From Thalassolituus maritimus (GTDB taxonomy: Bacteria; Pseudomonadota; Gammaproteobacteria; Pseudomonadales; Oceanobacteraceae), in the NCBI RefSeq assembly GCF_900156675.1, contig NZ_FTOH01000004.1, positions 191,820 through 255,819 on the forward strand: 64,000 bases of DNA, given 5' to 3'. Positions 1-64,000 of the stretch are shown in pieces. Below the pieces are notes generated by a model. That model did no database searches, was not told where the DNA came from, and worked only from the letters and a program-made list of their open reading frames with translations. The first letter of the stretch is position 1; every line of letters starts with the position of its first letter. A program made the translations under genes and the position numbers.

Positions 1-983
1 AACAGAGCACCAGAAAGTGCAGACAGCCCGATCAGCCAGCGATGATCAGGACCAACGATCAGCCGTAACAGATGCGGGACTACTAAACCGATAAATCCGA
101 TCATTCCTGCGACAGCCACGCCAGCGCCGACCATCAGTGCTGCAGCAGCCAGTAAGGCACGCTTTTCCCGTTGTACTGGAAAACCCAGATGGCCCGCCAC
201 CTGCTCCCCCAGCAACAACGCATTCAGAATCCGGAAGCGACTCAGGCAATAGGCCAGAGGCGCTAGCACGAATACTGCACAGGCTGAAATCTCACGCCAG
301 CCACCGTTGGCCAGGCTTCCCATCGACCAGAAGGTCAAATCGCGCAGCTGTTGATCATCAGCGACGTAAGTCAGAATACCAGTGGCTGCACCAGCCAGCA
401 CATTGATAGCAATACCCGCTAACAGGAGCAGTGCGACCTGAGTTTCGCCATTGCGCGTGCCCAGCCGATAGATCACCATTGTTACTGCTAATCCACCCAC
501 AAATGCCGCCAGAGGCAATGCATAAGGCCCCGTAAGACCGCTCCAGCCCTGCAGCAGGCTACCGCTCAACACGATAACCGCCACGGCCGCAAATGCCGCG
601 CCGCTGGACACGCCTATCAGGCCCGGATCAGCAAGTGGATTGCGAAAGACGCCCTGAGTAACACATCCAGCCACTGCCAGTCCGGCGCCAACCACACAGG
701 CCAGCACCACGCGCGGCAGGCGCAGCTCACGGATTACCCAGTCCGCCGTACCAGCCGTCTCGGCACCGCTGAACAATAGCTTTGCGGAGGTGATGATCTC
801 GCCAGTACTGAAACTCATCGGGCCCGTCAACAGAGATACAACAATGGCCAAGAGCAGTGTGATACTCAACAAGATCGTTACCCAAGGCAGAGGCCTGAGC
901 AGCGGACGATCTACCGGCTCATGATCCGCTGCGTCACCTGCGCCCTTCACAGGCTCAATGCTGCTGCGCGCACTCATATCCAT
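1..983 (-). CDS. hmuU: Heme ABC transporter permease, FecCD family (partial)
   Basis: Inner-membrane permease of a heme ABC importer; it would pass heme from the periplasmic binding protein to the cytoplasm together with an ATPase encoded outside the window. The frame is open from an ATG at 983 to the left edge, so the C-terminus is missing. The translation shows an N-terminal cytoplasmic tail of about 35 residues, a first membrane helix (ITLLLAIVVSLL), then the FecCD signatures LRLPRV, VGAGLAVAGCVTQGVFRNPL and ADPGLIGVSSGAAF, with further hydrophobic segments. The start lies 7 nt after the hmuT stop, so the gene is in the same operon. The family call is firm; the heme substrate is inferred from the neighbouring genes. 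Confidence 0.92.
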   Translation of the reverse strand, partial: MDMSARSSIEPVKGAGDAADHEPVDRPLLRPLPWVTILLSITLLLAIVVSLLTGPMSFSTGEIITSAKLLFSGAETAGTADWVIRELRLPRVVLACVVGAGLAVAGCVTQGVFRNPLADPGLIGVSSGAAFAAVAVIVLSGSLLQGWSGLTGPYALPLAAFVGGLAVTMVIYRLGTRNGETQVALLLLAGIAINVLAGAATGILTYVADDQQLRDLTFWSMGSLANGGWREISACAVFVLAPLAYCLSRFRILNALLLGEQVAGHLGFPVQREKRALLAAAALMVGAGVAVAGMIGFIGLVVPHLLRLIVGPDHRWLIGLSALSGAL

Positions 984-990
984 GATGGCG

Positions 991-1872
991 TTACTCTGAT
1001 TCCGCCAGTTTGTTCAATGAAGGCTCCAGGGAAAGTTCAGACATGCCCTTGATGCCGGTATCCTGCGGATATAAAAGCGGTATCAACAAACTCAACGCCT
1101 GTGGCAGTCTCGGACCAAACCCCAGTACCAGACTGACATCCACTGTGTGAATCCGTTTCTGCTCAGCTGCGGGTGTATGCGCCAGTGTACTGGCTGTCAA
1201 AGCGCTGTTATCCGGACCGGTATGACCGATCAAAACCAACTCTGGCGCAGCCTGAACTGCCCCCTCAGCACTGATGGGCTTGTAGCCCTGGTGTTCAAAC
1301 GCATTATTTACGTTGAGCAATTCCAACAAAGCCTGTGCTCGGGTGCCCAGACCTGCAGCCATTAGTCCGCGACCCGACGTACCAAGCAGAAACAAAGTAC
1401 TCGGTGACTGATCTGGCAAGGCTGCCAACTCCTCTGTTGCAGCCTGCACAACCTTAGCAGCCAACTGCTCCGCCCTGGCACTAAGCGCCAGTGCGTCTCC
1501 CACCTGACGAATGCGGCTGGCCACACCTTCCAGGGTGTCGGGAGCGCTGATGCGTGCGACCTTAACTCCCGCCGCCTGCAACTGAGCGAATACGGGTTCT
1601 GGGCCTGCGTCGTGGCTGGCGATCACCAGGGTCGGGCGCAAAGCCAGAATACCTTCGGCGTTCAACTGCCGCATATAGCCAACCTGGGGTAGCTCCGTTG
1701 CGGCTTCCGGGAAACGACTTGTCGTATCAACGCCCACCAGCCGATGTTCCGCACCCAACGCGTAAACAATTTCTGTCAGGGCACCATCAACACTGACCAG
1801 ACGCTCAACCGCGCTGCTATGCAATGCCATCAGCAGCAGAACGGCTCCGCTCAAAAATTGCCGCATGCTCAT
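991..1872 (-). CDS. hmuT: Periplasmic heme-binding protein of ABC importer
   Basis: Substrate-binding protein that would receive heme in the periplasm and deliver it to HmuU. The 293-residue product has a signal peptide (MSMRQFLSGAVLLLMALHSS), then a class III binding-protein fold with the usual opening RLVSVDGALTEIVYALGAE and the helical backbone linker in the middle. Length is typical for HmuT/ShuT. The start codon overlaps the hmuS stop by four bases (ATGA), which implies translational coupling. The last residues are LAESE, 7 nt ahead of hmuU. Heme specificity is inferred from the operon rather than from a residue I can point to. Confidence 0.9.
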   Translation of the reverse strand: MSMRQFLSGAVLLLMALHSSAVERLVSVDGALTEIVYALGAEHRLVGVDTTSRFPEAATELPQVGYMRQLNAEGILALRPTLVIASHDAGPEPVFAQLQAAGVKVARISAPDTLEGVASRIRQVGDALALSARAEQLAAKVVQAATEELAALPDQSPSTLFLLGTSGRGLMAAGLGTRAQALLELLNVNNAFEHQGYKPISAEGAVQAAPELVLIGHTGPDNSALTASTLAHTPAAEQKRIHTVDVSLVLGFGPRLPQALSLLIPLLYPQDTGIKGMSELSLEPSLNKLAESE

Positions 1873-2930
1873 GCCACTACCTCGTTAACGTTTAACGGGT
1901 ATTTTTCTTCAAGGGATGCAACCAGCCCGCTCCACGCCGGATTCTCTGGCTGACCATTAACACGCTCACCAAACAACAAAGCCAGCTGTTCGTCGTTTTT
2001 GTCGAAAACCTCAAGAGAGGTGATGATGCCGTCGGACGTCGGTTTACGCACGACCCAGGCAGAGCCTATCTGGGTCGTATCAGCGTGCAGATTGAATCCT
2101 GGATCGAGCACATTAAACCAGGGGCCTGTGCGCTTAAGCACCTTCACTGGACCAGTGTGAATCTGAATGACCCCAGGACTGCCGACAAATACCATGATTG
2201 ACAGGGAATTTGCTGCTGCGCCATAAAGGGCGCCTTCGAACGCTTCGATATCGACCTGGCGCGCGTAATCGTCTCGTACCGCAGCGTAGGCCGTCGCGCG
2301 GTCAGTTTTGTGCTTTTTCAACAACGCCAGAAAGTGATGCACATCCTGCAGCTCGCCCCACTCCTGCTCCAGAGCAGCTACGTCAAGCGGTGCAGACTCT
2401 GTTTCCAAAGCTTCCTGCGCCGCGACCTCAACAGCAGTGTGTTGTTCTTCGCTGGCGAAATCATTCACCAGCTGCTGAAAGGCCGTCATGTCGGAGGTTC
2501 CACGAGCATAAATTTTATGCAAGGCCTGCCCGAATTGATCAAAAAACTGCAGGCTGCTGCGAGTGCCTGTCATGCTTTCCTCCTCAACCGCAAACGCACT
2601 GGCGAAACGATTAAAGAAGATCCGCAGATCTATGACGCCAAGAGCCAACCCCATATTCCCGTGAATGCTCAAGCCTTTGTATTGCCCGGTTTTCTCGTGA
2701 ACCATTGCGTTGTTACGCGTCAATGCCATCACTTCACCCAGCGCTTCGATACGCAACAATATCTCTTTTGGTTCATTGCGCAGACGCGTGACGCCGCGTC
2801 CGGTTTTAGTTGCCAGTAATTCAGCCTCACTGACACCCAGAATTTCCGCTGCATTGCGTATGCGCAGTGTTGGATTTTTATCTTTCAGTTCCTGCCAGCG
2901 CTCTGCCAGCTCCTGATACGCCTGATTCAT
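1869..2930 (-). CDS. hmuS: Cytoplasmic heme-degrading/trafficking protein HmuS
   Basis: HemS/ChuS/HmuS-family protein that handles heme after import and in several members breaks it open to release iron. The 353-residue length fits the duplicated two-half fold of the family. Visible family patches include RLRNEPKEILLRIEALGEVMALTRN in the first half (given here in pieces: RLRNEPKEIL, GEVMALTRN), GNMGLALG, FFDQFGQALHKIYARG, and in the second half NSLSIMVFVGSPGVIQIHTG and WFNVLDPGFNLH. It lies between the HmuY-like gene (23 nt gap) and hmuT (ATGA overlap), the usual order for Gram-negative heme loci. Confidence 0.93.
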   Translation of the reverse strand: MNQAYQELAERWQELKDKNPTLRIRNAAEILGVSEAELLATKTGRGVTRLRNEPKEILLRIEALGEVMALTRNNAMVHEKTGQYKGLSIHGNMGLALGVIDLRIFFNRFASAFAVEEESMTGTRSSLQFFDQFGQALHKIYARGTSDMTAFQQLVNDFASEEQHTAVEVAAQEALETESAPLDVAALEQEWGELQDVHHFLALLKKHKTDRATAYAAVRDDYARQVDIEAFEGALYGAAANSLSIMVFVGSPGVIQIHTGPVKVLKRTGPWFNVLDPGFNLHADTTQIGSAWVVRKPTSDGIITSLEVFDKNDEQLALLFGERVNGQPENPAWSGLVASLEEKYPLNVNEVVA

Positions 2931-2953
2931 AGGTAGCTCCTGAGTTAACCTCG

Positions 2954-4135
2954 TTATTCGCTGTCACTTGCCAGAACACGGAAGCGCAGTTCAGGGCTAC
3001 CTGATGCTCCCAGGCTGTAGTAATTACTGATCTGCAGCGTGTAGTTGGCAGCCGAGTCATCACTGTTATCGGCGTCGATGATGTAAGTACGGTAGTTTGG
3101 CCAGAGTTTGTGCTGCTCACTCAGGTTGTAGGCGTACCAGCTCTCCTCAGCGAAGAGACCTGCGCTGCTGTCCTTAGAATAGTGAGAAGCGATATTGCTC
3201 CCACCCACAGTAGTGGCGCTGGTGTAAGACGCGAGTGCGGTTGCATCGATAGCACCAAACACTGCGCCATTACCTGAGCCGAAAACACCGCCGTTCGTCC
3301 ACATATTGATTTCACGTAGAGTGAGGTCAACTTCGTATCTCAGCTCCCAATTTCCGCTGCTGCAGTCCACCGCCTGAGCACTGTCAAAATCAAGGCAAAG
3401 CAGGGTCTCATCCTCACCAAAACTGGCACTGAAACTCTGTTCCGTACCGGCGAACTGAGAAGTACCTGACGCCTGTGTCGTGTAGCGCACGGTGATGTCG
3501 GTGTAGCTAACGGCATCAAGAAACAGCTTGCTGTATGTCTCGCCATCGGCATGACGGATCAGGTAGCCCACTGTGGTGTCAGCACTGATCTGATGCGTCA
3601 TAAAGTTATAGCTATACCAGTCGCTCATAGCTGGCTCATTGCTGTCCTGCATGAACGTCAGGGTACTGGTGTCGTAAGGCGTGTCTAATGCAGTGGCTTC
3701 GATGTCAGCATCAGCATTCAGAAAAACATTGGCGTCAGCTGAGCCAGCCTCATCATAAAATTCGTCCTGAGCGTCGGCCAGCGCCACTGCAACATTGCCG
3801 CTACCGGAATCACCGCCGTTTACCTTTATTGCAGTTCGACGCAGAGCGATGTGCCATGCTGTGGAACTGTCAGCGGTACTGTCGTCAAGATCGAGCACTG
3901 TGGCATTGGCGAGATCCACATATACCCAGTCACTGTAGCTAGCGGCATTGACCTTCAGGGTCTCGTAGCTGGCATCCGTGGCGCCTGGTGATTCACTTTC
4001 GTCGCCAGGGGAGGATGTATCGCCACTGATATCGGCGCTGTCCTCACTATTGCTACTATCACCTCCACAGGCGGTTAATAACGCCAGAAAACTCGCGGTA
4101 AGTAACCACTGACTGATCTTCACTGTCTGCTTCAT
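2954..4135 (-). CDS. HmuY-family heme-binding lipoprotein with two HmuY-like halves
   Basis: Predicted surface or outer-membrane lipoprotein: signal peptide ending in a lipobox LTAC at Cys23, then an acidic Ser/Asp/Glu-rich linker to about residue 55. The rest resembles HmuY, which captures heme for a TonB receptor. The pattern occurs twice: about residues 60-215 has WVYVDLANATVLDLDD, TAWHIALRRTAIKVNGGDSG and WYSYNFMTHQI, while about 235-390 has LLCLDFDSAQAVDCSSGNW, LTLREINMWTNGG, GSGNGAVFG and WYAYNLSEQHKLWPN. Typical HmuY proteins have one such unit, so this is a tandem duplication. The gene sits 16 nt after the TonB receptor gene and belongs to its operon. Confidence 0.82.
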   Translation of the reverse strand: MKQTVKISQWLLTASFLALLTACGGDSSNSEDSADISGDTSSPGDESESPGATDASYETLKVNAASYSDWVYVDLANATVLDLDDSTADSSTAWHIALRRTAIKVNGGDSGSGNVAVALADAQDEFYDEAGSADANVFLNADADIEATALDTPYDTSTLTFMQDSNEPAMSDWYSYNFMTHQISADTTVGYLIRHADGETYSKLFLDAVSYTDITVRYTTQASGTSQFAGTEQSFSASFGEDETLLCLDFDSAQAVDCSSGNWELRYEVDLTLREINMWTNGGVFGSGNGAVFGAIDATALASYTSATTVGGSNIASHYSKDSSAGLFAEESWYAYNLSEQHKLWPNYRTYIIDADNSDDSAANYTLQISNYYSLGASGSPELRFRVLASDSE

Positions 4136-4151
4136 ATTTTCCCCAGTTTTT

Positions 4152-6266
4152 TCAGAATGAAAGGTTCAGGCCGACGTAGGGAAAGCGTCCCTCGGAGGGC
4201 CTTCGGTCGTATGAATCCGACGGATCACGGACGTTATCCGTCAGGTTATTAATGCCTCCGAACAACAGAAGGTCGGAGTAAAGGCGAAACCCGGTTTTCA
4301 GATCAACGCGAGCAATGGGCCGGGAATAAGACAAATCGCCGTCATCACTGATACCGGTCACCATGCCGTTCTGCCAGTCCAGCGTGAGCGTTGTGTCCCA
4401 GGCGTCTGTCCACTGCGCCGTCAGAAGACCTTTAATATGATGCGGAGCACGGTTAATCAGTGGTTGATCGGTGTCCAGATTGAGAGCTTTGAGCCAGCCA
4501 TAAGATAACCGTAGCGAAAGGGTTTCACCGCTGTATTGCGTGGCCATTTCAGCCCCTGTTGTTCTGGCATTTTGTATATTTTCATAGCGGTAAATCACCA
4601 CCTGGCCATTGTTAAGGCTTTCACCAGAATCCTCTGCTTCAATCAGATCGTACAGGCGGTTAAAAAAGGCGGAGGCCTCAATGTTCCAGCGCGATTGATC
4701 GGTAAAGTTCGCGGATAACTGAAAGCTTCTGGAGCTTTCTGGAGTGAGATCCGGGTTACCAAGTACCATGTAGCCGTTAACACTGTGGTCAAAAACGTAA
4801 TAGCGGTCTTTGAGATTGGGAACCCGGTAACCTGCTCCGAGAGATTCCCGCAGCTGGAGTTGCCATGTCTGCCCCAGCGGCAGACTCTGGCGACTGCTCA
4901 GGCCAGGAGATACATAACCGCCAAAGTCACTGTCGTTCTGAACCCGCACACCTGGCGCCCACTCCAGCGTGTTACCGTTATGCGATGTGCGCGTCGCCGT
5001 CAGGCTCGCAAAAGCTTCCAGGCTATCGCGACTGGCGCTTTCAACTTCTGGGGTCGAGACCCGGTAATAATCGCCATAAACTTCAACCACAGCATCAGCA
5101 GCAGCGCCTTCGTCGCTCAGCAATATCTCAGTTTTGTTCTGGCTCAGACTTTCGCCTGCCCCTTCGATTCCGGCGACCAACTGAAGGTCATGCCCCCATT
5201 TCTGGCCGAACGACTGTTGTCGCTGCGCCGACCATTTATGCTGATTGTAATCAGCCTCGCGCCACAAATTTCCGGCGGGAATGGTTGCGTCGTTATTCAA
5301 CTGAGCAGTGTCGTCGGTCTGATTCTCGGACAGGGCCTGTGCTTTCCATTCGCCATGGTTGTCAGCCAGAGCAAGCTCTCCGGTAAAGCGTGTTCTGTCG
5401 AGCTGTTCCGTTTTACTCCCTTTAAAACCAGCATTGGTCAGGCGACGATTCTCAAGGTCTTCCTCATATTTTTCTGCATTCAGTTGCCACTGCAGACGAC
5501 CTTCGGCTCTGCGATTGCTGACGCCTGCCTTATATTGGGTTTTAGTGCCGTCAAACCCCTGAGTCGGATACGTATCAGTATCAAGATCAAACTCGCTGCT
5601 GATACGGCGGTCGATCAGAGCCGTGACGGACACACCTGACACTTCAGTATGTCCGGATATCAGCGCATGACGCTGGGGGAGCACCTCAGACGACAACTCA
5701 CGATCCGATGAAAAACTTCCCGCCTGTAATGAAACACGACCACCGGTTTTCTCAGGAGCCTGGCGGGTAATGATGTTAATGACACCTCCCATTGCGGCAC
5801 TCCCATAGAGTGACGACGCCGCGCCTGGAATCACCTCAATCTGTTCAATATCGAGCGCGCCCAGTTGCGAGGTATCCACCGTCGAACCCGTCGTGGCCGA
5901 CACCGGCAGACCATCGACAAGAATCAGAACGCGATCGCCATTGAGCCCCTGGAGCTGAACTTCTTCACCGGTTTTCCCATGAATTTCACGTAGTTGAATC
6001 CCCGGAAGCATACGCAGAGCGTCACGAATATCGCGGCTATGTAACTTCTGAATTGTTTTAGATTCCATCACCAGAGTACGTACTGGTACGTCGGCCAAAG
6101 GAGAAGGCGCCCGAGTAGCTGTGACCACCATAGTACCCAGAGAGATAAGGGCTTCCTCAGGATCTACTCCTGAATGTTCAGAGGCGACACTGCTTACGCT
6201 GATAAAAGCCCAAACTAATAAATACCGACTCACCCGCACGCGACAGACCCCATACTGCATTTGCAC
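4152..6266 (-). CDS. hmuR: TonB-dependent outer-membrane heme receptor
   Basis: Outer-membrane gated barrel that would import heme using TonB energy. The 704-residue product starts with a signal peptide (core RYLLVWAFISVSSVASEH), then a TonB-box-like stretch TMVVTATR near residue 46, a plug domain (IRDALRMLPGIQLREIHGK, DRVLILVDGLP, IEQIEVIPGAASSLYGSAAM, GGVINIITR) and a beta-barrel ending in the aromatic signature YVGLNLSF with terminal Phe. It is the first gene of the heme operon and follows a Fur-like palindrome. The symbol is given by operon context; the barrel itself does not prove heme as substrate. Confidence 0.9.
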   Translation of the reverse strand: MQMQYGVCRVRVSRYLLVWAFISVSSVASEHSGVDPEEALISLGTMVVTATRAPSPLADVPVRTLVMESKTIQKLHSRDIRDALRMLPGIQLREIHGKTGEEVQLQGLNGDRVLILVDGLPVSATTGSTVDTSQLGALDIEQIEVIPGAASSLYGSAAMGGVINIITRQAPEKTGGRVSLQAGSFSSDRELSSEVLPQRHALISGHTEVSGVSVTALIDRRISSEFDLDTDTYPTQGFDGTKTQYKAGVSNRRAEGRLQWQLNAEKYEEDLENRRLTNAGFKGSKTEQLDRTRFTGELALADNHGEWKAQALSENQTDDTAQLNNDATIPAGNLWREADYNQHKWSAQRQQSFGQKWGHDLQLVAGIEGAGESLSQNKTEILLSDEGAAADAVVEVYGDYYRVSTPEVESASRDSLEAFASLTATRTSHNGNTLEWAPGVRVQNDSDFGGYVSPGLSSRQSLPLGQTWQLQLRESLGAGYRVPNLKDRYYVFDHSVNGYMVLGNPDLTPESSRSFQLSANFTDQSRWNIEASAFFNRLYDLIEAEDSGESLNNGQVVIYRYENIQNARTTGAEMATQYSGETLSLRLSYGWLKALNLDTDQPLINRAPHHIKGLLTAQWTDAWDTTLTLDWQNGMVTGISDDGDLSYSRPIARVDLKTGFRLYSDLLLFGGINNLTDNVRDPSDSYDRRPSEGRFPYVGLNLSF

Positions 6267-6291
6267 GGGAGTCTATACACAACGATATTTA

Positions 6292-6316
6292 AATGCAAAT
6301 CGTTCGTATTAGCATT
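6292..6316 (-). promoter_or_regulatory. Fur-box-like palindrome upstream of heme receptor
   Basis: A 25-bp interrupted palindrome with arms AATGCTAAT and ATTTGCATT (minus-strand reading; one mismatch between arms) around ACGAACG. It ends 26 bp before the receptor start codon. The A/T-rich arms and their spacing resemble a degenerate Fur box, which would give iron repression of the heme operon. Assignment is by similarity and position only. Confidence 0.55.
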
Positions 6317-6403
6317 GTATTTTAAGAGGATATTTTCATGGTACTTCGTTGTAAAGGCAGCGGATAACGTTACTATTGCGCGAGACAGACACACGAGTCG
6401 AAA

Positions 6404-7237
6404 GTGAGCAATAAAATGAATATCCAGACCATTCAGGACCGGGCAATCGCCCTCAAGAACAACCGCGCTTTTGAGCTGTTTGTGGTGGGGGTCATCATCA
6501 TCTCAGCGCTTCTCGTGGGGGCGAAAACCTACGCCATTCCGGATGCCGTATCACAGATGATCGTCTGGCTGGATGTCGGTATCACCTTCCTGTTTCTGTT
6601 TGAGATCATCGTCCGGTTTATTGCCGAACCGAATAAAAAGCGCTTCTTCCACAATGGCTGGAACGTCTTTGACACTCTGGTCGTGGTTGTCAGCCTGATC
6701 CCGATTGATAACAGCGATATGGCTCTGGTAGGCCGGCTTGTCAGGGTCTTCCGGGTGCTGCGTATGGTCTCGATCATCCCTGAGCTACGCATGCTGCTGA
6801 ACTCTCTGGTGCGTGCCTTGCCGCAACTCGGTTACGTTGTACTGTTGATGTTCATCATCTTTTATATCTACGCAGCCATCGGCGCCACCTTCTTTGCACC
6901 TATCAATCGCGAACTTTGGGGTGACATTACCATCTCTATGTTGACACTCTTCCGGGTGATGACCTTTGAAGACTGGACCGACGTTATGTACGAGACCATG
7001 AAGGTCTACCCTCTTTCGTGGAGTTTTTATCTGTCGTTCATTTTCTTCACCGCGTTCGCTTTCCTTAACATGGTGATCGGTATTGTCGTTAACGTGCTGG
7101 AAGATGAACACGCCAGAGAACGTGCAGAGAAAGACGAAGAAGAGGGCAACGCTTCCATGAATGATCTGCGTGACGAAATTCAGGAACTGAAGTCCATGAT
7201 TACGCGCCTTGAGCAACGCGGAAGCAGTAATCAGTAA
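6404..7237 (+). CDS. Voltage-gated cation channel, BacNav family, acidic selectivity filter
   Basis: Single-domain six-helix channel subunit that should form tetramers in the inner membrane. S1 begins about residue 22; S4 carries arginines at 111, 114, 117 and 120 in the every-third-residue pattern of voltage sensors. The pore has the filter T187-F-E-D-W-T-D193, and S6 contains LNMVIGIVVNVLE. The C-terminal 45 residues form an acidic neck and a heptad coiled coil (LRDEIQELKSMITRLEQ), as in BacNav channels. The filter differs from the sodium-type LESWS by extra acids at the fourth and seventh positions. Start is either GTG at 6404 or ATG at 6416, with no clear ribosome site for either. Confidence 0.88.
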   Translation: MSNKMNIQTIQDRAIALKNNRAFELFVVGVIIISALLVGAKTYAIPDAVSQMIVWLDVGITFLFLFEIIVRFIAEPNKKRFFHNGWNVFDTLVVVVSLIPIDNSDMALVGRLVRVFRVLRMVSIIPELRMLLNSLVRALPQLGYVVLLMFIIFYIYAAIGATFFAPINRELWGDITISMLTLFRVMTFEDWTDVMYETMKVYPLSWSFYLSFIFFTAFAFLNMVIGIVVNVLEDEHARERAEKDEEEGNASMNDLRDEIQELKSMITRLEQRGSSNQ

Positions 7238-7250
7238 ATATTGCACTTTT

Positions 7251-7292
7251 ATGACATGGAAATGACTTTCGAGGTCATTTCCGTCATATAAT
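7251..7292 (+). promoter_or_regulatory. Inverted repeat next to a -10-like TATAAT
   Basis: GGAAATGAC (7258-7266) and GTCATTTCC (7274-7282) form a perfect 9-bp inverted repeat with a 7-nt loop, flanked by further ATGAC/GTCAT. TATAAT follows at 7287-7292, about 70 nt before the Na/Pi cotransporter start. It could be an operator overlapping that gene's promoter, or a hairpin ending the channel transcript. There is no U-run, so the operator reading is slightly favoured. The spacing does not fit a Pho box. Confidence 0.4.
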
Positions 7293-7364
7293 CGCGCCCC
7301 TCATCGAGACTCTAAAGTCACCGACGGACCCAGTTCCATTGTCGCGACCGGATTCAGGTAAGGT

Positions 7365-9089
7365 ATGAACTACACTCTTTTCGACTTCCTCCAGCTCATC
7401 GGTGCCCTGGGCATCTTTATTTTTGGCATGAAGATCTTCAGTGAAGGCCTTCAGAAAGTGGCAGGAAGCCGCCTCAAGTCAGTGCTTAGCGGCATGACCC
7501 GAAACCGTGTTACCGGTGTACTCACCGGCTTCGCAACGACCACCATCACCCAGTCATCGACGACAACGACCGTGATGGCCGTGAGTTTCGTAAATGCCGG
7601 GCTCCTGACGTTCGTGGAATCTACAGGCGTGATTATGGGCGCGAATATCGGCACTACAGTGACCGCCTGGATCGTTGCGCTGTTTGGCTTCAAGATGAAG
7701 ATCACCCCCATCGCCATGGCAGTGATCGGTCTCTTCTTCGCGTTCCTGTTCTCTAAGAACAGCCGCTTACGCAACATCGCCGAGACCATGGTCGGCTTCG
7801 GTATTCTGTTTATTGGCCTTGAGTTCATCAAAAACGGCGTGCCTGACATTCGCAGTAACCCGGAGATACTCGAGTTCCTCGATATGTTCACTGGGTTCGG
7901 CTACGCCTCGCTGCTTATTTTTGTTGTCATTGGCACCCTGCTCACCCTTGTCATGCAATCATCTTCGGCGGCTACAGCGGTGACACTGGTTATGCTGTTT
8001 GAGGGCTGGATATCCTTTCCGCTGGCGGCTGCTATGGTGCTGGGGGAAAACATTGGTACCACAGTCACCGCCAACCTCGCCGCTATGGTGGGGAACGTGC
8101 ACGCCAAACGGGCAGCCCGCTTCCACCTGATATTCAATCTGATCGGGGTTGCCTGGATGTTGGCCGCCATTTATCCCGTCATGCACCTGATTGATATGGT
8201 GGTACAGAACTTCTCAACGGCACCGGTTTCTATTCTGAGCGATGCCCCGGAAGCCAGACCCAACGCAACCCTGGGCCTGTCGCTCTTCCATACTTCGTTC
8301 AACATCCTGAATGTCATCCTGCTGTTTGCCTTTATTCCTTATATCGTGCGCTTTATCGAACGCATTCTTCCGGAGACCGCAGGCGGGGCCGACGACTTCC
8401 GCCTGAAGTACATCAGTGCTGGCGTGATGACCTCTCCTGCACTAGCGCTGGAACAGGCCCAGAAGGAAGCTCAGCAGTTTGCCGGGATACTTAATCGTAT
8501 GCATGCTGACGTCGATGAACTTCTTTTCGACAGCAAGGCATCAAGATCCAAGCTGCTCAAACGCATCGCTGCGGCTGAAGAAGCCACAGACCAGCTGGAA
8601 ATCGAGATTTCCGACTACCTCGTCCGGGTCAGTGAGAACACCAATCTTGAGCACGACCTGACAGAGCGCATCCGCTTCCTCCAGACCATGATTAACGATA
8701 TGGAGCGTATCGCCGACATCTACTTCCAGATTTCGAAACTGTCAGAACGCCTTCATGAGGCACGAAGCCACTGGCCGGATGATGCCCGGGCTGACATGGT
8801 GCAGATGATGGAAGCCCTCAGAGCGGCTGTAGAGAATATGCAGCAAAGTGCCTCGATGGAGCCTTCGGAAGTCAGCCTGGAGCGCGCTATCAAGCTTGAA
8901 AATCGTATTGACGAGTTACGTGACTCTTTCCGTGACACCCACTTCGTCCGTCTCGAAAATGGCGACTACAGCCCCCGCGCCGGTGTGATTTTCATCGACG
9001 TTCTCAACCGTATAGAACGCATCGGCGATCATATCCTCAACGTCAATGAGTCTGCGGCGAACCACCGACTCAAAGCACAGCGCGTGTAA
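7365..9089 (+). CDS. Na/Pi cotransporter family protein with PhoU-like C-terminus
   Basis: Probable sodium-coupled phosphate transporter of the inner membrane. The N-terminal two thirds hold an inverted-repeat membrane domain with the paired Na/Pi motifs: ITQSSTTTT at about 61-69 with GANIGTTVTAW after it, and MQSSSAATAVT at about 197-207 with GENIGTTVTANLAAM after it. From about residue 360 the protein is soluble, helical and charged (AEEATDQLEIEISDYLV, IRFLQTMINDMERIADI, NRIERIGDHILNV), matching the PhoU-like helical bundle that caps many bacterial members. The 574-residue length is normal. Nothing nearby points to a phosphate regulon. Confidence 0.9.
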   Translation: MNYTLFDFLQLIGALGIFIFGMKIFSEGLQKVAGSRLKSVLSGMTRNRVTGVLTGFATTTITQSSTTTTVMAVSFVNAGLLTFVESTGVIMGANIGTTVTAWIVALFGFKMKITPIAMAVIGLFFAFLFSKNSRLRNIAETMVGFGILFIGLEFIKNGVPDIRSNPEILEFLDMFTGFGYASLLIFVVIGTLLTLVMQSSSAATAVTLVMLFEGWISFPLAAAMVLGENIGTTVTANLAAMVGNVHAKRAARFHLIFNLIGVAWMLAAIYPVMHLIDMVVQNFSTAPVSILSDAPEARPNATLGLSLFHTSFNILNVILLFAFIPYIVRFIERILPETAGGADDFRLKYISAGVMTSPALALEQAQKEAQQFAGILNRMHADVDELLFDSKASRSKLLKRIAAAEEATDQLEIEISDYLVRVSENTNLEHDLTERIRFLQTMINDMERIADIYFQISKLSERLHEARSHWPDDARADMVQMMEALRAAVENMQQSASMEPSEVSLERAIKLENRIDELRDSFRDTHFVRLENGDYSPRAGVIFIDVLNRIERIGDHILNVNESAANHRLKAQRV

Positions 9090-9099
9090 TCCCGAAAGG

Positions 9100-9127
9100 C
9101 AGTCTGTTCACTGCGGGGAACAGACTG
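9100..9127 (+). terminator. Hairpin after Na/Pi cotransporter gene
   Basis: CAGTCTGTTC (9100-9109) pairs perfectly with GAACAGACTG (9118-9127) over an 8-nt loop, 11 nt after the stop codon. There is no strong T-run, so it may be an imperfect terminator or an mRNA-stabilising hairpin. Confidence 0.5.
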
Positions 9128-9199
9128 TCGCTGAAATTACAGGAACCAACGACCTGTCTGGCTCTCTCACAGAGACATACTATCTGTGAGGAGCACATC

Positions 9200-10294
9200 A
9201 TGAGCACTTCAGCCTCAACAACGAACACCCTTTTCAAGCCTCTGAATCTTGGTTCGCTTGAAATCCCCAATCGCATCATCATGGCACCGTTAACGCGCTG
9301 CCGTGCCATCAACCATCTGCCCAATGAGCTGATGCGTGAGTATTACACCCAGCGTGCCAGCGCAGGCCTGATCATCACTGAATGCACTATGGTCACACCA
9401 CAGACATCGGCCTTTGCCAGTGAGCCTGGTATCTACTCTGACGAACAGGTTGCCGAGTGGAAAAAAATCACGGATTCAGTTCATGCCGCTGGCGGGCGGA
9501 TATTCATGCAGATCTGGCACGCAGGTCGTGCAGTGCACCCTGAGCTTAATGATGGAAAACCCGCCGTCTCAGCCAGCCCGATTGCTATCGAAGGTGGGTC
9601 AACCACACCTGAAGGTCAGTTCGAATATCAGAAACCAGAAGCACTCACTGAAGATCAGATTCAGGATCTGGTTAACGACTTCCGTAAAGGCGCTGAGAAT
9701 GCCAAAAAGGCAGGTTTCGACGGTGTTGAAGTTCACGGTGCAAACGGCTACTTGTTGGATCAGTTCCTACGTGACGGTGCGAACAACCGTGACGATAACT
9801 ACGGCGGCTCATGGCACAACCAGGTTCGCTTCCTGACGGAAGTGCTGGACGCAGTCTGTGAAGTATTTACTCCTCACAGGGTCGGCGTGCGTTTCTCGCC
9901 ATTGAATAGCTTCAACGACATGAAAGACAGTGACCCGGTGGCATTGGTTAAATACCTTGCGGCACACCTGAACCCGAAGGACCTCGCCTATGTCCATCTG
10001 ATGCGCGCTGATTTTCTGGGCGAACAGAAAGCGGACGTAGTGACACCGTTCCGCTCGCTCTATAACGGCCAGGTAATTCTTAATATGGGATATAGCCCCG
10101 AAGAAGCCGCTGATACCGTCGACTCTCACAATGCGGATGCAATCGCGTTCGGCACTGCGTTTCTTGCCAACCCTGACCTGCCAGAGCGCATTCGCCAGGG
10201 AGCAGAACTCAACGAACCCGACCCGAATACCTTCTACACGCAGGATGAAAAAGGGTACACCGATTATCCAGCGTTAGAAGCAGCTGAAGCTTAA
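9200..10294 (+). CDS. nemA: Alkene reductase, Old Yellow Enzyme family (NemA-like)
   Basis: FMN-dependent NAD(P)H ene-reductase acting on activated C=C bonds such as N-ethylmaleimide and enones, or on nitro compounds. The 364-residue protein has the family N-terminus LFKPLNLGSLEIPNRIIMAP, the FMN-barrel segment FMQIWHAGRAVHPE, and the substrate-binding His179/Asn182 pair in DGVEVHGANGYLLDQFLRDG. The C-terminal half has VGVRFSPLNSF and DAIAFGTAFLANPDLPERI. Start ATG follows GAGGAG at a good distance. It is a single-gene unit closed by a strong terminator; the natural substrate cannot be read from the sequence. Confidence 0.93.
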   Translation: MSTSASTTNTLFKPLNLGSLEIPNRIIMAPLTRCRAINHLPNELMREYYTQRASAGLIITECTMVTPQTSAFASEPGIYSDEQVAEWKKITDSVHAAGGRIFMQIWHAGRAVHPELNDGKPAVSASPIAIEGGSTTPEGQFEYQKPEALTEDQIQDLVNDFRKGAENAKKAGFDGVEVHGANGYLLDQFLRDGANNRDDNYGGSWHNQVRFLTEVLDAVCEVFTPHRVGVRFSPLNSFNDMKDSDPVALVKYLAAHLNPKDLAYVHLMRADFLGEQKADVVTPFRSLYNGQVILNMGYSPEEAADTVDSHNADAIAFGTAFLANPDLPERIRQGAELNEPDPNTFYTQDEKGYTDYPALEAAEA

Positions 10295-10317
10295 TCCAAA
10301 ATACATAGTATGAGAGC

Positions 10318-10342
10318 AACGCCGGGCATTTTGCCCGGCGTT
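10318..10342 (+). terminator. Strong intrinsic terminator after nemA
   Basis: Perfect 11-bp inverted repeat AACGCCGGGCA / TGCCCGGCGTT with a 3-nt loop, 23 nt after the nemA stop. It lies between convergent genes and could also serve the RND transcript from the other strand. Confidence 0.85.
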
Positions 10343-10406
10343 ATCTGTGCACGCTGATCGAAAGATCAACTTCCAGAACGTTAAATTGAAACGCGGCTTT
10401 CCATAG

Positions 10407-13400
10407 TTATACGGCGCGGGAATCGGGCGCGAGCCAGGCACGACAGAGCACCGGAACAACCATCAGCGTCAACAAGGTCGACATTAACAGCCCTGAAATG
10501 ATGGCCCATGCCATTGGCGGCCAAAGGGTCGAGTCTGAGAAAGCAAGCGTTAGCAAACCGAGCACAGTAGTCAGTGTTGTCAGTAATACCGGAGCGGTAC
10601 GATGACGAATTGCGGCATCAACAGCATCATGAATATTTCCACCGGCGCGCAGACGGCCATCGATCGCATCGATCAGAACAATAGCGTTGTTTACAACAAT
10701 TCCCACCAATGCGATAACCCCCAGTAAAGACTGAAAGCCAAATGGAGAATCGCTGATCACCAGACCCGGTATGATACCTACTGCGGCGAGAGGTATAGTC
10801 ACCAGAATAATCCCCAACCGGCGGAAACTATTAAACTCCAACAACATAAATACCAGCAGTAACATGGCCCCCAGAGGCGCTGTTTTCAGAATTGCGCTAT
10901 TCGCGTCACCCGAGCCCTCGGCATCGCCACCAAACTGAAGTAGTACACCATCCGGCAACGGGTCAGCTTCAAGCGCATCCTTAACTGCCTTAAGTATCTT
11001 GTTATAAGCTGCCCCGGGTGCGAGCTCGCTCAGTACCGTAACCGTTCGGATTCCCTGATAGTGCCGGATTACCGCTGGACTCCACTCAAGCGTAACCGTC
11101 GAAATAGCGCCCAGAGGAACAGGCTCCCTACTCCCGCCGTGCAAATGCATACCCATCAGCGTTGCCGTATCGGTCAGTTCACCCTCGTCAGAGCGTACCC
11201 GGATATCGATCGGATCATCTGCGTACCGATACTCCCCGGCAGCCGCTCCGCGGGATTGGGAAAAAAGAGCATTAGCAACGTCGAGAGTGGAATACGCCAA
11301 AGAGTCCGCGACTACTTTATCAACATCAATTTTAAGTTCAGCCATTCCCGTATCGACGTCCGAGCGGATCATCTCCGTTCCCGGCGTCTCATGCAGTATT
11401 CTCAATACTTTATCAGTTGCCATCGACAAGGCCGTTGCATCATCACTCTGTAACCGGATCTCAACCGGTGCGGGAGTGGGCGGCCCCTGTCCAAGACGTT
11501 TCGCCACCAGCATTGCATCTGGAAACTCCGGCTGCACAACATTCTCTACCCATTGGATAACAGATTCATTCGTTTCACTGCTGTCTGTATTAATCACCAG
11601 GCGAGCCGTATTCGGTGCTTCTGTCTGTGCCTGAACATTGTAGTAAACGCGAAAACCAGAAGCGCCAACCGTTCGATAGACTGACATAACATCCGATCGC
11701 TCAAGTAAGCGGCTTTCGATCTCTGCACTGATCTCCCGAGCTTCCTCCGCTCGGGAACTGGACGGCAAAGTCACATCAACGATGAGCTGAGCGCGATCAG
11801 CCAATGGAAAAAACTGGAGTTTTAAACCAGGCGCCAGAGCGGCAGCCCCCATAATAAGTAACCCGACAAGCAACAATGTTCGTCGACCATAATCCTTAGA
11901 GCACTTTATGATGAAGTGGGTTAAACCCGAAATAAACCGGCCGCGCTCTCTTCTTTTTTCTTTGACGATATACTTAGCTGCCAAGGGCAACACAATCACG
12001 GATACAAAATAACTGACAATGAGAGCCAGAATAATCATCACCGGAATGCCACGCGTAAAATCTCCGGTTCCGCCCTTACTGAGTAATAGAGGAATAAATG
12101 CTGCTACAGTCGTCCCTGTCGAGCTGAATAGCGGCATCGCCATCTGAGAAAATGTTTCTCTTACGGCATCTGAGCGCGTCATACCTTTTGCAAGGTTCTG
12201 CTCAATTGCCTCTACCACGACAATGGCGTTATCGATGAGAATACCCAGAGAAATAACCATTCCGATGACAGCTATCTGATGAAGAATACCCCCGCCCAGG
12301 TTGTACAGGGCCAGCGAAATAATCGCGACGACAGGCAGCACCGCTGCAACAACCAATCCATTTCTCAGGCCCAGCGCCAGCACAACAATAAATGCAATGA
12401 TGGCGACACTGCCCGCGAGGTTCCACTGCAGACCATTCAGCCGTGAAGCAACATAGTCCGGCTGAAAGAAAACCTCTTCGATCAACAAGGGGGCGAAGTC
12501 GTCGTGGAAAGAGGATAACTCTGCCCGTATCGCTTCTCCGAAGCTCAACGCATCAACCTGCCCACGGCGAGTCATAATGCCAAGCATGACGGCTCGTTCA
12601 CCATTTATGTAACTCTGAGCACTGAGAGGCTCACGGGCTGAAATGGCAATATCAGCTACACTCCCGAGAGGCACCGACTGACCATTTGCGAGTGTTAGGG
12701 GAATATTTTTCAGCGTATCGAGCGACTGAATATCCGAGAGACTTGCCATACGAAGTGCACGACCATCCAGCTGCGCCTGACCGCCTGGAACCAGATAGTT
12801 GCTCCGCTGAATTATCTGAACGATCTGATCCCGGTTAATACCCAAGCGATTCAGTTCTGCTGTCTTTAACGTGACAATCAATTCTTCCTGAGGATCGCCG
12901 CTCAATTCTATTCGAGAAATCTGAGGTATCCGCAACAAGCGTCGCTTTAACACTTCTGCCTGCTGGGCCAGCAGGATGACGTCACTGCTTCCCTTAACGG
13001 CCAGAATGACAGCCGGAATATCCATCTTTTTATCTTCGAGATAGAACTCAGTGACTCCGTTAGGGAAATCTTCTTCTGCCCTCGACATAGCAATACGAAC
13101 TCTTTCCCAAGCCGTATCCGTGTCGTAAATGTGATCATGCATTTCAATAATCACAACAGATACACTGTCACGTGATACCGAACGAACCCGGTCCACCTCA
13201 TCCACCTCAAGTAAACGCTCTTCGAGAGGCTGAGTGATTAATTGCTCGGTCTGTTCTGCCGTAGCACCAGGGAATACAGTGGTAATCACACCATTGCGGT
13301 AGGGAAAACTCGGGTCCTCCTGACGAGCCATGGTAAACCATGAAGCTAAACCGACGACCAGAAGCATTACGGTTAATGAAAAAACCAGTCGGCGATAATG

Positions 13401-13424
13401 TTCAAGAACAATAAATAGTTTCAT
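10407..13424 (-). CDS. RND efflux pump inner-membrane transporter
   Basis: Proton-driven RND exporter of the AcrB/MexB superfamily, 1005 residues. It has an N-terminal helix (YRRLVFSLTVMLLVVGLASW), a large periplasmic loop starting at GVITTVFPGATAEQTEQLIT, helices with the family signature GILIDNAIVVVEAIEQ, and the matching second-half signature GIVVNNAIVLIDAID, reflecting the internal duplication. The acidic residue in GILIDNAIV matches the proton-relay aspartate. Its start overlaps the adaptor stop by four bases (ATGA). The short loops resemble the HAE1-like efflux branch rather than metal RNDs. No outer-membrane channel is encoded here, so TolC or a distant gene would be needed. Confidence 0.92.
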   Translation of the reverse strand: MKLFIVLEHYRRLVFSLTVMLLVVGLASWFTMARQEDPSFPYRNGVITTVFPGATAEQTEQLITQPLEERLLEVDEVDRVRSVSRDSVSVVIIEMHDHIYDTDTAWERVRIAMSRAEEDFPNGVTEFYLEDKKMDIPAVILAVKGSSDVILLAQQAEVLKRRLLRIPQISRIELSGDPQEELIVTLKTAELNRLGINRDQIVQIIQRSNYLVPGGQAQLDGRALRMASLSDIQSLDTLKNIPLTLANGQSVPLGSVADIAISAREPLSAQSYINGERAVMLGIMTRRGQVDALSFGEAIRAELSSFHDDFAPLLIEEVFFQPDYVASRLNGLQWNLAGSVAIIAFIVVLALGLRNGLVVAAVLPVVAIISLALYNLGGGILHQIAVIGMVISLGILIDNAIVVVEAIEQNLAKGMTRSDAVRETFSQMAMPLFSSTGTTVAAFIPLLLSKGGTGDFTRGIPVMIILALIVSYFVSVIVLPLAAKYIVKEKRRERGRFISGLTHFIIKCSKDYGRRTLLLVGLLIMGAAALAPGLKLQFFPLADRAQLIVDVTLPSSSRAEEAREISAEIESRLLERSDVMSVYRTVGASGFRVYYNVQAQTEAPNTARLVINTDSSETNESVIQWVENVVQPEFPDAMLVAKRLGQGPPTPAPVEIRLQSDDATALSMATDKVLRILHETPGTEMIRSDVDTGMAELKIDVDKVVADSLAYSTLDVANALFSQSRGAAAGEYRYADDPIDIRVRSDEGELTDTATLMGMHLHGGSREPVPLGAISTVTLEWSPAVIRHYQGIRTVTVLSELAPGAAYNKILKAVKDALEADPLPDGVLLQFGGDAEGSGDANSAILKTAPLGAMLLLVFMLLEFNSFRRLGIILVTIPLAAVGIIPGLVISDSPFGFQSLLGVIALVGIVVNNAIVLIDAIDGRLRAGGNIHDAVDAAIRHRTAPVLLTTLTTVLGLLTLAFSDSTLWPPMAWAIISGLLMSTLLTLMVVPVLCRAWLAPDSRAV

Positions 13425-14491
13425 TGACTGACCGCCACCTGTGCCTGATCAAAAAGACGTTGCACACCTGAGATGACGATACTGTCACCGGACTCAAGTG
13501 CCCCCTGAACTTCCACACCATTTAACTGTGAACTTCCCAGTACAACGTCAACGGCCTCGACACGTCCGCCATTATGGAGGCGATAAATAACCGCCCCTTT
13601 TCCTTTTCGCGACACAGCTGTTACAGGAACAACCCAACCGTCGCTTTTCGGCACAGAAATTTGAGCAACGATGGTTTCGCCAGCAATTACATCCGGTACT
13701 GTCATAACAACAGAAGGTAGCGAACCTCGATCCCGGAATGGGCTAATTTCTTTGACAGTAGCGTAACTATTGAATTCGCTTCCTCCTTCAGATGTTCTCA
13801 CAGGAATTTCAACGCCTGCCTCAATGATCTGTGCGACTGCAAAGGGTAAAGTGATTTCGACTTCGTACTCCTCATCTGAAGCCAGCTGAATAACAGACTG
13901 CCCTGGATTCACTACCTCACCAACGTCTGTGATGATTGCCGTAACGACTCCAGAAAAAGGTGCGCGGATCAAGCGCTCACTATTTACCCCGGACGCTTTC
14001 AGGTAATCATTTTCAGCCGCAAGTGCTGCCTCTTTCGCAGAGTTCAATGCGGTGCGCGCTTGTTCAAATTCCTGACGACTTGCCTGCCCGCTCTGATACA
14101 GGGCGTTCATTCTGTCGAAGTCACGCTGTTGCTGCTCCAACTGAACATTAAGCTGTTGCCACCGCACTCTCGCAGACCGGGCTGCGGGTGCTGCTTCGGG
14201 GTTATGGAGTTCAGCAATTAAATCTCCAGAAGCAATTTTTTGCCCCAACCGGACTGGCAGCTCTTCCACGCGTCCACTGATCTGAGTTCGGATCACGGCT
14301 CTCTGAGCGGAACGCACAATGCCGGTGAATTCGTAGTGATCGAAAACGGGTTGAGGCGAAACAGAACGAACATTCACCGGGATTTCAATCGCTGAGTGAC
14401 GCCCCTCAGAGACCGGATCAGCGTCGTCAGATCCGCTGCAAGCGATCAGACCACTAAGTAAAAATATCCCCGGTACGTATCTGAAGTTCAT
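13421..14491 (-). CDS. RND efflux periplasmic adaptor lipoprotein
   Basis: Membrane-fusion protein bridging the RND pump to an outer-membrane channel. I choose the ATG at 14491 because GAGGA sits just upstream at proper spacing and the protein then starts with a clean lipoprotein signal (MNFRYVPGIFLLSGLIACSG); an in-frame ATG 51 nt further upstream would hide it. The order is signal, first barrel strand FDHYEFTGIVRSAQRAVIRT, lipoyl half IASGDLIAELHNPE, a helical hairpin with QLEQQQRDFDRMNALYQSGQ, the second lipoyl half RAPFSGVVTAIITDVGE, then barrel and membrane-proximal domains. At 356 residues it is typical. Expression is probably set by the divergent TetR gene. Confidence 0.9.
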   Translation of the reverse strand: MNFRYVPGIFLLSGLIACSGSDDADPVSEGRHSAIEIPVNVRSVSPQPVFDHYEFTGIVRSAQRAVIRTQISGRVEELPVRLGQKIASGDLIAELHNPEAAPAARSARVRWQQLNVQLEQQQRDFDRMNALYQSGQASRQEFEQARTALNSAKEAALAAENDYLKASGVNSERLIRAPFSGVVTAIITDVGEVVNPGQSVIQLASDEEYEVEITLPFAVAQIIEAGVEIPVRTSEGGSEFNSYATVKEISPFRDRGSLPSVVMTVPDVIAGETIVAQISVPKSDGWVVPVTAVSRKGKGAVIYRLHNGGRVEAVDVVLGSSQLNGVEVQGALESGDSIVISGVQRLFDQAQVAVSQ

Positions 14492-14516
14492 ATCAATTTC
14501 CTCATCAGAATCACTT

Positions 14517-14549
14517 ATTGACATAATGTCAATTATTGACAATATGTCA
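14517..14549. promoter_or_regulatory. Double palindromic operator between RND operon and tetR
   Basis: Two copies of TGACA-N3-TGTCA: 14519-14531, extended to 17 bp as ATTGACAT-A-ATGTCAAT, and 14537-14549. Their centres are 18 bp apart, about 1.7 helical turns. They fill the 105-bp gap between the divergent adaptor and TetR genes. This is a natural binding site for the TetR product, probably two dimers, controlling both directions. The half-sites also resemble -35 elements (TTGACA), so binding would block promoters. Confidence 0.7.
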
Positions 14550-14596
14550 GCATATCGGTACTGTCAATGCTCAAATGCAAATAACAGGAAGTAGCT

Positions 14597-15250
14597 TTGG
14601 CAACACGTTCGCGCAATACAGAAGAGAAGCTAAGCCGACGGGAGTCGATTCTTGATGCGGCTGAGAAAGCATTTATAGAACGTCGGTTCGACAAGGCATC
14701 CATGGGCTCGATAGCCAGCAGTGCTGGACTTAGCCGCGCGCTGTTGTACGTATACTTTCGCGATAAAGAAGATATTCATCTGGGGTTGAGTGTCAGGGCA
14801 GCCCGTTCACTCCATCAGCTCATGGCCGATTTCGCTGCGCCGTGTGATACCGGCGTGGGAGCCATGTACGCAATCGGCAAAGCCTACCTGCACTTTTACC
14901 ACCACAAAAAAGATTACTTTCGTATTCTGACTCTTTCGGCGGGTATGCGACCTTCAGGGCCACCGGTAGGCGAAGACTGTACAGACTCAGAGGTTGATTA
15001 CGCCGCTGTCGACGAAGCCATTTTAAGGCTCATGATTGATGCTGTTCAGCGGGCCTATGATGACGGCTCTCTGATACTGCCCGGAAGCCCGAAGCCGGTT
15101 GAAATTGCTCTGTATATGCGTGGATCTTTGCACGGCCTTATCATGCTGCAGGACGGCAATGGGGACTTGTTCGACCGCCATAATGTTATTCCCGAAACCT
15201 GGCTGGAAAACAGCCTCAATCTTATAGCACGCAGCCTGACACCAACTTGA
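14597..15250 (+). CDS. TetR/AcrR-family repressor of the RND operon
   Basis: Ligand-responsive repressor, 217 residues. The N-terminal TetR helix-turn-helix is clear: SRRESILDAAEKAFIERRFD, then MGSIASSAGLSRALLYVYFRDKEDI in pieces (MGSIASSAGLSR, ALLYVYFRDKEDI). The ligand domain after residue 60 is helical and not diagnostic. The start codon is TTG at 14597, preceded by AGGAAG at proper distance; there is no nearby ATG. It diverges from the efflux operon across the double operator, so it most likely represses both itself and the pump. Confidence 0.9.
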   Translation: MATRSRNTEEKLSRRESILDAAEKAFIERRFDKASMGSIASSAGLSRALLYVYFRDKEDIHLGLSVRAARSLHQLMADFAAPCDTGVGAMYAIGKAYLHFYHHKKDYFRILTLSAGMRPSGPPVGEDCTDSEVDYAAVDEAILRLMIDAVQRAYDDGSLILPGSPKPVEIALYMRGSLHGLIMLQDGNGDLFDRHNVIPETWLENSLNLIARSLTPT

Positions 15251-15341
15251 GACAACACATCAAGAAACTGCCGGGTAGCACTACGAACTTTAAAACATAA
15301 AAAGAACAATTCTCAGTCGTTCGGATCATTACAAAATTCCA

Positions 15342-15371
15342 CCGAAAACCCAGTATTTACAGGGTTTTCGG
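15342..15371. terminator. Hairpin between tetR and ferritin gene
   Basis: CCGAAAACCC (15342-15351) and GGGTTTTCGG (15362-15371) pair perfectly around a 10-nt loop. It is 91 nt after tetR and 63 nt before the ferritin start. It may terminate tetR or form a leader structure for the ferritin mRNA; the missing T-run leaves this open. Confidence 0.45.
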
Positions 15372-15434
15372 GTTGTCCATCGTGCTTCGCCGCGCTATCT
15401 TAATCACAGTTAATTATTCAACCCGGAGCCCCCC

Positions 15435-15902
15435 ATGAAAGGCAGCCAACGCGTCATTGATCAGCTACAAAAACTTCTAAATTGTGAATTGGCCGCCCGA
15501 GATCAGTATTTCGCTCACTCGCGCATCTACGAAGATATGGGTCTGAACAAACTCTACGAGCGTCTTAGCCATGAAATGGAAGAAGAAACCCAGCACGCAG
15601 ATGTGTTGGTGCGACGTATTCTTTTCCTGGAAGGCACTCCCGATCTTTCTAATGCAGACGATCTTAATGTCTGTGAAACGGTTCCTGAAATGCTACAGGC
15701 CGATCTGGATGTCGAGTACTACGTAGCTGACCTGCTGAAGGAAACGATGGAAATCTGTGAAGAAGAGAAAGACTATCAGACTCGTGAATTGCTTCAGCCT
15801 CTACTTTACGATACGGAAGAAGATCACGCTCGCTGGCTTGAACGTCAGCTACGACTGATCAAAATGATTGGTATTGAGAACTACCTGCAATCACAAATGT
15901 GA
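15435..15902 (+). CDS. ftnA: Ferritin of bacterioferritin family lacking the heme ligand (FtnA type)
   Basis: Iron-storage subunit that should assemble into a 24-mer shell and oxidise Fe(II). All di-iron ligands expected for the family are visible: Glu18, Tyr25, Glu51, His54, Glu94, Glu128 and His131. The position of the axial heme ligand Met52 of classic bacterioferritin is Thr52 (in EEETQHAD), so this subunit should not bind heme. The text [11 protein letters not shown] and LENYLQSQ-type ending are, as I recall them, those of Pseudomonas FtnA, formerly misnamed BfrA. It is a single gene with its own terminator. Automatic annotation will probably call it bacterioferritin. Confidence 0.88.
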
Positions 15903-15926
15903 AGCTCTCTTTTTTATCAAAATAAG

Positions 15927-15949
15927 AAGCGCCTTTATGGCGCTTTTTT
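15927..15949 (+). terminator. Intrinsic terminator after ftnA
   Basis: AAGCGCC (15927-15933), loop TTTAT, GGCGCTT (15939-15945), then further T residues. A compact rho-independent terminator 25 nt after the ferritin stop. Confidence 0.85.
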
Positions 15950-15964
15950 ATGTCTGCTATTAAC

Positions 15965-16504
15965 TTACATCAACTTTCCCAACGCGTGCTCTACAACCTG
16001 AACCCGCTCTTCCAGCGTATGAGGGTGCGCAAGCAGGCCTTCGATAACATAAACCATCAAGCGGGCGTCCAGAACTGCCACCGCTGGCTCAAGACCTGCC
16101 TTAATGAGTTCTGATACTGACAACTGCTCCACCATCTGATGAAAGCGATCATGCCAGTCACGCACAACCTCTGAATGCGATACCCGGGCATGAACATCCG
16201 TCATCAAAGAGCCCGAACTTTCAAAGTGCTCAATCAGCTTCAGCACCCGCTCAGTCAGGGGGGCGTTCTGCATTGCGATGACCTCAGGCATCATCTGCAT
16301 TACCTCCCGGTTCAACACAGCAATCAAGAGATCATCTTTATTCTCGTAGTACCAGTAAATGGTATTCGCAGCGACGCCCGCAGCCTTCGCGACACTGGCC
16401 ATAGACGTCTTCTCATAGCCCTGTTCTTTAAACAAGGCCATTGCCACCGCTTCTATTTCTTCTCTTTTTATCTTCTGCTCTACATGACGCTTGTTACGTG
16501 CCAT
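15965..16504 (-). CDS. TetR/AcrR-family regulator
   Basis: Transcriptional repressor, 179 residues. The HTH is plain: KREEIEAVAMALFKEQGYEK then TSMASVAKAAGVAANTIYWY and YENKDDLL. The ligand-binding part (Glu/Val-rich helices after residue 70) gives no hint of the inducer. It diverges from the alpha/beta hydrolase gene with 100 bp between starts, and a good palindrome lies in that gap, so local control of the hydrolase and of itself is likely. It reads toward the ftnA terminator. Confidence 0.88.
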   Translation of the reverse strand: MARNKRHVEQKIKREEIEAVAMALFKEQGYEKTSMASVAKAAGVAANTIYWYYENKDDLLIAVLNREVMQMMPEVIAMQNAPLTERVLKLIEHFESSGSLMTDVHARVSHSEVVRDWHDRFHQMVEQLSVSELIKAGLEPAVAVLDARLMVYVIEGLLAHPHTLEERVQVVEHALGKLM

Positions 16505-16522
16505 CGCTTACCCAGCCGCTTT

Positions 16523-16571
16523 CTTGATTGACGTTTAAGATACAGATGCGTTATCTTGAATACCATTCAAG
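16523..16571. promoter_or_regulatory. Operator-like palindromes between tetR and hydrolase genes
   Basis: CTTGAAT-ACC-ATTCAAG (16555-16571) is a perfect 7-bp inverted repeat. A degenerate relative, CTTGATT-GAC-GTTTAAG, lies at 16523-16539. Both are in the divergent promoter gap and are the best candidates for binding by the TetR product at 15965-16504. The second site is weak. Confidence 0.55.
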
Positions 16572-16604
16572 AAAGCAAGTTGGAACATCAAAAGGCAAAT
16601 GACC

Positions 16605-17507
16605 ATGAACGTACTGTCCGATAACCGCTTAAAAGGATCATTCGTAAACCAGGGGGTGCGCTGTGCTTCGACACTTCACAGACCTGAATCAAGCAAAGGA
16701 CCATACCCGACGATTCTGATGGTGCATGGTTGGGGTGGAACCCAGCTCACGCTCGTCACAGAATTCATCAAAGCGTTTAATGATGCAGGGTTTGCTGTAC
16801 TCACATTCGACTATCCTGGCTGGGGCGACAGCGAGGGGTTACCGAGGAACGTCATCAGCCCGTGGAAGCGGGAAAAAACCGTCGAAGCGGCACTTGCCTA
16901 TACCAAGTCTCTGCGAGACGTTGATCAGACCAACATCATCCTTTGGGGCAGCTCATTTGGGGGAGGTCATGTCGTCAAGATGGCAGCCGAGCATCCCGAG
17001 CTGCGTGGTGCCATTGCTCAGGTCCCGATGCTCGACGGAATACTTGCGGTGAAAGCGGTTCCGCCTGCGCGGATGATACGCTTTGGTATCGATATGATGC
17101 GCGATATGCTCAATCCATTCTGTGCACACTACCTGCCGATCGTATCACCTGAAGGTGAATACTCGTCGATGGATCGTGATGGCGCATGGCGAGTGGAAGG
17201 CTGGATTGAAGATACACTGAACCGTCAGCACGATAATCGTGTGGCCGCCCGCTCACTGGCGACTATGGGTTTCTATCGCCCACAGAAACACCTGAAAAAA
17301 ATTAAAATACCAACTCTGGTCATTGGCGCTACCCGCGACACAGTTGCGCCCTTTGACGAACATAAGGTACGTAGACTGTCCTCAGACAGTGTCGAAATTC
17401 AGACCATCGACGCCAACCACTTTGACCCATACCTGGATCACTGGTTTGAAGATAACATCGAAAGGCAGGTTAGCTTCATAAAAAGGCTCGTACCCGCAAC
17501 CTACTGA
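16605..17507 (+). CDS. Alpha/beta hydrolase (DUF-type serine hydrolase)
   Basis: Cytoplasmic serine hydrolase, substrate unknown. The start chosen is ATG at 16605, 9 nt after AAAGG; an ATG at 16599 is possible but too close. Using the longer numbering, the oxyanion region is MVHGWGG (41-47), the nucleophile is Ser119 in LWGSSFGGGHV, a late aspartate lies in GATRDTVAPF and the histidine in DANHFDPY. The lid region after residue 145 (LDGILAVKAVPPARMIRFG) matches bacterial acetyl-xylan-esterase-like or dienelactone-like hydrolases. The 3' end overlaps the convergent binding-protein gene by 7 bp. Control by the divergent TetR is likely. Confidence 0.85.
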   Translation: MNVLSDNRLKGSFVNQGVRCASTLHRPESSKGPYPTILMVHGWGGTQLTLVTEFIKAFNDAGFAVLTFDYPGWGDSEGLPRNVISPWKREKTVEAALAYTKSLRDVDQTNIILWGSSFGGGHVVKMAAEHPELRGAIAQVPMLDGILAVKAVPPARMIRFGIDMMRDMLNPFCAHYLPIVSPEGEYSSMDRDGAWRVEGWIEDTLNRQHDNRVAARSLATMGFYRPQKHLKKIKIPTLVIGATRDTVAPFDEHKVRRLSSDSVEIQTIDANHFDPYLDHWFEDNIERQVSFIKRLVPATY

Positions 17508-18283
17508 TCATGGGGTAAAAGAAACACTTTCCGTGTTTCTTCCATATACTGCTCAAATAAGCCCTGAGCTTTCATCTCGCTCAACACCTGCTGCAGAGGT
17601 TGAGCGAGATTGGCGTGCCTCCGGTGAAGTACCGGGTATACGACGATATCATCTTCGAATTCATCAACCTGAATACCAGCCAGACTCAGGTCCAGAGATT
17701 CGATCAGGGCAGATAGCCGCCCCGGAAAATCGACAAAAACATCCGAGCGTCCTACCAGCAATTTCTGAAGCCCCTGCTCCGGGCTGGAAATTGCAGACAA
17801 ATAGCCCTCTGTGACCGTATCTTCGAGCATGTCCCCCAGAGGCTCGACCCCTCGAAGGTATTCCACTCTGTAAGTCTGATTCTTGAGGTCAGACAACCGC
17901 GCAAGCTGTATTTCCGGATTGACCGTCGCCATTCCGTATTTAGTCGTGAGGATTGATTCCCGGACAATCACCGCGTCCGGGTTGTCATCTTCATAGCCTG
18001 CAGCGCGTAAACCTTCCACGTCGATCTTGCCTGTCGCTAACATGGTGCTCGCCCGCAAGGGAGGATAAACGGCGTATTCCAGCGTGATGCCCAAACGGTC
18101 AAAAGCCTCCGAAATCAGTTTGTGATACCAGGCCATGGTCAGGCTCTGCGCTGGATCAGCCGTATAGGCCATAATGAACCTGGTTCGTTCGGAAGTGCTG
18201 TCGGCATGAGAGAAGAGCGATAGGAGAAGAAGAGACCAAAGAAAAACGCGGCTAACGTACCGAAGCCAGCTGAAAACTGTCAT
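17501..18283 (-). CDS. Periplasmic solute-binding-like protein (SBP_bac_3 type)
   Basis: Secreted 260-residue protein with a signal peptide (VFLWSLLLLSLFSHADS) and the layout of family 3 amino-acid-binding proteins: start of lobe 1 MAYTADPAQSLTMAWYHKL, a conserved LGITLEYAVYPPLRASTML segment, the LADLKN-like LARLSDLKNQTYRVEY crossing, and the end MKAQGLFEQYMEE. No ABC permease or ATPase is adjacent, so it may be an orphan sensor-like or solute-capture protein, as is common for such single genes in marine gammaproteobacteria. It is convergent with the hydrolase gene and overlaps it by 7 bp. Confidence 0.78.
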   Translation of the reverse strand: MTVFSWLRYVSRVFLWSLLLLSLFSHADSTSERTRFIMAYTADPAQSLTMAWYHKLISEAFDRLGITLEYAVYPPLRASTMLATGKIDVEGLRAAGYEDDNPDAVIVRESILTTKYGMATVNPEIQLARLSDLKNQTYRVEYLRGVEPLGDMLEDTVTEGYLSAISSPEQGLQKLLVGRSDVFVDFPGRLSALIESLDLSLAGIQVDEFEDDIVVYPVLHRRHANLAQPLQQVLSEMKAQGLFEQYMEETRKVFLLPHDQ

Positions 18284-18432
18284 AAATTAAACCTGAGAAT
18301 GTCAGAACAAACCCGCAGGACAGCCATAGATCCATAGCGTAGTCACACATTGCCAGCGGGTTGTACCTACATCATAGCAGGGCATTGATAAATTACTCAC
18401 TACGTCGCGCCACCCTGAAACTGCCAGCAGTG

Positions 18433-19305
18433 TTAGTAATCGTTATCCCGACAAAGATAAACCGCATCGCCAGTAGAAACTGTCCCGACCCCCGAAATAT
18501 CACCGTAAACACCCAGGTTCTGCTCAGCTTCGCGGACGATCGTTCTGAGCACCTGGGTGTCTTTCGATATTCCCTGTTGTTCACGAACAACGGCACCGCA
18601 CCTTGGGGCTGTATCCGAACATGAAATAGTGACCTCACCGATCTTCAAAGAACAACCAACCCAAGCCTGTTCCAGCAGCCCTTCCATACCAGGGAGTGTT
18701 TCTACAACAATATTTGGCCGGAAGCGCTCAATACGCCAGTCCGAATCAGGATTCTTGCCCTTCAGATACTCAAGACTGGCCGTAGTAATAATATGAAACG
18801 GAGAGACCAGAAAGAAACTCCCCAACACTGAGACATACGTCTGCATCTCTTCGGGTAAATGATTCAGGTCTGGGAGAGGCTCTCCCGGTAGGCGTTCAAA
18901 CGTCGCTTTTAATTCATCAAGCCAGGTGTGATTGTCTTCTTTAAAACGCTGATAAAATGCTTTGTCAGAAGCTGGCCTTAAAGCCTGAATACGACTGGAG
19001 TGACCAACCAGTTCTGACAGCTTTGCATCCACGCCCTCCGCATCTGACGGAAGACACTCACCATCAGGAAAGCGAATCGTGACACCACTGTGACTGTCGC
19101 CGGGGTCAGTAAATTGTGCGCGACACTGCAAAAGTTGAGGGCGAAATTTACAGCTCTGAATCTCCTGACGAGCAACATCCTGAACTGCCAGTATACGATC
19201 ACCCTGTATACCCATACGCTGCACATCCGCCGCGGGTAATGACTCACCCGCCATCCCTTTCACCGGATAACGCCAGACCGATTTAACCGTGCCTACTTTA
19301 ATCAT
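18433..19305 (-). CDS. MOSC domain protein (YcbX-like)
   Basis: 290-residue protein with an N-terminal MOSC beta-barrel (VKSVWRYPVKGMAGESLP, then GIQGDRILAVQD) and a C-terminal MOSC domain (RFRPNIVVE, WVGCSLKIGEVTISC, PRCGAVV). MOSC proteins bind the molybdenum cofactor or transfer its sulfur; YcbX-type members reduce N-hydroxylated compounds. Cys residues in IGEVTISCSDTAPRCGAVV are candidate ligands. Substrate and partner cannot be read here. The 149 bp downstream to the binding-protein gene hold no feature I recognise. Confidence 0.85.
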   Translation of the reverse strand: MIKVGTVKSVWRYPVKGMAGESLPAADVQRMGIQGDRILAVQDVARQEIQSCKFRPQLLQCRAQFTDPGDSHSGVTIRFPDGECLPSDAEGVDAKLSELVGHSSRIQALRPASDKAFYQRFKEDNHTWLDELKATFERLPGEPLPDLNHLPEEMQTYVSVLGSFFLVSPFHIITTASLEYLKGKNPDSDWRIERFRPNIVVETLPGMEGLLEQAWVGCSLKIGEVTISCSDTAPRCGAVVREQQGISKDTQVLRTIVREAEQNLGVYGDISGVGTVSTGDAVYLCRDNDY

Positions 19306-19385
19306 CAGAACCTCCTCGTATCACCAAAGTAAACGAGCAAGGTCACAGGAACCATACGTTATAGGACGTAGATCAGTGCTATTAA

Positions 19386-19757
19386 TCAGATGTTCTGGCC
19401 AATACGCCAGAGCACACCACTGGGATCGTGCACCGTAAAATCACGCATGCCCCAGGGTTGATCGCATAGATCAGATACGCGCACGCCCGGAAACCGGTTT
19501 TCCAGATTCCCGACGGTTATATGTGCATGCCAGGCCTCTGCGTCCTCGACCAAGAGGTGCATTATAAAATTCTCAGCCAGCGCTTGCTCGTAAAAATCCT
19601 GAAGCAGAAAACTGCAATGACCGTAATAAAAGTAAGCAACACCATGTCCATCGGATGCCAGGGTAAACCCCAGCGCCTGATAAAACGATTTCGATACCTG
19701 AAAATCTTTCGCTGGTATAAACGCCTTGATTTCGACCGTATTCAGAGAGCCTGCCAT
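19386..19757 (-). CDS. VOC superfamily (glyoxalase/bleomycin-resistance fold) protein
   Basis: Small 123-residue VOC-fold protein. It has the paired beta-alpha-beta-beta-beta pattern: VEIKAFIPAKDFQVSKSFYQ, LGFTLASDGHGVAYFYYGH, and in the second half MHLLVEDAEAWHAHI and DFTVHDPSGVLWRIGQN. Members act in metal-dependent chemistry or drug binding; the usual metal ligands are not obvious, so a function is not assigned. It lies 23 nt after the acetyltransferase gene and is probably co-transcribed. Confidence 0.82.
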   Translation of the reverse strand: MAGSLNTVEIKAFIPAKDFQVSKSFYQALGFTLASDGHGVAYFYYGHCSFLLQDFYEQALAENFIMHLLVEDAEAWHAHITVGNLENRFPGVRVSDLCDQPWGMRDFTVHDPSGVLWRIGQNI

Positions 19758-19780
19758 GCTTACTCCTTTTTAATAACGTA

Positions 19781-20383
19781 TTAAGCGTAAGTCCGGGGTG
19801 GAATCCTGTAGACCACTTCATCCAGCAGGTTTCCGGAAAGCGAAAGAACTTCCTGCTCTTTAATCACCGTTCCTCCAAGAGATTCTGCGATACGGCGGCT
19901 GGCTGTATTCTTTTTATCAACGGGGTACACAAAGTGATCAACAATAAGATGTTGCGACGCCCAGGCATGCAGACAGCGAATGGCTTCCCGCCCTAAGCAC
20001 TGCCCGTGGGCTGATTTTTTAATCCAGATACCCAGCTCCGGAGTCCTTAATTCACGCGCGTGCAAACCTGCGCAACCAAGAAAAGTACCCTGTTGATCAG
20101 TAATAGCAAACACCAGCTCTTCCGCACGAGCCAAACTTTCCTGAGAGCGTTGAATAAATTCCAGAGTTTCTGAAATATCTGAGGCTGGAGGTGGCATCAT
20201 AAAACGCGTAATCTCCGCCGTAAATTCGCGGAAGATATCGTCTGCGAACTGCTCTGATACTGGCATCAGAATCACACGTTCGCCTGAAATTTTCAGTGTA
20301 TCCAGCGCGCCGGGCGTGGCTTTAAACCTGAAAGAATTCACCGTTTTATTCTCTTCAACCTGCCCCCACGAGGCGGTAACCAC
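19781..20383 (-). CDS. GNAT-family N-acetyltransferase (RimJ/RimL type)
   Basis: Acetyl-CoA-dependent acetyltransferase, 200 residues from the ATG at 20383. RimJ/RimL-like features are the opening ISGERVILMPVSEQFADDI, LVFAITDQQGTFLGCAGLH, the acetyl-CoA loop area LGIWIKKSAHGQCLGREAI and the closing ENTASRRIAE-type text NTASRRIAESLGG. The ATG start overlaps the preceding gene by 29 nt. A GTG at 20341, preceded by GAAGAGAA, would remove the overlap and lose 14 poorly conserved residues, so the true start is uncertain. The acceptor is unknown. Confidence 0.83.
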   Translation of the reverse strand: MVTASWGQVEENKTVNSFRFKATPGALDTLKISGERVILMPVSEQFADDIFREFTAEITRFMMPPPASDISETLEFIQRSQESLARAEELVFAITDQQGTFLGCAGLHARELRTPELGIWIKKSAHGQCLGREAIRCLHAWASQHLIVDHFVYPVDKKNTASRRIAESLGGTVIKEQEVLSLSGNLLDEVVYRIPPRTYA

Positions 20384-20789
20384 CTACAACAATAGCACCG
20401 GTAATCGATAGCACGCAGCCGATACCAGTGCGCTCATGCCAAAGGTTCCAGAAGTCATACCCCTGCTCATTGCCCGACAGTAACGACTGGTACCGTCGCT
20501 GAACCGTAAAGGCTGCAACAGTGTTCAAAAACACAGCCGTTACGCCTAGTCCGACTTTGACCTGCAATAAAGTATCCCAATACGCCGATTGAAGAAGCAT
20601 TCCCCCCGTGATGGCCACCAACAAAATTGCCGGGATCTCAACAAACCGGTCGATCATGGCATGCAGGCGCGCAAGATTACTTGATTCTGGTGGCAGCTTC
20701 TCCAGCACCAGTTCAAGCATCACTTCGGTTAACACACAGCCTGCCCAGATACCCAAGGCAATGAGATGAATAAATAGAAAAATGTTCAT
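20355..20789 (-). CDS. Four-helix integral membrane protein, CopD-like
   Basis: 144-residue membrane protein with four hydrophobic segments: FLFIHLIALGIWAGCVLTEV, EIPAILLVAITGGMLLQSA, VKVGLGVTAVFLNTVAAFTV and GIGCVLSITGAIVVGGYRL. A histidine in the first helix (FIHLIALGIWAG) and the overall layout resemble CopD/DUF2269-type four-helix proteins that may hold heme or copper. It sits 5 nt after the zinc-ribbon gene. The family relation is tentative. Confidence 0.7.
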   Translation of the reverse strand: MNIFLFIHLIALGIWAGCVLTEVMLELVLEKLPPESSNLARLHAMIDRFVEIPAILLVAITGGMLLQSAYWDTLLQVKVGLGVTAVFLNTVAAFTVQRRYQSLLSGNEQGYDFWNLWHERTGIGCVLSITGAIVVGGYRLVGAG

Positions 20790-20794
20790 AGTAT

Positions 20795-21334
20795 CTAAAC
20801 TGAATATGGGTTCTGAGCCATTAAATAGCGGCGTAATTCAGCTTTATCAGGATGATTCTCGAGCCATTCGCGAATCTCTTTTACCTTCAGGTAATCGTCC
20901 TCACCGAATTTGCTCTTATACAGAGACACAAAATTCGAAGCAGTGCCTTCTTCACGCAACTGCTTCTGCCACTGATCCGTCAGAATACTGTTGATCTGCG
21001 CCGCCAGCCCGTGCTCTTTGAGATACTCCCATTCACCGGCATCAAGCCACACTCCCCCAACGTGCGGGCTGTAATCGAGCTTATGATCCGAATCACTCTT
21101 GATCTTATACTTCTGCATGATGGTGCCAGTCACAGGGCACAACAAAGCTTTCTTGGAGTCATCGGCTACGTACGAGTCAGAGCCAGAAAACGTCTGATCG
21201 CCCTTCTCCATCCAGGCAACAAAGTCTTCGATCAGTATCCAGTTGCCTTTGCACAACAAACAACTGTGAGCGCGAAATCCATCTTCAATAAAAGAGGGCT
21301 TTAGAGAGTCCTTTTTACAACTTGGGCAGTTCAT
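20795..21334 (-). CDS. Zinc-ribbon protein (zf-TFIIB type)
   Basis: 179-residue cytoplasmic protein with an N-terminal zinc ribbon: MNCPSC at 1-6 and SCLLCKGNW at about 29-37 supply four cysteines. A second block CPVTGTIMQKYKI, DYSPHVGGVWLDAGEWEYL resembles the zf-TFIIB family motif with PHCGGVWLD-like text, though a cysteine is replaced by valine (PHVGG). The C-terminal 60 residues are charged and helical. Function unknown. It is first in a probable minus-strand operon running to the VOC gene. Confidence 0.75.
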   Translation of the reverse strand: MNCPSCKKDSLKPSFIEDGFRAHSCLLCKGNWILIEDFVAWMEKGDQTFSGSDSYVADDSKKALLCPVTGTIMQKYKIKSDSDHKLDYSPHVGGVWLDAGEWEYLKEHGLAAQINSILTDQWQKQLREEGTASNFVSLYKSKFGEDDYLKVKEIREWLENHPDKAELRRYLMAQNPYSV

Positions 21335-21451
21335 CTACAGAAACATCCTGCTGGCGTATCGAAATCAGAACTAAGTAAAACAAAATATGATCAAAGGGTC
21401 ACTAAACGACCGGAAAAACGCGCGGTTGATCAAGGCTTGCACCAGGCACTC

Positions 21452-21492
21452 GTAGGAGCGATTCAGCCAGCTTGCCTGGCTATTCGCGAACA
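21452..21492 (+). repeat. REP-like repeat, copy 1
   Basis: 41-bp repeat starting GTAGGAGCGATTCAGCCAG and ending CTATTCGCGAACA, with an inner hairpin AGCCAG-CTTGC-CTGGCT. It is identical over 41 bp to the copy at 21585-21625 and recurs inverted at 23093-23129. The outline GTaGGAGCG...CTTGCC...CGCGAA recalls Pseudomonas REP elements. Confidence 0.8.
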
Positions 21493-21519
21493 TCGTTCTG
21501 AATACCACAGATCCCATCT

Positions 21520-21540
21520 GTAGGAGGGAATCTTATTCCC
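21520..21540 (+). repeat. Related GTAGGAG hairpin repeat
   Basis: GTAGGAG followed by the perfect hairpin GGGAAT-CTT-ATTCCC. It shares the GTAGGAG head with the neighbouring REP-like copies and has a relative at 23047-23073. Probably a second subtype of the same dispersed family. Confidence 0.6.
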
Positions 21541-21584
21541 GACAACTCATCCGGTAATTCACGGTTAAGACTTCAAATCAGCTT

Positions 21585-21625
21585 GTAGGAGCGATTCAGC
21601 CAGCTTGCCTGGCTATTCGCGAACA
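21585..21625 (+). repeat. REP-like repeat, copy 2
   Basis: Exact 41-bp copy of the element at 21452-21492, in the same orientation, 133 bp downstream. The 318-bp gap 21335-21652 holds only these repeats and no gene that I can support. Confidence 0.8.
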
Positions 21626-21652
21626 ACTTTGCAAACAGCTACTTCCGGAGGC

Positions 21653-21943
21653 TTATGGCCCCCAATAATCAAACTCAAAAACCATTCCTGCGGGGATATC
21701 GAACTCGATTTCAATGCAAGCCTGTATCGTATGCACCCCGGGGGGCACTTCGGCAACTTCACCCAAACCATAAGCCCAGATTTCGCCATCCAGCTTGATT
21801 GGGTGACAGTTCTTACCGTTGTCTTTCAGAACGGCAAAGTAAGTTTTCCCATCATCAGAAAGCGAAACCTGCCCGCGCAGGTGATCATCACCAGAACAAG
21901 ATGCTAAGAAGCTTGCAAGCATACATAGAAGTACAGATTTCAA
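21653..21943 (-). CDS. Small predicted lipoprotein
   Basis: Unrecognised 96-residue exported protein. A TTG start at 21943 is preferred because AGTAGGGAG precedes it at 7 nt; the translation then begins with a short lipoprotein signal LKSVLLCMLASFLASC with a lipobox Cys. An in-frame ATG at 21973 lies upstream of that ribosome site. The mature part (VSLSDDGKTYFAVLKDNGKN, VPPGVHTIQACIEIEFDIP) looks like a small beta-rich domain. No function is assigned. Upstream genes suggest a small gene cluster of unknown role. Confidence 0.6.
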   Translation of the reverse strand: MKSVLLCMLASFLASCSGDDHLRGQVSLSDDGKTYFAVLKDNGKNCHPIKLDGEIWAYGLGEVAEVPPGVHTIQACIEIEFDIPAGMVFEFDYWGP

Positions 21944-21984
21944 GTAGTCGCTCCCTACTCCGACCCTAGTCATGCATCATCAAC

Positions 21985-22341
21985 CTACAAATTAGCCTCT
22001 GCATCTAAAGAGGCTACAACCACGACTGAATGCGCAGACAGGCCGTCCAAAAATCCATTTGGACTATATCTCAACGTGAACTCCTCATCAGGAGCCAAGA
22101 CGTCATTACTGCCTGCCGACGTAAAATCACTTCGCACGCTATTTCCGTTCTGATTCATAAGTATAAGATATAAAAAATTCAAAGCACGATCGTCTACTTT
22201 TCCGAGAGTCTGTCGCGACGTATTTTGAAAGTTAACTGGAAGAGCTTCGTTGTCCCATGCAAAGGAAATTGGAGCAAAGGGAGGTATTAACTCGAGGTAT
22301 TCAGAGTTTGATAGCAGATTCTGAAATTCCAGTTGATACAT
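21985..22341 (-). CDS. Hypothetical protein, 118 residues
   Basis: No family recognised. A beta-rich pattern is suggested by alternating stretches (EYLELIPPFAPISFAWDNEA, NFLYLILMNQNGNSVRSDF, EEFTLRYSPNGFLDGLSAHS, VVVVASLDAEA). There is no signal peptide. It begins 6 nt before the flavin reductase stop codon's far side (gap of 6 nt), so it is probably co-transcribed with that gene. It may be an allosteric or binding domain, but nothing supports a specific role. Confidence 0.55.
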   Translation of the reverse strand: MYQLEFQNLLSNSEYLELIPPFAPISFAWDNEALPVNFQNTSRQTLGKVDDRALNFLYLILMNQNGNSVRSDFTSAGSNDVLAPDEEFTLRYSPNGFLDGLSAHSVVVVASLDAEANL

Positions 22342-22347
22342 TATGAA

Positions 22348-22878
22348 CTACCGCTCCCCAATTTCAGCCACATAAGAATGAAGAAAACCAGAAACCTTAT
22401 GTTTTAGCTCGGAAGTTCTTAGTAATTCATAAACTTCATCAGGCGATTTTCCGATAAGGGGGATACGCAAAAAATGGTCCTCAAAAAATTTATTGCTTAC
22501 TGTCGAAAGAACCAGCCTTAATGAATAAAGCATATCATCTCCACGATGAGAGGCATGCGCTAACGCTACTGGTTTATCGACAATTTCAAATCGAGAAACC
22601 ATCCAGTCGATTGCGTTCTTCAGCCCGCCGGGAATGGCTCTGACATATTCTGGGCTTGAGATAATCAGGCCATCGCACTCTTGAACTAACTTGATAAAGT
22701 CACAAACCACATCTGGTGTTAAGGCGCCCTCTGCATCTGGAGAGAAAATGGGTAACGAATCAAGACTACTGAAAACTGTAAGTTCGACTCCTTCGGGGGC
22801 CGTATCCTTCATTGCATTCAACAAGGCTGTATTCGTAGATAATCTGCGGGAACTTCCTGATATAGCGAGTATTTTCAT
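22348..22878 (-). CDS. NADPH-dependent FMN reductase-like flavoprotein
   Basis: 176-residue flavodoxin-like oxidoreductase. The FMN phosphate loop is ILAISGSSRRLSTNTALL at residues 3-20, and the second flavin patch is CDGLIISSPEYVRAIPGGLK followed by NAIDW. This is the NADPH-dependent FMN reductase family (chromate/quinone reductase relatives). Substrate is not readable. It heads a short minus-strand unit with the two small genes downstream. Confidence 0.87.
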   Translation of the reverse strand: MKILAISGSSRRLSTNTALLNAMKDTAPEGVELTVFSSLDSLPIFSPDAEGALTPDVVCDFIKLVQECDGLIISSPEYVRAIPGGLKNAIDWMVSRFEIVDKPVALAHASHRGDDMLYSLRLVLSTVSNKFFEDHFLRIPLIGKSPDEVYELLRTSELKHKVSGFLHSYVAEIGER

Positions 22879-23046
22879 AGCATCCTAGCTAACACGGTAA
22901 TTTCATAAGTAGCGTACCTCCACAATCGGTATCGCTCTCGGGACAAAGAATAGCTTCCGGCTGCTAGTATAGAAAGCGCCCTTTCATCCAACCAGATTGC
23001 TAGTCTACTTCCTATATCCTACTCGATGAAACCTTGTCCGGTAGTT

Positions 23047-23129
23047 GTAGTAGGGAGTCTTATTCTCTCCTACAGTGATTCGCGCAGTTAATCGCGAATA
23101 GCCAGGCAAGCTGGCTGAATCGCTCCTAC
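23047..23129 (-). repeat. REP-like cluster (inverted copy plus related hairpin)
   Basis: 23093-23129 is the inverse of the 21452/21585 element (CGCGAATAGCCAGGCAAGC... CTCCTAC). Next to it 23047-23073 is a GTAGTAGGGAG...CTCTCCTAC hairpin related to 21520-21540. The two subtypes are therefore paired again in opposite orientation, as in composite REP (BIME) clusters. The region 22879-23046 shows nothing else. Confidence 0.7.
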
Positions 23130-23163
23130 ATGGTGTGATTTACCTATAGATTCCCAGAAAATA

Positions 23164-23197
23164 AAAAAGCCGCTAATCATTGCTGACCAGCGGCTTT
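23164..23197 (-). terminator. Intrinsic terminator downstream of purL element
   Basis: AAAGCCGCT and AGCGGCTTT form a 9-bp stem. On the minus strand, the purL direction, it is followed by a T-run (the A-run at 23164-23168 read in reverse). It would end a purL transcript that includes about 280 nt of 3' untranslated sequence. Confidence 0.8.
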
Positions 23198-23211
23198 CTT
23201 TATGAGCAGAT

Positions 23212-23478
23212 GGTAGGCAGTGCCTACCCAACACAGGCAATGCAGTTAGTTCTCAAAGGAGTATTGCAAAAGCGTCGCTGACGACGAATTGGCTAGGCAA
23301 ATCTGAACGAAAAAGCGCAGTTTACACGCAGTAAATGAGCACCTCGTAAAAGACCTGAGAACGTCAACGAAGCAGTCAGAGCAAGGCAGAAACCGGGGCA
23401 AGAATCAGGAGCATATTGAAATATGTGACTGATTTGCGCCGGTTTCTAACACAGCTCTGGCAATGCAGTTAGTTCTCA
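23212..23478 (-). ncRNA. Structured purL 3' element with direct and inverted repeats
   Basis: The 267 bp between the purL stop and the terminator contain no gene but dense structure. GGCAATGCAGTTAGTTCTCA occurs twice as a perfect 20-bp direct repeat (23236-23255 and 23459-23478, the latter ending on the purL stop codon). Between them a long hairpin pairs AGAAACCGG with CCGGTTTCT, ATCAG with CTGAT and CATATT with AATATG (about 23385-23448). GGTAGGCA-G-TGCCTACC at 23212-23228 is a perfect palindrome. I read it as a stable 3' UTR element or a small mobile noncoding unit; the class is unknown. Confidence 0.5.
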
Positions 23479-26400
23479 GCTGTTCTCAGAACACCACACC
23501 CGCGCATTCCGGAACATCCGCATCCACGCTCCGTCTTCGTCCCACTCTCCAGGCATATAGCTGTTCTGGATCGCGCGGAATACACGCTCTGGGTGCGGCA
23601 TCATAATGGTGACGCGGCCGTCAGCGGCAGTCAGGCCGGTAATACCCTGCGGTGAACCGTTCGGGTTCAGTGGGTATTGCTCGGTGACTTTGCCGTAGTT
23701 GTCGGTGTAGCGCAGTGCAATCTGGCCTGCCAGTTCGTCGATGTCTGATTCATCAGCGAACTCCGCACGGCCTTCGCCGTGGGCGATGGCGATTGGCATA
23801 CGTGAGCCTGCCATGCCTGCGAGGAATACAGAGTCAGATTCCTGAACTTCGACCATAGCAACACGGGCTTCGAACTGTTCGCTGGTGTTGCGAACGAAGT
23901 GCGGCCAGTGCTCAGCGCCCGGAATCAGTTCGTGCAGGTTAGAGAGCATCTGACAGCCGTTACATACGCCCAGTGCGAAGGTGTCGTTACGCTCGAAGAA
24001 GGCTTTAAACTGGCCACGTGCCTGTTCGTTGAACAGGATAGATTTCGCCCAACCTTCACCGGCACCCAATACGTCACCGTACGAGAAACCGCCGCACGCC
24101 ACGAGGCCACGGAAGCCTTCAAGCGTGATGCTGCCAGACAGGATGTCGCTCATGTGTACGTCGACAGTAGCGAAGCCAGCACGGTCGAAGGCGGCAGCCA
24201 TTTCGATCTGGCCGTTAACGCCCTGCTCACGCAGAATCGCTACCAGCGGGCGCTCATCGCCCAGATCCGCTGTAATATCTTCGTTAATATCGAAGGTCAG
24301 TTCAGCGTGAATGCCCGGATCTTCGGCATCGAGCAGAGCATCAAATTCCTGCTTGGCGCAGTCAGCGTTGTCACGCAGAGCCTGCATTTCGTAGCTGGTC
24401 TGCGCCCACAGGCGCTGCCAGGTAACACGGCTTTCGCTGAGGAATTCTTCATCCTGGAAGCTAAAGGTAATCTGGTCGTCGTCATTCAGCGTACCGATCA
24501 CCTGAGTGCAGTCACCCAGACCCGCCGCTTCAAACTGTGCCAGTACTTCTTCCAGATCGTCACGCTTCACTTGCATCACCGCACCCAGTTCTTCGGCGAA
24601 CAGGGCTGCGGCAAGCTCATCTTTGTTCTCTGCCAGCAGGTCGAGTTTGATATCCAGGCCAGTATGCGCAGCGAACGCCATCTCGGTCAGGGTGGCAAAC
24701 AGACCACCGTCTGAACGGTCGTGGTAAGCAAGCAGTTTGCGGTCGGCGTTCAGGCCCTGTACCACTGCGAAGAAGGCTTTCAGGTCTTCTGCGTCATCGA
24801 GGTCTGGTGCGGTATCACCCACGCGGTTAAATACCTGTGCCAGACAGGAAGCACCCAGACGGTTCTGACCGCGACCCAGATCGACCAGAATCAGGTCAGA
24901 GGCTTCGTCAATGCGCTTCAGTTCTGGCGTCAGTACTTTGCGTGCATCAGACACTGGTGCGAAGCCAGTGATGATCAGTGACATAGGCGCAGTAACCGCC
25001 TTACTTTCTACCTCTCCATTGGCACCATTCTCTTCCCAGCGGGTTTTCATCGACATCGAGTCTTTACCCACAGGAATGGTTACCTGCAGCTCTGGGCAGA
25101 GTTCCATACCCACGGCTTTTACGGTGTCGTACAGTTTGGCGTCTTCGCCTTCGTGGCCAGCTGCACACATCCAGTTAGCCGACATCTTAATGTCAGCCAT
25201 CTTATTGATTGGTGCTGCGGCGATGTTGGTAATGGCTTCTGCCACTGCCAGACGACCGGATGCTGGTGCATCGATCAGCGCAACAGGAGTACGCTCACCC
25301 ATCGCCATGGCTTCACCGGCGTAGGTGTCGTAAGACGAGGTAGTTACTGCAACGTCAGCCACCGGCACCTGCCAAGGGCCAACAAACTGATCACGTGCGA
25401 CGGTACCGGTAATAGAACGGTCACCGATGGTGATCAGGAATGATTTACTCGCAACCGTCGGCAGCGTCAGGATGCGCTTAGCAGCGTCCGTCATGTCGAT
25501 TCCGGCACTGGTGAAGCTGTCTTCAGCTTTACCACGGGTCGCAACGTCACGGTGCATACGTGGAGCTTTACCCAGCAGGACTTCAAGCGGCAGATCTACC
25601 GGGCTGTTGTCGAAGTGGCTGTCGGTGACGGTCAGGTGTTCTTCTTCGGTGGCGATACCCACTACAGCGTATGGGCAACGCTCACGGGCACAGATAGCGT
25701 CGAACGCGTCCATGTCTTCTTCCGCAACGGCCATCACGTAACGCTCTTGAGATTCGTTACACCAGATCGCCAGCGGGCTCATACCCGGCTCGTCGTTAGG
25801 TACGTTGCGCAGTTCGAACTTACCACCACGGCCGCCGTCAGAGACCAACTCTGGGAAGGCGTTAGACAGACCGCCCGCACCGACGTCGTGGATAAAGGCG
25901 ATGGGGTTGTCGTCGCCCAACTGCCAGCAGCGGTCGATCACTTCCTGACAGCGACGTTCCATTTCTGGGTTTTCACGCTGTACCGAAGCAAAGTCGAGGT
26001 CGGCATTCGACTGGCCAGAAGACATAGACGAGGCTGCACCACCGCCCAGACCAATCTGCATCGCCGGGCCACCCAGTGCGATCAGGCGTGCGCCCACCGG
26101 GATATCACCCTTCTGTACATGCTCGTCACGGATGTTGCCGTAACCACCAGCAATCATGATTGGCTTGTGGTAACCACGAACTTCGCCATCGTGCTGCAGT
26201 TCGAAGGTACGGAAGTAACCGCACAGGTTCGGACGACCGAATTCGTTGTTAAATGCCGCACCACCGATAGGGCCTTCGATCATGATATCGAGGGCAGATA
26301 CGATGCGATCAGGCTTGCCGTACTGGCTTTCCCATGGCTGTTCGAAGCCCGGAATTTTCAGGTCAGATACAGTAAAACCAGTCAGACCCGCTTTTGGCTT

Positions 26401-27384
26401 AGAGCCTCGGCCAGTTGCGCCTTCGTCACGGATCTCGCCGCCGGAGCCGGTTGCTGCACCAGAGTGCGGTGCAATCGCGGTTGGGTGGTTGTGGGTCTCA
26501 ACCTTCATCAGGATGTGCATTTCTTCCTGATGGTAAGAGTATTCGCGACCGTCTGGATTGGGGAAGAAACGGCCAGTGTGGTGACCACGGATCACAGAGG
26601 CGTTGTCTTTATACGCAGACAGGATGTTTTCGTTGTAACACTCGTAAGTGTTTTTGATCATGGCGAACAGGGATTTGTCCTGGTCTTCGCCGTCAATCGT
26701 CCAGCTGGCGTTAAAGATCTTGTGACGGCAATGCTCAGAGTTCGCCTGAGCAAACATCATCAGCTCGACGTCAGTCGGGTTACGATCCAGCTTGATGTAG
26801 TTTTCAACCAGATAGTCGACTTCGTCGTCGGCCAATGCCAGACCCAGGTTCTGGTCAGCGGCGATCAGTGCATCACGGCCGCCGCCCAGAATATCAATCG
26901 TGCTCAGTGGCGCAGGCTCAGCGTGAGAGAACAGGTTCTCAGCGGCGGCGCTGTTTTCCAACACGACTTCAGTCATGCGGTCGTGCAGTGCCGCAGCTAC
27001 CGCATCACGGTCAGCCGCTGTTGCACCTTCAACGTAGTAAGCGATACCACGCTCAAGACGATCAACATTCGCCAGACCACAGTTATGAGCGATGTCGGTT
27101 GCCTTAGAAGACCATGGCGAAATCGTGCCAAAACGCGGTACGACTAAGAACAGCTCACCCGCTCCGTCTTTCTGCTCAGCCTTTGGCCCATAGCGCAGAA
27201 TGCGCTCGAGGACAGTGAGTTCAGCGTCATTCAAATCGGCTTTCAGATCAGCAAAGTGCATAAACTCGGCGTATACGCCGGTTACTGCTGGCACCGCTGA
27301 TTGCAGCTTGTTAAGGATTTTGTTCTGACGGAATGAGGAAAGCGCCGGGGCGCCACGCAGCTCAAGCATGGTGGTTCGACTCAT
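23476..27384 (-). CDS. purL: Phosphoribosylformylglycinamidine synthase
   Basis: Fourth step of purine synthesis: converts FGAR to FGAM with ATP and glutamine. At 1302 residues it is the large single-chain proteobacterial form, with an N-terminal PurS-like domain, linker, two AIRS-like synthase halves ([19 protein letters not shown] in the first; GKDSMSMKT in the second) and a C-terminal glutaminase. The glutaminase nucleophile is Cys1141 in GVCNGCQML, with His1264 and Glu1266 in MMPHPERVF. Monocistronic, divergent from mltF, as in other gammaproteobacteria. A long antisense open frame across it is a codon-bias shadow. Confidence 0.98.
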
Positions 27385-27656
27385 AACAGGAAAAAAATGA
27401 GGCCGAATTGTACTGGATCAGCCCTTCGTCTGCCATACGGAAGGCGAAGCAATAGAAAAACAGATATGACTGAAAGAACAGTCTGTTCCTGAGGTCAGAG
27501 TGGCATGTTGTGCCAGACAAGCTCTATTTTCTGTATATATTTCAAAGTACTACCTGCAATTCACTGCTTAAGGCGAAGGTAAAATTCTCCCGCATCGCTG
27601 TTTTAACTCATTCACAGGAGCTAAACTCTCAAGTCCAAGGGAGATGTAAAATACTT

Positions 27657-29102
27657 ATGACCAGGCTGCTGAACACCATAAGGAATACAAGACGTGTACT
27701 GACCACACTCGTTGTGGTTGCACTGCTTGTGAGCAGCCGGCACCCCACTCTGCTCGACCGGATTATTGAAGATGGTCGCCTTATCGTTGTTACACGTAAC
27801 AATCCCACCACCTATTATGAAGAGCGTCACGGCGCGACAGGGTACGAGTACGAACTCGTCGAGTCTTTTGCGGATTACCTGGGCGTAGAGCTTGAACTGA
27901 TGGTCGTTGATAATCTGCAAACAGCCATGGAAGCTCTCGAAAATGGCGATGCACATATATCAGCAGCGGGGTTCACCAAAGAGCAGACATCAGGCTACCC
28001 GGTTGTGTATGGCCCAACCTATTCCTCAATATCAGAGCAGATCGTTTACCGTCTGCGCACCACAAAACCTGAATCGATTGAAGACCTGCAAACCGGGCGC
28101 CTGATGGTTCCGGCTAAGTCACGTCATGCGCGCACGCTCAGGCACTGGCAGAAAACCGAGCTGCCCTCCCTTTCATGGCGGGAAACCAGCGAGCTGGATG
28201 CGTCTGACCTGCTGCAGATGGTGTCAGACCGCGAGCTGGATTTTACGCTGGTGAACTCGAACGAGTTTCGTCTGATGCGTTCGTACCTTCCGAACCTAGA
28301 TGTCGCATTTACTCTGGGTGAAATTCAGACCGTTGCCTGGGTTATGCCGCGCCGCGCAGATGACTCTCTGCGCGACCGGACTTTCGACTTTTTCTACCGC
28401 CCCGAGACCGGCGTACTCATGGCCGAACTGTCTGAGCGGTTTTATGGTCACGTCGGGCAGTTTGACTATGTCGGCGCTCATCGATTCCTGCGTCATAGCC
28501 GCAAGGTCTTGCCCCGCTACGAGAAAGACTTCAAAGCAGCCGCGGAGAAACACGGTTTCGACTGGCGCCTGCTCGCCGCTATGGGCTATCAGGAAAGTCA
28601 CTGGAATCCACGCGCGCGTTCATTCACAGGCGTCAGAGGCCTGATGATGCTGACCCTGAGAACCGCAGGTGAGCTGGGCGTTACCAACCGCCTCGACCCA
28701 TCACAGAGTATTGCTGGCGGTAGCCGTTACCTCGCTGGGTTACGCGAGCGTCTCGATGAGTCAGTGCGCGAGCCGGACCGCACCTGGATGGCGCTGGCCG
28801 CCTACAACGTCGGCTTCGGCCACCTTGAGGATGCCCGCAGACTGGCGGAGAAACTGGGGCGTAACCCGGATCTGTGGATCGATGTGAAAAAGGTACTGCC
28901 GTTATTGACTCAGCAGCGCTACTACCGCCAGACGCGTTATGGCTATGCGCGTGGCCAGGAGCCAGTGACCTATGTTCAGAATATCCGTCGTTATTACGAT
29001 GTTCTGATCTGGAATGAAGAGCAGGTTGTCGCAGACGAGACCGACAACGACAGCATTCAGGACTCCGATGTGCCCGTGACGGTTATTCCACCCCTGCTCT
29101 GA
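27657..29102 (+). CDS. mltF: Membrane-bound lytic murein transglycosylase F
   Basis: Outer-membrane lytic transglycosylase that cleaves peptidoglycan glycan strands to 1,6-anhydro ends. The start is taken at ATG 27657, giving an N-terminal signal/anchor (RRVLTTLVVVALLVSS) and the usual length of 481 residues; the open frame extends upstream without family similarity. It has a regulatory domain of the family 3 binding-protein type (GRLIVVTRNNPTTYYEE, YELVESFADYLGVELEL) and an SLT domain with catalytic Glu in MGYQESHWNP, then SFTGVRGLMMLT and MALAAYNVGFGHLEDAR. Adjacent divergent purL is the usual neighbour. Confidence 0.94.
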   Translation: MTRLLNTIRNTRRVLTTLVVVALLVSSRHPTLLDRIIEDGRLIVVTRNNPTTYYEERHGATGYEYELVESFADYLGVELELMVVDNLQTAMEALENGDAHISAAGFTKEQTSGYPVVYGPTYSSISEQIVYRLRTTKPESIEDLQTGRLMVPAKSRHARTLRHWQKTELPSLSWRETSELDASDLLQMVSDRELDFTLVNSNEFRLMRSYLPNLDVAFTLGEIQTVAWVMPRRADDSLRDRTFDFFYRPETGVLMAELSERFYGHVGQFDYVGAHRFLRHSRKVLPRYEKDFKAAAEKHGFDWRLLAAMGYQESHWNPRARSFTGVRGLMMLTLRTAGELGVTNRLDPSQSIAGGSRYLAGLRERLDESVREPDRTWMALAAYNVGFGHLEDARRLAEKLGRNPDLWIDVKKVLPLLTQQRYYRQTRYGYARGQEPVTYVQNIRRYYDVLIWNEEQVVADETDNDSIQDSDVPVTVIPPLL

Positions 29103-29121
29103 AGCGCAAAGTACTTAAAAT

Positions 29122-29649
29122 TCAGTCTGCCGCAGGCGAGGCTTTCTTGAGCTTCTTTTTACCTGCTCTTCGCGCAGCAAAAAACTCGGTCATGGTGGTA
29201 GCACATTGCTCAGCCTTTACGCCGCCCACGACCTCTACCTGCCAGTTCAGAAAGGGCTTTTCAAAGAAGCACTCAGCGCTTTCCACCACGCCCGCTTTGG
29301 GCTCGGTAGTGCCGTAAACCACCCGCCCGATGCGACTGTGAATAATCGCACCTGAACACATACTGCAGGGCTCAACTGTGACATAGAGCGTCGCGCCACT
29401 CAGCCGGTAGTTTCCGATCCGCTGTGCAGCATCACGAATCGCGTTAACCTCCGCGTGAGCAGTTGGATCGAGACCAGTGATCGGCGAATTTGATCCGACG
29501 CCAATGATTTTGCCCTCACTGACGATCACAGCCCCTACTGGCACTTCGCCCTGCTCTGCAGCCAGAGCTGCCAGCTCAAGGGCACAAGCCATGCCCGCCT
29601 CATCATCGGCAATGTCGAGGCCGCACAGACTCACAGGATCAACTGCCAC
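29122..29649 (-). CDS. tadA: tRNA-specific adenosine deaminase
   Basis: Converts A34 to inosine in the tRNA-Arg(ACG) anticodon; essential in most bacteria. The start is taken as GTG at 29649, 8 nt after GAGG, because earlier in-frame sequence lies inside the upstream antiporter gene. Zinc and catalytic motifs are HAEVNAI (with the proton-shuttle Glu) and PCSMCSGAIIHSRIGRVVYG. The 175-residue length is usual, with a Lys-rich tail (GKKKLKKAS). It overlaps the antiporter stop by 11 nt. Confidence 0.94.
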   Translation of the reverse strand: MAVDPVSLCGLDIADDEAGMACALELAALAAEQGEVPVGAVIVSEGKIIGVGSNSPITGLDPTAHAEVNAIRDAAQRIGNYRLSGATLYVTVEPCSMCSGAIIHSRIGRVVYGTTEPKAGVVESAECFFEKPFLNWQVEVVGGVKAEQCATTMTEFFAARRAGKKKLKKASPAAD

Positions 29650-31477
29650 TGTCCCAGCCTCTGTCGTCGAGTTCGGTATTCGCCTGATCGTCTGACTTAA
29701 GCACTTTTTCCAGATCGGTGGCGTGCTGTTTGGCAACCGTCAGATACTTCTTATCGTCCTCGATTACTTCACTAAGAGCGTACAGGCTCTTCTTGTCGTG
29801 GTGCTTAAACAGCTGTGCCGCTCGTTGTGCCTGGTAGGCACGGAATCCCATCAGCGAAAGTGCCATACGGCCCATCGACAGCGCCGAATCAAAGGTTTCC
29901 CGCTCAATATGGTCAGCACCGGCGTGAATTAATTCAGCGGCCTCACGGCGCCCAGCGGCTCGCGCCAGAATCTTAATATCCGGATGATGACGCTTAACCT
30001 GATGGATGGTTTTCAACATCCGCTGATGATCATCAATCGCCAGTACCAGCAAATCCACGTCTTCAATGCCTGCGGTTTCCAGCAGATCCATCCGGGCGGC
30101 ATCACCGTAGTAAACTTTGTGGCCAAAGTTACGGACAAGATCCACCTGAGCAGCATCGTGCTCAAGTACGGTAATTTCAAAGCCGTTCATACGCAACAGA
30201 CGCCCTACAATCTGGCCAAAACGACCAAACCCTACAAGGATCGCCTTCCCTTCCGGTTGTTTAATCGCATCGTGGGGACGTTCGGATGCTTTCACTCCGC
30301 GCAGGCGCGGCAACACAAAGCGCTCATTGATAACAAACAGTAATGGTGTCAGTGCCATCGATAAAGCAACAACAAGCGTCAGTGGGTCAATAATGTATGG
30401 CGGCAATACATCCTGCGCAGATGCAAAACTGAACAGCACAAAAGCAAATTCACCGGCCTGCGCCAACGAGAAAGTAAAGATGGCATTACTGCGGCTACTG
30501 AGGCCGAATGCCTTACCCAGTACCAGCAGAATCACCAGCTTAACCAGCACCAGTCCGCCAACCATCGCAAGAATTGGCCACGGATTTTCCATCAATAGAG
30601 CGAAGTCGATAGACGCGCCCACGGAGATAAAGAAGAGCGCCAGCAGCAGCCCTTTAAAAGGCTCGACCTCGGCTTCTAATTCATGGCGATATTCAGAGTT
30701 CGCCAGAACCACACCAGCGACAAACGTACCCAGCGCCGGAGATAGACCAATGTGCTCCATCAGTAAAGCAATGCCGACCACCAGAAAGAGTGCTGTCGCA
30801 GTAAACATTTCGCGTAGACGGGTTTCAGCAATAATGCGGAATACCGAGCGGCTCAGCCAGCGACCGACAACAACGATCCCGATAACCACACCCAATACCA
30901 TCAGAGCACTCTGATAGCCCGGCAGATTATGTTTATCACTATAAGTACCGACCTCAGCCACCGCCAACAACGGCAGCACGGCAAGCATAGGAATGACGGC
31001 AATGTCCTGAAACAGCAGCACGGCAAATGCGGACTGGCCGCTGTCATTTTTCATCAGACCTTTTTCGTTCAGGGTCTGAAGAACAATTGCGGTAGATGAT
31101 AACGACAGAACCATGCCGACGACGACCGCATGCTGCCAGTTGTCGAGATAGATAAGCGCTATACCGGCAATCACGGCAGTAGTGAGTACGACCTGCAACC
31201 CACCCATACCGACAATAGGCACACGCATACGCCAGAGCTTTGATGGATCCAGTTCCAACCCCACGAGGAACAGCATCATCACCACACCGAACTCAGCGAA
31301 GTGCATAACTTCTTCAATGTCCTGACCAATCAACCCCAGCGCAAACGGCCCGATAACCGCTCCGGCACAGAGATAGCCGAGAACAGACCCCAGCCCCAGG
31401 CGCGCAGCAATAGGTACAGCAATAACCGCCGCGGCCAGAAACACGAACGCCTGCATCAGAAAACCAGTTTCATGCAT
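29639..31477 (-). CDS. kefB: Kef-type K+/H+ antiporter (CPA2 family) with RCK domain
   Basis: Glutathione-adduct-gated potassium efflux antiporter of the inner membrane, used against electrophile stress. The 612-residue protein has a CPA2 membrane domain (GSVLGYLCAGAVIGPFALG, MMLFLVGLELDP, LSLSSTAIVLQTL and the Gln-Asp motif FQDIAVIPML) and from about residue 400 an RCK/TrkA-N nucleotide-binding domain (AILVGFGRFGQIVGRLL). Length and the adjacent ancillary oxidoreductase gene match KefB/KefC. KefB rather than KefC is chosen because the partner resembles KefG; this sub-assignment is uncertain. Confidence 0.88.
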   Translation of the reverse strand: MHETGFLMQAFVFLAAAVIAVPIAARLGLGSVLGYLCAGAVIGPFALGLIGQDIEEVMHFAEFGVVMMLFLVGLELDPSKLWRMRVPIVGMGGLQVVLTTAVIAGIALIYLDNWQHAVVVGMVLSLSSTAIVLQTLNEKGLMKNDSGQSAFAVLLFQDIAVIPMLAVLPLLAVAEVGTYSDKHNLPGYQSALMVLGVVIGIVVVGRWLSRSVFRIIAETRLREMFTATALFLVVGIALLMEHIGLSPALGTFVAGVVLANSEYRHELEAEVEPFKGLLLALFFISVGASIDFALLMENPWPILAMVGGLVLVKLVILLVLGKAFGLSSRSNAIFTFSLAQAGEFAFVLFSFASAQDVLPPYIIDPLTLVVALSMALTPLLFVINERFVLPRLRGVKASERPHDAIKQPEGKAILVGFGRFGQIVGRLLRMNGFEITVLEHDAAQVDLVRNFGHKVYYGDAARMDLLETAGIEDVDLLVLAIDDHQRMLKTIHQVKRHHPDIKILARAAGRREAAELIHAGADHIERETFDSALSMGRMALSLMGFRAYQAQRAAQLFKHHDKKSLYALSEVIEDDKKYLTVAKQHATDLEKVLKSDDQANTELDDRGWDSGS

Positions 31478-32018
31478 CGGTCGGGAACTCCTTAAGGTAC
31501 TTCAACAGACAAGACCGATATTGCTCAGCGGCTTTATCTATATCCTCATCCGGAGAGTGGCGTCCGTGATACACCTCAAAGGTTGGTTTCATATCGAGAT
31601 GACAGACGTTGGCCATACGCGGATAGTGGTGAAAGTAATCACTCAGTGGACGCTCATTGACGCCTGTTTCACTGTAAGTGTGTTCCGGCGCTCCGGCCGT
31701 TAATACGACCCACATCTGCTTACCTGCCAGGCGCTGCTGTTTACGCCCGTAGGCGTAACCGTATTCCAATACAAGATCCTGCCATTCTCGCAAAAGCGCT
31801 GGCATGTTGTACCAGTAAACAGGATGCTGAATTACGATAACGTCGTGCTCCAGAAGCAGCTTCTGCTCGGCCTCTACGTCGATAAAGAAATCCGGATAGG
31901 TTTCATAAAGATCATGCACGGTGACGTTATGCAGATCGCTGATCCTGTTCAACAGAGCACGATTTGCTCTTGAGCGCTGATGCGCAGGATGAGCATAGAC
32001 AATCAGAGCCTTGGCCAA
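31470..32018 (-). CDS. kefG: Kef ancillary quinone oxidoreductase (KefG/KefF type)
   Basis: Soluble FMN quinone reductase that binds Kef and is needed for full antiporter activity. The 182-residue flavodoxin-fold protein opens ALIVYAHPAHQRSRANRALL, with VIVIQHPVYWYNMPALLREW and WVVLTAGAPEHTYSETGVNE typical of the family. The start codon is TTG at 32018, preceded by a GGGGG tract. The stop overlaps the antiporter start by 8 nt, so the two are translationally linked, as expected for partners. Confidence 0.88.
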   Translation of the reverse strand: MAKALIVYAHPAHQRSRANRALLNRISDLHNVTVHDLYETYPDFFIDVEAEQKLLLEHDVIVIQHPVYWYNMPALLREWQDLVLEYGYAYGRKQQRLAGKQMWVVLTAGAPEHTYSETGVNERPLSDYFHHYPRMANVCHLDMKPTFEVYHGRHSPDEDIDKAAEQYRSCLLKYLKEFPTDA

Positions 32019-32020
32019 TA

Positions 32021-32380
32021 TCAGCCCCCTACTTTTTTGACAGTAAATCCACGCTTAGTCAGCTCAGAGACCAGCAGATCACGCTGTTCGCCCTGAATCT
32101 CAATCACACCATCTTTGAGAGCACCGCCCGTACCACACTTCTTTTTCAGTTCTTTTGCCAGTGTTTTCAACTCACTACCAACAAGAGGCACGCCCGACAC
32201 CAGAGTCATGACCTTGCCGCCGCGACCTTTGGTTTCACGCGCGACCCTGACAATACCGTCGCCCTCGGGCACCTGCTCCTGATCACAGACACACTGATCA
32301 ACAGGCTCGCCGCAACCCGGGCAGGCACGACCAAATTCAGTGGAGTAAACCAGGCCACCAGATGAAGATTTTTTAGACAT
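32021..32380 (-). CDS. yciH: SUI1/eIF1-like translation factor YciH
   Basis: 119-residue relative of eukaryotic eIF1. It can tune start-site selection but is dispensable in Escherichia coli. The N-terminus carries paired cysteines (CPGCGEPVDQCVCDQE) and the C-terminal part shows the SUI1 core: GKVMTLVSGVPL, LKTLAKELKKKCGTGGALKD, IEIQGEQRDLLVSELTKRGF. It is 2 nt from the Kef ancillary gene and probably co-transcribed by chance of position rather than function. Confidence 0.93.
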   Translation of the reverse strand: MSKKSSSGGLVYSTEFGRACPGCGEPVDQCVCDQEQVPEGDGIVRVARETKGRGGKVMTLVSGVPLVGSELKTLAKELKKKCGTGGALKDGVIEIQGEQRDLLVSELTKRGFTVKKVGG

Positions 32381-32455
32381 GACGTGTTTCCGTTGTCAGA
32401 GTAGTTCAGCTGGAAACTACCCTAACCGGGAGATGGGTTCAATCAGGGGAGCGCT

Positions 32456-34078
32456 TCAGAAGAGCACATTATCTCTGGGAAACTTAAGAACAACCATAGT
32501 GCCATGACCTTCCTCACTGGCCATGCTCAATTCACCGCCCTGATTTAACATCAGGTTGTAGGCGACGGTCAGGCCCAGGCCGGTTCCCTCACCGACGGCC
32601 TTATTGCTATAGAAAGGGTTGATCGCTTTTTCCAACTGGCCCGAGTCCATGCCACAGCCACTGTCCTTTATGAAGAGATTGATGTAGCCCTCTTCAACCT
32701 CAGATGCAATCTCAATGTTGCCCCCCGCAGGCATCGCTTCGCAGGCGTTCTCAAGTATTTTGCCGAGGATTAGTCTCACCTGAGATGGAACAACCTCGAC
32801 CTCAAGATCCTCGTCGACCAGACTGATCAGTCGGATTTCATCTCTCTGGCAGCCATCGACGGTACGAACAGCTTCGCGTAACAAATCATTCAGCCGCACT
32901 TTCTCCCGCGCGAGAGAATCAGAATCGGCAAAGGTTCGTAGTTCACTGATGATGTTCCGGACACGCTCAAGGCTATGTTTCGATGCTGAAATTAACTCTG
33001 GCCCATCGTCTTTCACAAAGGCCAGGTCAATCGCCTCGCGCATTTTCTCCAGCGCTAAGCGCAATTCGTTATCGTTAATTTTATCTTCGGCATGCTGATA
33101 CTCTTCGGCGAGGCTGATCAACTCACTGAGATATTCACTCAACGTCGCGATATTGCTGTAAACCACAGCGACAGGATTATTGATTTCGTGAGCGACGCCG
33201 GCAGCAAGATGCCCCAGAGAGGCCATTCGCTGGGCTTGCAAAAGCAGCGCCTGCATTTTTTGCAACTGATCAAGGCTGGCTTGCAGGTTAGTATTACTCT
33301 CGTGCAGTTCGCGCGTTCGGGCATGTACCTTTTCTTCCAACTGCTCATTCAACTGCTTCGCTTTCTGCTCAGCGGCCTGTCGCCGCTCCATCTGCGATTG
33401 CATCGCCGATAAGAGATCACGCATCTTCGATGTCAGGTCATCCAGCTCTGTACCAGCCAGCGACTCCTCGACTTCGATATTAAGTTGAGTAGGACTATGA
33501 ATGTCGGTTTCGATCAAGCGCCGGGTCAGGCGTCGGACCGGCCCAGTCAGACGTAAACGAAGTACAATCAAAAGAACAACGATCAGTGTCACTGTGCGGC
33601 CCAGATCTGCCAGAAGCACAATGATTGCGCGGCGCTCGAAACCTGCGTTGATCTCAGATTTGTCAGCAAAAAGCGTGACATCCCCAATGACCGACGGCGG
33701 CGCGGCGTTGGCTGTGCGATACTGCTGAGGCACGAAGAGCTCGGTGGTGAATTCCAGTAACTCCTGACGACCAGACACACTGCCCTGACGGATCATAAAG
33801 TCAGTATTTACTTCGCTGACCTGGGCAGCAACAACCCCAGGGTGGGTGAGCATACTATCGAGCCCTGCGGTCAGACTGCGTTGATCATAGTTATACAGTG
33901 CCAGCGCAGCCGTAGAGGTAGATCGCTCTAACAGGGTATTAACAGATTGATCAAAATTTTTCTGTGCATCGCGATAGTCCACCACCATCTGTATGCCGCT
34001 GAAAACGAGTCCGGCAAGAAGGCTCCAGATTACAACCTGAAGGGTGAGCTTTTTATCGATCGAAGTCACTGGCGACAC
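32456..34078 (-). CDS. Sensor histidine kinase
   Basis: Membrane histidine kinase, 540 residues, GTG start. Order: helix 1 (about 12-32), a periplasmic sensor of about 115 residues, helix 2 (about 152-174), a HAMP-like linker, a long coiled coil (about 225-285) and a dimerisation domain with phospho-acceptor His297 in GVAHEINNPVAVV. The ATPase domain shows NACEAMPAGG, DSGCGM and GTGLGLTVAYN. The periplasmic part starts with the double-helix LERSTSTAALALYNYD typical of CHASE8-like sensors. No response regulator is adjacent, so its partner is elsewhere. Confidence 0.9.
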   Translation of the reverse strand: MSPVTSIDKKLTLQVVIWSLLAGLVFSGIQMVVDYRDAQKNFDQSVNTLLERSTSTAALALYNYDQRSLTAGLDSMLTHPGVVAAQVSEVNTDFMIRQGSVSGRQELLEFTTELFVPQQYRTANAAPPSVIGDVTLFADKSEINAGFERRAIIVLLADLGRTVTLIVVLLIVLRLRLTGPVRRLTRRLIETDIHSPTQLNIEVEESLAGTELDDLTSKMRDLLSAMQSQMERRQAAEQKAKQLNEQLEEKVHARTRELHESNTNLQASLDQLQKMQALLLQAQRMASLGHLAAGVAHEINNPVAVVYSNIATLSEYLSELISLAEEYQHAEDKINDNELRLALEKMREAIDLAFVKDDGPELISASKHSLERVRNIISELRTFADSDSLAREKVRLNDLLREAVRTVDGCQRDEIRLISLVDEDLEVEVVPSQVRLILGKILENACEAMPAGGNIEIASEVEEGYINLFIKDSGCGMDSGQLEKAINPFYSNKAVGEGTGLGLTVAYNLMLNQGGELSMASEEGHGTMVVLKFPRDNVLF

Positions 34079-34111
34079 TCAGATTCTGTAATGTATCCCG
34101 AAGTATAGACC

Positions 34112-34597
34112 CTATCGGGGAATTGGAATCGCAGTACGGTCCACAACTTTACGCATCACAAATGAAGAGTGTACGCCGCTGACGCCTTCAATCCGTGTCA
34201 GGGTGCCCAAAAGAAACTGCTGATAGGCGTCCATGTCCTCTACCAGCACCTTAAGCACATAATCGGCTGACTGGCCGGTAATCAGATAGCACTCCAGCAC
34301 TTCCGGGCAGGCGGTCAGCTTCTCCTCGAAGTTATTGAAACGCTCTGGGGTATGACGGTCCATGCTGATATTGATCAGTGCCAGCAGGTCGAGGCCAAGC
34401 TTACGGGCGTCTAACAGAGCCCGGTAGCCCGTAATCAGCCCGCTATCCTCCAACGCTTTCACCCGGCGCGAACACGGCGACGGAGACAAGCCGACTTTAT
34501 CGGCAAGCTCAAGATTACTGAGACTGCCATCCTGCTGCAGGAGCTCCAGGAGGTGTCGGTCGGTGCGATCAAGCACCACAGGAGTTATTTTAGCCAT
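34112..34597 (-). CDS. lrp: Lrp/AsnC-family regulator
   Basis: 161-residue feast/famine regulator. I use the ATG at 34597 (GAGGG upstream) since the protein then begins MAKITPVVLDRTDRHLLELL, as in Lrp. The HTH is LSNLELADKVGLSPSPCSRR and the ligand/oligomer RAM domain follows (ECYLITGQSADYVLKVLVED). It diverges from leuA, and Lrp-type proteins often control branched-chain amino acid synthesis, so control of leuA is a fair inference. It is not certain that this is the global Lrp rather than a local paralogue. Confidence 0.85.
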   Translation of the reverse strand: MAKITPVVLDRTDRHLLELLQQDGSLSNLELADKVGLSPSPCSRRVKALEDSGLITGYRALLDARKLGLDLLALINISMDRHTPERFNNFEEKLTACPEVLECYLITGQSADYVLKVLVEDMDAYQQFLLGTLTRIEGVSGVHSSFVMRKVVDRTAIPIPR

Positions 34598-34885
34598 CGG
34601 CTCGCCCTCAGAAGCAATATTTAACCAATTAATATTATAATTACAGATACTTATTGCTCGTTCAATGGTTTTCAAAGGCACATTTGCAATCATTCTTCGC
34701 AATAACAGGCATACACTATATCCATACTGTGAAGGCAGCCGGTGACTCCAATCAGAGCCCGGTGGCGGGAAGCTCAAAAAGCTGACCGAAGTAACACTCA
34801 AAAGGCAGTTACGGGCCAGCCAGACAGTCTTAAAACCAACTGAAACTACCCATTCAGAACCAACGGACAGATAACGGATACGACA
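34598..34885 (+). promoter_or_regulatory. Divergent lrp-leuA control region
   Basis: 288 bp between divergent starts. The first 110 bp are A/T-rich (TTAACCAATTAATATTATAA and similar), suitable for Lrp binding and promoters for both genes. The last 150 bp form a GC-richer leader before leuA with GCCCGG and GGCGGG tracts that may fold, but I find no clear leucine-rich leader peptide or known riboswitch. Confidence 0.4.
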
Positions 34886-36571
34886 ATGACGACGCCTACA
34901 AACCCACGCTTCAATCACACCAAATACCGCGCCTTTCCGCGCGTGACGCTTGACGACCGCCAGTGGCCATCGAACGCCCTGAGCAAAGCGCCACTCTGGT
35001 GTTCTGTGGATCTACGTGATGGTAACCAGGCGCTTATTGATCCTATGACCGTTGAGCAGAAAAAACAGATGTGGGCCTTGCTGGTGCGCATGGGCTTTAA
35101 AGAAATTGAAATCGGTTTTCCATCGGCGTCACAACCTGACTTCGACTTTACCCGCTGGCTGATCGAGGCCCGCCAGATACCAGAAGATGTCACTGTTCAG
35201 GTACTGGTACAGGCACGCGATGAACTGATTGAACGCACCTACGAAGCATTGCGCGGCGTACGCCGGGCTGTGGTGCACGTCTATAACTCCACCTCGCCCG
35301 TGCAGCGCAACAAAGTCTTCGGGCTCGAGAAAAGTGGCATCATCGACATCGCCCGCAAAGGCGCGACCAAGGTGATGGAAGAATCGAAGAAATTTCCTGA
35401 AACAGAGTGGGTGTTCCAGTACTCACCTGAAAGCTTCTCAAGCACCGAAGTCGACTTTGCGACAGAAGTGTGTAATGCCGTGATCGATGTCTGGCAGCCA
35501 ACGCCAGAAAACAAAACCATCATCAATCTGCCGGCCACGGTAGAGTCTGCCATGCCGAACGTCTTTGCTGATCAGGTTGAGTGGTTCTGCCGCAATGTCG
35601 ATAAGCGTGACTGCATTACCGTGAGCATTCATACCCACAATGACCGTGGTTGCGCCGTCGCAGCAGCAGAACTTGCCTTACTGGCTGGCGCCGATCGGAT
35701 CGAGGGGACGCTTCTGGGGAACGGCGAACGCACAGGCAACATGGACATAGTAACGATGGCCATGAACCTCTACAGCCAGGGGATCGATCCCGAGCTGGAT
35801 ATCAGCATTGCTGACGACATCATTGCGACCGTCGAAGAATGCACGAATATTAAAACGCACCCTCGCCACCCTTGGTTGGGAGAGCTGGTTTACACGGCCT
35901 TCTCAGGTAGCCACCAGGACGCTATCCGTAAGTGTCTTGCGCAACAGAGCGAGGAAGAGCACTGGGATGTTGCCTACCTGCCGATTGATCCACAGGACAT
36001 TGGCCGTACGTACCAGTCGGTTATCCGCGTGAACAGCCAGTCGGGTAAAGGTGGCGCCAGTTATATCGTCGAACAGGCGTTAGGTGTGACACTGCCACGC
36101 TGGATGCAGATAGAACTGGCGCAGCACATTCAGTCAGCATCGGAGCGTGAAGCTCGTGAGCTGAGCAGTGATGAGATTGTTGCCATCTTCCGTCAGGCCT
36201 TTATGCCTCGCGGTGGCCACTACGAACTGTCGGGTTATCAGACCGAGCATGACAGTCTGCACCATACCATTCAGGCGACGTTGAATGACGGTCAGAATCT
36301 GATCACTCTGCACGGTAAAGGCAGCGGCAGTATCAGTGCCTTTGGTGATGCACTGCACAAAACGACCGGGCTCGATCTTCAGGTGGTGCAGTTTGAAGAA
36401 GTATCTCTCGGCGAAGGCTCAGACGCGCAGGCAATGGCGTTTGTTCAGATCAGTCTGCAGGGGCAGCGCTTTACTGCAGCCGCTCAGGACGGCGACACTC
36501 TGGCAGCCAGTCTGGAGTCGATTGTGACTGCACTGAATATCGCCATCAGTCAGGGTGTTAAAGCAGCCTGA
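34886..36571 (+). CDS. leuA: 2-isopropylmalate synthase
   Basis: First committed step of leucine synthesis: condenses acetyl-CoA with 2-oxoisovalerate. The 561-residue protein belongs to the longer LeuA type found in actinobacteria, fungi and many gammaproteobacteria: PLWCSVDLRDGNQALIDPM, the metal motif SIHTHNDRGC, GNGERTGNMDIVT and the C-terminal leucine-feedback domain (FGDALHKTTG, VQFEEVSLGEGSDAQAMAFV). Monocistronic. Probably regulated by leucine allosterically and by the divergent Lrp-type gene. Confidence 0.96.
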   Translation: MTTPTNPRFNHTKYRAFPRVTLDDRQWPSNALSKAPLWCSVDLRDGNQALIDPMTVEQKKQMWALLVRMGFKEIEIGFPSASQPDFDFTRWLIEARQIPEDVTVQVLVQARDELIERTYEALRGVRRAVVHVYNSTSPVQRNKVFGLEKSGIIDIARKGATKVMEESKKFPETEWVFQYSPESFSSTEVDFATEVCNAVIDVWQPTPENKTIINLPATVESAMPNVFADQVEWFCRNVDKRDCITVSIHTHNDRGCAVAAAELALLAGADRIEGTLLGNGERTGNMDIVTMAMNLYSQGIDPELDISIADDIIATVEECTNIKTHPRHPWLGELVYTAFSGSHQDAIRKCLAQQSEEEHWDVAYLPIDPQDIGRTYQSVIRVNSQSGKGGASYIVEQALGVTLPRWMQIELAQHIQSASEREARELSSDEIVAIFRQAFMPRGGHYELSGYQTEHDSLHHTIQATLNDGQNLITLHGKGSGSISAFGDALHKTTGLDLQVVQFEEVSLGEGSDAQAMAFVQISLQGQRFTAAAQDGDTLAASLESIVTALNIAISQGVKAA

Positions 36572-36591
36572 TCTGGGAGTCAGTCCGGGAG

Positions 36592-38325
36592 TCAGTCTTC
36601 TGGACTCTCCTCTCCTTGCTCTGCGCCAGTCAGACCAGCCCCACCCAATGCGGTGGGGTCATCTTTGACACGAATCACCCTGGCTGGAATGCCTAAGCGT
36701 TCGAACTCGGCGAACCAGACTCGCTGATTTTTCTGCAAGGTGTCTCCAGGCCCTTTGACCTCCAATAATTCAAAGCCCTCACTCGTGGGGAATCGGATCA
36801 GATCTGGCAAGCCGGCTTTATGCTGTCTGAGGTCCTGAAGAAGAAAGCGGAAAACACCCTGCCACACGCCCACAGGAATGCGCTCAACAGACAAACGAAT
36901 CAGGTCTTCGGTCAGCACCGCCCAATGCACAAACGGATTCGCGATACCCTGCTTCTTCTGATAGGTTTCCAAAGCTCTCTCTAAAAGAGTGTCAGCGGAT
37001 TCTAATGCCTGCCAGCAGACATCAAACTCTTTCTGGCGCAATGTCACGAAGTCCGCTTCATAAAGGTCTGACGGCCGGATCTGGAATGGGTGGAAAAACG
37101 CGCCGGGGACTTCAGCATAAATAGCCGACCAGAAGATCAGGCCGAACATCCCCGGAATTAACAGATTTTCGCAGTACACCAGCCGGTCACCGGGATGCTC
37201 CGATTCAAATGCAGCAGCCACTGCGCGCTCAACACCAAGCGATAATCGCGTTTCAGCCGGCATAGTCATAACGTCTTCCAAGGGAGCCGACACCCGCTCT
37301 GCAAGACGCTGACACAGTTCATGGTTGTGCTTCATTTTTCGCGGCACAAATGAAAGTAAAAACTGGTGCTCTTCTTCGTTGACGGGAGCCTTCGCCATGG
37401 CGAACGCCAGCTCATCAGCGTCCTCCTGCTGCCCTTGCGCAACTAATATCCTGAGCCGGCGCTCCCGGGCCGGGTGACGCATGCTGCGCTCATAGATAGT
37501 GAGAGCTTCATCAGAATACCCCAGCCGTTCTATCTGGCGCCCGATATCGACCAGAAAGCGATGACGTCGCCGCCTGAGGGTGGATTCTTCGGACGCCGGC
37601 AAACTGTCGGCGATCCGGCACAGGCTTTCTTTGCTTAGATCCTTCAGGTCTCCGGCTTCTTCACGCAAAGCGTAATACAGCCGGTGTGCTTCAAGATCAC
37701 TACGTTGATGGCACCAACGACTGGCGGCATTGAGGTCGTAAGATTCGTATCGGTAAATCCCCAGATCCCGCAGTACAAATTCCGTAAAGTCCTGATAAAG
37801 ATTGCCAAAAAAAAGCAGCCGGAAGGTGTCCAGCTCCTGCTCTCCGTAAACGCAATAAATCTCCGTGTCAGGCAGACCGGCAACAAGCTGCTCGCTGTTT
37901 TCCTCGAAGCGTGTCAGCAACTCTTGCTTGCGCAGCGACGCTGGCACTTTCTGAGCGGTAGAAGTCTGTATAGCCGTGGCCAGTTCCTGACGCGTGAACA
38001 GGTTCTGCCAATCATCTTCCTGGGGCAATCCGCCCGACTGAAGGTCATAGATTTCGAGAAAACGCTGGCTCTGCAATTCGACTGCTGCGGCAGTGATATC
38101 GGGGATTTCTGCGTACGCCAGTTTGTCACGCCTGAACCAGTCCCCACGGCGACTGAGCAAGCGAACATAAAGACACTGTGCACTTTCCGACAGCCCAATA
38201 AAATCGTCGTAAAAGGTACGCTCGTCCTCGTTAATAATGTCTGCGTAAAGTTGCGCGACATGATTGAGAACAAGATTAAAGTTATCGAGGTAGTATTTCT
38301 CGGGAAGATCCGGAGCGACGGGCAT
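36592..38325 (-). CDS. VRR-NUC (FAN1-like) nuclease
   Basis: 577-residue nuclease. The C-terminus carries the VRR-NUC PD-(D/E)xK core: Pro507-Asp508 in GLPDLIRFP, then Glu522-x-Lys524 in LLEVKGPGD and TLQKNQRVW. The long N-terminal region is helical and repeat-like (LYVRLLSRRGDWFRRDKLAY, a winged-helix/SAP-like segment, then YSDEALTIYERSMRHPARER, a TPR-like segment), the same order as FAN1. In eukaryotes FAN1 acts on DNA crosslinks; a bacterial DNA-repair role is inferred. Convergent with leuA. Confidence 0.9.
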   Translation of the reverse strand: MPVAPDLPEKYYLDNFNLVLNHVAQLYADIINEDERTFYDDFIGLSESAQCLYVRLLSRRGDWFRRDKLAYAEIPDITAAAVELQSQRFLEIYDLQSGGLPQEDDWQNLFTRQELATAIQTSTAQKVPASLRKQELLTRFEENSEQLVAGLPDTEIYCVYGEQELDTFRLLFFGNLYQDFTEFVLRDLGIYRYESYDLNAASRWCHQRSDLEAHRLYYALREEAGDLKDLSKESLCRIADSLPASEESTLRRRRHRFLVDIGRQIERLGYSDEALTIYERSMRHPARERRLRILVAQGQQEDADELAFAMAKAPVNEEEHQFLLSFVPRKMKHNHELCQRLAERVSAPLEDVMTMPAETRLSLGVERAVAAAFESEHPGDRLVYCENLLIPGMFGLIFWSAIYAEVPGAFFHPFQIRPSDLYEADFVTLRQKEFDVCWQALESADTLLERALETYQKKQGIANPFVHWAVLTEDLIRLSVERIPVGVWQGVFRFLLQDLRQHKAGLPDLIRFPTSEGFELLEVKGPGDTLQKNQRVWFAEFERLGIPARVIRVKDDPTALGGAGLTGAEQGEESPED

Positions 38326-38408
38326 GCGCAGGTAACTCGTCCTGTGTGGTCAGTGTCAGGACATAATAACAGGCGCAGCAGCCTGCCCAAGACCGCTGCG
38401 CAGAATTC

Positions 38409-38627
38409 TTATTTTTTTGACTGGTGAGGGTGATGATGTACCGGAAAGGTACGACCGTACGTAATCATCTCTCCCAGGATCAGACCACCGAAGAAGCCTG
38501 TCAGTGCAGCTTCAAGGGACGCGCCCACCATGCTGCCGATTACAACGCCAAAGGCGGCACCAAGCAGGCCACCATATACCATTGACTTGCGACGATACGC
38601 CGCTATTTTACCTTTTCTCATTTGCAT
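38409..38627 (-). CDS. Small glycine-zipper membrane protein
   Basis: 72 residues: a basic start (MQMRKGKIAAYRRKS), two glycine-rich hydrophobic segments (MVYGGLLGAAFGVVIGSMVG and ALTGFFGGLILGEMI) and a His-rich tail (VHHHPHQSKK). Glycine-zipper pairs pack tightly in membranes. The His tail could bind metal. Function unknown. SD-like GGAGGAAAT lies before the start. Confidence 0.65.
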   Translation of the reverse strand: MQMRKGKIAAYRRKSMVYGGLLGAAFGVVIGSMVGASLEAALTGFFGGLILGEMITYGRTFPVHHHPHQSKK

Positions 38628-39011
38628 TTCCTCCAGATGTTCAACCTGTTGAACAGGGCATGCTTGAAGACAGCCTACTTTCTGAAAAGTTGCCGTTGTA
38701 ATAACAAATTTCCAGATTGTTTCTACCGTCTGACTTTTAATTTATCACAGCTTGTTAAGGCTTCAATCCGGTGGCGCAGAAGGTCTCAGTTTTCACAAAG
38801 AAAATACGACTCAGATCAAGATTGATGTACAAATTAATGCTGACGAATGGTGCATGATTACTGGTATTTCAGAGGGGCGCACCAGTGGTGTGCAGTGAGA
38901 TGTACAGTATTGGTAAATAAGGCGGGAGGGTCTGAATTTGTCGGCTTTGACAGAGGGATGAGAAGTCAGCGAAGAGCAGACCAGCGCCTGGCCTGCTCTG
39001 TCATACGAAGA
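38628..39011. other. Intergenic region with a hairpin near its right end
   Basis: No gene is supported here. AGAGCAG-A-CCAG (38973-38984) pairs with CTGG-C-CTGCTCT (38988-38999), a strong stem 12 nt past the stop of the minus-strand isomerase gene; it probably terminates that gene. The rest is unremarkable A/T-rich sequence. Confidence 0.5.
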
Positions 39012-39497
39012 TCAGTGCTGAACGCCACCTTCGCCGTGCACGTGACCGTGCTGCAGTTCTTCTTCGCTCGCTTCACGAATGCTCTCAACTTTTACAGAGA
39101 ACGCCAGTGACTTACCTGCCAGCGGATGGTTTGCATCAACAGTCACTTCAGTTTCGTCAACTTCGGTAACGATCAGGTTGATTGGGCCGTGTTCAGTCTG
39201 AGCAGTGAATGCCATACCCGGCTCTACTTTCTCAACGCCCTGGAAAGCTTCGTGCGGTACTTTCTGGATACGCTCGTCGCTGTATTCGCCATAAGCATCT
39301 TCAGGAGCGATGGTCACTTCAAGCTCGTCACCCACCTGCTTGCCTTCCAGTGCAGCTTCCAGGCCTGGAATGATGTTCTGCGCACCGTGCAGGTACGTCA
39401 TTGGCTGACCACCTTCTGAAGAGTCGATCACTTCGTTGCTGGCAACGTCAGTGACTTTATAGTGAATAGTAACGACTTTCTTTTGTTCGATGGTCAT
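39012..39497 (-). CDS. slyD: SlyD-like FKBP peptidyl-prolyl isomerase
   Basis: Cytoplasmic prolyl isomerase/chaperone, 161 residues from ATG 39497. The FKBP halves are VVTIHYKVTDVASNEVIDSS and PMTYLHGAQNIIPGLEAAL, interrupted by the IF (insert-in-flap) domain YGEYSDERIQKVPHEAFQGV and closing with VDANHPLAGKSLAFSVKVE. The tail HGHVHGEGGVQH is His-rich but short, suggesting weaker nickel binding than E. coli SlyD. Reading upstream of this ATG gives no family similarity. Confidence 0.92.
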   Translation of the reverse strand: MTIEQKKVVTIHYKVTDVASNEVIDSSEGGQPMTYLHGAQNIIPGLEAALEGKQVGDELEVTIAPEDAYGEYSDERIQKVPHEAFQGVEKVEPGMAFTAQTEHGPINLIVTEVDETEVTVDANHPLAGKSLAFSVKVESIREASEEELQHGHVHGEGGVQH

Positions 39498-39573
39498 AGT
39501 GTTTCCCGTAATTGTTTGCCCGACTGGGCTGAATGTGGCCCCAGTATAACAAGCCACGCGCTGAGGAAAACCG

Positions 39574-41871
39574 TCACAGCAAGCGGATTTTGTCCATGAC
39601 GGCATTTCTTGAGAGTGTTCGCACCCTGGAATCACTGTCAAAACGGACTTTGAGGTAATCGCTGTCCTCACTGATAACAATTCCTGTCCCCAGGGTGTCA
39701 TGCACAATTCTGGTCAACTTTTTATCATCATTGAATTTGCTGTCGATCACACCGCCCGGGCGTTTCACCTGCCCGACAGTCGACGAAGCGGGTACTTCAA
39801 AACGTACTTCAAGATCCCCGGCGCCGAGGTGCGCAAGGTACGTCCCCAGCCATTGTGGTTGATAGCCGTCCTGACCGCGGAGAACGTAGGTACTGTCTCC
39901 CCGGGCTATTGCCTCGAGCAAGTCTTTCGATCGTGAAACACCCAGTTCACGCTCAAAGGTACTCGGCATCTCACGCTCTGAACACTCACGCAGAGGTTTC
40001 TCGGGCGTATCCGGCGCTAACAGATGCAGCTGCTTCCGCGCCCGGGTCATGCTGACATAGAGAAGTCTGCGTTCACTGGCGACATCGGCTGCTGTGGTGA
40101 ACTCCCCTTCAGGATGGTACGGGAAGTACTGGCCATTCAGGCCCGGGATAATCACAGTATCCCACTCCCTACCCTTGCTTTTGTGCGCACTGGTCAGGGT
40201 GACTCTCTGATCTGAGTGGTTTTTCTGCGCTTTTACTTTCTGCAGCAGTGCACGCCAGTGTTCCGATAATTCACTGGCGCTGAGGTCGGTCGTACGAGCG
40301 TAACTCATGAAGGCGCGAATGGTCTCTATGCGATCATCGCTCTGCTGTGCACTGAAGGCATTATCGCGAATGCCCTCTTCCAGCTCAGTCTGCTCTGCAT
40401 AATCTTTCAGCAGCCGCCAACCCTTCATATTGGTCAGTTCTGCGGCTGAAATAATCTGCGCACGCGTTTCAAGTTGTTGTATCTGCCATTTGCTCAGATC
40501 GTCCGGAAGCGCCTCAATCAAGGCTTCGCCGTAACCATGAGTCACAGCGCCCATTTTCTGAGCAATACGTTCCAGGAGTGCTCGTCTTACTTTTGGAAAA
40601 GGCGTCGTCAGTATGTGCAGCCAACTGTCTTCCCGACTGCGGACTGAACGCTCTGCAAAACGTCCGGACGCAATCTCCAGTAATAACCAGAAAATGCGTA
40701 ATTCCCAGGCCTCAAGAACCGAACGACTGTGATCCAGGTGATAAGGAATATCTTCCTTGAGAAGACCAAGCTCCAATGCCGCCGACAACGACCAGATACG
40801 GTGGATAACGACAATCTCTGCGTTCTCATCCTGCTCAATGGCATCCCGGATTAACTTAATACTGAAAGCAGCTTCATTCCGCACCCGGTGCAGTTTTACC
40901 CGCGTCTCGGGCGTCGTCGAATGCGACAGACCCGTGACTGCTTCGCGCTCGCGATTGTGGTAAATCAAGTGATTAGCACAGAAACTGAGGGCATGGCCGT
41001 AGCGGAAGGTATGAGGCAACTGATACGTCGTCACATCGCCAAATTCCTGAGCAAACCGGCTTACGATAAATTCGGGTTTTGAGCCACGGAACTCATAAAT
41101 CGTCTGATCTGGGTCACCGATCACGACGACATTTCCGCGCCCACCCCAGAGCATATGAAGAAGCGCCTGCTGAACATCGTTGATGTCCTGATACTCGTCG
41201 ACCAGTATCCATTGCATATGACCGCCAAAGTGATCGGCCAGCTCAGGATGCGATCGTAAACACATCACAGGGTCGTAAAGCATGTCAGAGTAACTGATGC
41301 GGTACTTCGACCGGCGCCAATCTTCAAAGCGATAAAAGAGTTCAGTGAAGATCCGGCACTCTGGCGGATAATCGAGGGTTTCCAGAACATCCGCTGCGGG
41401 CAATAGCCCTGACTTAACCAGATCAAGAAATGCCATCGCGGGCTCTACCCACTTGCGCCGCTGGGAAAGAATATCCTGACGCGTATCATCGTCTGCTATT
41501 TCCTGTAGCAAGCGCCAGACAATGTTCTCGGTCTCTCCGTCTGACAGGACCTTACCCTGCCACTGTGGCAGTGCCCCCATAGTGATCAGGCGATCATAAA
41601 TTTTCAGACCCAATGAGTGGAATGTACGAATCTGGGGAAGCGGCTGACCACTGACAAGTGATGTCAGACGCTTTTGAAAATCTTCCTGCGCCGCTTTGTT
41701 GTACATCAGCACCAGCATGCGCCGCGCTGGTACGCCATCGTGCAGACGCGCCTGAATAAAATGCGTCAGTGTCGATGTCTTCCCTGCCCCGGCCACAGCG
41801 ATCACACGTGCATGCCCCTGCTTATGGGCAACGACGGCTTGCTGTTCAAGGGTGAGTTGGGCGATGGACAC
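39574..41871 (-). CDS. UvrD/Rep-family DNA helicase
   Basis: SF1A DNA helicase, 765 residues. Motifs: Q motif LTLEQQAVV, Walker A AVAGAGKTSTL (28-32 GAGKT), ILVDEYQDIN (Walker B), VIGDPDQTIYEFRGS (motif III), LTSAHKSKGREWDTVIIPG (motif V) and RRLLYVSMTRARKQLHLL (motif VI). The C-terminal 75 residues form a small beta-rich tail (IVHDTLGTGIVISEDSDYLK, VRFDSDSRVRTL), like the PcrA/UvrD tail that contacts RNA polymerase. It is distinct from full-length UvrD and may act in repair or conflict resolution. It borders the accessory island. Confidence 0.9.
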   Translation of the reverse strand: MSIAQLTLEQQAVVAHKQGHARVIAVAGAGKTSTLTHFIQARLHDGVPARRMLVLMYNKAAQEDFQKRLTSLVSGQPLPQIRTFHSLGLKIYDRLITMGALPQWQGKVLSDGETENIVWRLLQEIADDDTRQDILSQRRKWVEPAMAFLDLVKSGLLPAADVLETLDYPPECRIFTELFYRFEDWRRSKYRISYSDMLYDPVMCLRSHPELADHFGGHMQWILVDEYQDINDVQQALLHMLWGGRGNVVVIGDPDQTIYEFRGSKPEFIVSRFAQEFGDVTTYQLPHTFRYGHALSFCANHLIYHNREREAVTGLSHSTTPETRVKLHRVRNEAAFSIKLIRDAIEQDENAEIVVIHRIWSLSAALELGLLKEDIPYHLDHSRSVLEAWELRIFWLLLEIASGRFAERSVRSREDSWLHILTTPFPKVRRALLERIAQKMGAVTHGYGEALIEALPDDLSKWQIQQLETRAQIISAAELTNMKGWRLLKDYAEQTELEEGIRDNAFSAQQSDDRIETIRAFMSYARTTDLSASELSEHWRALLQKVKAQKNHSDQRVTLTSAHKSKGREWDTVIIPGLNGQYFPYHPEGEFTTAADVASERRLLYVSMTRARKQLHLLAPDTPEKPLRECSEREMPSTFERELGVSRSKDLLEAIARGDSTYVLRGQDGYQPQWLGTYLAHLGAGDLEVRFEVPASSTVGQVKRPGGVIDSKFNDDKKLTRIVHDTLGTGIVISEDSDYLKVRFDSDSRVRTLSRNAVMDKIRLL

Positions 41872-42090
41872 TGGTAACGGACTCAGGATGCAGAATCAAG
41901 GAAACCCCGAATGTTACGGAGTGACCTGTGTGGATGCAATTCAAAACAATAAGCGGATACCCGAAAGCCACGTCACAGACACCTGTGAAACTTGCGAAAC
42001 CTAGACAGCCAACGCTGACAGATTGAAGCGTATCTGAAGAATAAAGCAGCAATGGCTGAAGCCGCAAAGCAACAAACAAACACCGAGATG

Positions 42091-42109
42091 CCCCCCCCCC
42101 CAAAAAAAA
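42091..42109. repeat. Homopolymer junction: 11 C then 8 A
   Basis: An uninterrupted run of eleven C followed by eight A within the 485-bp gap 41872-42357. Such tracts slip during replication and are also error-prone in sequencing. A 60-codon open frame (42052-42231, plus strand) runs across it but shows no family similarity, so I do not call a gene. Confidence 0.8.
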
Positions 42110-42161
42110 CGACAGAGAAAGGGATTCGGGCAGTATTAATGGCTCTGATAAGTTCTGAAGT

Positions 42162-42250
42162 TATACGTTCTCTCAAGCTGCGTGGGTGCAGAGAACAGAG
42201 TATAGACACCGCGCACCCTATGCGTAGCCCCTGAATGGGGCTTCTTGTAT
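42162..42250 (+). ncRNA. Candidate structured small RNA with terminator-like end
   Basis: TATAC plus GTTCTCT (42162-42173) pair with AGAGAAC plus GTATA (42190-42204, 3-nt bulge), forming a long hairpin. It is followed by AGCCCC-TGAAT-GGGGCT (42226-42242) and TTCTTGT, terminator-like on the plus strand. No coding sequence explains them. A small RNA is one reading; a terminator of an unseen transcript is another. Confidence 0.35.
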
Positions 42251-42357
42251 CCGGGGCAATTCGGGCAGGACTATAAAAAGCTGTTTGGTGAAATGCTGTC
42301 GGAGACGTTAAAAAACGCTAGTGAAGTCTTCACGGTCGGTTAATACCCACTGGCAGA

Positions 42358-43575
42358 TCAGTGAGTATCAATCAGTTCTGCTGTCGCCGGGTCGTATACG
42401 ACCCCCTCTATCCGTTCCGAGCGTACTCGCTCGACTGCATCGTCGATGACGTTCAACGGCACTAAAAACCACTCCCGTGGCTTCACTTGCTTGCCAAAAC
42501 GATCAGGAATAGTCAGATCTAACTGGGCCGGTGCAAATAGCCGGTGCAACAAATTTTCAAGTTTGGTGCGATTTATACCAGCAAGTTTATAAGTCGCGAC
42601 GATATCGACTTTAGCCAACAGATACGTTGCGTCGTTCTCAGCATTGGCTATGCGCGCTTCTACCCTTCCGCCGGTAACACCTATTTTATGAATCAGGTCA
42701 CGATGGCTCGCGACCGTCGGATGATCTGACTGGCTGCGAAGTACATAGATGGTGCCACTTTCGACATCCTCATCCCCCCACTGATCGCTAAACAAAGGGC
42801 CAGCGTCGGGCTCGGTCACACGCCGGCCAGTATCATCTTTGTACAGTGCTCGAATCAACGATCGGCGCAGAATATTGCTCTCGGTACCATTGGAGTAAAT
42901 CACGCGCAAGCGGGCATCGTTGTCTCCGTTCGGCGCTTTAATAGTCTCACCGACCTCAGCGACATACGCTATCTGACCGCCCAGAATAAACAGATTGGTT
43001 CGCTCGATGCTGGCATCTTCTTTAAAGCGCCGGGTTACGCGTAATCCATTTTTAATCTCGCGCTCCACCCGCTCAAAAATAGGCTGGAAGTCGTCAAAAT
43101 CTTCACATGTTTCACGCTTAGCTACTTCGTCAACTTCGCGCTTTTGCGCCGCACTGCGCACATGCTTAAGCTCGGTTAATGAACCTCCAGCAATCTCACC
43201 CAACTCAGCCAGAAGCTCATCATCACTCGGGCTGGAAGATTCATCGTTACCGTACCCCGGAGGCTCTTCTCTTACACTTGACACTGCATCCGACGCCCCC
43301 GATTCAGCAGTCCCATTCAGTATCCCCTGGTGATCCAGCGGCGTTAGCAATTCTGCGCACTCTGGTAACGCACGCAAACGATCTAAGCGCGTGGCATACA
43401 AGCGCTCAAAGATATCGCCACTCTCACCATGTTGCGGAATGCGTTTGTGCTCATCGTAAAAGCGTTGAATATCCTCAAAACCCGCAACAATACGCTGCTC
43501 TTTCGCTGACAGCGTTTGTTTTTTCTCTGGCTTTGCATACTCATCAAGCTCTGCACGCAGATCATCAAGATCCAT
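42358..43575 (-). CDS. GIY-YIG nuclease-domain protein of the restriction-like cassette
   Basis: 405-residue protein from ATG 43575, chosen because GAGG lies 9 nt upstream; the start overlaps the helicase stop by 11 nt. The N-terminal two thirds are charged and helical (AEQRIVAGFEDIQRFYDEH-like text), ending in a beta segment. The C-terminus is a GIY-YIG nuclease of the T5orf172/MUG113 type: TIYVLRS (about 275-281), HKIGVTGG (296-303), Arg308 in EARIANAE, Glu340 in RTKLENLLHRLF. It would be the DNA-cutting part of the cassette. Last gene of the operon. Confidence 0.82.
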   Translation of the reverse strand: MDLDDLRAELDEYAKPEKKQTLSAKEQRIVAGFEDIQRFYDEHKRIPQHGESGDIFERLYATRLDRLRALPECAELLTPLDHQGILNGTAESGASDAVSSVREEPPGYGNDESSSPSDDELLAELGEIAGGSLTELKHVRSAAQKREVDEVAKRETCEDFDDFQPIFERVEREIKNGLRVTRRFKEDASIERTNLFILGGQIAYVAEVGETIKAPNGDNDARLRVIYSNGTESNILRRSLIRALYKDDTGRRVTEPDAGPLFSDQWGDEDVESGTIYVLRSQSDHPTVASHRDLIHKIGVTGGRVEARIANAENDATYLLAKVDIVATYKLAGINRTKLENLLHRLFAPAQLDLTIPDRFGKQVKPREWFLVPLNVIDDAVERVRSERIEGVVYDPATAELIDTH

Positions 43576-45646
43576 CGTAGCGACCCTCATCTTTAAATCG
43601 AACGAAGGCAGCTGCGCCTTCGGCCATTGTTTTTTCCCAGGCATCCTGCGCGCCGATAGACGGCAAGCGTCCGCGTTCCTTCTTGAATTTCATTGCCCGT
43701 AGTGCCAACTCTTTCGCCTCTTCCGGGGTAAGGCGGGTCTTTTTCGCCGCAATCGCCGCAGCGACCTGCTTTAACGTATCTTCATTCATCGCGACCGACA
43801 GGATCGAATACGCCTCGCTGAATGGGTTGATACTGTCGATCAGGTCAATATCCAGCTCGCGCACGTCCATCGAGAACTTACGAATCCCCTGAATCAGCGC
43901 CGTATTTGGAGCTGGGTCTCCAGGTGTCACAGGGTCAATCAATATGCCATCCTGATCGGCGATATCCAACGCAACCTGCTTACCCTGCTGAATCAGGTTC
44001 AACGCCGTAATCGCGTGCTGACGTACAGCCTCCTGATCTTCATCATCCAGTTCTGGGTACCGCTCTTTGATGATCTTACCCATACGCACCTGAGTCAGCT
44101 CTTGCGGTACGGTTTCTTCATCAAACAAGCCGCGCTCAATGGTCGGCTTGTCCTGCACAAAGGTCGCGATCACCTCGTTCAGATCCTCGCGACAGATGCG
44201 CGTTGCCTCGTCACTTTTCGGCATTGCAAGACCGTTAATTTCGATCTGGAACTGGCCTGTGTCGTGGTTGAAGCCGACGTTGGTTTTCTCAGGATCATAA
44301 CCGCCATCTCCGTAATCAAACCCGGGGGTTGGTTCGTTCGTAGGATTCTTAGGGCGGAACTCAAACCGTGGAGCCAATACCTGCTCCATCAACAAACTTG
44401 CCGCAATCGCTTTTAACGTATCGTTAATCGCTTCGGTTACCGCCTCTTCGCTGGCATCCGGTTCAGCAATCAGATTCGTAAATCGGGCTTTGGTTTTACC
44501 CGGTGCATCGCGAGTAGCCCGACCAATGATCTGTACTACCTCAGTCAGGCTGGAGCGATAGCCTACCGTCAGGGCGTGTTCGCACCAGATCCAGTCAAAA
44601 CCTTCTTTCGCCATACCCAGCGCGATAATGATGTCGACATGATCGCGGTTATTCTTCTGTTTCGGATCTTTCAGCGAGGCAGACACCTTGTCACGCTTAC
44701 TGGCATCGTCATCAACCAGATCGGCAATCCTTAGAATGCGACCCGACTTAGTCTTTACCAACTGAAAGCCTGTGTTGTCATCCGTGCCCTGCCATTCACC
44801 CAGCTCTTCAATGATGTGTTCAACTTCGCGGATTTTATCTTTGGTGCTTTCACGCGAGTTAACACTCGGAATATGAATAATGGTTTTCTCATCCGGGTTC
44901 AGTACTTTCAGCAAGTCATCTGCATACGGGCCTGTATAAAAGAAGTAGCCAATATCAAGTGTCTTCAGGTACTCATACCCATTAAGCTGCTCGTAATAGG
45001 TGTAAGACACAGGCACAAAGCGGGCCTCATCCTCAGGCGCCATAACGGCTTCAGCATCACCTCTGAAGTATGAACCCGTCATCGCGACAATATGCACCTT
45101 ATCACGGGCCATCAGTTCGGCCAGTTGTGCCCCCAAACGGTTCTCGGGATTAGCCGACACATGGTGAAACTCATCCACGGCAATCAGGCAGTCATCAAAC
45201 GCCTCTACCCCAAACTTCTCGACAGCATTACGGAAGGTCGCATGCGGGCAGACCAATACCTGTTCGTCTCCTGCCAGAAAGCTGCCTACCGAATCCGCCT
45301 TACTGCCCTCACCGGGGCTGTTACACAGGTTCCACTTCGGTTCTACATGCCAGTCAGCCCAGAAGCCGAACTTAGTCAGCGGCTCGTCAGCAAAGCTGGA
45401 GCCGATGGATTTCTCCGGTACCGTGATAATTGCCTTGCGCAACCCTTGGTTATGCAGTTTATCCAGCGCGATAAACATCAGCGCCCGGCTCTTACCAGAG
45501 GCCGGTGGCGACTTGATCAACAAGTATTGCTCACCCCGGTACTCATAGGCGCGCTCCTGCATCGGGCGCATACCCAGCTCGTTGGATTTATTGGTCTTAC
45601 CGCTCTGCGCGTAAGACACCGATACAGAAGGAACATGTTTATTCAT
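43565..45646 (-). CDS. SF2 helicase of the restriction-like cassette
   Basis: 693-residue DEAD/DEAH-type ATPase similar in layout to restriction-enzyme translocases. Motif I is SPPASGKS (46-53), motif II DEFHH (158-162), motif III MTGSYF (189-194) and motif VI QIIGRATRD (372-380). The C-terminal 250 residues are helical and of unknown fold. There is no nuclease motif, so cutting is left to the overlapping GIY-YIG gene. It follows a 247-bp gap containing tandem repeats, and its ATG at 45646 has AGGCGAAAG nearby. Confidence 0.87.
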   Translation of the reverse strand: MNKHVPSVSVSYAQSGKTNKSNELGMRPMQERAYEYRGEQYLLIKSPPASGKSRALMFIALDKLHNQGLRKAIITVPEKSIGSSFADEPLTKFGFWADWHVEPKWNLCNSPGEGSKADSVGSFLAGDEQVLVCPHATFRNAVEKFGVEAFDDCLIAVDEFHHVSANPENRLGAQLAELMARDKVHIVAMTGSYFRGDAEAVMAPEDEARFVPVSYTYYEQLNGYEYLKTLDIGYFFYTGPYADDLLKVLNPDEKTIIHIPSVNSRESTKDKIREVEHIIEELGEWQGTDDNTGFQLVKTKSGRILRIADLVDDDASKRDKVSASLKDPKQKNNRDHVDIIIALGMAKEGFDWIWCEHALTVGYRSSLTEVVQIIGRATRDAPGKTKARFTNLIAEPDASEEAVTEAINDTLKAIAASLLMEQVLAPRFEFRPKNPTNEPTPGFDYGDGGYDPEKTNVGFNHDTGQFQIEINGLAMPKSDEATRICREDLNEVIATFVQDKPTIERGLFDEETVPQELTQVRMGKIIKERYPELDDEDQEAVRQHAITALNLIQQGKQVALDIADQDGILIDPVTPGDPAPNTALIQGIRKFSMDVRELDIDLIDSINPFSEAYSILSVAMNEDTLKQVAAAIAAKKTRLTPEEAKELALRAMKFKKERGRLPSIGAQDAWEKTMAEGAAAFVRFKDEGRYDGS

Positions 45647-45740
45647 ATCTTTCGCCTAAATTCTTAAAAGTTACCCTGGCTGATTGATCGGGCCTCGTGC
45701 CCGAACTGTGTGTTTGTAACTGAGCTGTCACGCTGACTAA

Positions 45741-45868
45741 GCGGAACCGCGCAATACCGCGCAATACCGCGCAATACCGCGCAATACCGCGCAATACCGC
45801 TCAAAACCGCTCAAAACCGCTCAAAACCGCTCAAAACCGCCCATAACTGCCCATAACTGCCCATAAGC
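45741..45868. repeat. Exact 10-bp tandem repeats in three subtypes
   Basis: About 13 units of exactly 10 bp: one degenerate GCGGAACCGC, five GCAATACCGC, four TCAAAACCGC and three ending CCATAACTGC-like. Units within a subtype are identical, so they expanded stepwise. The array sits between the HEPN gene and the helicase start in the defence-like operon. A GGGC hairpin (45689-45703) lies between the array and the helicase start. Ten-bp phasing places each unit on the same DNA face. Confidence 0.9.
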
Positions 45869-45893
45869 AAGACTCAGTCCACTCGCAATACAT

Positions 45894-46727
45894 TCATAAA
45901 CGAGTACCTGCGACACTTGCCAATGCAGCCTTTAAAACCTGAATACACACCCTAGCAGTATGCTCGTCAGGAGAAAAACGGGATGCCATTTGCTCATATG
46001 GGTGAATATAATTACGAAAATCTCGAAGGCCATGACTGAACTTTTTAACATCTGGCTTCAGAAATCCAACCTCACAAGCAACGTCAATGAACTGCGACAG
46101 AGTCCACTCGTGGAATGGTCGAACACGCTTATCCATCACTTTGGGACTGGCAGAAGCCTGATTAAACTTTTGTGGATACTTTTGGGCCAATCCAAGCAGC
46201 ACTCCCTCCAGTACACTACCGCATAAAAAAATTGTCGAAAGGTATGCACTGGCGCCCATTGCAAGCCGCACTTCATTCAGCCGAGACTCAATAATAGGTA
46301 CTGCCAATGGCTCTATTGGTAAATTCCGAATATCTGGCAGTGAAAACTCTATATCGAGAAAATTGGAATCTCCTTCAGAAGGAGAATCAGAAGAGCTTAC
46401 AGGGAGGAGTCTATGAACGATGCAACGAGCCTTTTCAAGTGCTAAGACATCGACTGGGTGCCCACTGAGGTGATGCGTTGCTTCATAGAGATCAAGCATG
46501 TCACCTAAGACAGAGCCGACTTTATCGTCTGGCATCTGCTCCCAGAAGGAACGCAATTTCTTTGCCTTCGAAGTACCGTAGGTCTGATATTGGATCGCGT
46601 GAATATCTACGCCCTTGGCATTAAAAAACTCACCATATGTCGCATCATTAAAATCAAGCACATACCCCGATTGCATTCCAAACAGCTTCTCAAAATAGAG
46701 TTTCTCCGCTGATGTTAATGAACTCAC
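45894..46727 (-). CDS. AbiJ-like N-terminus plus HEPN-type protein in methyltransferase operon
   Basis: 277 residues from GTG 46727, which has AAGGAG at 7 nt within the end of the methyltransferase gene; a TTG at 46733 overlapping the stop is too close to that site. The N-terminal 80 residues (LTSAEKLYFEKLFGM, SGYVLDFNDATYGEFF) resemble, from memory, the domain found at the front of AbiJ-type abortive-infection proteins. The C-terminal helical part has R235-x6-H242 in LRDFRNYIHPYE, the R-x4-6-H catalytic motif of HEPN RNases. Predicted role: RNase effector in phage defence. This is inference; no exact homologue can be named. Confidence 0.65.
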   Translation of the reverse strand: MSSLTSAEKLYFEKLFGMQSGYVLDFNDATYGEFFNAKGVDIHAIQYQTYGTSKAKKLRSFWEQMPDDKVGSVLGDMLDLYEATHHLSGHPVDVLALEKARCIVHRLLPVSSSDSPSEGDSNFLDIEFSLPDIRNLPIEPLAVPIIESRLNEVRLAMGASAYLSTIFLCGSVLEGVLLGLAQKYPQKFNQASASPKVMDKRVRPFHEWTLSQFIDVACEVGFLKPDVKKFSHGLRDFRNYIHPYEQMASRFSPDEHTARVCIQVLKAALASVAGTRL

Positions 46728-46729
46728 AT

Positions 46730-49486
46730 TCAAGCTCCTTTTTTACCCGCCGTCATCTTACTGTACATCTCAAACAGCTTTTCCAGCCGTTCGGTGTCGT
46801 TGCGGAAGCGGCGACCAATGTAGATGCGTTCCAGCACTTCATCGTTGCGTTCATGGGCGGCGCGCAGATCGTCGGGCATAGCATCAGGTTTGTAGAGGTC
46901 AGCAATGGTCGCCGGAAAGTGGCGTTCGCGGGCGAGCAGAATATCTTCCGCGCAGCGGGTCAGGTCTTCTTTGTTTTTCTCCGTAAGCTTAGGCACGGGG
47001 AAAGTGTTCCAGCCCATAGTGTTGGAATATCTATAACGTGTTTCCAGCTTGCCACAAACCGTACCGATCCAGACCAGATGAATCCGGGAAGCGATCAGAG
47101 CCATATTCCAGAGAGGGGCGTCGAAAAGTGCAAAGGCACTGCCATAGATAATGGTAGATCCACTCTCGATAGATACTGGCAAGTACTCTCTATTTTCAGA
47201 GGAATGAACAGGTAAAACGATGATCTGGTTTTCGTTACCACTCTGTCGGATCTCATCGAACCGGTAAGGCCGCTCTGCAGACTTATTAGTAGCAACCTTT
47301 TTACTAGACAGTCGCATTTCTCTTACCGATTCTATTCTGGCTCTAACATCAGGTATAGATTTGGCTAGTTCATAGTTACTCTCATCAATCCATAAGCAGA
47401 ATCGCGGTGTTCCCGATATCGACTCATTAGAACCGACAAAAGGGCGAATCAGTTGATCTGCGCACTGGCTACGAGAGCAAATTTCATCCTTTTCGGAGCG
47501 AGAGAGAATAAGATTCCCCCCATCTACTGGGTAATTCCCTTTCACCATGTTAGATAATCCGAAAGGGGAGGCTTTAACAGCGGTTAAAGAATCATAACGC
47601 CCTGGTATAAGATATGGATTTATACAATCAACATACTTTACTTCAAGCTCCCCTTGTTTACCGATTGAGTAGATTCGACAACCTTGATTATTAGAATTCG
47701 ATAAACCAATGATAATTACGGTAACCCCCGCATTATTCGCAGCCAAATTAGACCACTTGAAGCTCAAGTGTGCGAAATCAATTTTGATGCCGAGTCTAAA
47801 CAACTCTGGCCATATCAGTGGAACTTGCTGTCCCTGACAAATTGAGTTTGTAGTTACAAACGCAGTAGCAACTTGGCCGAAACGACCGTATTCAGCAGCT
47901 TTAAATAACCAACCGGACACATAATCCATTGCTTTCCAGGAATTTATTCTCCCATCAAACATTGCTTTCATATCTAGCTTATGTTGCTTATCTTGCTCGC
48001 GAGTTCCAATATAGGGAGGGTTCCCACAAATATACGTCTCTCCACCCTCGTTATCAAAATCTATTTCAGCTTGATCTAGTGGAGTTTCAAAAAGATCATC
48101 CGCAATGGTCTTGACCCCGGTACCGGTAGGCGGACAAATGCTCAGCCAATCAAGCCTCAGGGCGTTACCACAGGTAATCCAGTTTTCTGCATTGAGTGGC
48201 AGGAACTCCAGCAATGCTTCACGCTGCCCACGATAGAGAACATCACATTGGTATTCGGCAATAATCAAAGCCAGACGGGCGATCTCGGCGGAAAAGTCAC
48301 GCAATTCGATACCGCGAAAATTGGTGAGTGGAATATCGCTTTTGCGACCCGGTTCACCTCGGCGTTCGTTGATGGTATGTTCAATCTCGCGCATTTGCTT
48401 GTAGGCAATCACAAGAAAATTACCCGAGCCACAGGCTGGGTCAAATACTCGAATGCGCGCGATGCGTTTGCGCAGGTTTAACAATTTACGCGGGTTATCG
48501 CCCGCTTCTTCGAGTTTCTTGCGCAGGTCATCTAAAAACAGTGGATTCAGCACTTTAAGGATATTGGGCACGCTGGTGTAGTGCATGCCCAGCTCGCCGC
48601 GCTCTTCGTCGTCGGCAACGGCCTGAATCATAGAGCCAAAGATATCCGGGTTGATCTGTGTCCAGTCGAGGTTACCGATGTGCAGCAGATACGAACGGGC
48701 GATTTTGCTGAAGCGTGGCACATCCGTACTGCCTGAAAACAGACCGCCATTTACGTACGGGAAGTTATTAGCCCAAGAGCGCAGGCCTGAGCCATCGCGG
48801 TCTGCCAGCTTGGTGTTCATCGCTCGGAACATCTCACTGATCACTTCATGAGTATTAGAACTGTCGCGGGCGCTCATCTGCTCGATGGTGGCGGTAAACA
48901 AGTCGGTGCCAAGAAAGATATCGGTGTCTTCGGCAAAGAAGCAAAAGATCAGCCGCGCCATAAAGTGGTTCATTTCATGGCGTTGGTCTGCCGTGCCCCA
49001 CTCCGGGTTGTCTTTTAACAGCTCGACATATAAGCGGTTTAAACGACTGGTCGCGCGTATATCAAAGGCGTTGTCGCGTATCTGCTTGACGGTACTGATA
49101 CCGGCCAGTTGCAAGAAGAAGCTGAAGTGGTCCGGAAACTTGGCGTAGTCACAGGCCACAGTCTCGCCGCTATCAATGGCTTCGGCCTGAAACGAATCGC
49201 CATCTGTTGCCAGAATAAACTTCACTTTGTTCTTAGCGGTGGCCGGGCTGTCGTGCAGTGCTTTTAAGGACTCGTCTACCTTACCCGGCTCGCTGACTAG
49301 TATATGAATATTGTTGCGTTGCAGCACACCGCCCACATCCGACTTATTGCTGCTGCCGGACTTGAGCTTTTTGATGGTGGTTTCTTTGTTACCAAACGCG
49401 CGCAGAAACTCATAGGGGAACTCAAGCGCATCGAATGACTGCATGGCCAGATCAGAGATGGCGATTTCGATTTCTACAGCGTTCAC
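46730..49486 (-). CDS. MmeI-like DNA methyltransferase of restriction-like cassette
   Basis: Large class I SAM-dependent adenine-type DNA methyltransferase, 918 residues, GTG start. Motif I is FDPACGSGNF (348-357), catalytic motif IV is GNPPYIG (488-494). The regions before and after match MmeI-family text (MNHFMARLIFCFFAEDTDIF; C-terminus LYKPDAMPDDLRAAHERNDE). The N-terminal 150 residues hold no D-ExK nuclease centre that I can see, unlike MmeI itself. The presumed target-recognition part (about 650-820) is more A/T-rich than the flanks, as if swapped. Start overlaps the HTH stop (GTGA). Confidence 0.88.
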   Translation of the reverse strand: MNAVEIEIAISDLAMQSFDALEFPYEFLRAFGNKETTIKKLKSGSSNKSDVGGVLQRNNIHILVSEPGKVDESLKALHDSPATAKNKVKFILATDGDSFQAEAIDSGETVACDYAKFPDHFSFFLQLAGISTVKQIRDNAFDIRATSRLNRLYVELLKDNPEWGTADQRHEMNHFMARLIFCFFAEDTDIFLGTDLFTATIEQMSARDSSNTHEVISEMFRAMNTKLADRDGSGLRSWANNFPYVNGGLFSGSTDVPRFSKIARSYLLHIGNLDWTQINPDIFGSMIQAVADDEERGELGMHYTSVPNILKVLNPLFLDDLRKKLEEAGDNPRKLLNLRKRIARIRVFDPACGSGNFLVIAYKQMREIEHTINERRGEPGRKSDIPLTNFRGIELRDFSAEIARLALIIAEYQCDVLYRGQREALLEFLPLNAENWITCGNALRLDWLSICPPTGTGVKTIADDLFETPLDQAEIDFDNEGGETYICGNPPYIGTREQDKQHKLDMKAMFDGRINSWKAMDYVSGWLFKAAEYGRFGQVATAFVTTNSICQGQQVPLIWPELFRLGIKIDFAHLSFKWSNLAANNAGVTVIIIGLSNSNNQGCRIYSIGKQGELEVKYVDCINPYLIPGRYDSLTAVKASPFGLSNMVKGNYPVDGGNLILSRSEKDEICSRSQCADQLIRPFVGSNESISGTPRFCLWIDESNYELAKSIPDVRARIESVREMRLSSKKVATNKSAERPYRFDEIRQSGNENQIIVLPVHSSENREYLPVSIESGSTIIYGSAFALFDAPLWNMALIASRIHLVWIGTVCGKLETRYRYSNTMGWNTFPVPKLTEKNKEDLTRCAEDILLARERHFPATIADLYKPDAMPDDLRAAHERNDEVLERIYIGRRFRNDTERLEKLFEMYSKMTAGKKGA

Positions 49487-49713
49487 TTGTGTGTATTCCC
49501 TTCGTTTGCCGCTTCGGCTTTTAGTTCTAACAGTTCGGTGATGTCACATCTCAGGTAAACACAGAGTTGTTCGAGTACATCAAACTCTACTCTCACGGCT
49601 GTTTCCTGATACAGGCGGGTGATGGTGCCGCGGTTGATACCCGTATCCCGGGCGACGTCAGCGATTTTGAGCTTTTGCTCGCCCATGATGCGGGATAGGT
49701 GACACTTAATCAT
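49483..49713 (-). CDS. Small XRE-family HTH regulator of the cassette
   Basis: 76-residue Cro/C1-type DNA-binding protein: KLKIADVARDTGINRGTITR is the HTH, followed by LEQLCVYLRCDITELLEL. It is the first gene of the cassette and overlaps the methyltransferase start by four bases. A perfect 15-bp palindrome lies 17 bp upstream of its start, so self-regulation like a restriction controller protein is likely. Confidence 0.88.
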   Translation of the reverse strand: MIKCHLSRIMGEQKLKIADVARDTGINRGTITRLYQETAVRVEFDVLEQLCVYLRCDITELLELKAEAANEGNTHK

Positions 49714-49730
49714 CTCTGAAAGCCCTTTTT

Positions 49731-49745
49731 GATCTTCTGAAGATC
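49731..49745. promoter_or_regulatory. Palindromic operator upstream of HTH gene
   Basis: GATCTTC-T-GAAGATC, a perfect 7+1+7 palindrome, 17 bp upstream of the HTH start. The best candidate for binding by the HTH protein and control of the whole cassette. It contains GATC twice, so Dam-type methylation, if present, could affect it. Confidence 0.65.
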
Positions 49746-49872
49746 ATATTGATTCGCAAAAATTGGGTTTACTGTACTAGAGGTAGAGTGGTGTGTCACA
49801 GGGTTTGTAGGTAATGTCTCAACTGGTATCATCAACGCCCTGCAATGCTGACTGAACTCTCACGGACGACTG

Positions 49873-50727
49873 ATGCTTAAACGACTTTTTGCTACCCGCA
49901 AGCACCCCTATATGCCTGGCCTGAATACGCCAGAGCAGATTACCGTCAACTTGTCGGGGTCCGTGCTGTCACTCAAGCTGCCGCCCCATTATCGTTCAGA
50001 TGGGTTTGAAGCACATTGCGACCCTATCGAGGCGATGAATATCTACGACCCCACCGGTTACGGTGGTGATCCGGTGGGCACGGCGGTCTTTAACAGCAAG
50101 CGTTTTATCAGCCGTCAATGGGAGTTTTTTGGGCCGCTTACCCGGCTGCGGTATATTGGATCAATATCCTTTGTGGCCGTGGTGGAACGCATAGACAGCT
50201 TACCCGAGGGTATGAGTTGCTTTAACCCTAACCACTTTGAACAGGTGATTAACCGTCTGATATTTAAAATGGGGCCGGAGACACCTCAGATAGCTAAGAA
50301 GATTGCACCGGTCAACTGGCGTACCGAAGTGAAGAATGGCTGTTTATGGCTGTATTACGAGATACACAAGGCCGACGATGCCGATCCAGAGAGTCAGTTC
50401 TCAAGCTATGCGGTCACGCCACTGGATGATCATCACTATATCCGCTTGATGTTTCATAATCTGGGGAACAAGCCCTCTGAACATTCCAACCGTTTTGTTA
50501 ACAGTGTACGAGACAAAGTACTGAACTCTGTCACTCTTACGTTGAGTGAGTACGCTCAGCAGCGAAAGGCTGAAGTCAATTCTCAGTGGCCGGACGCAAC
50601 CATATCACCACAACGCCAACCTTATAACTGGATATACCCTGAGTGGCGTGATGGAGACACCAGTAAGGGCGAGCGCCATGTCGTTATCACCCAATATCAC
50701 ACCCAGCCGCCCAAGTTTCATTTGTGA
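49873..50727 (+). CDS. Hypothetical protein, first of an unrecognised pair
   Basis: 284-residue cytoplasmic protein with no family I recognise. It has no signal peptide or membrane helix. Notable stretches are ITVNLSGSVLSLKLPPHY, FISRQWEFFGPLTRLRYIGS and LDDHHYIRLMFHNLG, suggesting a beta-sandwich core, followed by a helical segment (HSNRFVNSVRDKVLNSVTLT). It diverges from the HTH gene and is followed after 23 nt by another unknown. Its position could make it an immunity or partner protein, but no feature proves this. Confidence 0.6.
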   Translation: MLKRLFATRKHPYMPGLNTPEQITVNLSGSVLSLKLPPHYRSDGFEAHCDPIEAMNIYDPTGYGGDPVGTAVFNSKRFISRQWEFFGPLTRLRYIGSISFVAVVERIDSLPEGMSCFNPNHFEQVINRLIFKMGPETPQIAKKIAPVNWRTEVKNGCLWLYYEIHKADDADPESQFSSYAVTPLDDHHYIRLMFHNLGNKPSEHSNRFVNSVRDKVLNSVTLTLSEYAQQRKAEVNSQWPDATISPQRQPYNWIYPEWRDGDTSKGERHVVITQYHTQPPKFHL

Positions 50728-50750
50728 TTTTATTAAGTAAAGGACTGCCC

Positions 50751-51911
50751 ATGAACGGAAGCACAGCAAAGAGCCCCTTGGTTGCCATCATTACTGAACG
50801 TGATAGCAGTAATATCTGCCGCCCGGTATATATGGCGGAGAAACAATATGAACAGTGGAAGTTTATTAAGCAAAACCACAACGGCAACTATTACCTGACG
50901 AATTTAATACGGGCACTCTATGATCTGGCGGCCTGCCCGGGCGGGCGCACTCATGCTGCCATTCAGCAAAAGATATTTGGCCCCTTTATTATGCACTACA
51001 GCCTGGCGCAGGCAGACCGTATTGAATTGATTGCCCTTAAAGTGGACCAGAGTCTGGTTTCGGTTGAAGGACAATCTCCCGGCTTGTACAAATCTGAGTG
51101 GATTCGTGAGGAAGGTAACTGGATAACGCAAGATGGGTTAAAAGGAAAAATGGACTTATCCCACCAATGGAAAGGCGCGCATACCGCAGCTATTCCCGGG
51201 AAATTCGATGGGAAAAGAGATGCTGGCCGGATTATTGGTGACCACATCACCAAGGCCTATCGCGCAGCCTTCAGTGCGTCTGAGGTACAATCACAAGGTA
51301 ATCACTTTTCGTTGTTCTGGATGAACAACGACTTTAAGGATCGTGCCCATGTTGAGAGCATTGTGTCCTTTATTCAGCAGGCAAAATTAAAAAACACCTC
51401 TGTGCGTTGGTTGGTCCATGGTGAAGCCGCTGGTGTGTTTGTGGAAGCGGTTACATATCTGAGTACCCAGCCTCAAGCTGGAGTATTGAAAGACACTGCA
51501 AGCAACCTGGTAAAACAGTCGGTCTTCTTCTCGAATCCCCGTGGCAAAGACTGCCGCGAGAAGCAATTGGAAGCACTGTGTGAAAAAGTCGGCCTGAATT
51601 ACGTAGGCACCAAAATCAACGACTTCGACATTCTGTTTAACGGTGACGCGCGGGATAAGTTCACTGATAAAGCCATCAGCGCCGGAGGCGTTATGGGCCT
51701 GAGTGGTGTCACAGGGTACGTTGGCTATACCGCACTCTCAACTGGCTATGATGCCATCATGGCAGGCAGCTCTATCGCTACCACCATGGTCATGGGCACG
51801 TCGGCGTATGTTTTAGCCAAAGATAAAGCGACCACGTTTGGCGGTTACGCACGCAACCTGCCTAAAGTCGTTTCTTCGGCACTGGGTAAGGGTAATCAAC
51901 AGTGGCATTAA
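50751..51911 (+). CDS. Hypothetical protein, second of the pair, hydrophobic C-terminus
   Basis: 386 residues from ATG 50751, preceded by AAAGGA at 6 nt (an upstream GTG at 50724 is less likely). The first 300 residues look soluble (WFLVHGEAAG-like text WLVHGEAAGVFVEAVTYL in a helix-turn; FSLFWMNNDFKDRAHVE before it). From about residue 310 come Gly/Ala-rich hydrophobic stretches (AISAGGVMGLSGVTGYVGYT, MAGSSIATTMVMGTSAYVLA) that could insert in a membrane. Ends at a strong terminator. Function not assigned; secreted-effector-like layout is only a guess. Confidence 0.6.
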   Translation: MNGSTAKSPLVAIITERDSSNICRPVYMAEKQYEQWKFIKQNHNGNYYLTNLIRALYDLAACPGGRTHAAIQQKIFGPFIMHYSLAQADRIELIALKVDQSLVSVEGQSPGLYKSEWIREEGNWITQDGLKGKMDLSHQWKGAHTAAIPGKFDGKRDAGRIIGDHITKAYRAAFSASEVQSQGNHFSLFWMNNDFKDRAHVESIVSFIQQAKLKNTSVRWLVHGEAAGVFVEAVTYLSTQPQAGVLKDTASNLVKQSVFFSNPRGKDCREKQLEALCEKVGLNYVGTKINDFDILFNGDARDKFTDKAISAGGVMGLSGVTGYVGYTALSTGYDAIMAGSSIATTMVMGTSAYVLAKDKATTFGGYARNLPKVVSSALGKGNQQWH

Positions 51912-51945
51912 CCGAACAATTTTTGCTTTAAAACTCACGCACAAA

Positions 51946-51967
51946 AAAGCCCCGTTTCCGGGGCTTT
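51946..51967. terminator. Bidirectional intrinsic terminator
   Basis: AAAGCCCCG-TTTC-CGGGGCTTT, perfect 9-bp stem, with an A-run before and T-rich sequence after. It separates the unknown pair from the convergent alkB-like gene and can serve both. Confidence 0.88.
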
Positions 51968-51995
51968 CGATTTAAGCAATGTTCCTGTTTTAAGC

Positions 51996-53174
51996 TTACG
52001 CCTGCTGAGCTGATACCTGGCCATGCTCTGTCAGCGCTTTAATGCCACTGATGCGGTTCGCTTCGGCGGCCAGTACCTTCTCTTCGTCGCTGGCGTATTT
52101 CTCATCCCACTCCAGCACTTTTGGCGTCATCAGGTGGTGCCACAGCGGTGGGATCAGGGCGACGACGATGGTAGTCAGGTAGCCATTGATCATAGTCGGT
52201 GCTTCTGGGTATGGGCGCAGGTCCTGGTATGGGACTTCACCGTGTGCGTGGTGGTGAGAATGACGGGTCAGGTTGAACATGGTCCATGACGAGAAGCGCT
52301 TGTTGGTGTTCCATGAGTGACGTGGCTGCACTGGCAGTTCTGGGTTACGAACCATGCCGTAGTGTTCCATGTAATTTACGATTTCCAGCAGGGCTTTACC
52401 GAACAGGCCAGCACCGATGAACATCAACATGGTTTCTACACCACCAGCCAGGAATGCCAGTGCAACAATGATGGCACTCATACCGTAACCACGCAGTACC
52501 GAGTTACGGATCGACAGTGGGCTGTGACCCATTTTACGTAGACGCTCAGCTTCGAGTTTCAGTGCGCTGATGTTGCCTTTAATGGTCGATGCCAATACAT
52601 GGAAATATACGTTACGGCCACGAGGCGCAGTCGCAGGGTCTTTGGTGGTACTGACATAACGGTGGTGACCGTAAACGTGCTCAACGGCGAAAGCGACGTC
52701 AAAGCTGAAGGCGAGCAACCAACGGCCTACAAACATAGAGATCGGATCCCAAGTGCGGTGTGTCAGTTCGTGTGCCGTAATGGTACCCACCATACCAATC
52801 ATCAGGCCGGTAATAATCAGAGCGCACAGGTTAGATACCCATGAACCTTCGGCTTTCGCGGCCAGCACATCGTAGCCAGTCAGGCTGGTGAGCATTTCAC
52901 CCAGACCAAACAGGTCGCCGGAACTCACCTGCCAGAAATAAGAGAATACAATCAGCGACAGTAGTGGCAGCGCCAGCCAGAGCTGTGCTGTCAGAATACC
53001 AGGATGCTTAAATGCTGGCGTCGTGGTGTCATCCCCCAACACGGCGTCCAACACAATATAACCACCGAAAATGGCGATCAGACCAAAAATTATCCAGTCG
53101 CTGCCCAGAAACATTGCCGCTGCCGCAAGCAGGCCGATGGCGTGGAAAAGAAAATATTTGAGATAGTGGAACAT
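51996..53174 (-). CDS. alkB: AlkB-family membrane di-iron hydroxylase
   Basis: Integral-membrane non-heme di-iron monooxygenase, 392 residues. All four histidine clusters are visible: HELTHR (135-140), EHVYGHHR (165-172), NYMEHYG (267-273) and RHSHHHA (304-310). Six hydrophobic segments surround them. It follows a gene for an electron-transfer reductase of XylA type by 49 nt, as in XylMA and related pairs, so substrates could be medium-chain alkanes or alkyl aromatics. The sequence does not separate these. The symbol is for the family, not a proven alkane substrate. Confidence 0.87.
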   Translation of the reverse strand: MFHYLKYFLFHAIGLLAAAAMFLGSDWIIFGLIAIFGGYIVLDAVLGDDTTTPAFKHPGILTAQLWLALPLLSLIVFSYFWQVSSGDLFGLGEMLTSLTGYDVLAAKAEGSWVSNLCALIITGLMIGMVGTITAHELTHRTWDPISMFVGRWLLAFSFDVAFAVEHVYGHHRYVSTTKDPATAPRGRNVYFHVLASTIKGNISALKLEAERLRKMGHSPLSIRNSVLRGYGMSAIIVALAFLAGGVETMLMFIGAGLFGKALLEIVNYMEHYGMVRNPELPVQPRHSWNTNKRFSSWTMFNLTRHSHHHAHGEVPYQDLRPYPEAPTMINGYLTTIVVALIPPLWHHLMTPKVLEWDEKYASDEEKVLAAEANRISGIKALTEHGQVSAQQA

Positions 53175-53223
53175 AGGACTCTCCTTCCGTTATGTTCTTT
53201 TTTTTAAAAGCTATTTTTAAGGT

Positions 53224-54264
53224 TTATTTTGTGTGCGAACGATCGGTAAACCGGTCGCAGTAGATTCCGTTATTGCTCATGCCCAGTTCTTTCAGGCAAC
53301 TTTCTGCAGCGTCCAGCATGGGCGGCGGGCCGCACATGTAGGTCTGGGTAATGTCTGTTAATTCAGGGATAACATCGGTGACTAAACCGCGACGACCATC
53401 CCAGCTGCTGTCTTCTGGCTCTTCGGAGAGCACAGGAATAAAGCGGAAGCGGCCGGACCAGTTGCGGGAAATTCGGGAAATATCTTCCAGTGCACACAGA
53501 TCTTTCTCGGTGCGGGCACCAAACAGGAAGGTCACATCACGGTCGATCTTGTGGTTCATGGCGTCTTCGAGAATCGCCAGTACCGGCGCTATGCCACTGC
53601 CACCAGCAATCATCAGCATTTCACCACCGCGTTTTTCACCCGCGTCCTGACGCAGATAAAAATCACCATAAGGGCCATCCACAGTCACTTTATCGCCGAC
53701 AACGGCATGGTGATTCGCCCAGCCAGACATTTCGCCACCCGGTACTTCACGGATAAAGAAACGCACATGGTTCCCCTGAGGCGGCGTCGCGAATGAATAG
53801 CTACGAGAACCTGAAGGCACAGCAGGTGTTGAAAACAGAGCGTATTGGCCAGGTACATAGGTGGTTTCTTCAGGCAAAGTCACCGTGACGCAGACCATGT
53901 CGGCGGTAAGCTTTTCAATCGCTGTTATTTCTCCTTCCTGCACATTTGCCACAGACGTGCCATCAGACAGGCCATCCACAAACACCGTCACGTCAGACTT
54001 CAGTTGTGACTGACAGCCGAGAATGTATTTCTGTTCGATATCCTCAGAGCTGAGAATAAAGGCCGCTGAGGTTAATTCTTTAACCTGGCCGTCCTGCAAT
54101 TTGCACTTACAGGTTGCGCAACCACCCACTTTGCAGCTGTAAGGAAAACGAACGCCCTGACGCAGGGCAGCAGTCAGAATGGTCTCTTTCGGATTTACCG
54201 TGAACTCTCCAACGCCTTCGATGGTTAAGGTATGTGGTTTCGCAGATTTAAACAGCCCGAACAT
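53224..54264 (-). CDS. Ferredoxin-NAD(P)H reductase with N-terminal [2Fe-2S], XylA-like
   Basis: Electron-transfer partner for the hydroxylase, 346 residues. The N-terminal plant-type [2Fe-2S] domain has Cys44, Cys49, Cys52 and Cys84 (CKVGGCATCKC and LGCQ). The FAD domain has RSYSFATPP (154-162), and the NAD domain GGSGIAPVLA (221-230) and a terminal CGPPPMLDAAE. This fused architecture lets a single protein feed electrons directly to the membrane hydroxylase, in place of separate rubredoxin and reductase. First gene of a two-gene minus-strand operon. Confidence 0.9.
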   Translation of the reverse strand: MFGLFKSAKPHTLTIEGVGEFTVNPKETILTAALRQGVRFPYSCKVGGCATCKCKLQDGQVKELTSAAFILSSEDIEQKYILGCQSQLKSDVTVFVDGLSDGTSVANVQEGEITAIEKLTADMVCVTVTLPEETTYVPGQYALFSTPAVPSGSRSYSFATPPQGNHVRFFIREVPGGEMSGWANHHAVVGDKVTVDGPYGDFYLRQDAGEKRGGEMLMIAGGSGIAPVLAILEDAMNHKIDRDVTFLFGARTEKDLCALEDISRISRNWSGRFRFIPVLSEEPEDSSWDGRRGLVTDVIPELTDITQTYMCGPPPMLDAAESCLKELGMSNNGIYCDRFTDRSHTK

Positions 54265-54285
54265 TGCTCTGTCTTCTCATTGTTA

Positions 54286-54300
54286 GATTGTTAGACAATC
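54286..54300 (-). promoter_or_regulatory. Palindrome upstream of reductase-alkB operon
   Basis: GATTGT-CTA-ACAATC (minus-strand reading), a perfect 6-bp inverted repeat 22 bp before the reductase start, followed by a partial direct copy CTAACAAT. The ATTGT-N3-ACAAT form resembles GntR-family operators. No such regulator is adjacent. The remaining gap 54301-54620 is A/T-rich; an 80-codon hydrophobic open frame there is not supported as a gene. Confidence 0.45.
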
Positions 54301-54620
54301 CTACAGTTGAAAACAAACATGAAAAGGTTTGATTCTGCCATCCACAGAGAAAATGGCTCATCACAGAGCACTGAAGGAAGCCAGTAGATGAGAATAAACC
54401 AACCGAAGAAAATGTAAGGAAAAGGATAAAAACCGGAAAATGTCCGGGTAAATAAAGTAATACCCAGAAGAAAAGATACGGAAAACAGGGAGAAGTAAGA
54501 GAAAGTGTTTATCAGCCAGAGCGGCTTCAGCACAGTGGTAGTAATGTGTCGCTCACTTGACCTGCATCAAGTGAGCCAAAGCCCCAGCTAGCACTGAGGA
54601 CTCAATACAAGGCTAACGGC

Positions 54621-55202
54621 TTAAGACATGCCGTTTGGAAAATCTTCCAGGCCCGCAGTCAGTGCTTCGCGTTGAGGCGCAAGCGCTTCGGTGTAGGTCT
54701 TGAGTTGCTCAACCGCATAGTGGGCACGCTTCTCAAGATACTCATCTGATTCACGGCCCTTACCCTGCCAGAGTTCGGAGGCATCTCGAAGAATCAGATG
54801 CTCTGGCAACCAGAGTAAACGCGAGTTTTTGTAGCCGCTACCGCGAAGCTCAGCGACAACAAAGGCGCCACCGACCGACCCAGACACGGCAACCAGCAAA
54901 GCAGGTTTATGCGCAAACTGCGGATGGCTGCACCAGAGAAACAGGTTTTTTAATCCGGCAGGCGCCATGCCGTGCCACTCAGGAACCACAAACACCAGGC
55001 CGTCAGCCTGCGTAATTTTATTCTGTACTTCTTTGACCTGCTCATTCGCTTCGCGCTCGCCATTCCACAATGGAAGGTCCGCTTTGAAGAGATCAATCAC
55101 GTCAGCGCCGCCGTCGAAGAAGCGCGTGTTCAGTTCTTGTGCCAGACGCAGGCTTTGTGCGCCATCACGATGGCTGGCGCTGATAATTGCGTAATTCGCC
55201 AT
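54621..55202 (-). CDS. NAD(P)H-dependent FMN oxidoreductase
   Basis: 193-residue flavodoxin-fold oxidoreductase: ASHRDGAQSLRLAQELNTRF is the FMN phosphate loop, GLVFVVPEWHGMAPAGLKN the second flavin patch. It is a paralogue of the gene at 22348-22878 but with low similarity. It lies 68 bp after the glutathione S-transferase stop codon's neighbour and may be co-transcribed with it. Substrate unknown; a role in quinone or azo reduction is possible. Confidence 0.85.
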   Translation of the reverse strand: MANYAIISASHRDGAQSLRLAQELNTRFFDGGADVIDLFKADLPLWNGEREANEQVKEVQNKITQADGLVFVVPEWHGMAPAGLKNLFLWCSHPQFAHKPALLVAVSGSVGGAFVVAELRGSGYKNSRLLWLPEHLILRDASELWQGKGRESDEYLEKRAHYAVEQLKTYTEALAPQREALTAGLEDFPNGMS

Positions 55203-55270
55203 AATTACCCCTTATAACTAATCCGTAAAGTTGCTTCTATTTCCGTGTCCAAAAGAGCGGAAAAGTTCGT

Positions 55271-55879
55271 TCAGGCCGCGTACGACGGACGCTCTTTCAT
55301 TGCCGCGTACCAACGCTGGATATTGGGGTACTCGTCGCCGACCCGGACTTTAACAATGCGTGCAAAGTCGATGGCACAAATCGCAGTGATGTCGGCAATA
55401 GAAAACTGGCTGCCTGCTATCCACTCGTTATTAGCAAGCTGAGCATCCAGAACAGGCAAAGACTTCATGAAGTTTTTAGCGCTCTCTTTGCCGAAGTCTT
55501 CGACTGGCGTCATACGATCCTTAAAGAAGCCCGTAATGTGCTGGAAGGCAAACAGTGCAGGATAGAGAACCATAGATTCCATCCGGTGCTCCCACATATC
55601 GATAATGGCACGTTCTTTTGGTGTGGTCCCAAAGAGGCTGCCTTCATCGGAAACTTCATCAAGGTAACGACAAATAGCCGGCGTTTCTGACAGGCAAAGG
55701 CCATCGTCCAGTTCCAGTACTGGTACTTTGGCAAAGGGATTTTTAGCGCAGAATTCTTCTTTCAGATTATCTCCTGCACCCAGATCGAGTTCCTCACGAT
55801 CGTAGGTAATGCCTTTTTCGGCCAGCACCATACGGACACGTCGTGGGTTCGGAGCATGGGGATTATCGTACAGTTTCAT
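55271..55879 (-). CDS. Glutathione S-transferase
   Basis: 202-residue GST. The thioredoxin-like N-terminal domain is KLYDNPHAPNPRRVRMVLAE with PVLELDDGLCLSETPAICRY (the glutathione-binding cis-Pro and ESxxI-type motif), and the C-terminal all-helical domain follows from about residue 85. The likely catalytic residue in the first loop is Ser/Asn rather than Tyr, not fixed from sequence. Conjugates electrophiles to glutathione; substrate unknown. Confidence 0.88.
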   Translation of the reverse strand: MKLYDNPHAPNPRRVRMVLAEKGITYDREELDLGAGDNLKEEFCAKNPFAKVPVLELDDGLCLSETPAICRYLDEVSDEGSLFGTTPKERAIIDMWEHRMESMVLYPALFAFQHITGFFKDRMTPVEDFGKESAKNFMKSLPVLDAQLANNEWIAGSQFSIADITAICAIDFARIVKVRVGDEYPNIQRWYAAMKERPSYAA

Positions 55880-55953
55880 GAAGAATCAGCCTCTGCCTGA
55901 GTAAATGTAGCTCCAAGCTACCCAGAGGCTATATAACGGTCAAGTTCGACAAC

Positions 55954-56901
55954 TTATTGTTGTCCAGATATAGCTAATGCGGTGGCGACTGCCGCCGTGC
56001 GGTTTTCTACGCCCAGCTTGCGGAATACGGGTTCGAGATGCTTATTCACTGTACGGGGGCTCATCTCAAGTATCTGGGCAATCTCCTGATTGGTCTTACC
56101 CCGGCTAAGCCAGAACAGTACCTGAGTTTCACGATCCGTCAGATCAAACGCCGCCTTAAGCGCCTGCCGTGCCGCCACCTCCTCGTTGAGTACGAAACGC
56201 ATCAGATATTCACCCGGTAGCGGACGCCCGAGATAGCGCACGCTGACTTCGGCCTGCTCAGAGGTCAGTCGCAGGGTCGCGTTACGTTCCGGCGAGCGGG
56301 TCAGCCATGAAGGCAGATCCCGGCTTAGTACCGGCTGCCAACTTTCAAGGTCTGCGCCTGTGCTTTCCAGAAGCTCTTCTGCGACGCGCGTCGCCCACAG
56401 TAAAGTGCCATTCACGTCACAGGCAAAGGCGGGCTGCCCCATTTCTTCAAGTGCACGACGGGCACTCTTTGTTTTCATTGCCGTCGACAGATGTACCTGA
56501 ACACGCGCTAACATTTCATCGAGGTTCACAGGCTTGGTCAGATAATCGACGCCGCCAGCCTCAAGCCCTTTTAATACATCACTACTGTCGCTCAGCCCGG
56601 TGAGAAAAATGACCGGGACATCTTCGCTGTCAGGCGACGCCTTGAGAGCACGACAGGTTTCAAAGCCGTCCATGCGAGGCATTACACCATCCATCAGAAT
56701 CAGATCGGGCGTCATCAACCGGGCGATATTTAATGCCTGTTCACCATCCATAGCGACTAAAACGGTATACCCTGCCCCTGCCAACGCCTCATTCATAAAG
56801 GCCAGAGACTCCGGTGTATCGTCAACGATCAGAATAGTGCCGGACGCTGTTGTGCCAGAAGTTGTAGCACTAGGTTTAGCCGAGCCTGCTTCAGGACTCA
56901 T
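55954..56901 (-). CDS. LuxR/NarL-type response regulator, partner of the adjacent kinase
   Basis: 315-residue response regulator. A receiver domain (23-140) has the acidic pocket IVDD and phospho-acceptor Asp71 (LILMDGVMPRMDG). A middle region (about 155-245) looks PAS-like (AFACDVNGTLLWATRVAEEL). The C-terminus is a LuxR HTH (DLTDRETQVLFWLSRGKTNQ, IAQILEMSPRTVNKHLEPVF). Its start overlaps the kinase stop by four bases (ATGA). Likely to bind the three direct repeats at 60352-60412 and control the kinase operon and the urea transporter. Confidence 0.9.
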   Translation of the reverse strand: MSPEAGSAKPSATTSGTTASGTILIVDDTPESLAFMNEALAGAGYTVLVAMDGEQALNIARLMTPDLILMDGVMPRMDGFETCRALKASPDSEDVPVIFLTGLSDSSDVLKGLEAGGVDYLTKPVNLDEMLARVQVHLSTAMKTKSARRALEEMGQPAFACDVNGTLLWATRVAEELLESTGADLESWQPVLSRDLPSWLTRSPERNATLRLTSEQAEVSVRYLGRPLPGEYLMRFVLNEEVAARQALKAAFDLTDRETQVLFWLSRGKTNQEIAQILEMSPRTVNKHLEPVFRKLGVENRTAAVATALAISGQQ

Positions 56902-59900
56902 GGTTTTTTACTCCCAATACTGTGCTCATCAGTATTATCTTGTGACTTCGGAGATTGAGCACCCAGGCGCGCAGCGCACATGGCGTGGACGTCAGCAAAG
57001 CGGAATGAGGTAGTACAACGCTTCAGCTCTCTGACGAATTCAGGGTCCAGCTGCTCCTGCTCGCAAGCCTCGGTTAATGCCTCAAGCCCCGCCACATAGC
57101 CGAGCTGAGAAAATGACATGAATTCGCGTAGCCTCGCATCAGTGAGAGGAGCGACCGTTGCCTGACCCAGGGCATCCTCAGGGCTGCCTTCATAAATCCA
57201 ACTGAGATCCAGCTGTCGCGCAATTTTATCGAGTAATACCTGATCCTTCATCGGTTTGATCAGATAGTCATCATTCAAACGTCGGCCCGGTTCAGAAAAT
57301 GCCCCGTTACCTTCGGCAGAAATCCGGTCTTCCGCATCAGCAGATACCATAATCACAGGCGCCGAAAATCCATCGTTACGTAGCTTCTGTAACAGGGTCC
57401 AGCCGTTGCGGCCCGGCATCGAAATATCCAGTAACAGAAGATCGACTCTTACCTCACCAAGCACAGCCTCGCATTCATCGGCACCGGAGGCTTCAAGCAC
57501 AGTGAAGCCAAGTGGTGATAAGGTCTCACTGATCAGCCCACGATGTGATGGTTCATCATCCACAGTGAGTACGACTCGTTTATCGCCTTCATAACCAATG
57601 ATTTTCTGTGCCGGCGCTGCGGGTTTATCAGCAAGGTGAACTTTTCGTTCAATGCTGGATAACATCATGGTTAAGCGGAACGTACTGCCGGAACCCGGTG
57701 CGCTTTTCAGTGTGATTTCACCGCCCATAATATCGGCAAGTAATTGACTGATCGTCAGACCAAGACCGGTGCCCGGCTGCTGCGGATGGCCAGGTTTACG
57801 AATACGTTCAAACGGTTGAAATATCTTTTTGTGCTCTTCTGCGCTGATCCCCGGCCCGGTGTCTTTTACCGTAAATTCAGCAACCTGACTGCGGTATTTT
57901 ACGCTCAGGGTAACACCGCCTGACTCGGTATATTTCACGGCATTCGACAACAGATTGGTCAGAATCTGGCGCAGGTGTTTTTCGTCGGTACGTACCATGT
58001 CCGGTAAATAGGACGGTGCCTCGTACGTAAACGTAATGCCCTTGGCGACCGACTGCAGACGGAACATTTCGGCGAGATCATCCAATAAGCGCTTGAGGTT
58101 GACTTCATCACGACGAATTTCAAGCCGTCCGGCTTCGATACGCGACAGGTCGAGCAAGCCTTCAATCAGGTCTGCAAGATATTCGCCACTGCTGCGGATC
58201 AGACTGATCTGACGCTGCTGTTTTTCACTGAGGCCGTCACTTTTTTCGAGTAACTGAGCGTAACCCAGCACGGAATTCAGTGGGCTTCTTAACTCGTGAC
58301 TGATACCACCGAGATAGCGACTTTTTGCCTGGTTAGCAGCCTCTGCTAATTCTTTCGCCTGCTGCAAAGCACGGTCTGTCTCTTCGTGCGCAGCAATTTC
58401 CTGCGATAACAGATCCGTCTGTTTTGTGGCTTCATCTAGCGCTAACTCGCGACTCTCGTTGGCAAGTACAAACAACCAGATCAGAACACCGACGATAATC
58501 ATCAGCAACACATAGACCTGCAACAAACTACTGCCAAGCAAAGCCTGCATACTGTTATCAGAAGGTGCCTGCATGTACACCAACCAGAACAGGAGCCCAA
58601 CGATTCCGCCGATAATGGTCAATAAACCTGAAAATTGCAGAATACGAGGATTAAGACGATGTACTAAGCGGTCGGGAAGTATGGTCGTCAACGTCGCGGC
58701 AATCTGATCACTGAAACGTGCGTTGTCTTTGCACTGGTCATGACAGCGTGATTCCAGCGTGCAGCATAACGAGCAGATGTGCCCGTTGTAAGCCGGGCAT
58801 ACGGCGATGTCTTCACGGTCGAATTCGTTCTCGCACACGATGCAGGTTAACTGCTCAGTGGCCGGCGACAGCGGAATAATCTCGCGCGCCAGATAGTATT
58901 TACCGCCAGTTATCAAAGCGATAACAGGCGCCAGAAAGAACGCAGTAAACAGAGAAATAAACGAAGACAGCGCCTGTGCCGTCTCACCCCAGATACCGGT
59001 AAACGACAGAATTCCGCACAGGGATGCCAGCACCATAGCGCCAAAGCCTACCGGGTTAATGTCATAGAGGTAGGCACGCTTGAATTCAATATGCTTCGGG
59101 CTCAGGCCTAACGGTTTATTAATCACCAGATCGGCAACCAGCGCTCCGACCCAGGCGACTGCGACATTCGAATAGATGCCTAAGATGTGCTCGAGCGATT
59201 CGTACACTCCAAGTGCCATCACCAGAATGGCAATCATCACGTTGAAGAAGAGCCAGACAACACGCCCCGGATGACTGTGGGTCAGACGTGAAAAGAAATT
59301 CGACCAGGCAATTGAGCCCGCGTAGGCGTTGGTCACATTAATCTTCACCTGACAGAGCACTACAAAAATACCCGTCAGTGCCATCACAGCCAGTGGTGAT
59401 TCGGTCAGGTAGCTGAACGCAACAGCGTACATTCGGGTCGGGTCACCCGCCTCGTCGTAACCCAGTCCGTGGCTGAGTGCCAACACAACCAGAAATGATC
59501 CGGCCATGATTTTAATAGCGCCCATCAGAATCCACCCCGGCCCGCCAATGATCAGCGCGGTCCACCAGCGCAGGCGCTGATCCGGTTTTGGCTCCGGCAA
59601 AAAGCGCAGGAAGTCGACCTGCTCACCTATTTGGGCAATCAATGAAAAGATGACGGCTGATGCAGCACCAAAATAGATCAGGCTAACGCCGTTGCCCTCT
59701 GACGGTGCAACCGGTGATTCAAAGTTGATCCAATCGCTGATGGCCTGAGTTTCCTGCCAGAGAATAAACACGAACGGTGTCAGCTGAAGCAGGAACCAGA
59801 GAGGTTGAGTCCATAGCTGAAACCGTGAAATCAGAGTAATACCGTGCGTCACCAGCGGAATCACGATCAAAGCACTGATCAGGTAGCCAAGCCACAAGGG

Positions 59901-60338
59901 CACCGAAAAGAGGATATCCATGGCCGACGCCATGATGGCCGCTTCGAGCGCCATAAAAATAAAGGTGAACGACGCATAGATCAGCGAAGTCACCGTCGAG
60001 CCGATATAGCCGAACCCGGCTCCCCGGCTGAGCAGATCAATATCGACCCCATAGCGGGCTGCGTAATAACTGATGGGAATTGCCGTCAGGAAGATAATGG
60101 CGGACACCACCATGGTCGCCAGAAGCGCCGCATGGACGCCATAGACCAGAGTAATTGCAGCCCCGATGGCTTCCAGCGCCAGAAACGAAATCGCTCCCAG
60201 TGCGGTGTTGGATACCCGTGCTGATGACCAGCGACGGGCGTTCTTACCCGTAAACCGAAGCGCAAAGTCTTCGAGTGTCTGGTTGGCAACCCAGCGATTG
60301 TAGTTACGGCGGGTAGTCAGTAGTTGTGGGTTTGCCAT
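56898..60338 (-). CDS. Hybrid histidine kinase with NCS1-permease-like sensor
   Basis: 1146-residue inner-membrane kinase. Residues 1-480 resemble an NCS1 purine/cytosine-type transporter with about 12 helices (RVSNTALGAISFLALEAIGA, PISYYAARYGVDIDLLSRGA). Residues 499-536 form a Cys-rich cluster (CIVCENEF, VCPAYNGHICSLCC, RCHDQC), possible zinc sites. Two more helices (569-626) and a coiled coil lead to a HisKA domain with His681, an ATPase (N-box Asn798, GPG, GTGLGLT) and a receiver with Asp971. A solute-binding transporter used as sensor is inferred; urea or a related compound is likely because urt genes lie next to it. Confidence 0.9.
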   Translation of the reverse strand: MANPQLLTTRRNYNRWVANQTLEDFALRFTGKNARRWSSARVSNTALGAISFLALEAIGAAITLVYGVHAALLATMVVSAIIFLTAIPISYYAARYGVDIDLLSRGAGFGYIGSTVTSLIYASFTFIFMALEAAIMASAMDILFSVPLWLGYLISALIVIPLVTHGITLISRFQLWTQPLWFLLQLTPFVFILWQETQAISDWINFESPVAPSEGNGVSLIYFGAASAVIFSLIAQIGEQVDFLRFLPEPKPDQRLRWWTALIIGGPGWILMGAIKIMAGSFLVVLALSHGLGYDEAGDPTRMYAVAFSYLTESPLAVMALTGIFVVLCQVKINVTNAYAGSIAWSNFFSRLTHSHPGRVVWLFFNVMIAILVMALGVYESLEHILGIYSNVAVAWVGALVADLVINKPLGLSPKHIEFKRAYLYDINPVGFGAMVLASLCGILSFTGIWGETAQALSSFISLFTAFFLAPVIALITGGKYYLAREIIPLSPATEQLTCIVCENEFDREDIAVCPAYNGHICSLCCTLESRCHDQCKDNARFSDQIAATLTTILPDRLVHRLNPRILQFSGLLTIIGGIVGLLFWLVYMQAPSDNSMQALLGSSLLQVYVLLMIIVGVLIWLFVLANESRELALDEATKQTDLLSQEIAAHEETDRALQQAKELAEAANQAKSRYLGGISHELRSPLNSVLGYAQLLEKSDGLSEKQQRQISLIRSSGEYLADLIEGLLDLSRIEAGRLEIRRDEVNLKRLLDDLAEMFRLQSVAKGITFTYEAPSYLPDMVRTDEKHLRQILTNLLSNAVKYTESGGVTLSVKYRSQVAEFTVKDTGPGISAEEHKKIFQPFERIRKPGHPQQPGTGLGLTISQLLADIMGGEITLKSAPGSGSTFRLTMMLSSIERKVHLADKPAAPAQKIIGYEGDKRVVLTVDDEPSHRGLISETLSPLGFTVLEASGADECEAVLGEVRVDLLLLDISMPGRNGWTLLQKLRNDGFSAPVIMVSADAEDRISAEGNGAFSEPGRRLNDDYLIKPMKDQVLLDKIARQLDLSWIYEGSPEDALGQATVAPLTDARLREFMSFSQLGYVAGLEALTEACEQEQLDPEFVRELKRCTTSFRFADVHAMCAARLGAQSPKSQDNTDEHSIGSKKP

Positions 60339-60351
60339 CCGGTCTCCAGGA

Positions 60352-60412
60352 AATCTGCTGTCGTATCCATGAATCTGCTTTCGCGTTCATAAAATCTGTT
60401 ATCGCATCCTGG
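60352..60412. promoter_or_regulatory. Three direct repeats in the kinase-urt control region
   Basis: AATCTGCTGTCGTATCCATG (60352-60371), AATCTGCTTTCGCGTTCATA (60372-60391) and AATCTGTTATCGCATCCTGG (60393-60412). They are adjacent with 20-21 bp steps (two helical turns), starting 14 bp upstream of the kinase start, in the 220-bp divergent gap before urtA. Likely binding sites for the LuxR-type response regulator. The remaining gap 60413-60558 shows no second strong motif. Confidence 0.7.
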
Positions 60413-60558
60413 CGACTTATATTAATCATATCCCGTGCCAACTCGTATGCGTCAAATGACGTACCCCGGTGGAGCGTTCAACGAATGTTCCAAAACCGTC
60501 GCTACAGGCAATCTGAAAAGGTCACAGCAACCACAAACTACCTAAGTGAGGCCTGACT

Positions 60559-61815
60559 ATGCGACTACCAACCTTTGAAAACACAGCGCTTGCACGGCGC
60601 GGTTTTCTGAAAAATTTACTCGCAATACCTGCCGCTCTGATGCTTGCACATACAAGTGTTCCAGCGCTGGCGGACGAAGTGAACAGCACTGGGCTGGCAG
60701 TAACGGACGATACCGTTAAAGTCGGTATTCTACACTCTGTTACTGGCACCATGGCGATCAGTGAAACAGGTTCAGTACAGGCTGAGAAGCTTGCCATTGA
60801 GCAGATCAACGCCATGGGCGGTGTACTGGGTCGTAAGATCGAATACATTCAGGAAGACGGCGCCAGTGACTGGCCGACCTTCGCTGAGAAATCCAAGAAG
60901 CTCCTGGTGCAGGATAAAGTCGCGGCCGTCTTCGGTTGCTGGACTTCAGCGTCACGTAAAGCCGCTCTGCCAGTCTTTGAGCAGTATAACGGTATGCTCT
61001 ACTACCCGACTTTCTACGAAGGTCTGGAGCAGTCACCTAACGTGATCTACACCGGTCAGGAAGCGACTCAGCAGATTCTTGAAGGTCTGGACTGGGCAGC
61101 CCGCGAAAAAGGTGCGAAGAAATTCTACCTGCTCGGCTCTGACTACATCTGGCCACGTACCTCAAACAAAATTGCACGTAAGCACATCGAAAACGTACTC
61201 GGCTCTAAAGTTGTGGGCGAAGAGTACTACCCACTGGGTCACACTCAGTTCAACTCTGTGATCAACAAAATCAAGCTGAAAAAACCTGACGTTGTATTCA
61301 TCTCAGTGGTGGGCGGTTCTAACGTTGCTTTCTACAAGCAGCTGAAAGCGGCCGGTATCGACATGGGCAAAGAGAAGCCACTGTTCCTGACCATCTCAGT
61401 AACAGAGGATGAAATCCTGGGTATTGGCGGTGAGAACATTGAAGGTATTTACGCTTCAATGAAGTACTTCCAGTCTCTGCCTAACGAAAACAACCAGGCC
61501 TTCGTAAAAGCATTTAAAGAACGCTGGGGTGACGACATCGTGATCGGTGACGTAACTCAGGCAGCTTACCTTGGCCCATGGTTATGGAAAGCAGCGGTCG
61601 AAAAAGCCGGTTCTTTCGATATCGATAAAGTCCGTGAAGCCTCTCCTGGTATCGAGCTGACAACAGCACCAGAAGGTTACGTCCGTGTTCACAAAAACCA
61701 CCACCTCTGGTCGAAAACCCGCATCGGTCTCGCCGAGCCTGACGGTCAGTACAAAGTGGTTTATGAAAGTGATGAACTGATCGAGCCTGATCCATTCCCT
61801 GAGGGTTACCAGTAA
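60559..61815 (+). CDS. urtA: Urea ABC transporter substrate-binding protein
   Basis: Periplasmic urea-binding protein, 418 residues. The signal carries a twin-arginine motif (ARRGFLKNLLAIPAALMLA), so Tat export is likely. Family text: VKVGILHSVTGTMAISETG, EYIQEDGASDWPTFAEKSKK, GCWTSASRKAALPVFEQYNG, LYYPTFYEGLEQSPNVIYTG. Class I receptor fold as in branched-chain amino acid binding proteins. First gene of the urt operon; codon use is very biased, suggesting high expression. Confidence 0.95.
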   Translation: MRLPTFENTALARRGFLKNLLAIPAALMLAHTSVPALADEVNSTGLAVTDDTVKVGILHSVTGTMAISETGSVQAEKLAIEQINAMGGVLGRKIEYIQEDGASDWPTFAEKSKKLLVQDKVAAVFGCWTSASRKAALPVFEQYNGMLYYPTFYEGLEQSPNVIYTGQEATQQILEGLDWAAREKGAKKFYLLGSDYIWPRTSNKIARKHIENVLGSKVVGEEYYPLGHTQFNSVINKIKLKKPDVVFISVVGGSNVAFYKQLKAAGIDMGKEKPLFLTISVTEDEILGIGGENIEGIYASMKYFQSLPNENNQAFVKAFKERWGDDIVIGDVTQAAYLGPWLWKAAVEKAGSFDIDKVREASPGIELTTAPEGYVRVHKNHHLWSKTRIGLAEPDGQYKVVYESDELIEPDPFPEGYQ

Positions 61816-61917
61816 AACCCCACGCATGACCCGGGCTGAGTTTCCTCAGTCCACCCTTCCGGTAGCGCGCCGGTGATCCAGCCGCTACCGACTTCTGATC
61901 CACCGGGGAGAAACATC

Positions 61918-62844
61918 ATGTTTGCCGAATATTCTGCATCCGAGCTTACCTCCATCTTTGCTATGCAAGGTTTTGCCGGACTTATCCTGTTTTCTGTTTT
62001 TGTTCTGATGGCACTCGGTCTGGCGATTATTTTCGGCCAGATGGGTGTGATCAATATGGCACACGGCGAGTTTATGATTCTCGGTGCTTACGTTACCTAC
62101 ATAATTTCAAATCTGTTTGCTGACTACCTGCCAAGTATTTATGGCAGTTACTTCTTTCTGGCCATGATAGTGGCCTTCTTTGTCACGGCCGCTCTCGGGG
62201 CCTTTGTCGAGTGGGCGATGATACGCCACCTGTATCACCGCCCCCTGGATACTCTGCTTGCTACCTGGGGCCTGAGCCTGATTCTGCAACAACTCTACCG
62301 CACCGTATTTGGCGCACGCGAAGTGGGCGTCACTCTGCCTGACTGGTTGATGGGTTCGTACCCGGTAACCGACATGGTTGAAGTGCCGGTGAACGGTCTG
62401 TTTGTGATGGGCCTGACGATCGTGATTACCGTCGGTGTTGCATTAATGATGCAGAAATCCCGTCTGGGTAAACAAACCCGCGCCGTTGTACAGAACCGTC
62501 CGATGGCTGCTGCTGTTGGTATTAATACCGAGAAAGTTGACCGTATGACCTTCGCTCTGGGTTGCGGCATCGCAGGTATCGCAGGTTCTGCGTTCACCAT
62601 GATCGGTTCTACCGGTCCGACGTCTGGTCAGCTGTATATCGTTGATACCTTCCTTGTTGTTGTGTTCGGTGGTGCATCCAGCCTTCTGGGTACCGTCGCT
62701 TCGGCCTTCACTATCTCTCAGGCCCAGTCAACGATGGAATTTTTCCTCAGCGGTTCGATGGCCAAAGTACTCACCCTGCTGTTTGTGGTCGGCATTCTGA
62801 TGCTTCGTCCTCAGGGTCTGTTCACTCTCAAAGTACGTCACTGA
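61918..62844 (+). CDS. urtB: Urea ABC transporter permease UrtB
   Basis: LivH-type membrane permease, 308 residues from ATG 61918 (GGGGAG at 61905). Conserved text: GLAIIFGQMGVINMAHGEFM, then ATWGLSLILQQLYRTVFGAR, IVDTFLVVVFGGASSLLGT. This short form lacks the long extra-cytoplasmic N-terminal region found in some proteobacterial UrtB proteins. Follows urtA by 102 nt. Confidence 0.94.
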   Translation: MFAEYSASELTSIFAMQGFAGLILFSVFVLMALGLAIIFGQMGVINMAHGEFMILGAYVTYIISNLFADYLPSIYGSYFFLAMIVAFFVTAALGAFVEWAMIRHLYHRPLDTLLATWGLSLILQQLYRTVFGAREVGVTLPDWLMGSYPVTDMVEVPVNGLFVMGLTIVITVGVALMMQKSRLGKQTRAVVQNRPMAAAVGINTEKVDRMTFALGCGIAGIAGSAFTMIGSTGPTSGQLYIVDTFLVVVFGGASSLLGTVASAFTISQAQSTMEFFLSGSMAKVLTLLFVVGILMLRPQGLFTLKVRH

Positions 62845-62859
62845 GCAGGAGTCTAATTG

Positions 62860-64000
62860 ATGAATAAATTTGCCGATTTTATTGCCCGCAATCAGTACAG
62901 CCACATGATCATTCTTGCAGTTCTGCTGCTGGTGATCCTGCCGCTGTCGATGGATATCTTCCGCCTTAACCTGGTGGGTAAATATCTCACTTACGCTTTC
63001 GTTGCTCTTGGTCTGGTTCTTTGCTGGGGCTACGGTGGCATTCTCAGCCTCGGTCAGGGGGTATTCTTTGGCCTGGGCGGTTACTGCATGGCGATGTTCC
63101 TGAAACTGGAAGCCTCGTCACCTGAAAATACTGCGATTCAGTCTACTCCTGGTATTCCGGACTTTATGGACTGGAACCAGCTCACCGAACTGCCATGGTT
63201 CTGGGAACCCTTCCACAGCTTTGGCTTTACTCTGTTCGCAGTTATTGCTGTGCCTGCTGTCTTCGCTTTCATCATTGCTGTTGCCATGTTCAAGCGTCGT
63301 GTCGGTGGTGTGTACTTTGCCATTATCACGCAAGCAGTTGCGGCTATCCTGACCATCCTGATTATCGGTCAGCAAGGCTACACCGGCGGCGTAAACGGTA
63401 TTACCGACCTGCGCACACTGCACGGCTGGGATATCCGCACCGACGAAGCGAAATACATTCTCTACTACATCAATGCACTGCTGCTGTTTCTCGCTCTGTT
63501 CGTTGCCGCCTTTGTGATTAAAAGCAAACTCGGTCGCTTATTAGTCGCGATGCGTGAAAGTGAAGAACGCGTTCGTTTCTCTGGCTATGACGTCTCCGGC
63601 TTCAAGATTTTTATCTTCTGCCTGGCCGCTGCGATTTCAGCTGTCGGCGGTGCCATGTTCACTCTGCAGGTTGGCTTTATGTCACCTACCTTCGTCGGCA
63701 TCGTGCCATCGATTGAAATGGTGATTTTCTGTGCACTGGGTGGTCGTCTGTCAATCCTCGGCGCTGTGTACGGCACCCTGTTGGTTAACTGGGCGAAAAC
63801 CAGCTTCTCAGAATCCTTCCCTGAACTCTGGTTGTTTGCCATGGGCGCATTGTTCATCGGTGTTGTGATGGCCTTCCCGAATGGTCTGGCCGGTGTTTAC
63901 CAGCGTTACATCGAACCTCTGTTGCTGAAAATGAGTAAAAAAGACGATTCACCTTCGGCACCTACTCCTGCAGCGAAAGATGCTTCATCTGACAAAGCAG
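62860..64000 (+). CDS. urtC: Urea ABC transporter permease UrtC (partial)
   Basis: LivM-type membrane permease, second channel subunit. ATG at 62860 after CAGGAG; the frame runs to the window end (about 380 codons), so the C-terminus is missing. Conserved text: LCWGYGGILSLGQGVFFGLGG, YFAIITQAVAAILTILIIGQ, GGVNGITDL, LVAMRESEERVRFSGYD, LGGRLSILGAVYGT. The visible end is a Ser/Ala/Pro-rich cytoplasmic tail. urtD and urtE should follow outside the window. Confidence 0.93.
   Translation, partial: MNKFADFIARNQYSHMIILAVLLLVILPLSMDIFRLNLVGKYLTYAFVALGLVLCWGYGGILSLGQGVFFGLGGYCMAMFLKLEASSPENTAIQSTPGIPDFMDWNQLTELPWFWEPFHSFGFTLFAVIAVPAVFAFIIAVAMFKRRVGGVYFAIITQAVAAILTILIIGQQGYTGGVNGITDLRTLHGWDIRTDEAKYILYYINALLLFLALFVAAFVIKSKLGRLLVAMRESEERVRFSGYDVSGFKIFIFCLAAAISAVGGAMFTLQVGFMSPTFVGIVPSIEMVIFCALGGRLSILGAVYGTLLVNWAKTSFSESFPELWLFAMGALFIGVVMAFPNGLAGVYQRYIEPLLLKMSKKDDSPSAPTPAAKDASSDKA

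What the first reader, a model, noticed from the sequence alone, without database searches (positions are those of the whole stretch)
42358..49745. Restriction-like cassette with a coupled candidate RNase: HTH, MmeI-like methylase, AbiJ/HEPN protein, SF2 helicase, GIY-YIG nuclease
Five minus-strand genes are closely linked: HTH and methylase share GTGA, the HEPN-like gene starts 2 nt after the methylase stop with its own AAGGAG, and the helicase and nuclease genes overlap by 11 nt. The methylase lacks a visible nuclease centre, so DNA cutting is probably done by helicase plus GIY-YIG protein. Methylase-helicase-nuclease sets with an HTH gene are familiar restriction layouts; the inserted HEPN-type protein would add RNA cleavage, giving a two-layer defence in one operon.
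Basis: partly seen in the sequence, partly recalled or inferred. Interest (0 to 1): 0.8.

Follow-up and report, generated by a model that had tools for sequence, protein, structure and literature searches.

The report
Restriction operon with swappable toxin slot

Summary
The five genes are there as described. The core is a known kind: MmeI-like methylase without nuclease centre, SF2 helicase and GIY-YIG (T5orf172) nuclease, i.e. DnmA-YeeB-YeeC, plus an HTH gene. The inserted 277-aa protein is most likely a HEPN RNase: R238, N239 and H242 are kept in 25 of 25 distinct sequences; nothing supports the AbiJ label. HEPN is a minority passenger (3 of 78 best genome cassettes), but its position is not random: in 45 of those 78 the methylase-helicase junction is filled (YhcG, RhuM, PLD-like, Schlafen-like, BrnT, PIN, AbiE, HEPN and others; 20 labels in all samples). 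The helicase-nuclease junction is interrupted in 1 of 118. Of 61 filled cassettes, 42 have cargo starting 4 nt inside the methylase stop. The closest relative (95% identical helicase) has the same cassette with HEPN replaced by a Schlafen-like gene; homology breaks at the methylase stop codon. The same HEPN family sits between hsdS and hsdR of type I systems (2 loci), behind an hsdS remnant (2) and ahead of GajAB (2). Best reading: an R-M operon with an exchangeable effector slot, here loaded with a second-line RNase. RNA cleavage, and silencing by the R-M complex as for PrrC, are inferred, untested.

The parts
49483..49713 (-). HTH regulator (HTH_26/Cro-C1 type), 76 aa, overlaps methylase start by 4 nt
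   Evidence: a homologue is present in closest relative L045
46730..49486 (-). MmeI-like m6A DNA methyltransferase (DnmA/YeeA-like), 918 aa; motif I DPACGSGNF and motif IV NPPY kept, no conserved N-terminal nuclease motif seen
47137..47718 (-). stretch of the methylase around its target-recognition part with no DNA match in nearest relative L045; flanks match
45894..46727 (-). cargo: HEPN-type candidate endoRNase, 277 aa; N-terminal domain (about 1-110) plus C-terminal HEPN-type domain with R235/R238-N239/H242-P243
45729..46731 (-). cargo slot: homology with L045 stops at the methylase stop codon (46732) and resumes at 45728
45746..45866 (-). 10-nt tandem array (GCGGTTTTGA / GCGGTATTGC units, preceded by GGGCAGTTAT units) between cargo and helicase
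43565..45646 (-). SF2 helicase/translocase (YeeB-like), 693 aa; K52, D158, E159, H161, R376, R379 in 132 of 132 rows
42358..43575 (-). T5orf172/GIY-YIG nuclease (YeeC-like), probable start ATG at 43575 (first ATG 43644); Y300, K320, G322, R331, E363 in 128 of 128 rows, H367 in 127 (numbered from first ATG)

Best explanation
This is a DnmA-YeeB-YeeC restriction-modification cassette whose methylase-helicase junction is an exchangeable effector slot, here loaded with a HEPN RNase. Shown by sequence: the cassette, the slot, its position specificity among near relatives, cargo exchange in a near relative, and conservation of the HEPN motif residues. Inferred: the methylase marks its site; unmarked DNA is translocated by the helicase and cut by the GIY-YIG protein; the HEPN protein is made with the methylase, stays quiet while the R-M complex works, and cuts cellular RNA (abortive arrest) when a phage blocks or escapes restriction, as PrrC does in the EcoprrI system. 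The N-terminal domain of the HEPN protein is the likely sensing or docking part, because the same domain is joined to a different (Abi_C) C-terminal domain in proteins that, in two of three plasmids inspected, lie within two genes of other R-M genes.
For: Core families and conserved catalytic residues. Slot: 63 of 123 cassettes with both gene ends have >120 nt between methylase and helicase (45/78 genome contigs, 7/11 class sample, 10/33 viral, plus the window), against 1 of 118 with >120 nt at the helicase-nuclease junction; 42 of 61 filled cassettes have the first cargo start 4 nt inside the methylase stop (38 ATGA, 2 GTGA, 2 TTGA by first possible start; the window counts here by its TTG, by its likely GTG it is 2 nt after). 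Swap: L045 same cassette, HEPN replaced by a SLFN_AlbA_2/HATPase_c_4 protein, break at methylase stop. Turnover: cargo labels need 55 changes on the helicase tree of 121 rows, 200 shuffles mean 60.0 (57-61); 5 HEPN rows, 5 changes. HEPN: R238, N239, H242, P243 25/25; highest Foldseek probabilities are 1ufb (0.72, TMt 0.66) and 1wol (0.44, titled HEPN homologue). Same family between hsdS and hsdR, in L199 and L038; starting in the stop of an hsdS remnant in L200/L201; ahead of gajA-gajB in L036/L037. Shared N-terminal domain with Abi_C proteins near R-M. Type I loci share cargo families in 8 of 18 usable loci.
Against: HEPN is in only 3 of 78, 1 of 11 and 1 of 33 related cassettes and 60 of 123 cassettes have no insert over 120 nt, so the core does not need it. 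L036/L037 carry it with GajAB and no R-M gene was found, L200/L201 keep it with only an hsdS remnant, so it can exist without a working R-M partner. The cargo label shows slightly fewer changes than every shuffle, so some descent signal remains. Foldseek E-values are all above 1, the first rows by E-value are unrelated proteins, and the motif loop has pLDDT under 50. No experiment shows RNA cleavage or coupling; B. subtilis DnmA-YeeB-YeeC showed no phage or plasmid restriction in the tests reported (PMC9973331, PMC7261158 passages). [quoted passage not shown]
Confidence: 0.62

Rival explanations
1. Independent embedded module: the HEPN protein is its own stand-alone abortive-infection system that merely shares promoter and transfer with the R-M cassette; it senses phage by itself and is not controlled by the R-M proteins.
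For: HEPN occurs ahead of GajAB (L036/L037) and after only an hsdS remnant (L200, L201); cargo families are diverse, hard to reconcile with one shared control; embedded TgvAB did not depend on HsdR activity (PMC11411939 passages).
Against: Strict position and 4-nt overlap; the N-terminal domain recurs near several unrelated R-M types.
Confidence: 0.28
2. Addiction or gene-retention cargo: the slot collects toxins and TA modules that make loss of the cassette costly; phage defence is secondary.
For: Toxin and TA families in the slot: BrnT, PIN, ParE-like (sub-threshold), AbiEii with DUF6088; fast turnover.
Against: 52 of 61 filled cassettes hold a single ORF of 90 aa or more, so most have no obvious partner, though small antitoxins were not sought; 60 of 123 cassettes persist without insert.
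Confidence: 0.12
3. HEPN is a non-catalytic or structural RNA-binding part, or a decaying passenger, with no role in defence.
For: Weak fold-search scores; motif reads as R-x6-H or R-x3-H, so the arginine partner is uncertain; one copy in the sample (L039) is interrupted.
Against: R238, N239, H242, P243 kept in 25 of 25 distinct sequences down to about 26% identity; open frame in the window.
Confidence: 0.1

Closest known systems
DnmA-YeeB-YeeC (Bacillus subtilis yeeABC; homologues reported in Vibrio crassostreae)
   Same: MmeI-like methylase without nuclease motif, SF2 helicase, T5orf172/GIY-YIG protein, same order (PMC9973331 passages and section 8, PMC7261158 passages)
   Different: window adds HTH and a HEPN gene between methylase and helicase; section 8 of PMC9973331 puts yeeB and yeeC at the 1st and 2nd positions after dnmA and mentions no slot between dnmA and yeeB
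PrrC/EcoprrI (anticodon nuclease embedded in a type Ic hsd locus)
   Same: HEPN RNase gene inside an R-M operon (PMC3710099 passages); that prrC lies between hsdS and hsdR is recalled
   Different: PrrC carries an ABC ATPase and belongs to a type I system; here there is no ATPase domain match, and silencing by the R-M complex is untested
Type I R-M with defence genes embedded between hsdS and hsdR (TgvAB, DarTG2)
   Same: one junction used as a site for embedded defence genes (PMC11411939, PMC12255303 passages); RhuM, Schlafen-like, FRG, DUF3800 and DUF559 relatives shared
   Different: host R-M is DnmA-YeeB-YeeC, not HsdMSR
Abi_C (PF14355) abortive infection family proteins
   Same: N-terminal domain about 1-110 shared, 38.9% and 41.7% identity over that part in two plasmids (H8, H3; alignment)
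   Different: C-terminal domain differs; window protein has no Abi_C match at E<=1

Membership tests
DnmA-YeeB-YeeC cassette | MmeI-like methylase with MTase motifs | tested here: met
DnmA-YeeB-YeeC cassette | no PD-(D/E)xK nuclease motif in the methylase N terminus | tested here: inconclusive
   N-terminal residues around E66 not conserved (E66 25 of 102, K69 5 of 101), which fits absence; but the MmeI chain 5hr4 aligns only from its residue 107, so the MmeI catalytic residues themselves were not compared
DnmA-YeeB-YeeC cassette | YeeB-type SF2 helicase followed by T5orf172/GIY-YIG nuclease | tested here: met
   GIY downstream in 118 of 123 cassettes
DnmA-YeeB-YeeC cassette | m6A methylation and restriction of unmodified DNA | not testable with these tools
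   needs methylome and plaque tests
HEPN RNase superfamily | conserved Rx4-6H-type catalytic motif | tested here: met
   R235-x6-H242: R235 24/25 (K in L038), H242 25/25; R238 and N239 25/25 give a shorter R-x3-H; motif definition from PMC3710099 passages
HEPN RNase superfamily | all-helical HEPN fold | tested here: inconclusive
   HEPN structures have the highest probabilities, but E>1 and motif loop pLDDT<50
HEPN RNase superfamily | metal-independent RNase activity | not testable with these tools
   bench assay needed
AbiJ | AbiJ N-terminal domain or AbiJ family match | tested here: not met
   no Pfam hit at E<=1, none in PADLOC or NCBIfam at E<=0.1
PrrC-like guard of an R-M system | HEPN gene embedded in an R-M operon | tested here: met
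PrrC-like guard of an R-M system | fused ABC ATPase (PrrC/RloC architecture) | tested here: not met
   277 aa, no ATPase match
PrrC-like guard of an R-M system | silenced by R-M complex, released by antirestriction | not testable with these tools
   needs co-expression and antirestriction tests
Type IIG/IIL (MmeI) single-protein R-M | nuclease domain in the same polypeptide | tested here: inconclusive
   PADLOC calls it REase_MTase_IIG, but the N-terminal region shows no conserved nuclease-like motif; MmeI's own catalytic residues were not aligned

The most novel reading that the evidence does not exclude
DnmA-YeeB-YeeC is a general chassis: the methylase-helicase junction is a dedicated, translationally coupled effector slot, drawing on the same cargo pool as the hsdS-hsdR slot of type I systems, and the state of the R-M complex gates whichever effector is loaded, so restriction failure triggers a swappable second strike (RNase here, Schlafen-like in the nearest relative).
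Probability: 0.3. Interest if true: 0.78.

Novelty: new variant of a known kind. Interest (0 to 1): 0.58.

Why it matters
DnmA-YeeB-YeeC was called a non-functional R-M relic in B. subtilis (PMC9973331 passages); the relatives here keep the helicase and nuclease catalytic residues that I checked and load toxin-like and other genes into one junction, which suggests working, fast-evolving defence. It gives natural swap pairs (window/L045 and others) in which mainly target recognition and cargo differ, a ready test of whether an R-M core controls unrelated effectors. It also names about 20 cargo labels, several without annotation, as candidates for guilt-by-embedding.

Tried and rejected
AbiJ membership: no family support. 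Solved-structure sequence search with the HEPN profile listed, in the 60 of 96 matches shown, only influenza HA2 or hemagglutinin chains (E 0.003 and up) against profile positions about 37-128, the variable N-terminal half; judged a chance match and not used. Idea that recognition domain and cargo move together as one block: not supported; TRD identity has medians of 40.6% (same cargo) and 41.4% (different). Single origin of HEPN-bearing cassettes: not supported, 5 HEPN rows need 5 changes (L004 left out, its helicase is cut). Fold of the unannotated 260-aa cargo (C2): confident model (pLDDT 86.3) but no PDB match at E<=0.001. Rfam on 41800-52000, gathering threshold: none. Array pattern GAGCGGTTNTGAGCGGTTNTGAGC: in 274 genomes of the class sample only the window's genome, only this array; viral contigs none. 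Promoter and terminator scans 42000-50000: no more than shuffles. Corrected while checking: one search printed only five ORFs either side of HEPN, so I first took L198 as lacking the helicase and L200/L201 as free of R-M; one search found the helicase and nuclease in L198 and an hsdS remnant in L200/L201. The 120-nt limit and the cargo labels are mine; members of a label were joined by single linkage at E<1e-5 and only representatives were named by Pfam. Starts are the first ATG/GTG/TTG, so the 4-nt figures are mechanical. L149 and L158 have a gap but no ORF of 90 aa or more; the L108 ORF is probably spurious.
Full report
What is there. Pfam names HTH_26, five MmeI domains, DEAD and T5orf172; the middle protein (277 aa from GTG 46727) has no hit in Pfam, PADLOC, NCBIfam or PHROGs at the limits used. 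Its start matches that of full-length homologues (MSSL). A 10-nt tandem array lies in the 247 nt between its stop and the helicase.

The core is known in kind. An MmeI-like methylase without a nuclease motif, an SF2 helicase and a T5orf172/GIY-YIG protein in that order are DnmA-YeeB-YeeC of B. subtilis (PMC9973331, passages and section 8; PMC7261158, passages). Those passages report m6A at GACGAG, no restriction by the B. subtilis set under the conditions tested, and, citing other work, V. crassostreae homologues whose deletion raised sensitivity to some phages. In the relatives collected here the machine looks intact: in 132 helicase rows K52, D158, E159, H161, R376 and R379 are invariant; in 128 nuclease rows Y300, K320, G322, R331 and E363 are invariant and H367 is kept in 127; in 104 methylase rows DPACGSGNF and NPPY are kept in nearly all (91 to 104 per position), while the N-terminal positions around E66 are not conserved. 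PADLOC's label REase_MTase_IIG fits the methylase family; whether any self-cutting remains was not tested against MmeI's own residues.

The inserted protein is a candidate HEPN RNase. Among 25 distinct sequences, the window included (12 of full length, 13 alike in the C-terminal half), R238, N239, H242 and P243 are kept in all and R235 in 24. The motif can be read as R235-x6-H242 or R238-x3-H242. The AlphaFold2 model (12 sequences) has mean pLDDT 75.7, with residues 238-248 below 50. Foldseek against the PDB gives 54 matches, none with E below 1, and by E-value the first two rows are unrelated; but the highest probabilities are 1ufb (0.72; that it is a HEPN protein is recalled) and 1wol (0.44, titled HEPN homologue), with AbiA, Csm6, Csx1-Crn2 and a HEPN toxin at 0.15 to 0.28. 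Fold is thus likely, not proved.

The position is a slot. I scanned genome contigs with an alignment of eleven helicases and kept the best 80 loci, plus 11 relatives among 369 class genomes and 43 viral loci. Where the methylase end and helicase start are both present, more than 120 nt separate them in 45 of 78, 7 of 11 and 10 of 33 cassettes; with the window, 63 of 123. The helicase-nuclease junction, measured the same way, exceeds 120 nt in 1 of 118 (L031). Of 61 cassettes with a cargo ORF of at least 90 aa, 42 have it starting 4 nt inside the methylase stop (38 of them ATGA); 52 hold a single such ORF. The window is one of the 42 only by a TTG two codons upstream; by its likely GTG it starts 2 nt after the stop. 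Cargo falls under 20 labels: YhcG/DUF1016 (9), RhuM (8), an unannotated 260-aa family (7), PLD-like (7), HEPN (6 with the window), an unannotated 137-aa family (6), Schlafen AlbA_2 with HATPase_c_4 (5), BrnT (3), an unannotated 287-aa family (3), CoiA-like (2), and singletons including DUF559, PIN, T5orf172, DUF4351, FRG with DUF3800, ParE-like, and AbiEii with DUF6088. The PLD, ParE and cargo-T5orf172 names, and CoiA in one of two, rest on scores below Pfam's cut-off. PADLOC lists RhuM, YhcG and one singleton (L118) as defence candidates PDC-S05, PDC-S02 and PDC-S67.

Cargo is swapped, cores are kept. The nearest relative, L045, has a 95% identical helicase. DNA similarity runs from just upstream of the HTH gene into the methylase, pauses around the recognition domain (47718-47137), stops at the methylase stop codon (46732), and resumes 82 nt before the helicase; HEPN is replaced by a 556-aa Schlafen-like protein. 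Other near pairs behave alike: L047 with cargo and L048 without (99% identical helicases), L095 and L086 with different cargo (99%), L152 with RhuM and L153 without (98%). On the helicase tree of 121 rows (FastTree) the cargo label needs 55 changes; 200 shuffles gave a mean of 60.0 (range 57-61). So turnover is close to random, with a weak but real trace of descent (55 is below every shuffle). The five HEPN rows need five changes. The recognition domain varies just as freely, with no detectable link to cargo.

Where else this HEPN family lives. HEPN-centred searches (35, 390 and 398 genomes, overlapping sets; viral contigs) gave nine full-length copies, the window included. Three are in DnmA cassettes: the window, L004 (helicase cut off by what follows in the contig), and L198, where HEPN follows the methylase with a 4-nt overlap, some 6.3 kb of further genes come next, and helicase and nuclease follow. 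Two lie between hsdS and hsdR of type I systems (L199, L038); L038 has an Abi_C gene there as well. Two (L200, L201, close relatives) start 4 nt inside the stop of a short in-frame hsdS 3' remnant (29 matched residues, E about 2e-6), with no other hsd gene found in the stretch. Two (L036, L037, identical HEPN proteins) lie directly ahead of GajA and GajB (L036 tested). One further copy (L039) is interrupted. Helicase-centred searches added L026, L084, L099 and L102. PrrC, an R-M-embedded HEPN RNase, is kept silent by its R-M partner until phage antirestriction frees it (PMC3710099 passages). In a small survey, 25 of 143 genomes had an hsdR match (29 places); I fetched 20 and 18 were usable (L241 and L249 cut). 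In 8 of 18 a gene upstream of hsdR matches a DnmA cargo family: RhuM in L233, L238, L243, L245, L247; Schlafen-like in L236, L242; FRG in L248; DUF3800 (L238) and DUF559 (L236) as well. The RhuM matches cover only about 116-130 residues, and in L245 no hsdM or hsdS was seen upstream; L250, L251 and L252 have no cargo between hsdS and hsdR.

A separable front domain. Residues 1-110 are shared, at 38.9-41.7% identity, with abortive infection family proteins on plasmids whose C-terminal domain is Abi_C. Of three such plasmids inspected, one has the gene directly after a type ISP enzyme, one has it two genes after an Eco57I-type methylase and BsuBI/PstI nuclease pair, and one shows no clear R-M neighbour. 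That the front domain links an RNase to R-M status is an inference.

Mechanism and rivals. I take the cassette as R-M with an embedded second-line effector (0.62). Whether the R-M proteins control it, as with PrrC, or whether it acts alone, as TgvAB largely does inside a type I operon (PMC11411939 passages), is open. Embedding of defence genes in R-M operons is known (PMC12255303, PMC3710099 and PMC11411939 passages), and at least 16 HEPN clades were already linked to R-M neighbourhoods (PMC3710099 passage). I saw no report of the methylase-helicase slot of DnmA systems: the searches were made, of which I read passages of five papers (one section in one of them) and otherwise only listings; the library holds only openly licensed papers, and the 2024 preprint on embedded defences, Morgan 2009 and Makarova 2011 were not readable here.

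Setting. The UvrD-like gene (39574-41871) was found in 8 of 9 genomes of the genus, the window's included; I fetched the stretch from 5 of the other 7. It and the alkane-monooxygenase-like gene (51996-53174) are neighbours with 93 and 123 nt between them in two (L195, L197), have about 5.3 kb of other genes between them in two (L194, L196), and in one (L193) the UvrD gene is followed by other genes and a type I specificity and restriction gene, the monooxygenase not being reached. So the cassette sits at a variable insertion site. The monooxygenase name is from reading the sequence, not from a call.

Noticed in passing
45746-45866; L045 7783-7858; same spacer in L052, L053, L062, L074, L121: 7 of 17 cassettes with more than 60 nt between cargo stop and helicase start carry a 10- or 11-nt tandem array there (in L062 and L121 only 1.9 copies), each with its own unit, most holding a stop codon (TGA or TAA), often as ATGA or TTGA, so that stops recur in all frames. 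All five Schlafen-like cargos have one. Function unexplained (termination-reinitiation relay, or recombination scar).
   Followed up: partly
41872-51995: Variable site between a UvrD-like helicase gene and an alkane-monooxygenase-like gene: empty, other genes, type I R-M or the present cassette in the six genomes of the genus compared.
   Followed up: partly
49873-50727 and 50724-51911 (+): Two overlapping plus-strand ORFs of 284 and 395 aa beside the cassette with no match in Pfam, NCBIfam or PHROGs and only chance-level PADLOC scores; the site is too short for them in L195 and L197.
   Followed up: no
39574-41871 (-): UvrD-family helicase with PADLOC GajB-model matches (E=1.7e-54); present in 8 of 9 genomes of the genus, so probably a core gene rather than Gabija.
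   Followed up: partly
36592-38325 (-): FAN1-like VRR-NUC nuclease (FAN1_HTH and VRR_NUC domains) downstream of the UvrD-like gene, with other short genes between.
   Followed up: no
L038 7330-8891: A type I operon carrying two embedded genes in a row between hsdS and hsdR, the HEPN homologue and an Abi_C protein.
   Followed up: no
L198 4577-10856: A DnmA cassette whose slot holds HEPN plus about 6.3 kb of further ORFs, two of them (9393-9722 and 9703-10797) looking by eye like a HigBA-type pair.
   Followed up: partly
49731-49745: Palindrome GATCTTCAGAAGATC before the HTH start; L045 keeps the ATGATCTT and CAG(A/G)AGAT halves with 51 nt between them; possible operator.
   Followed up: no
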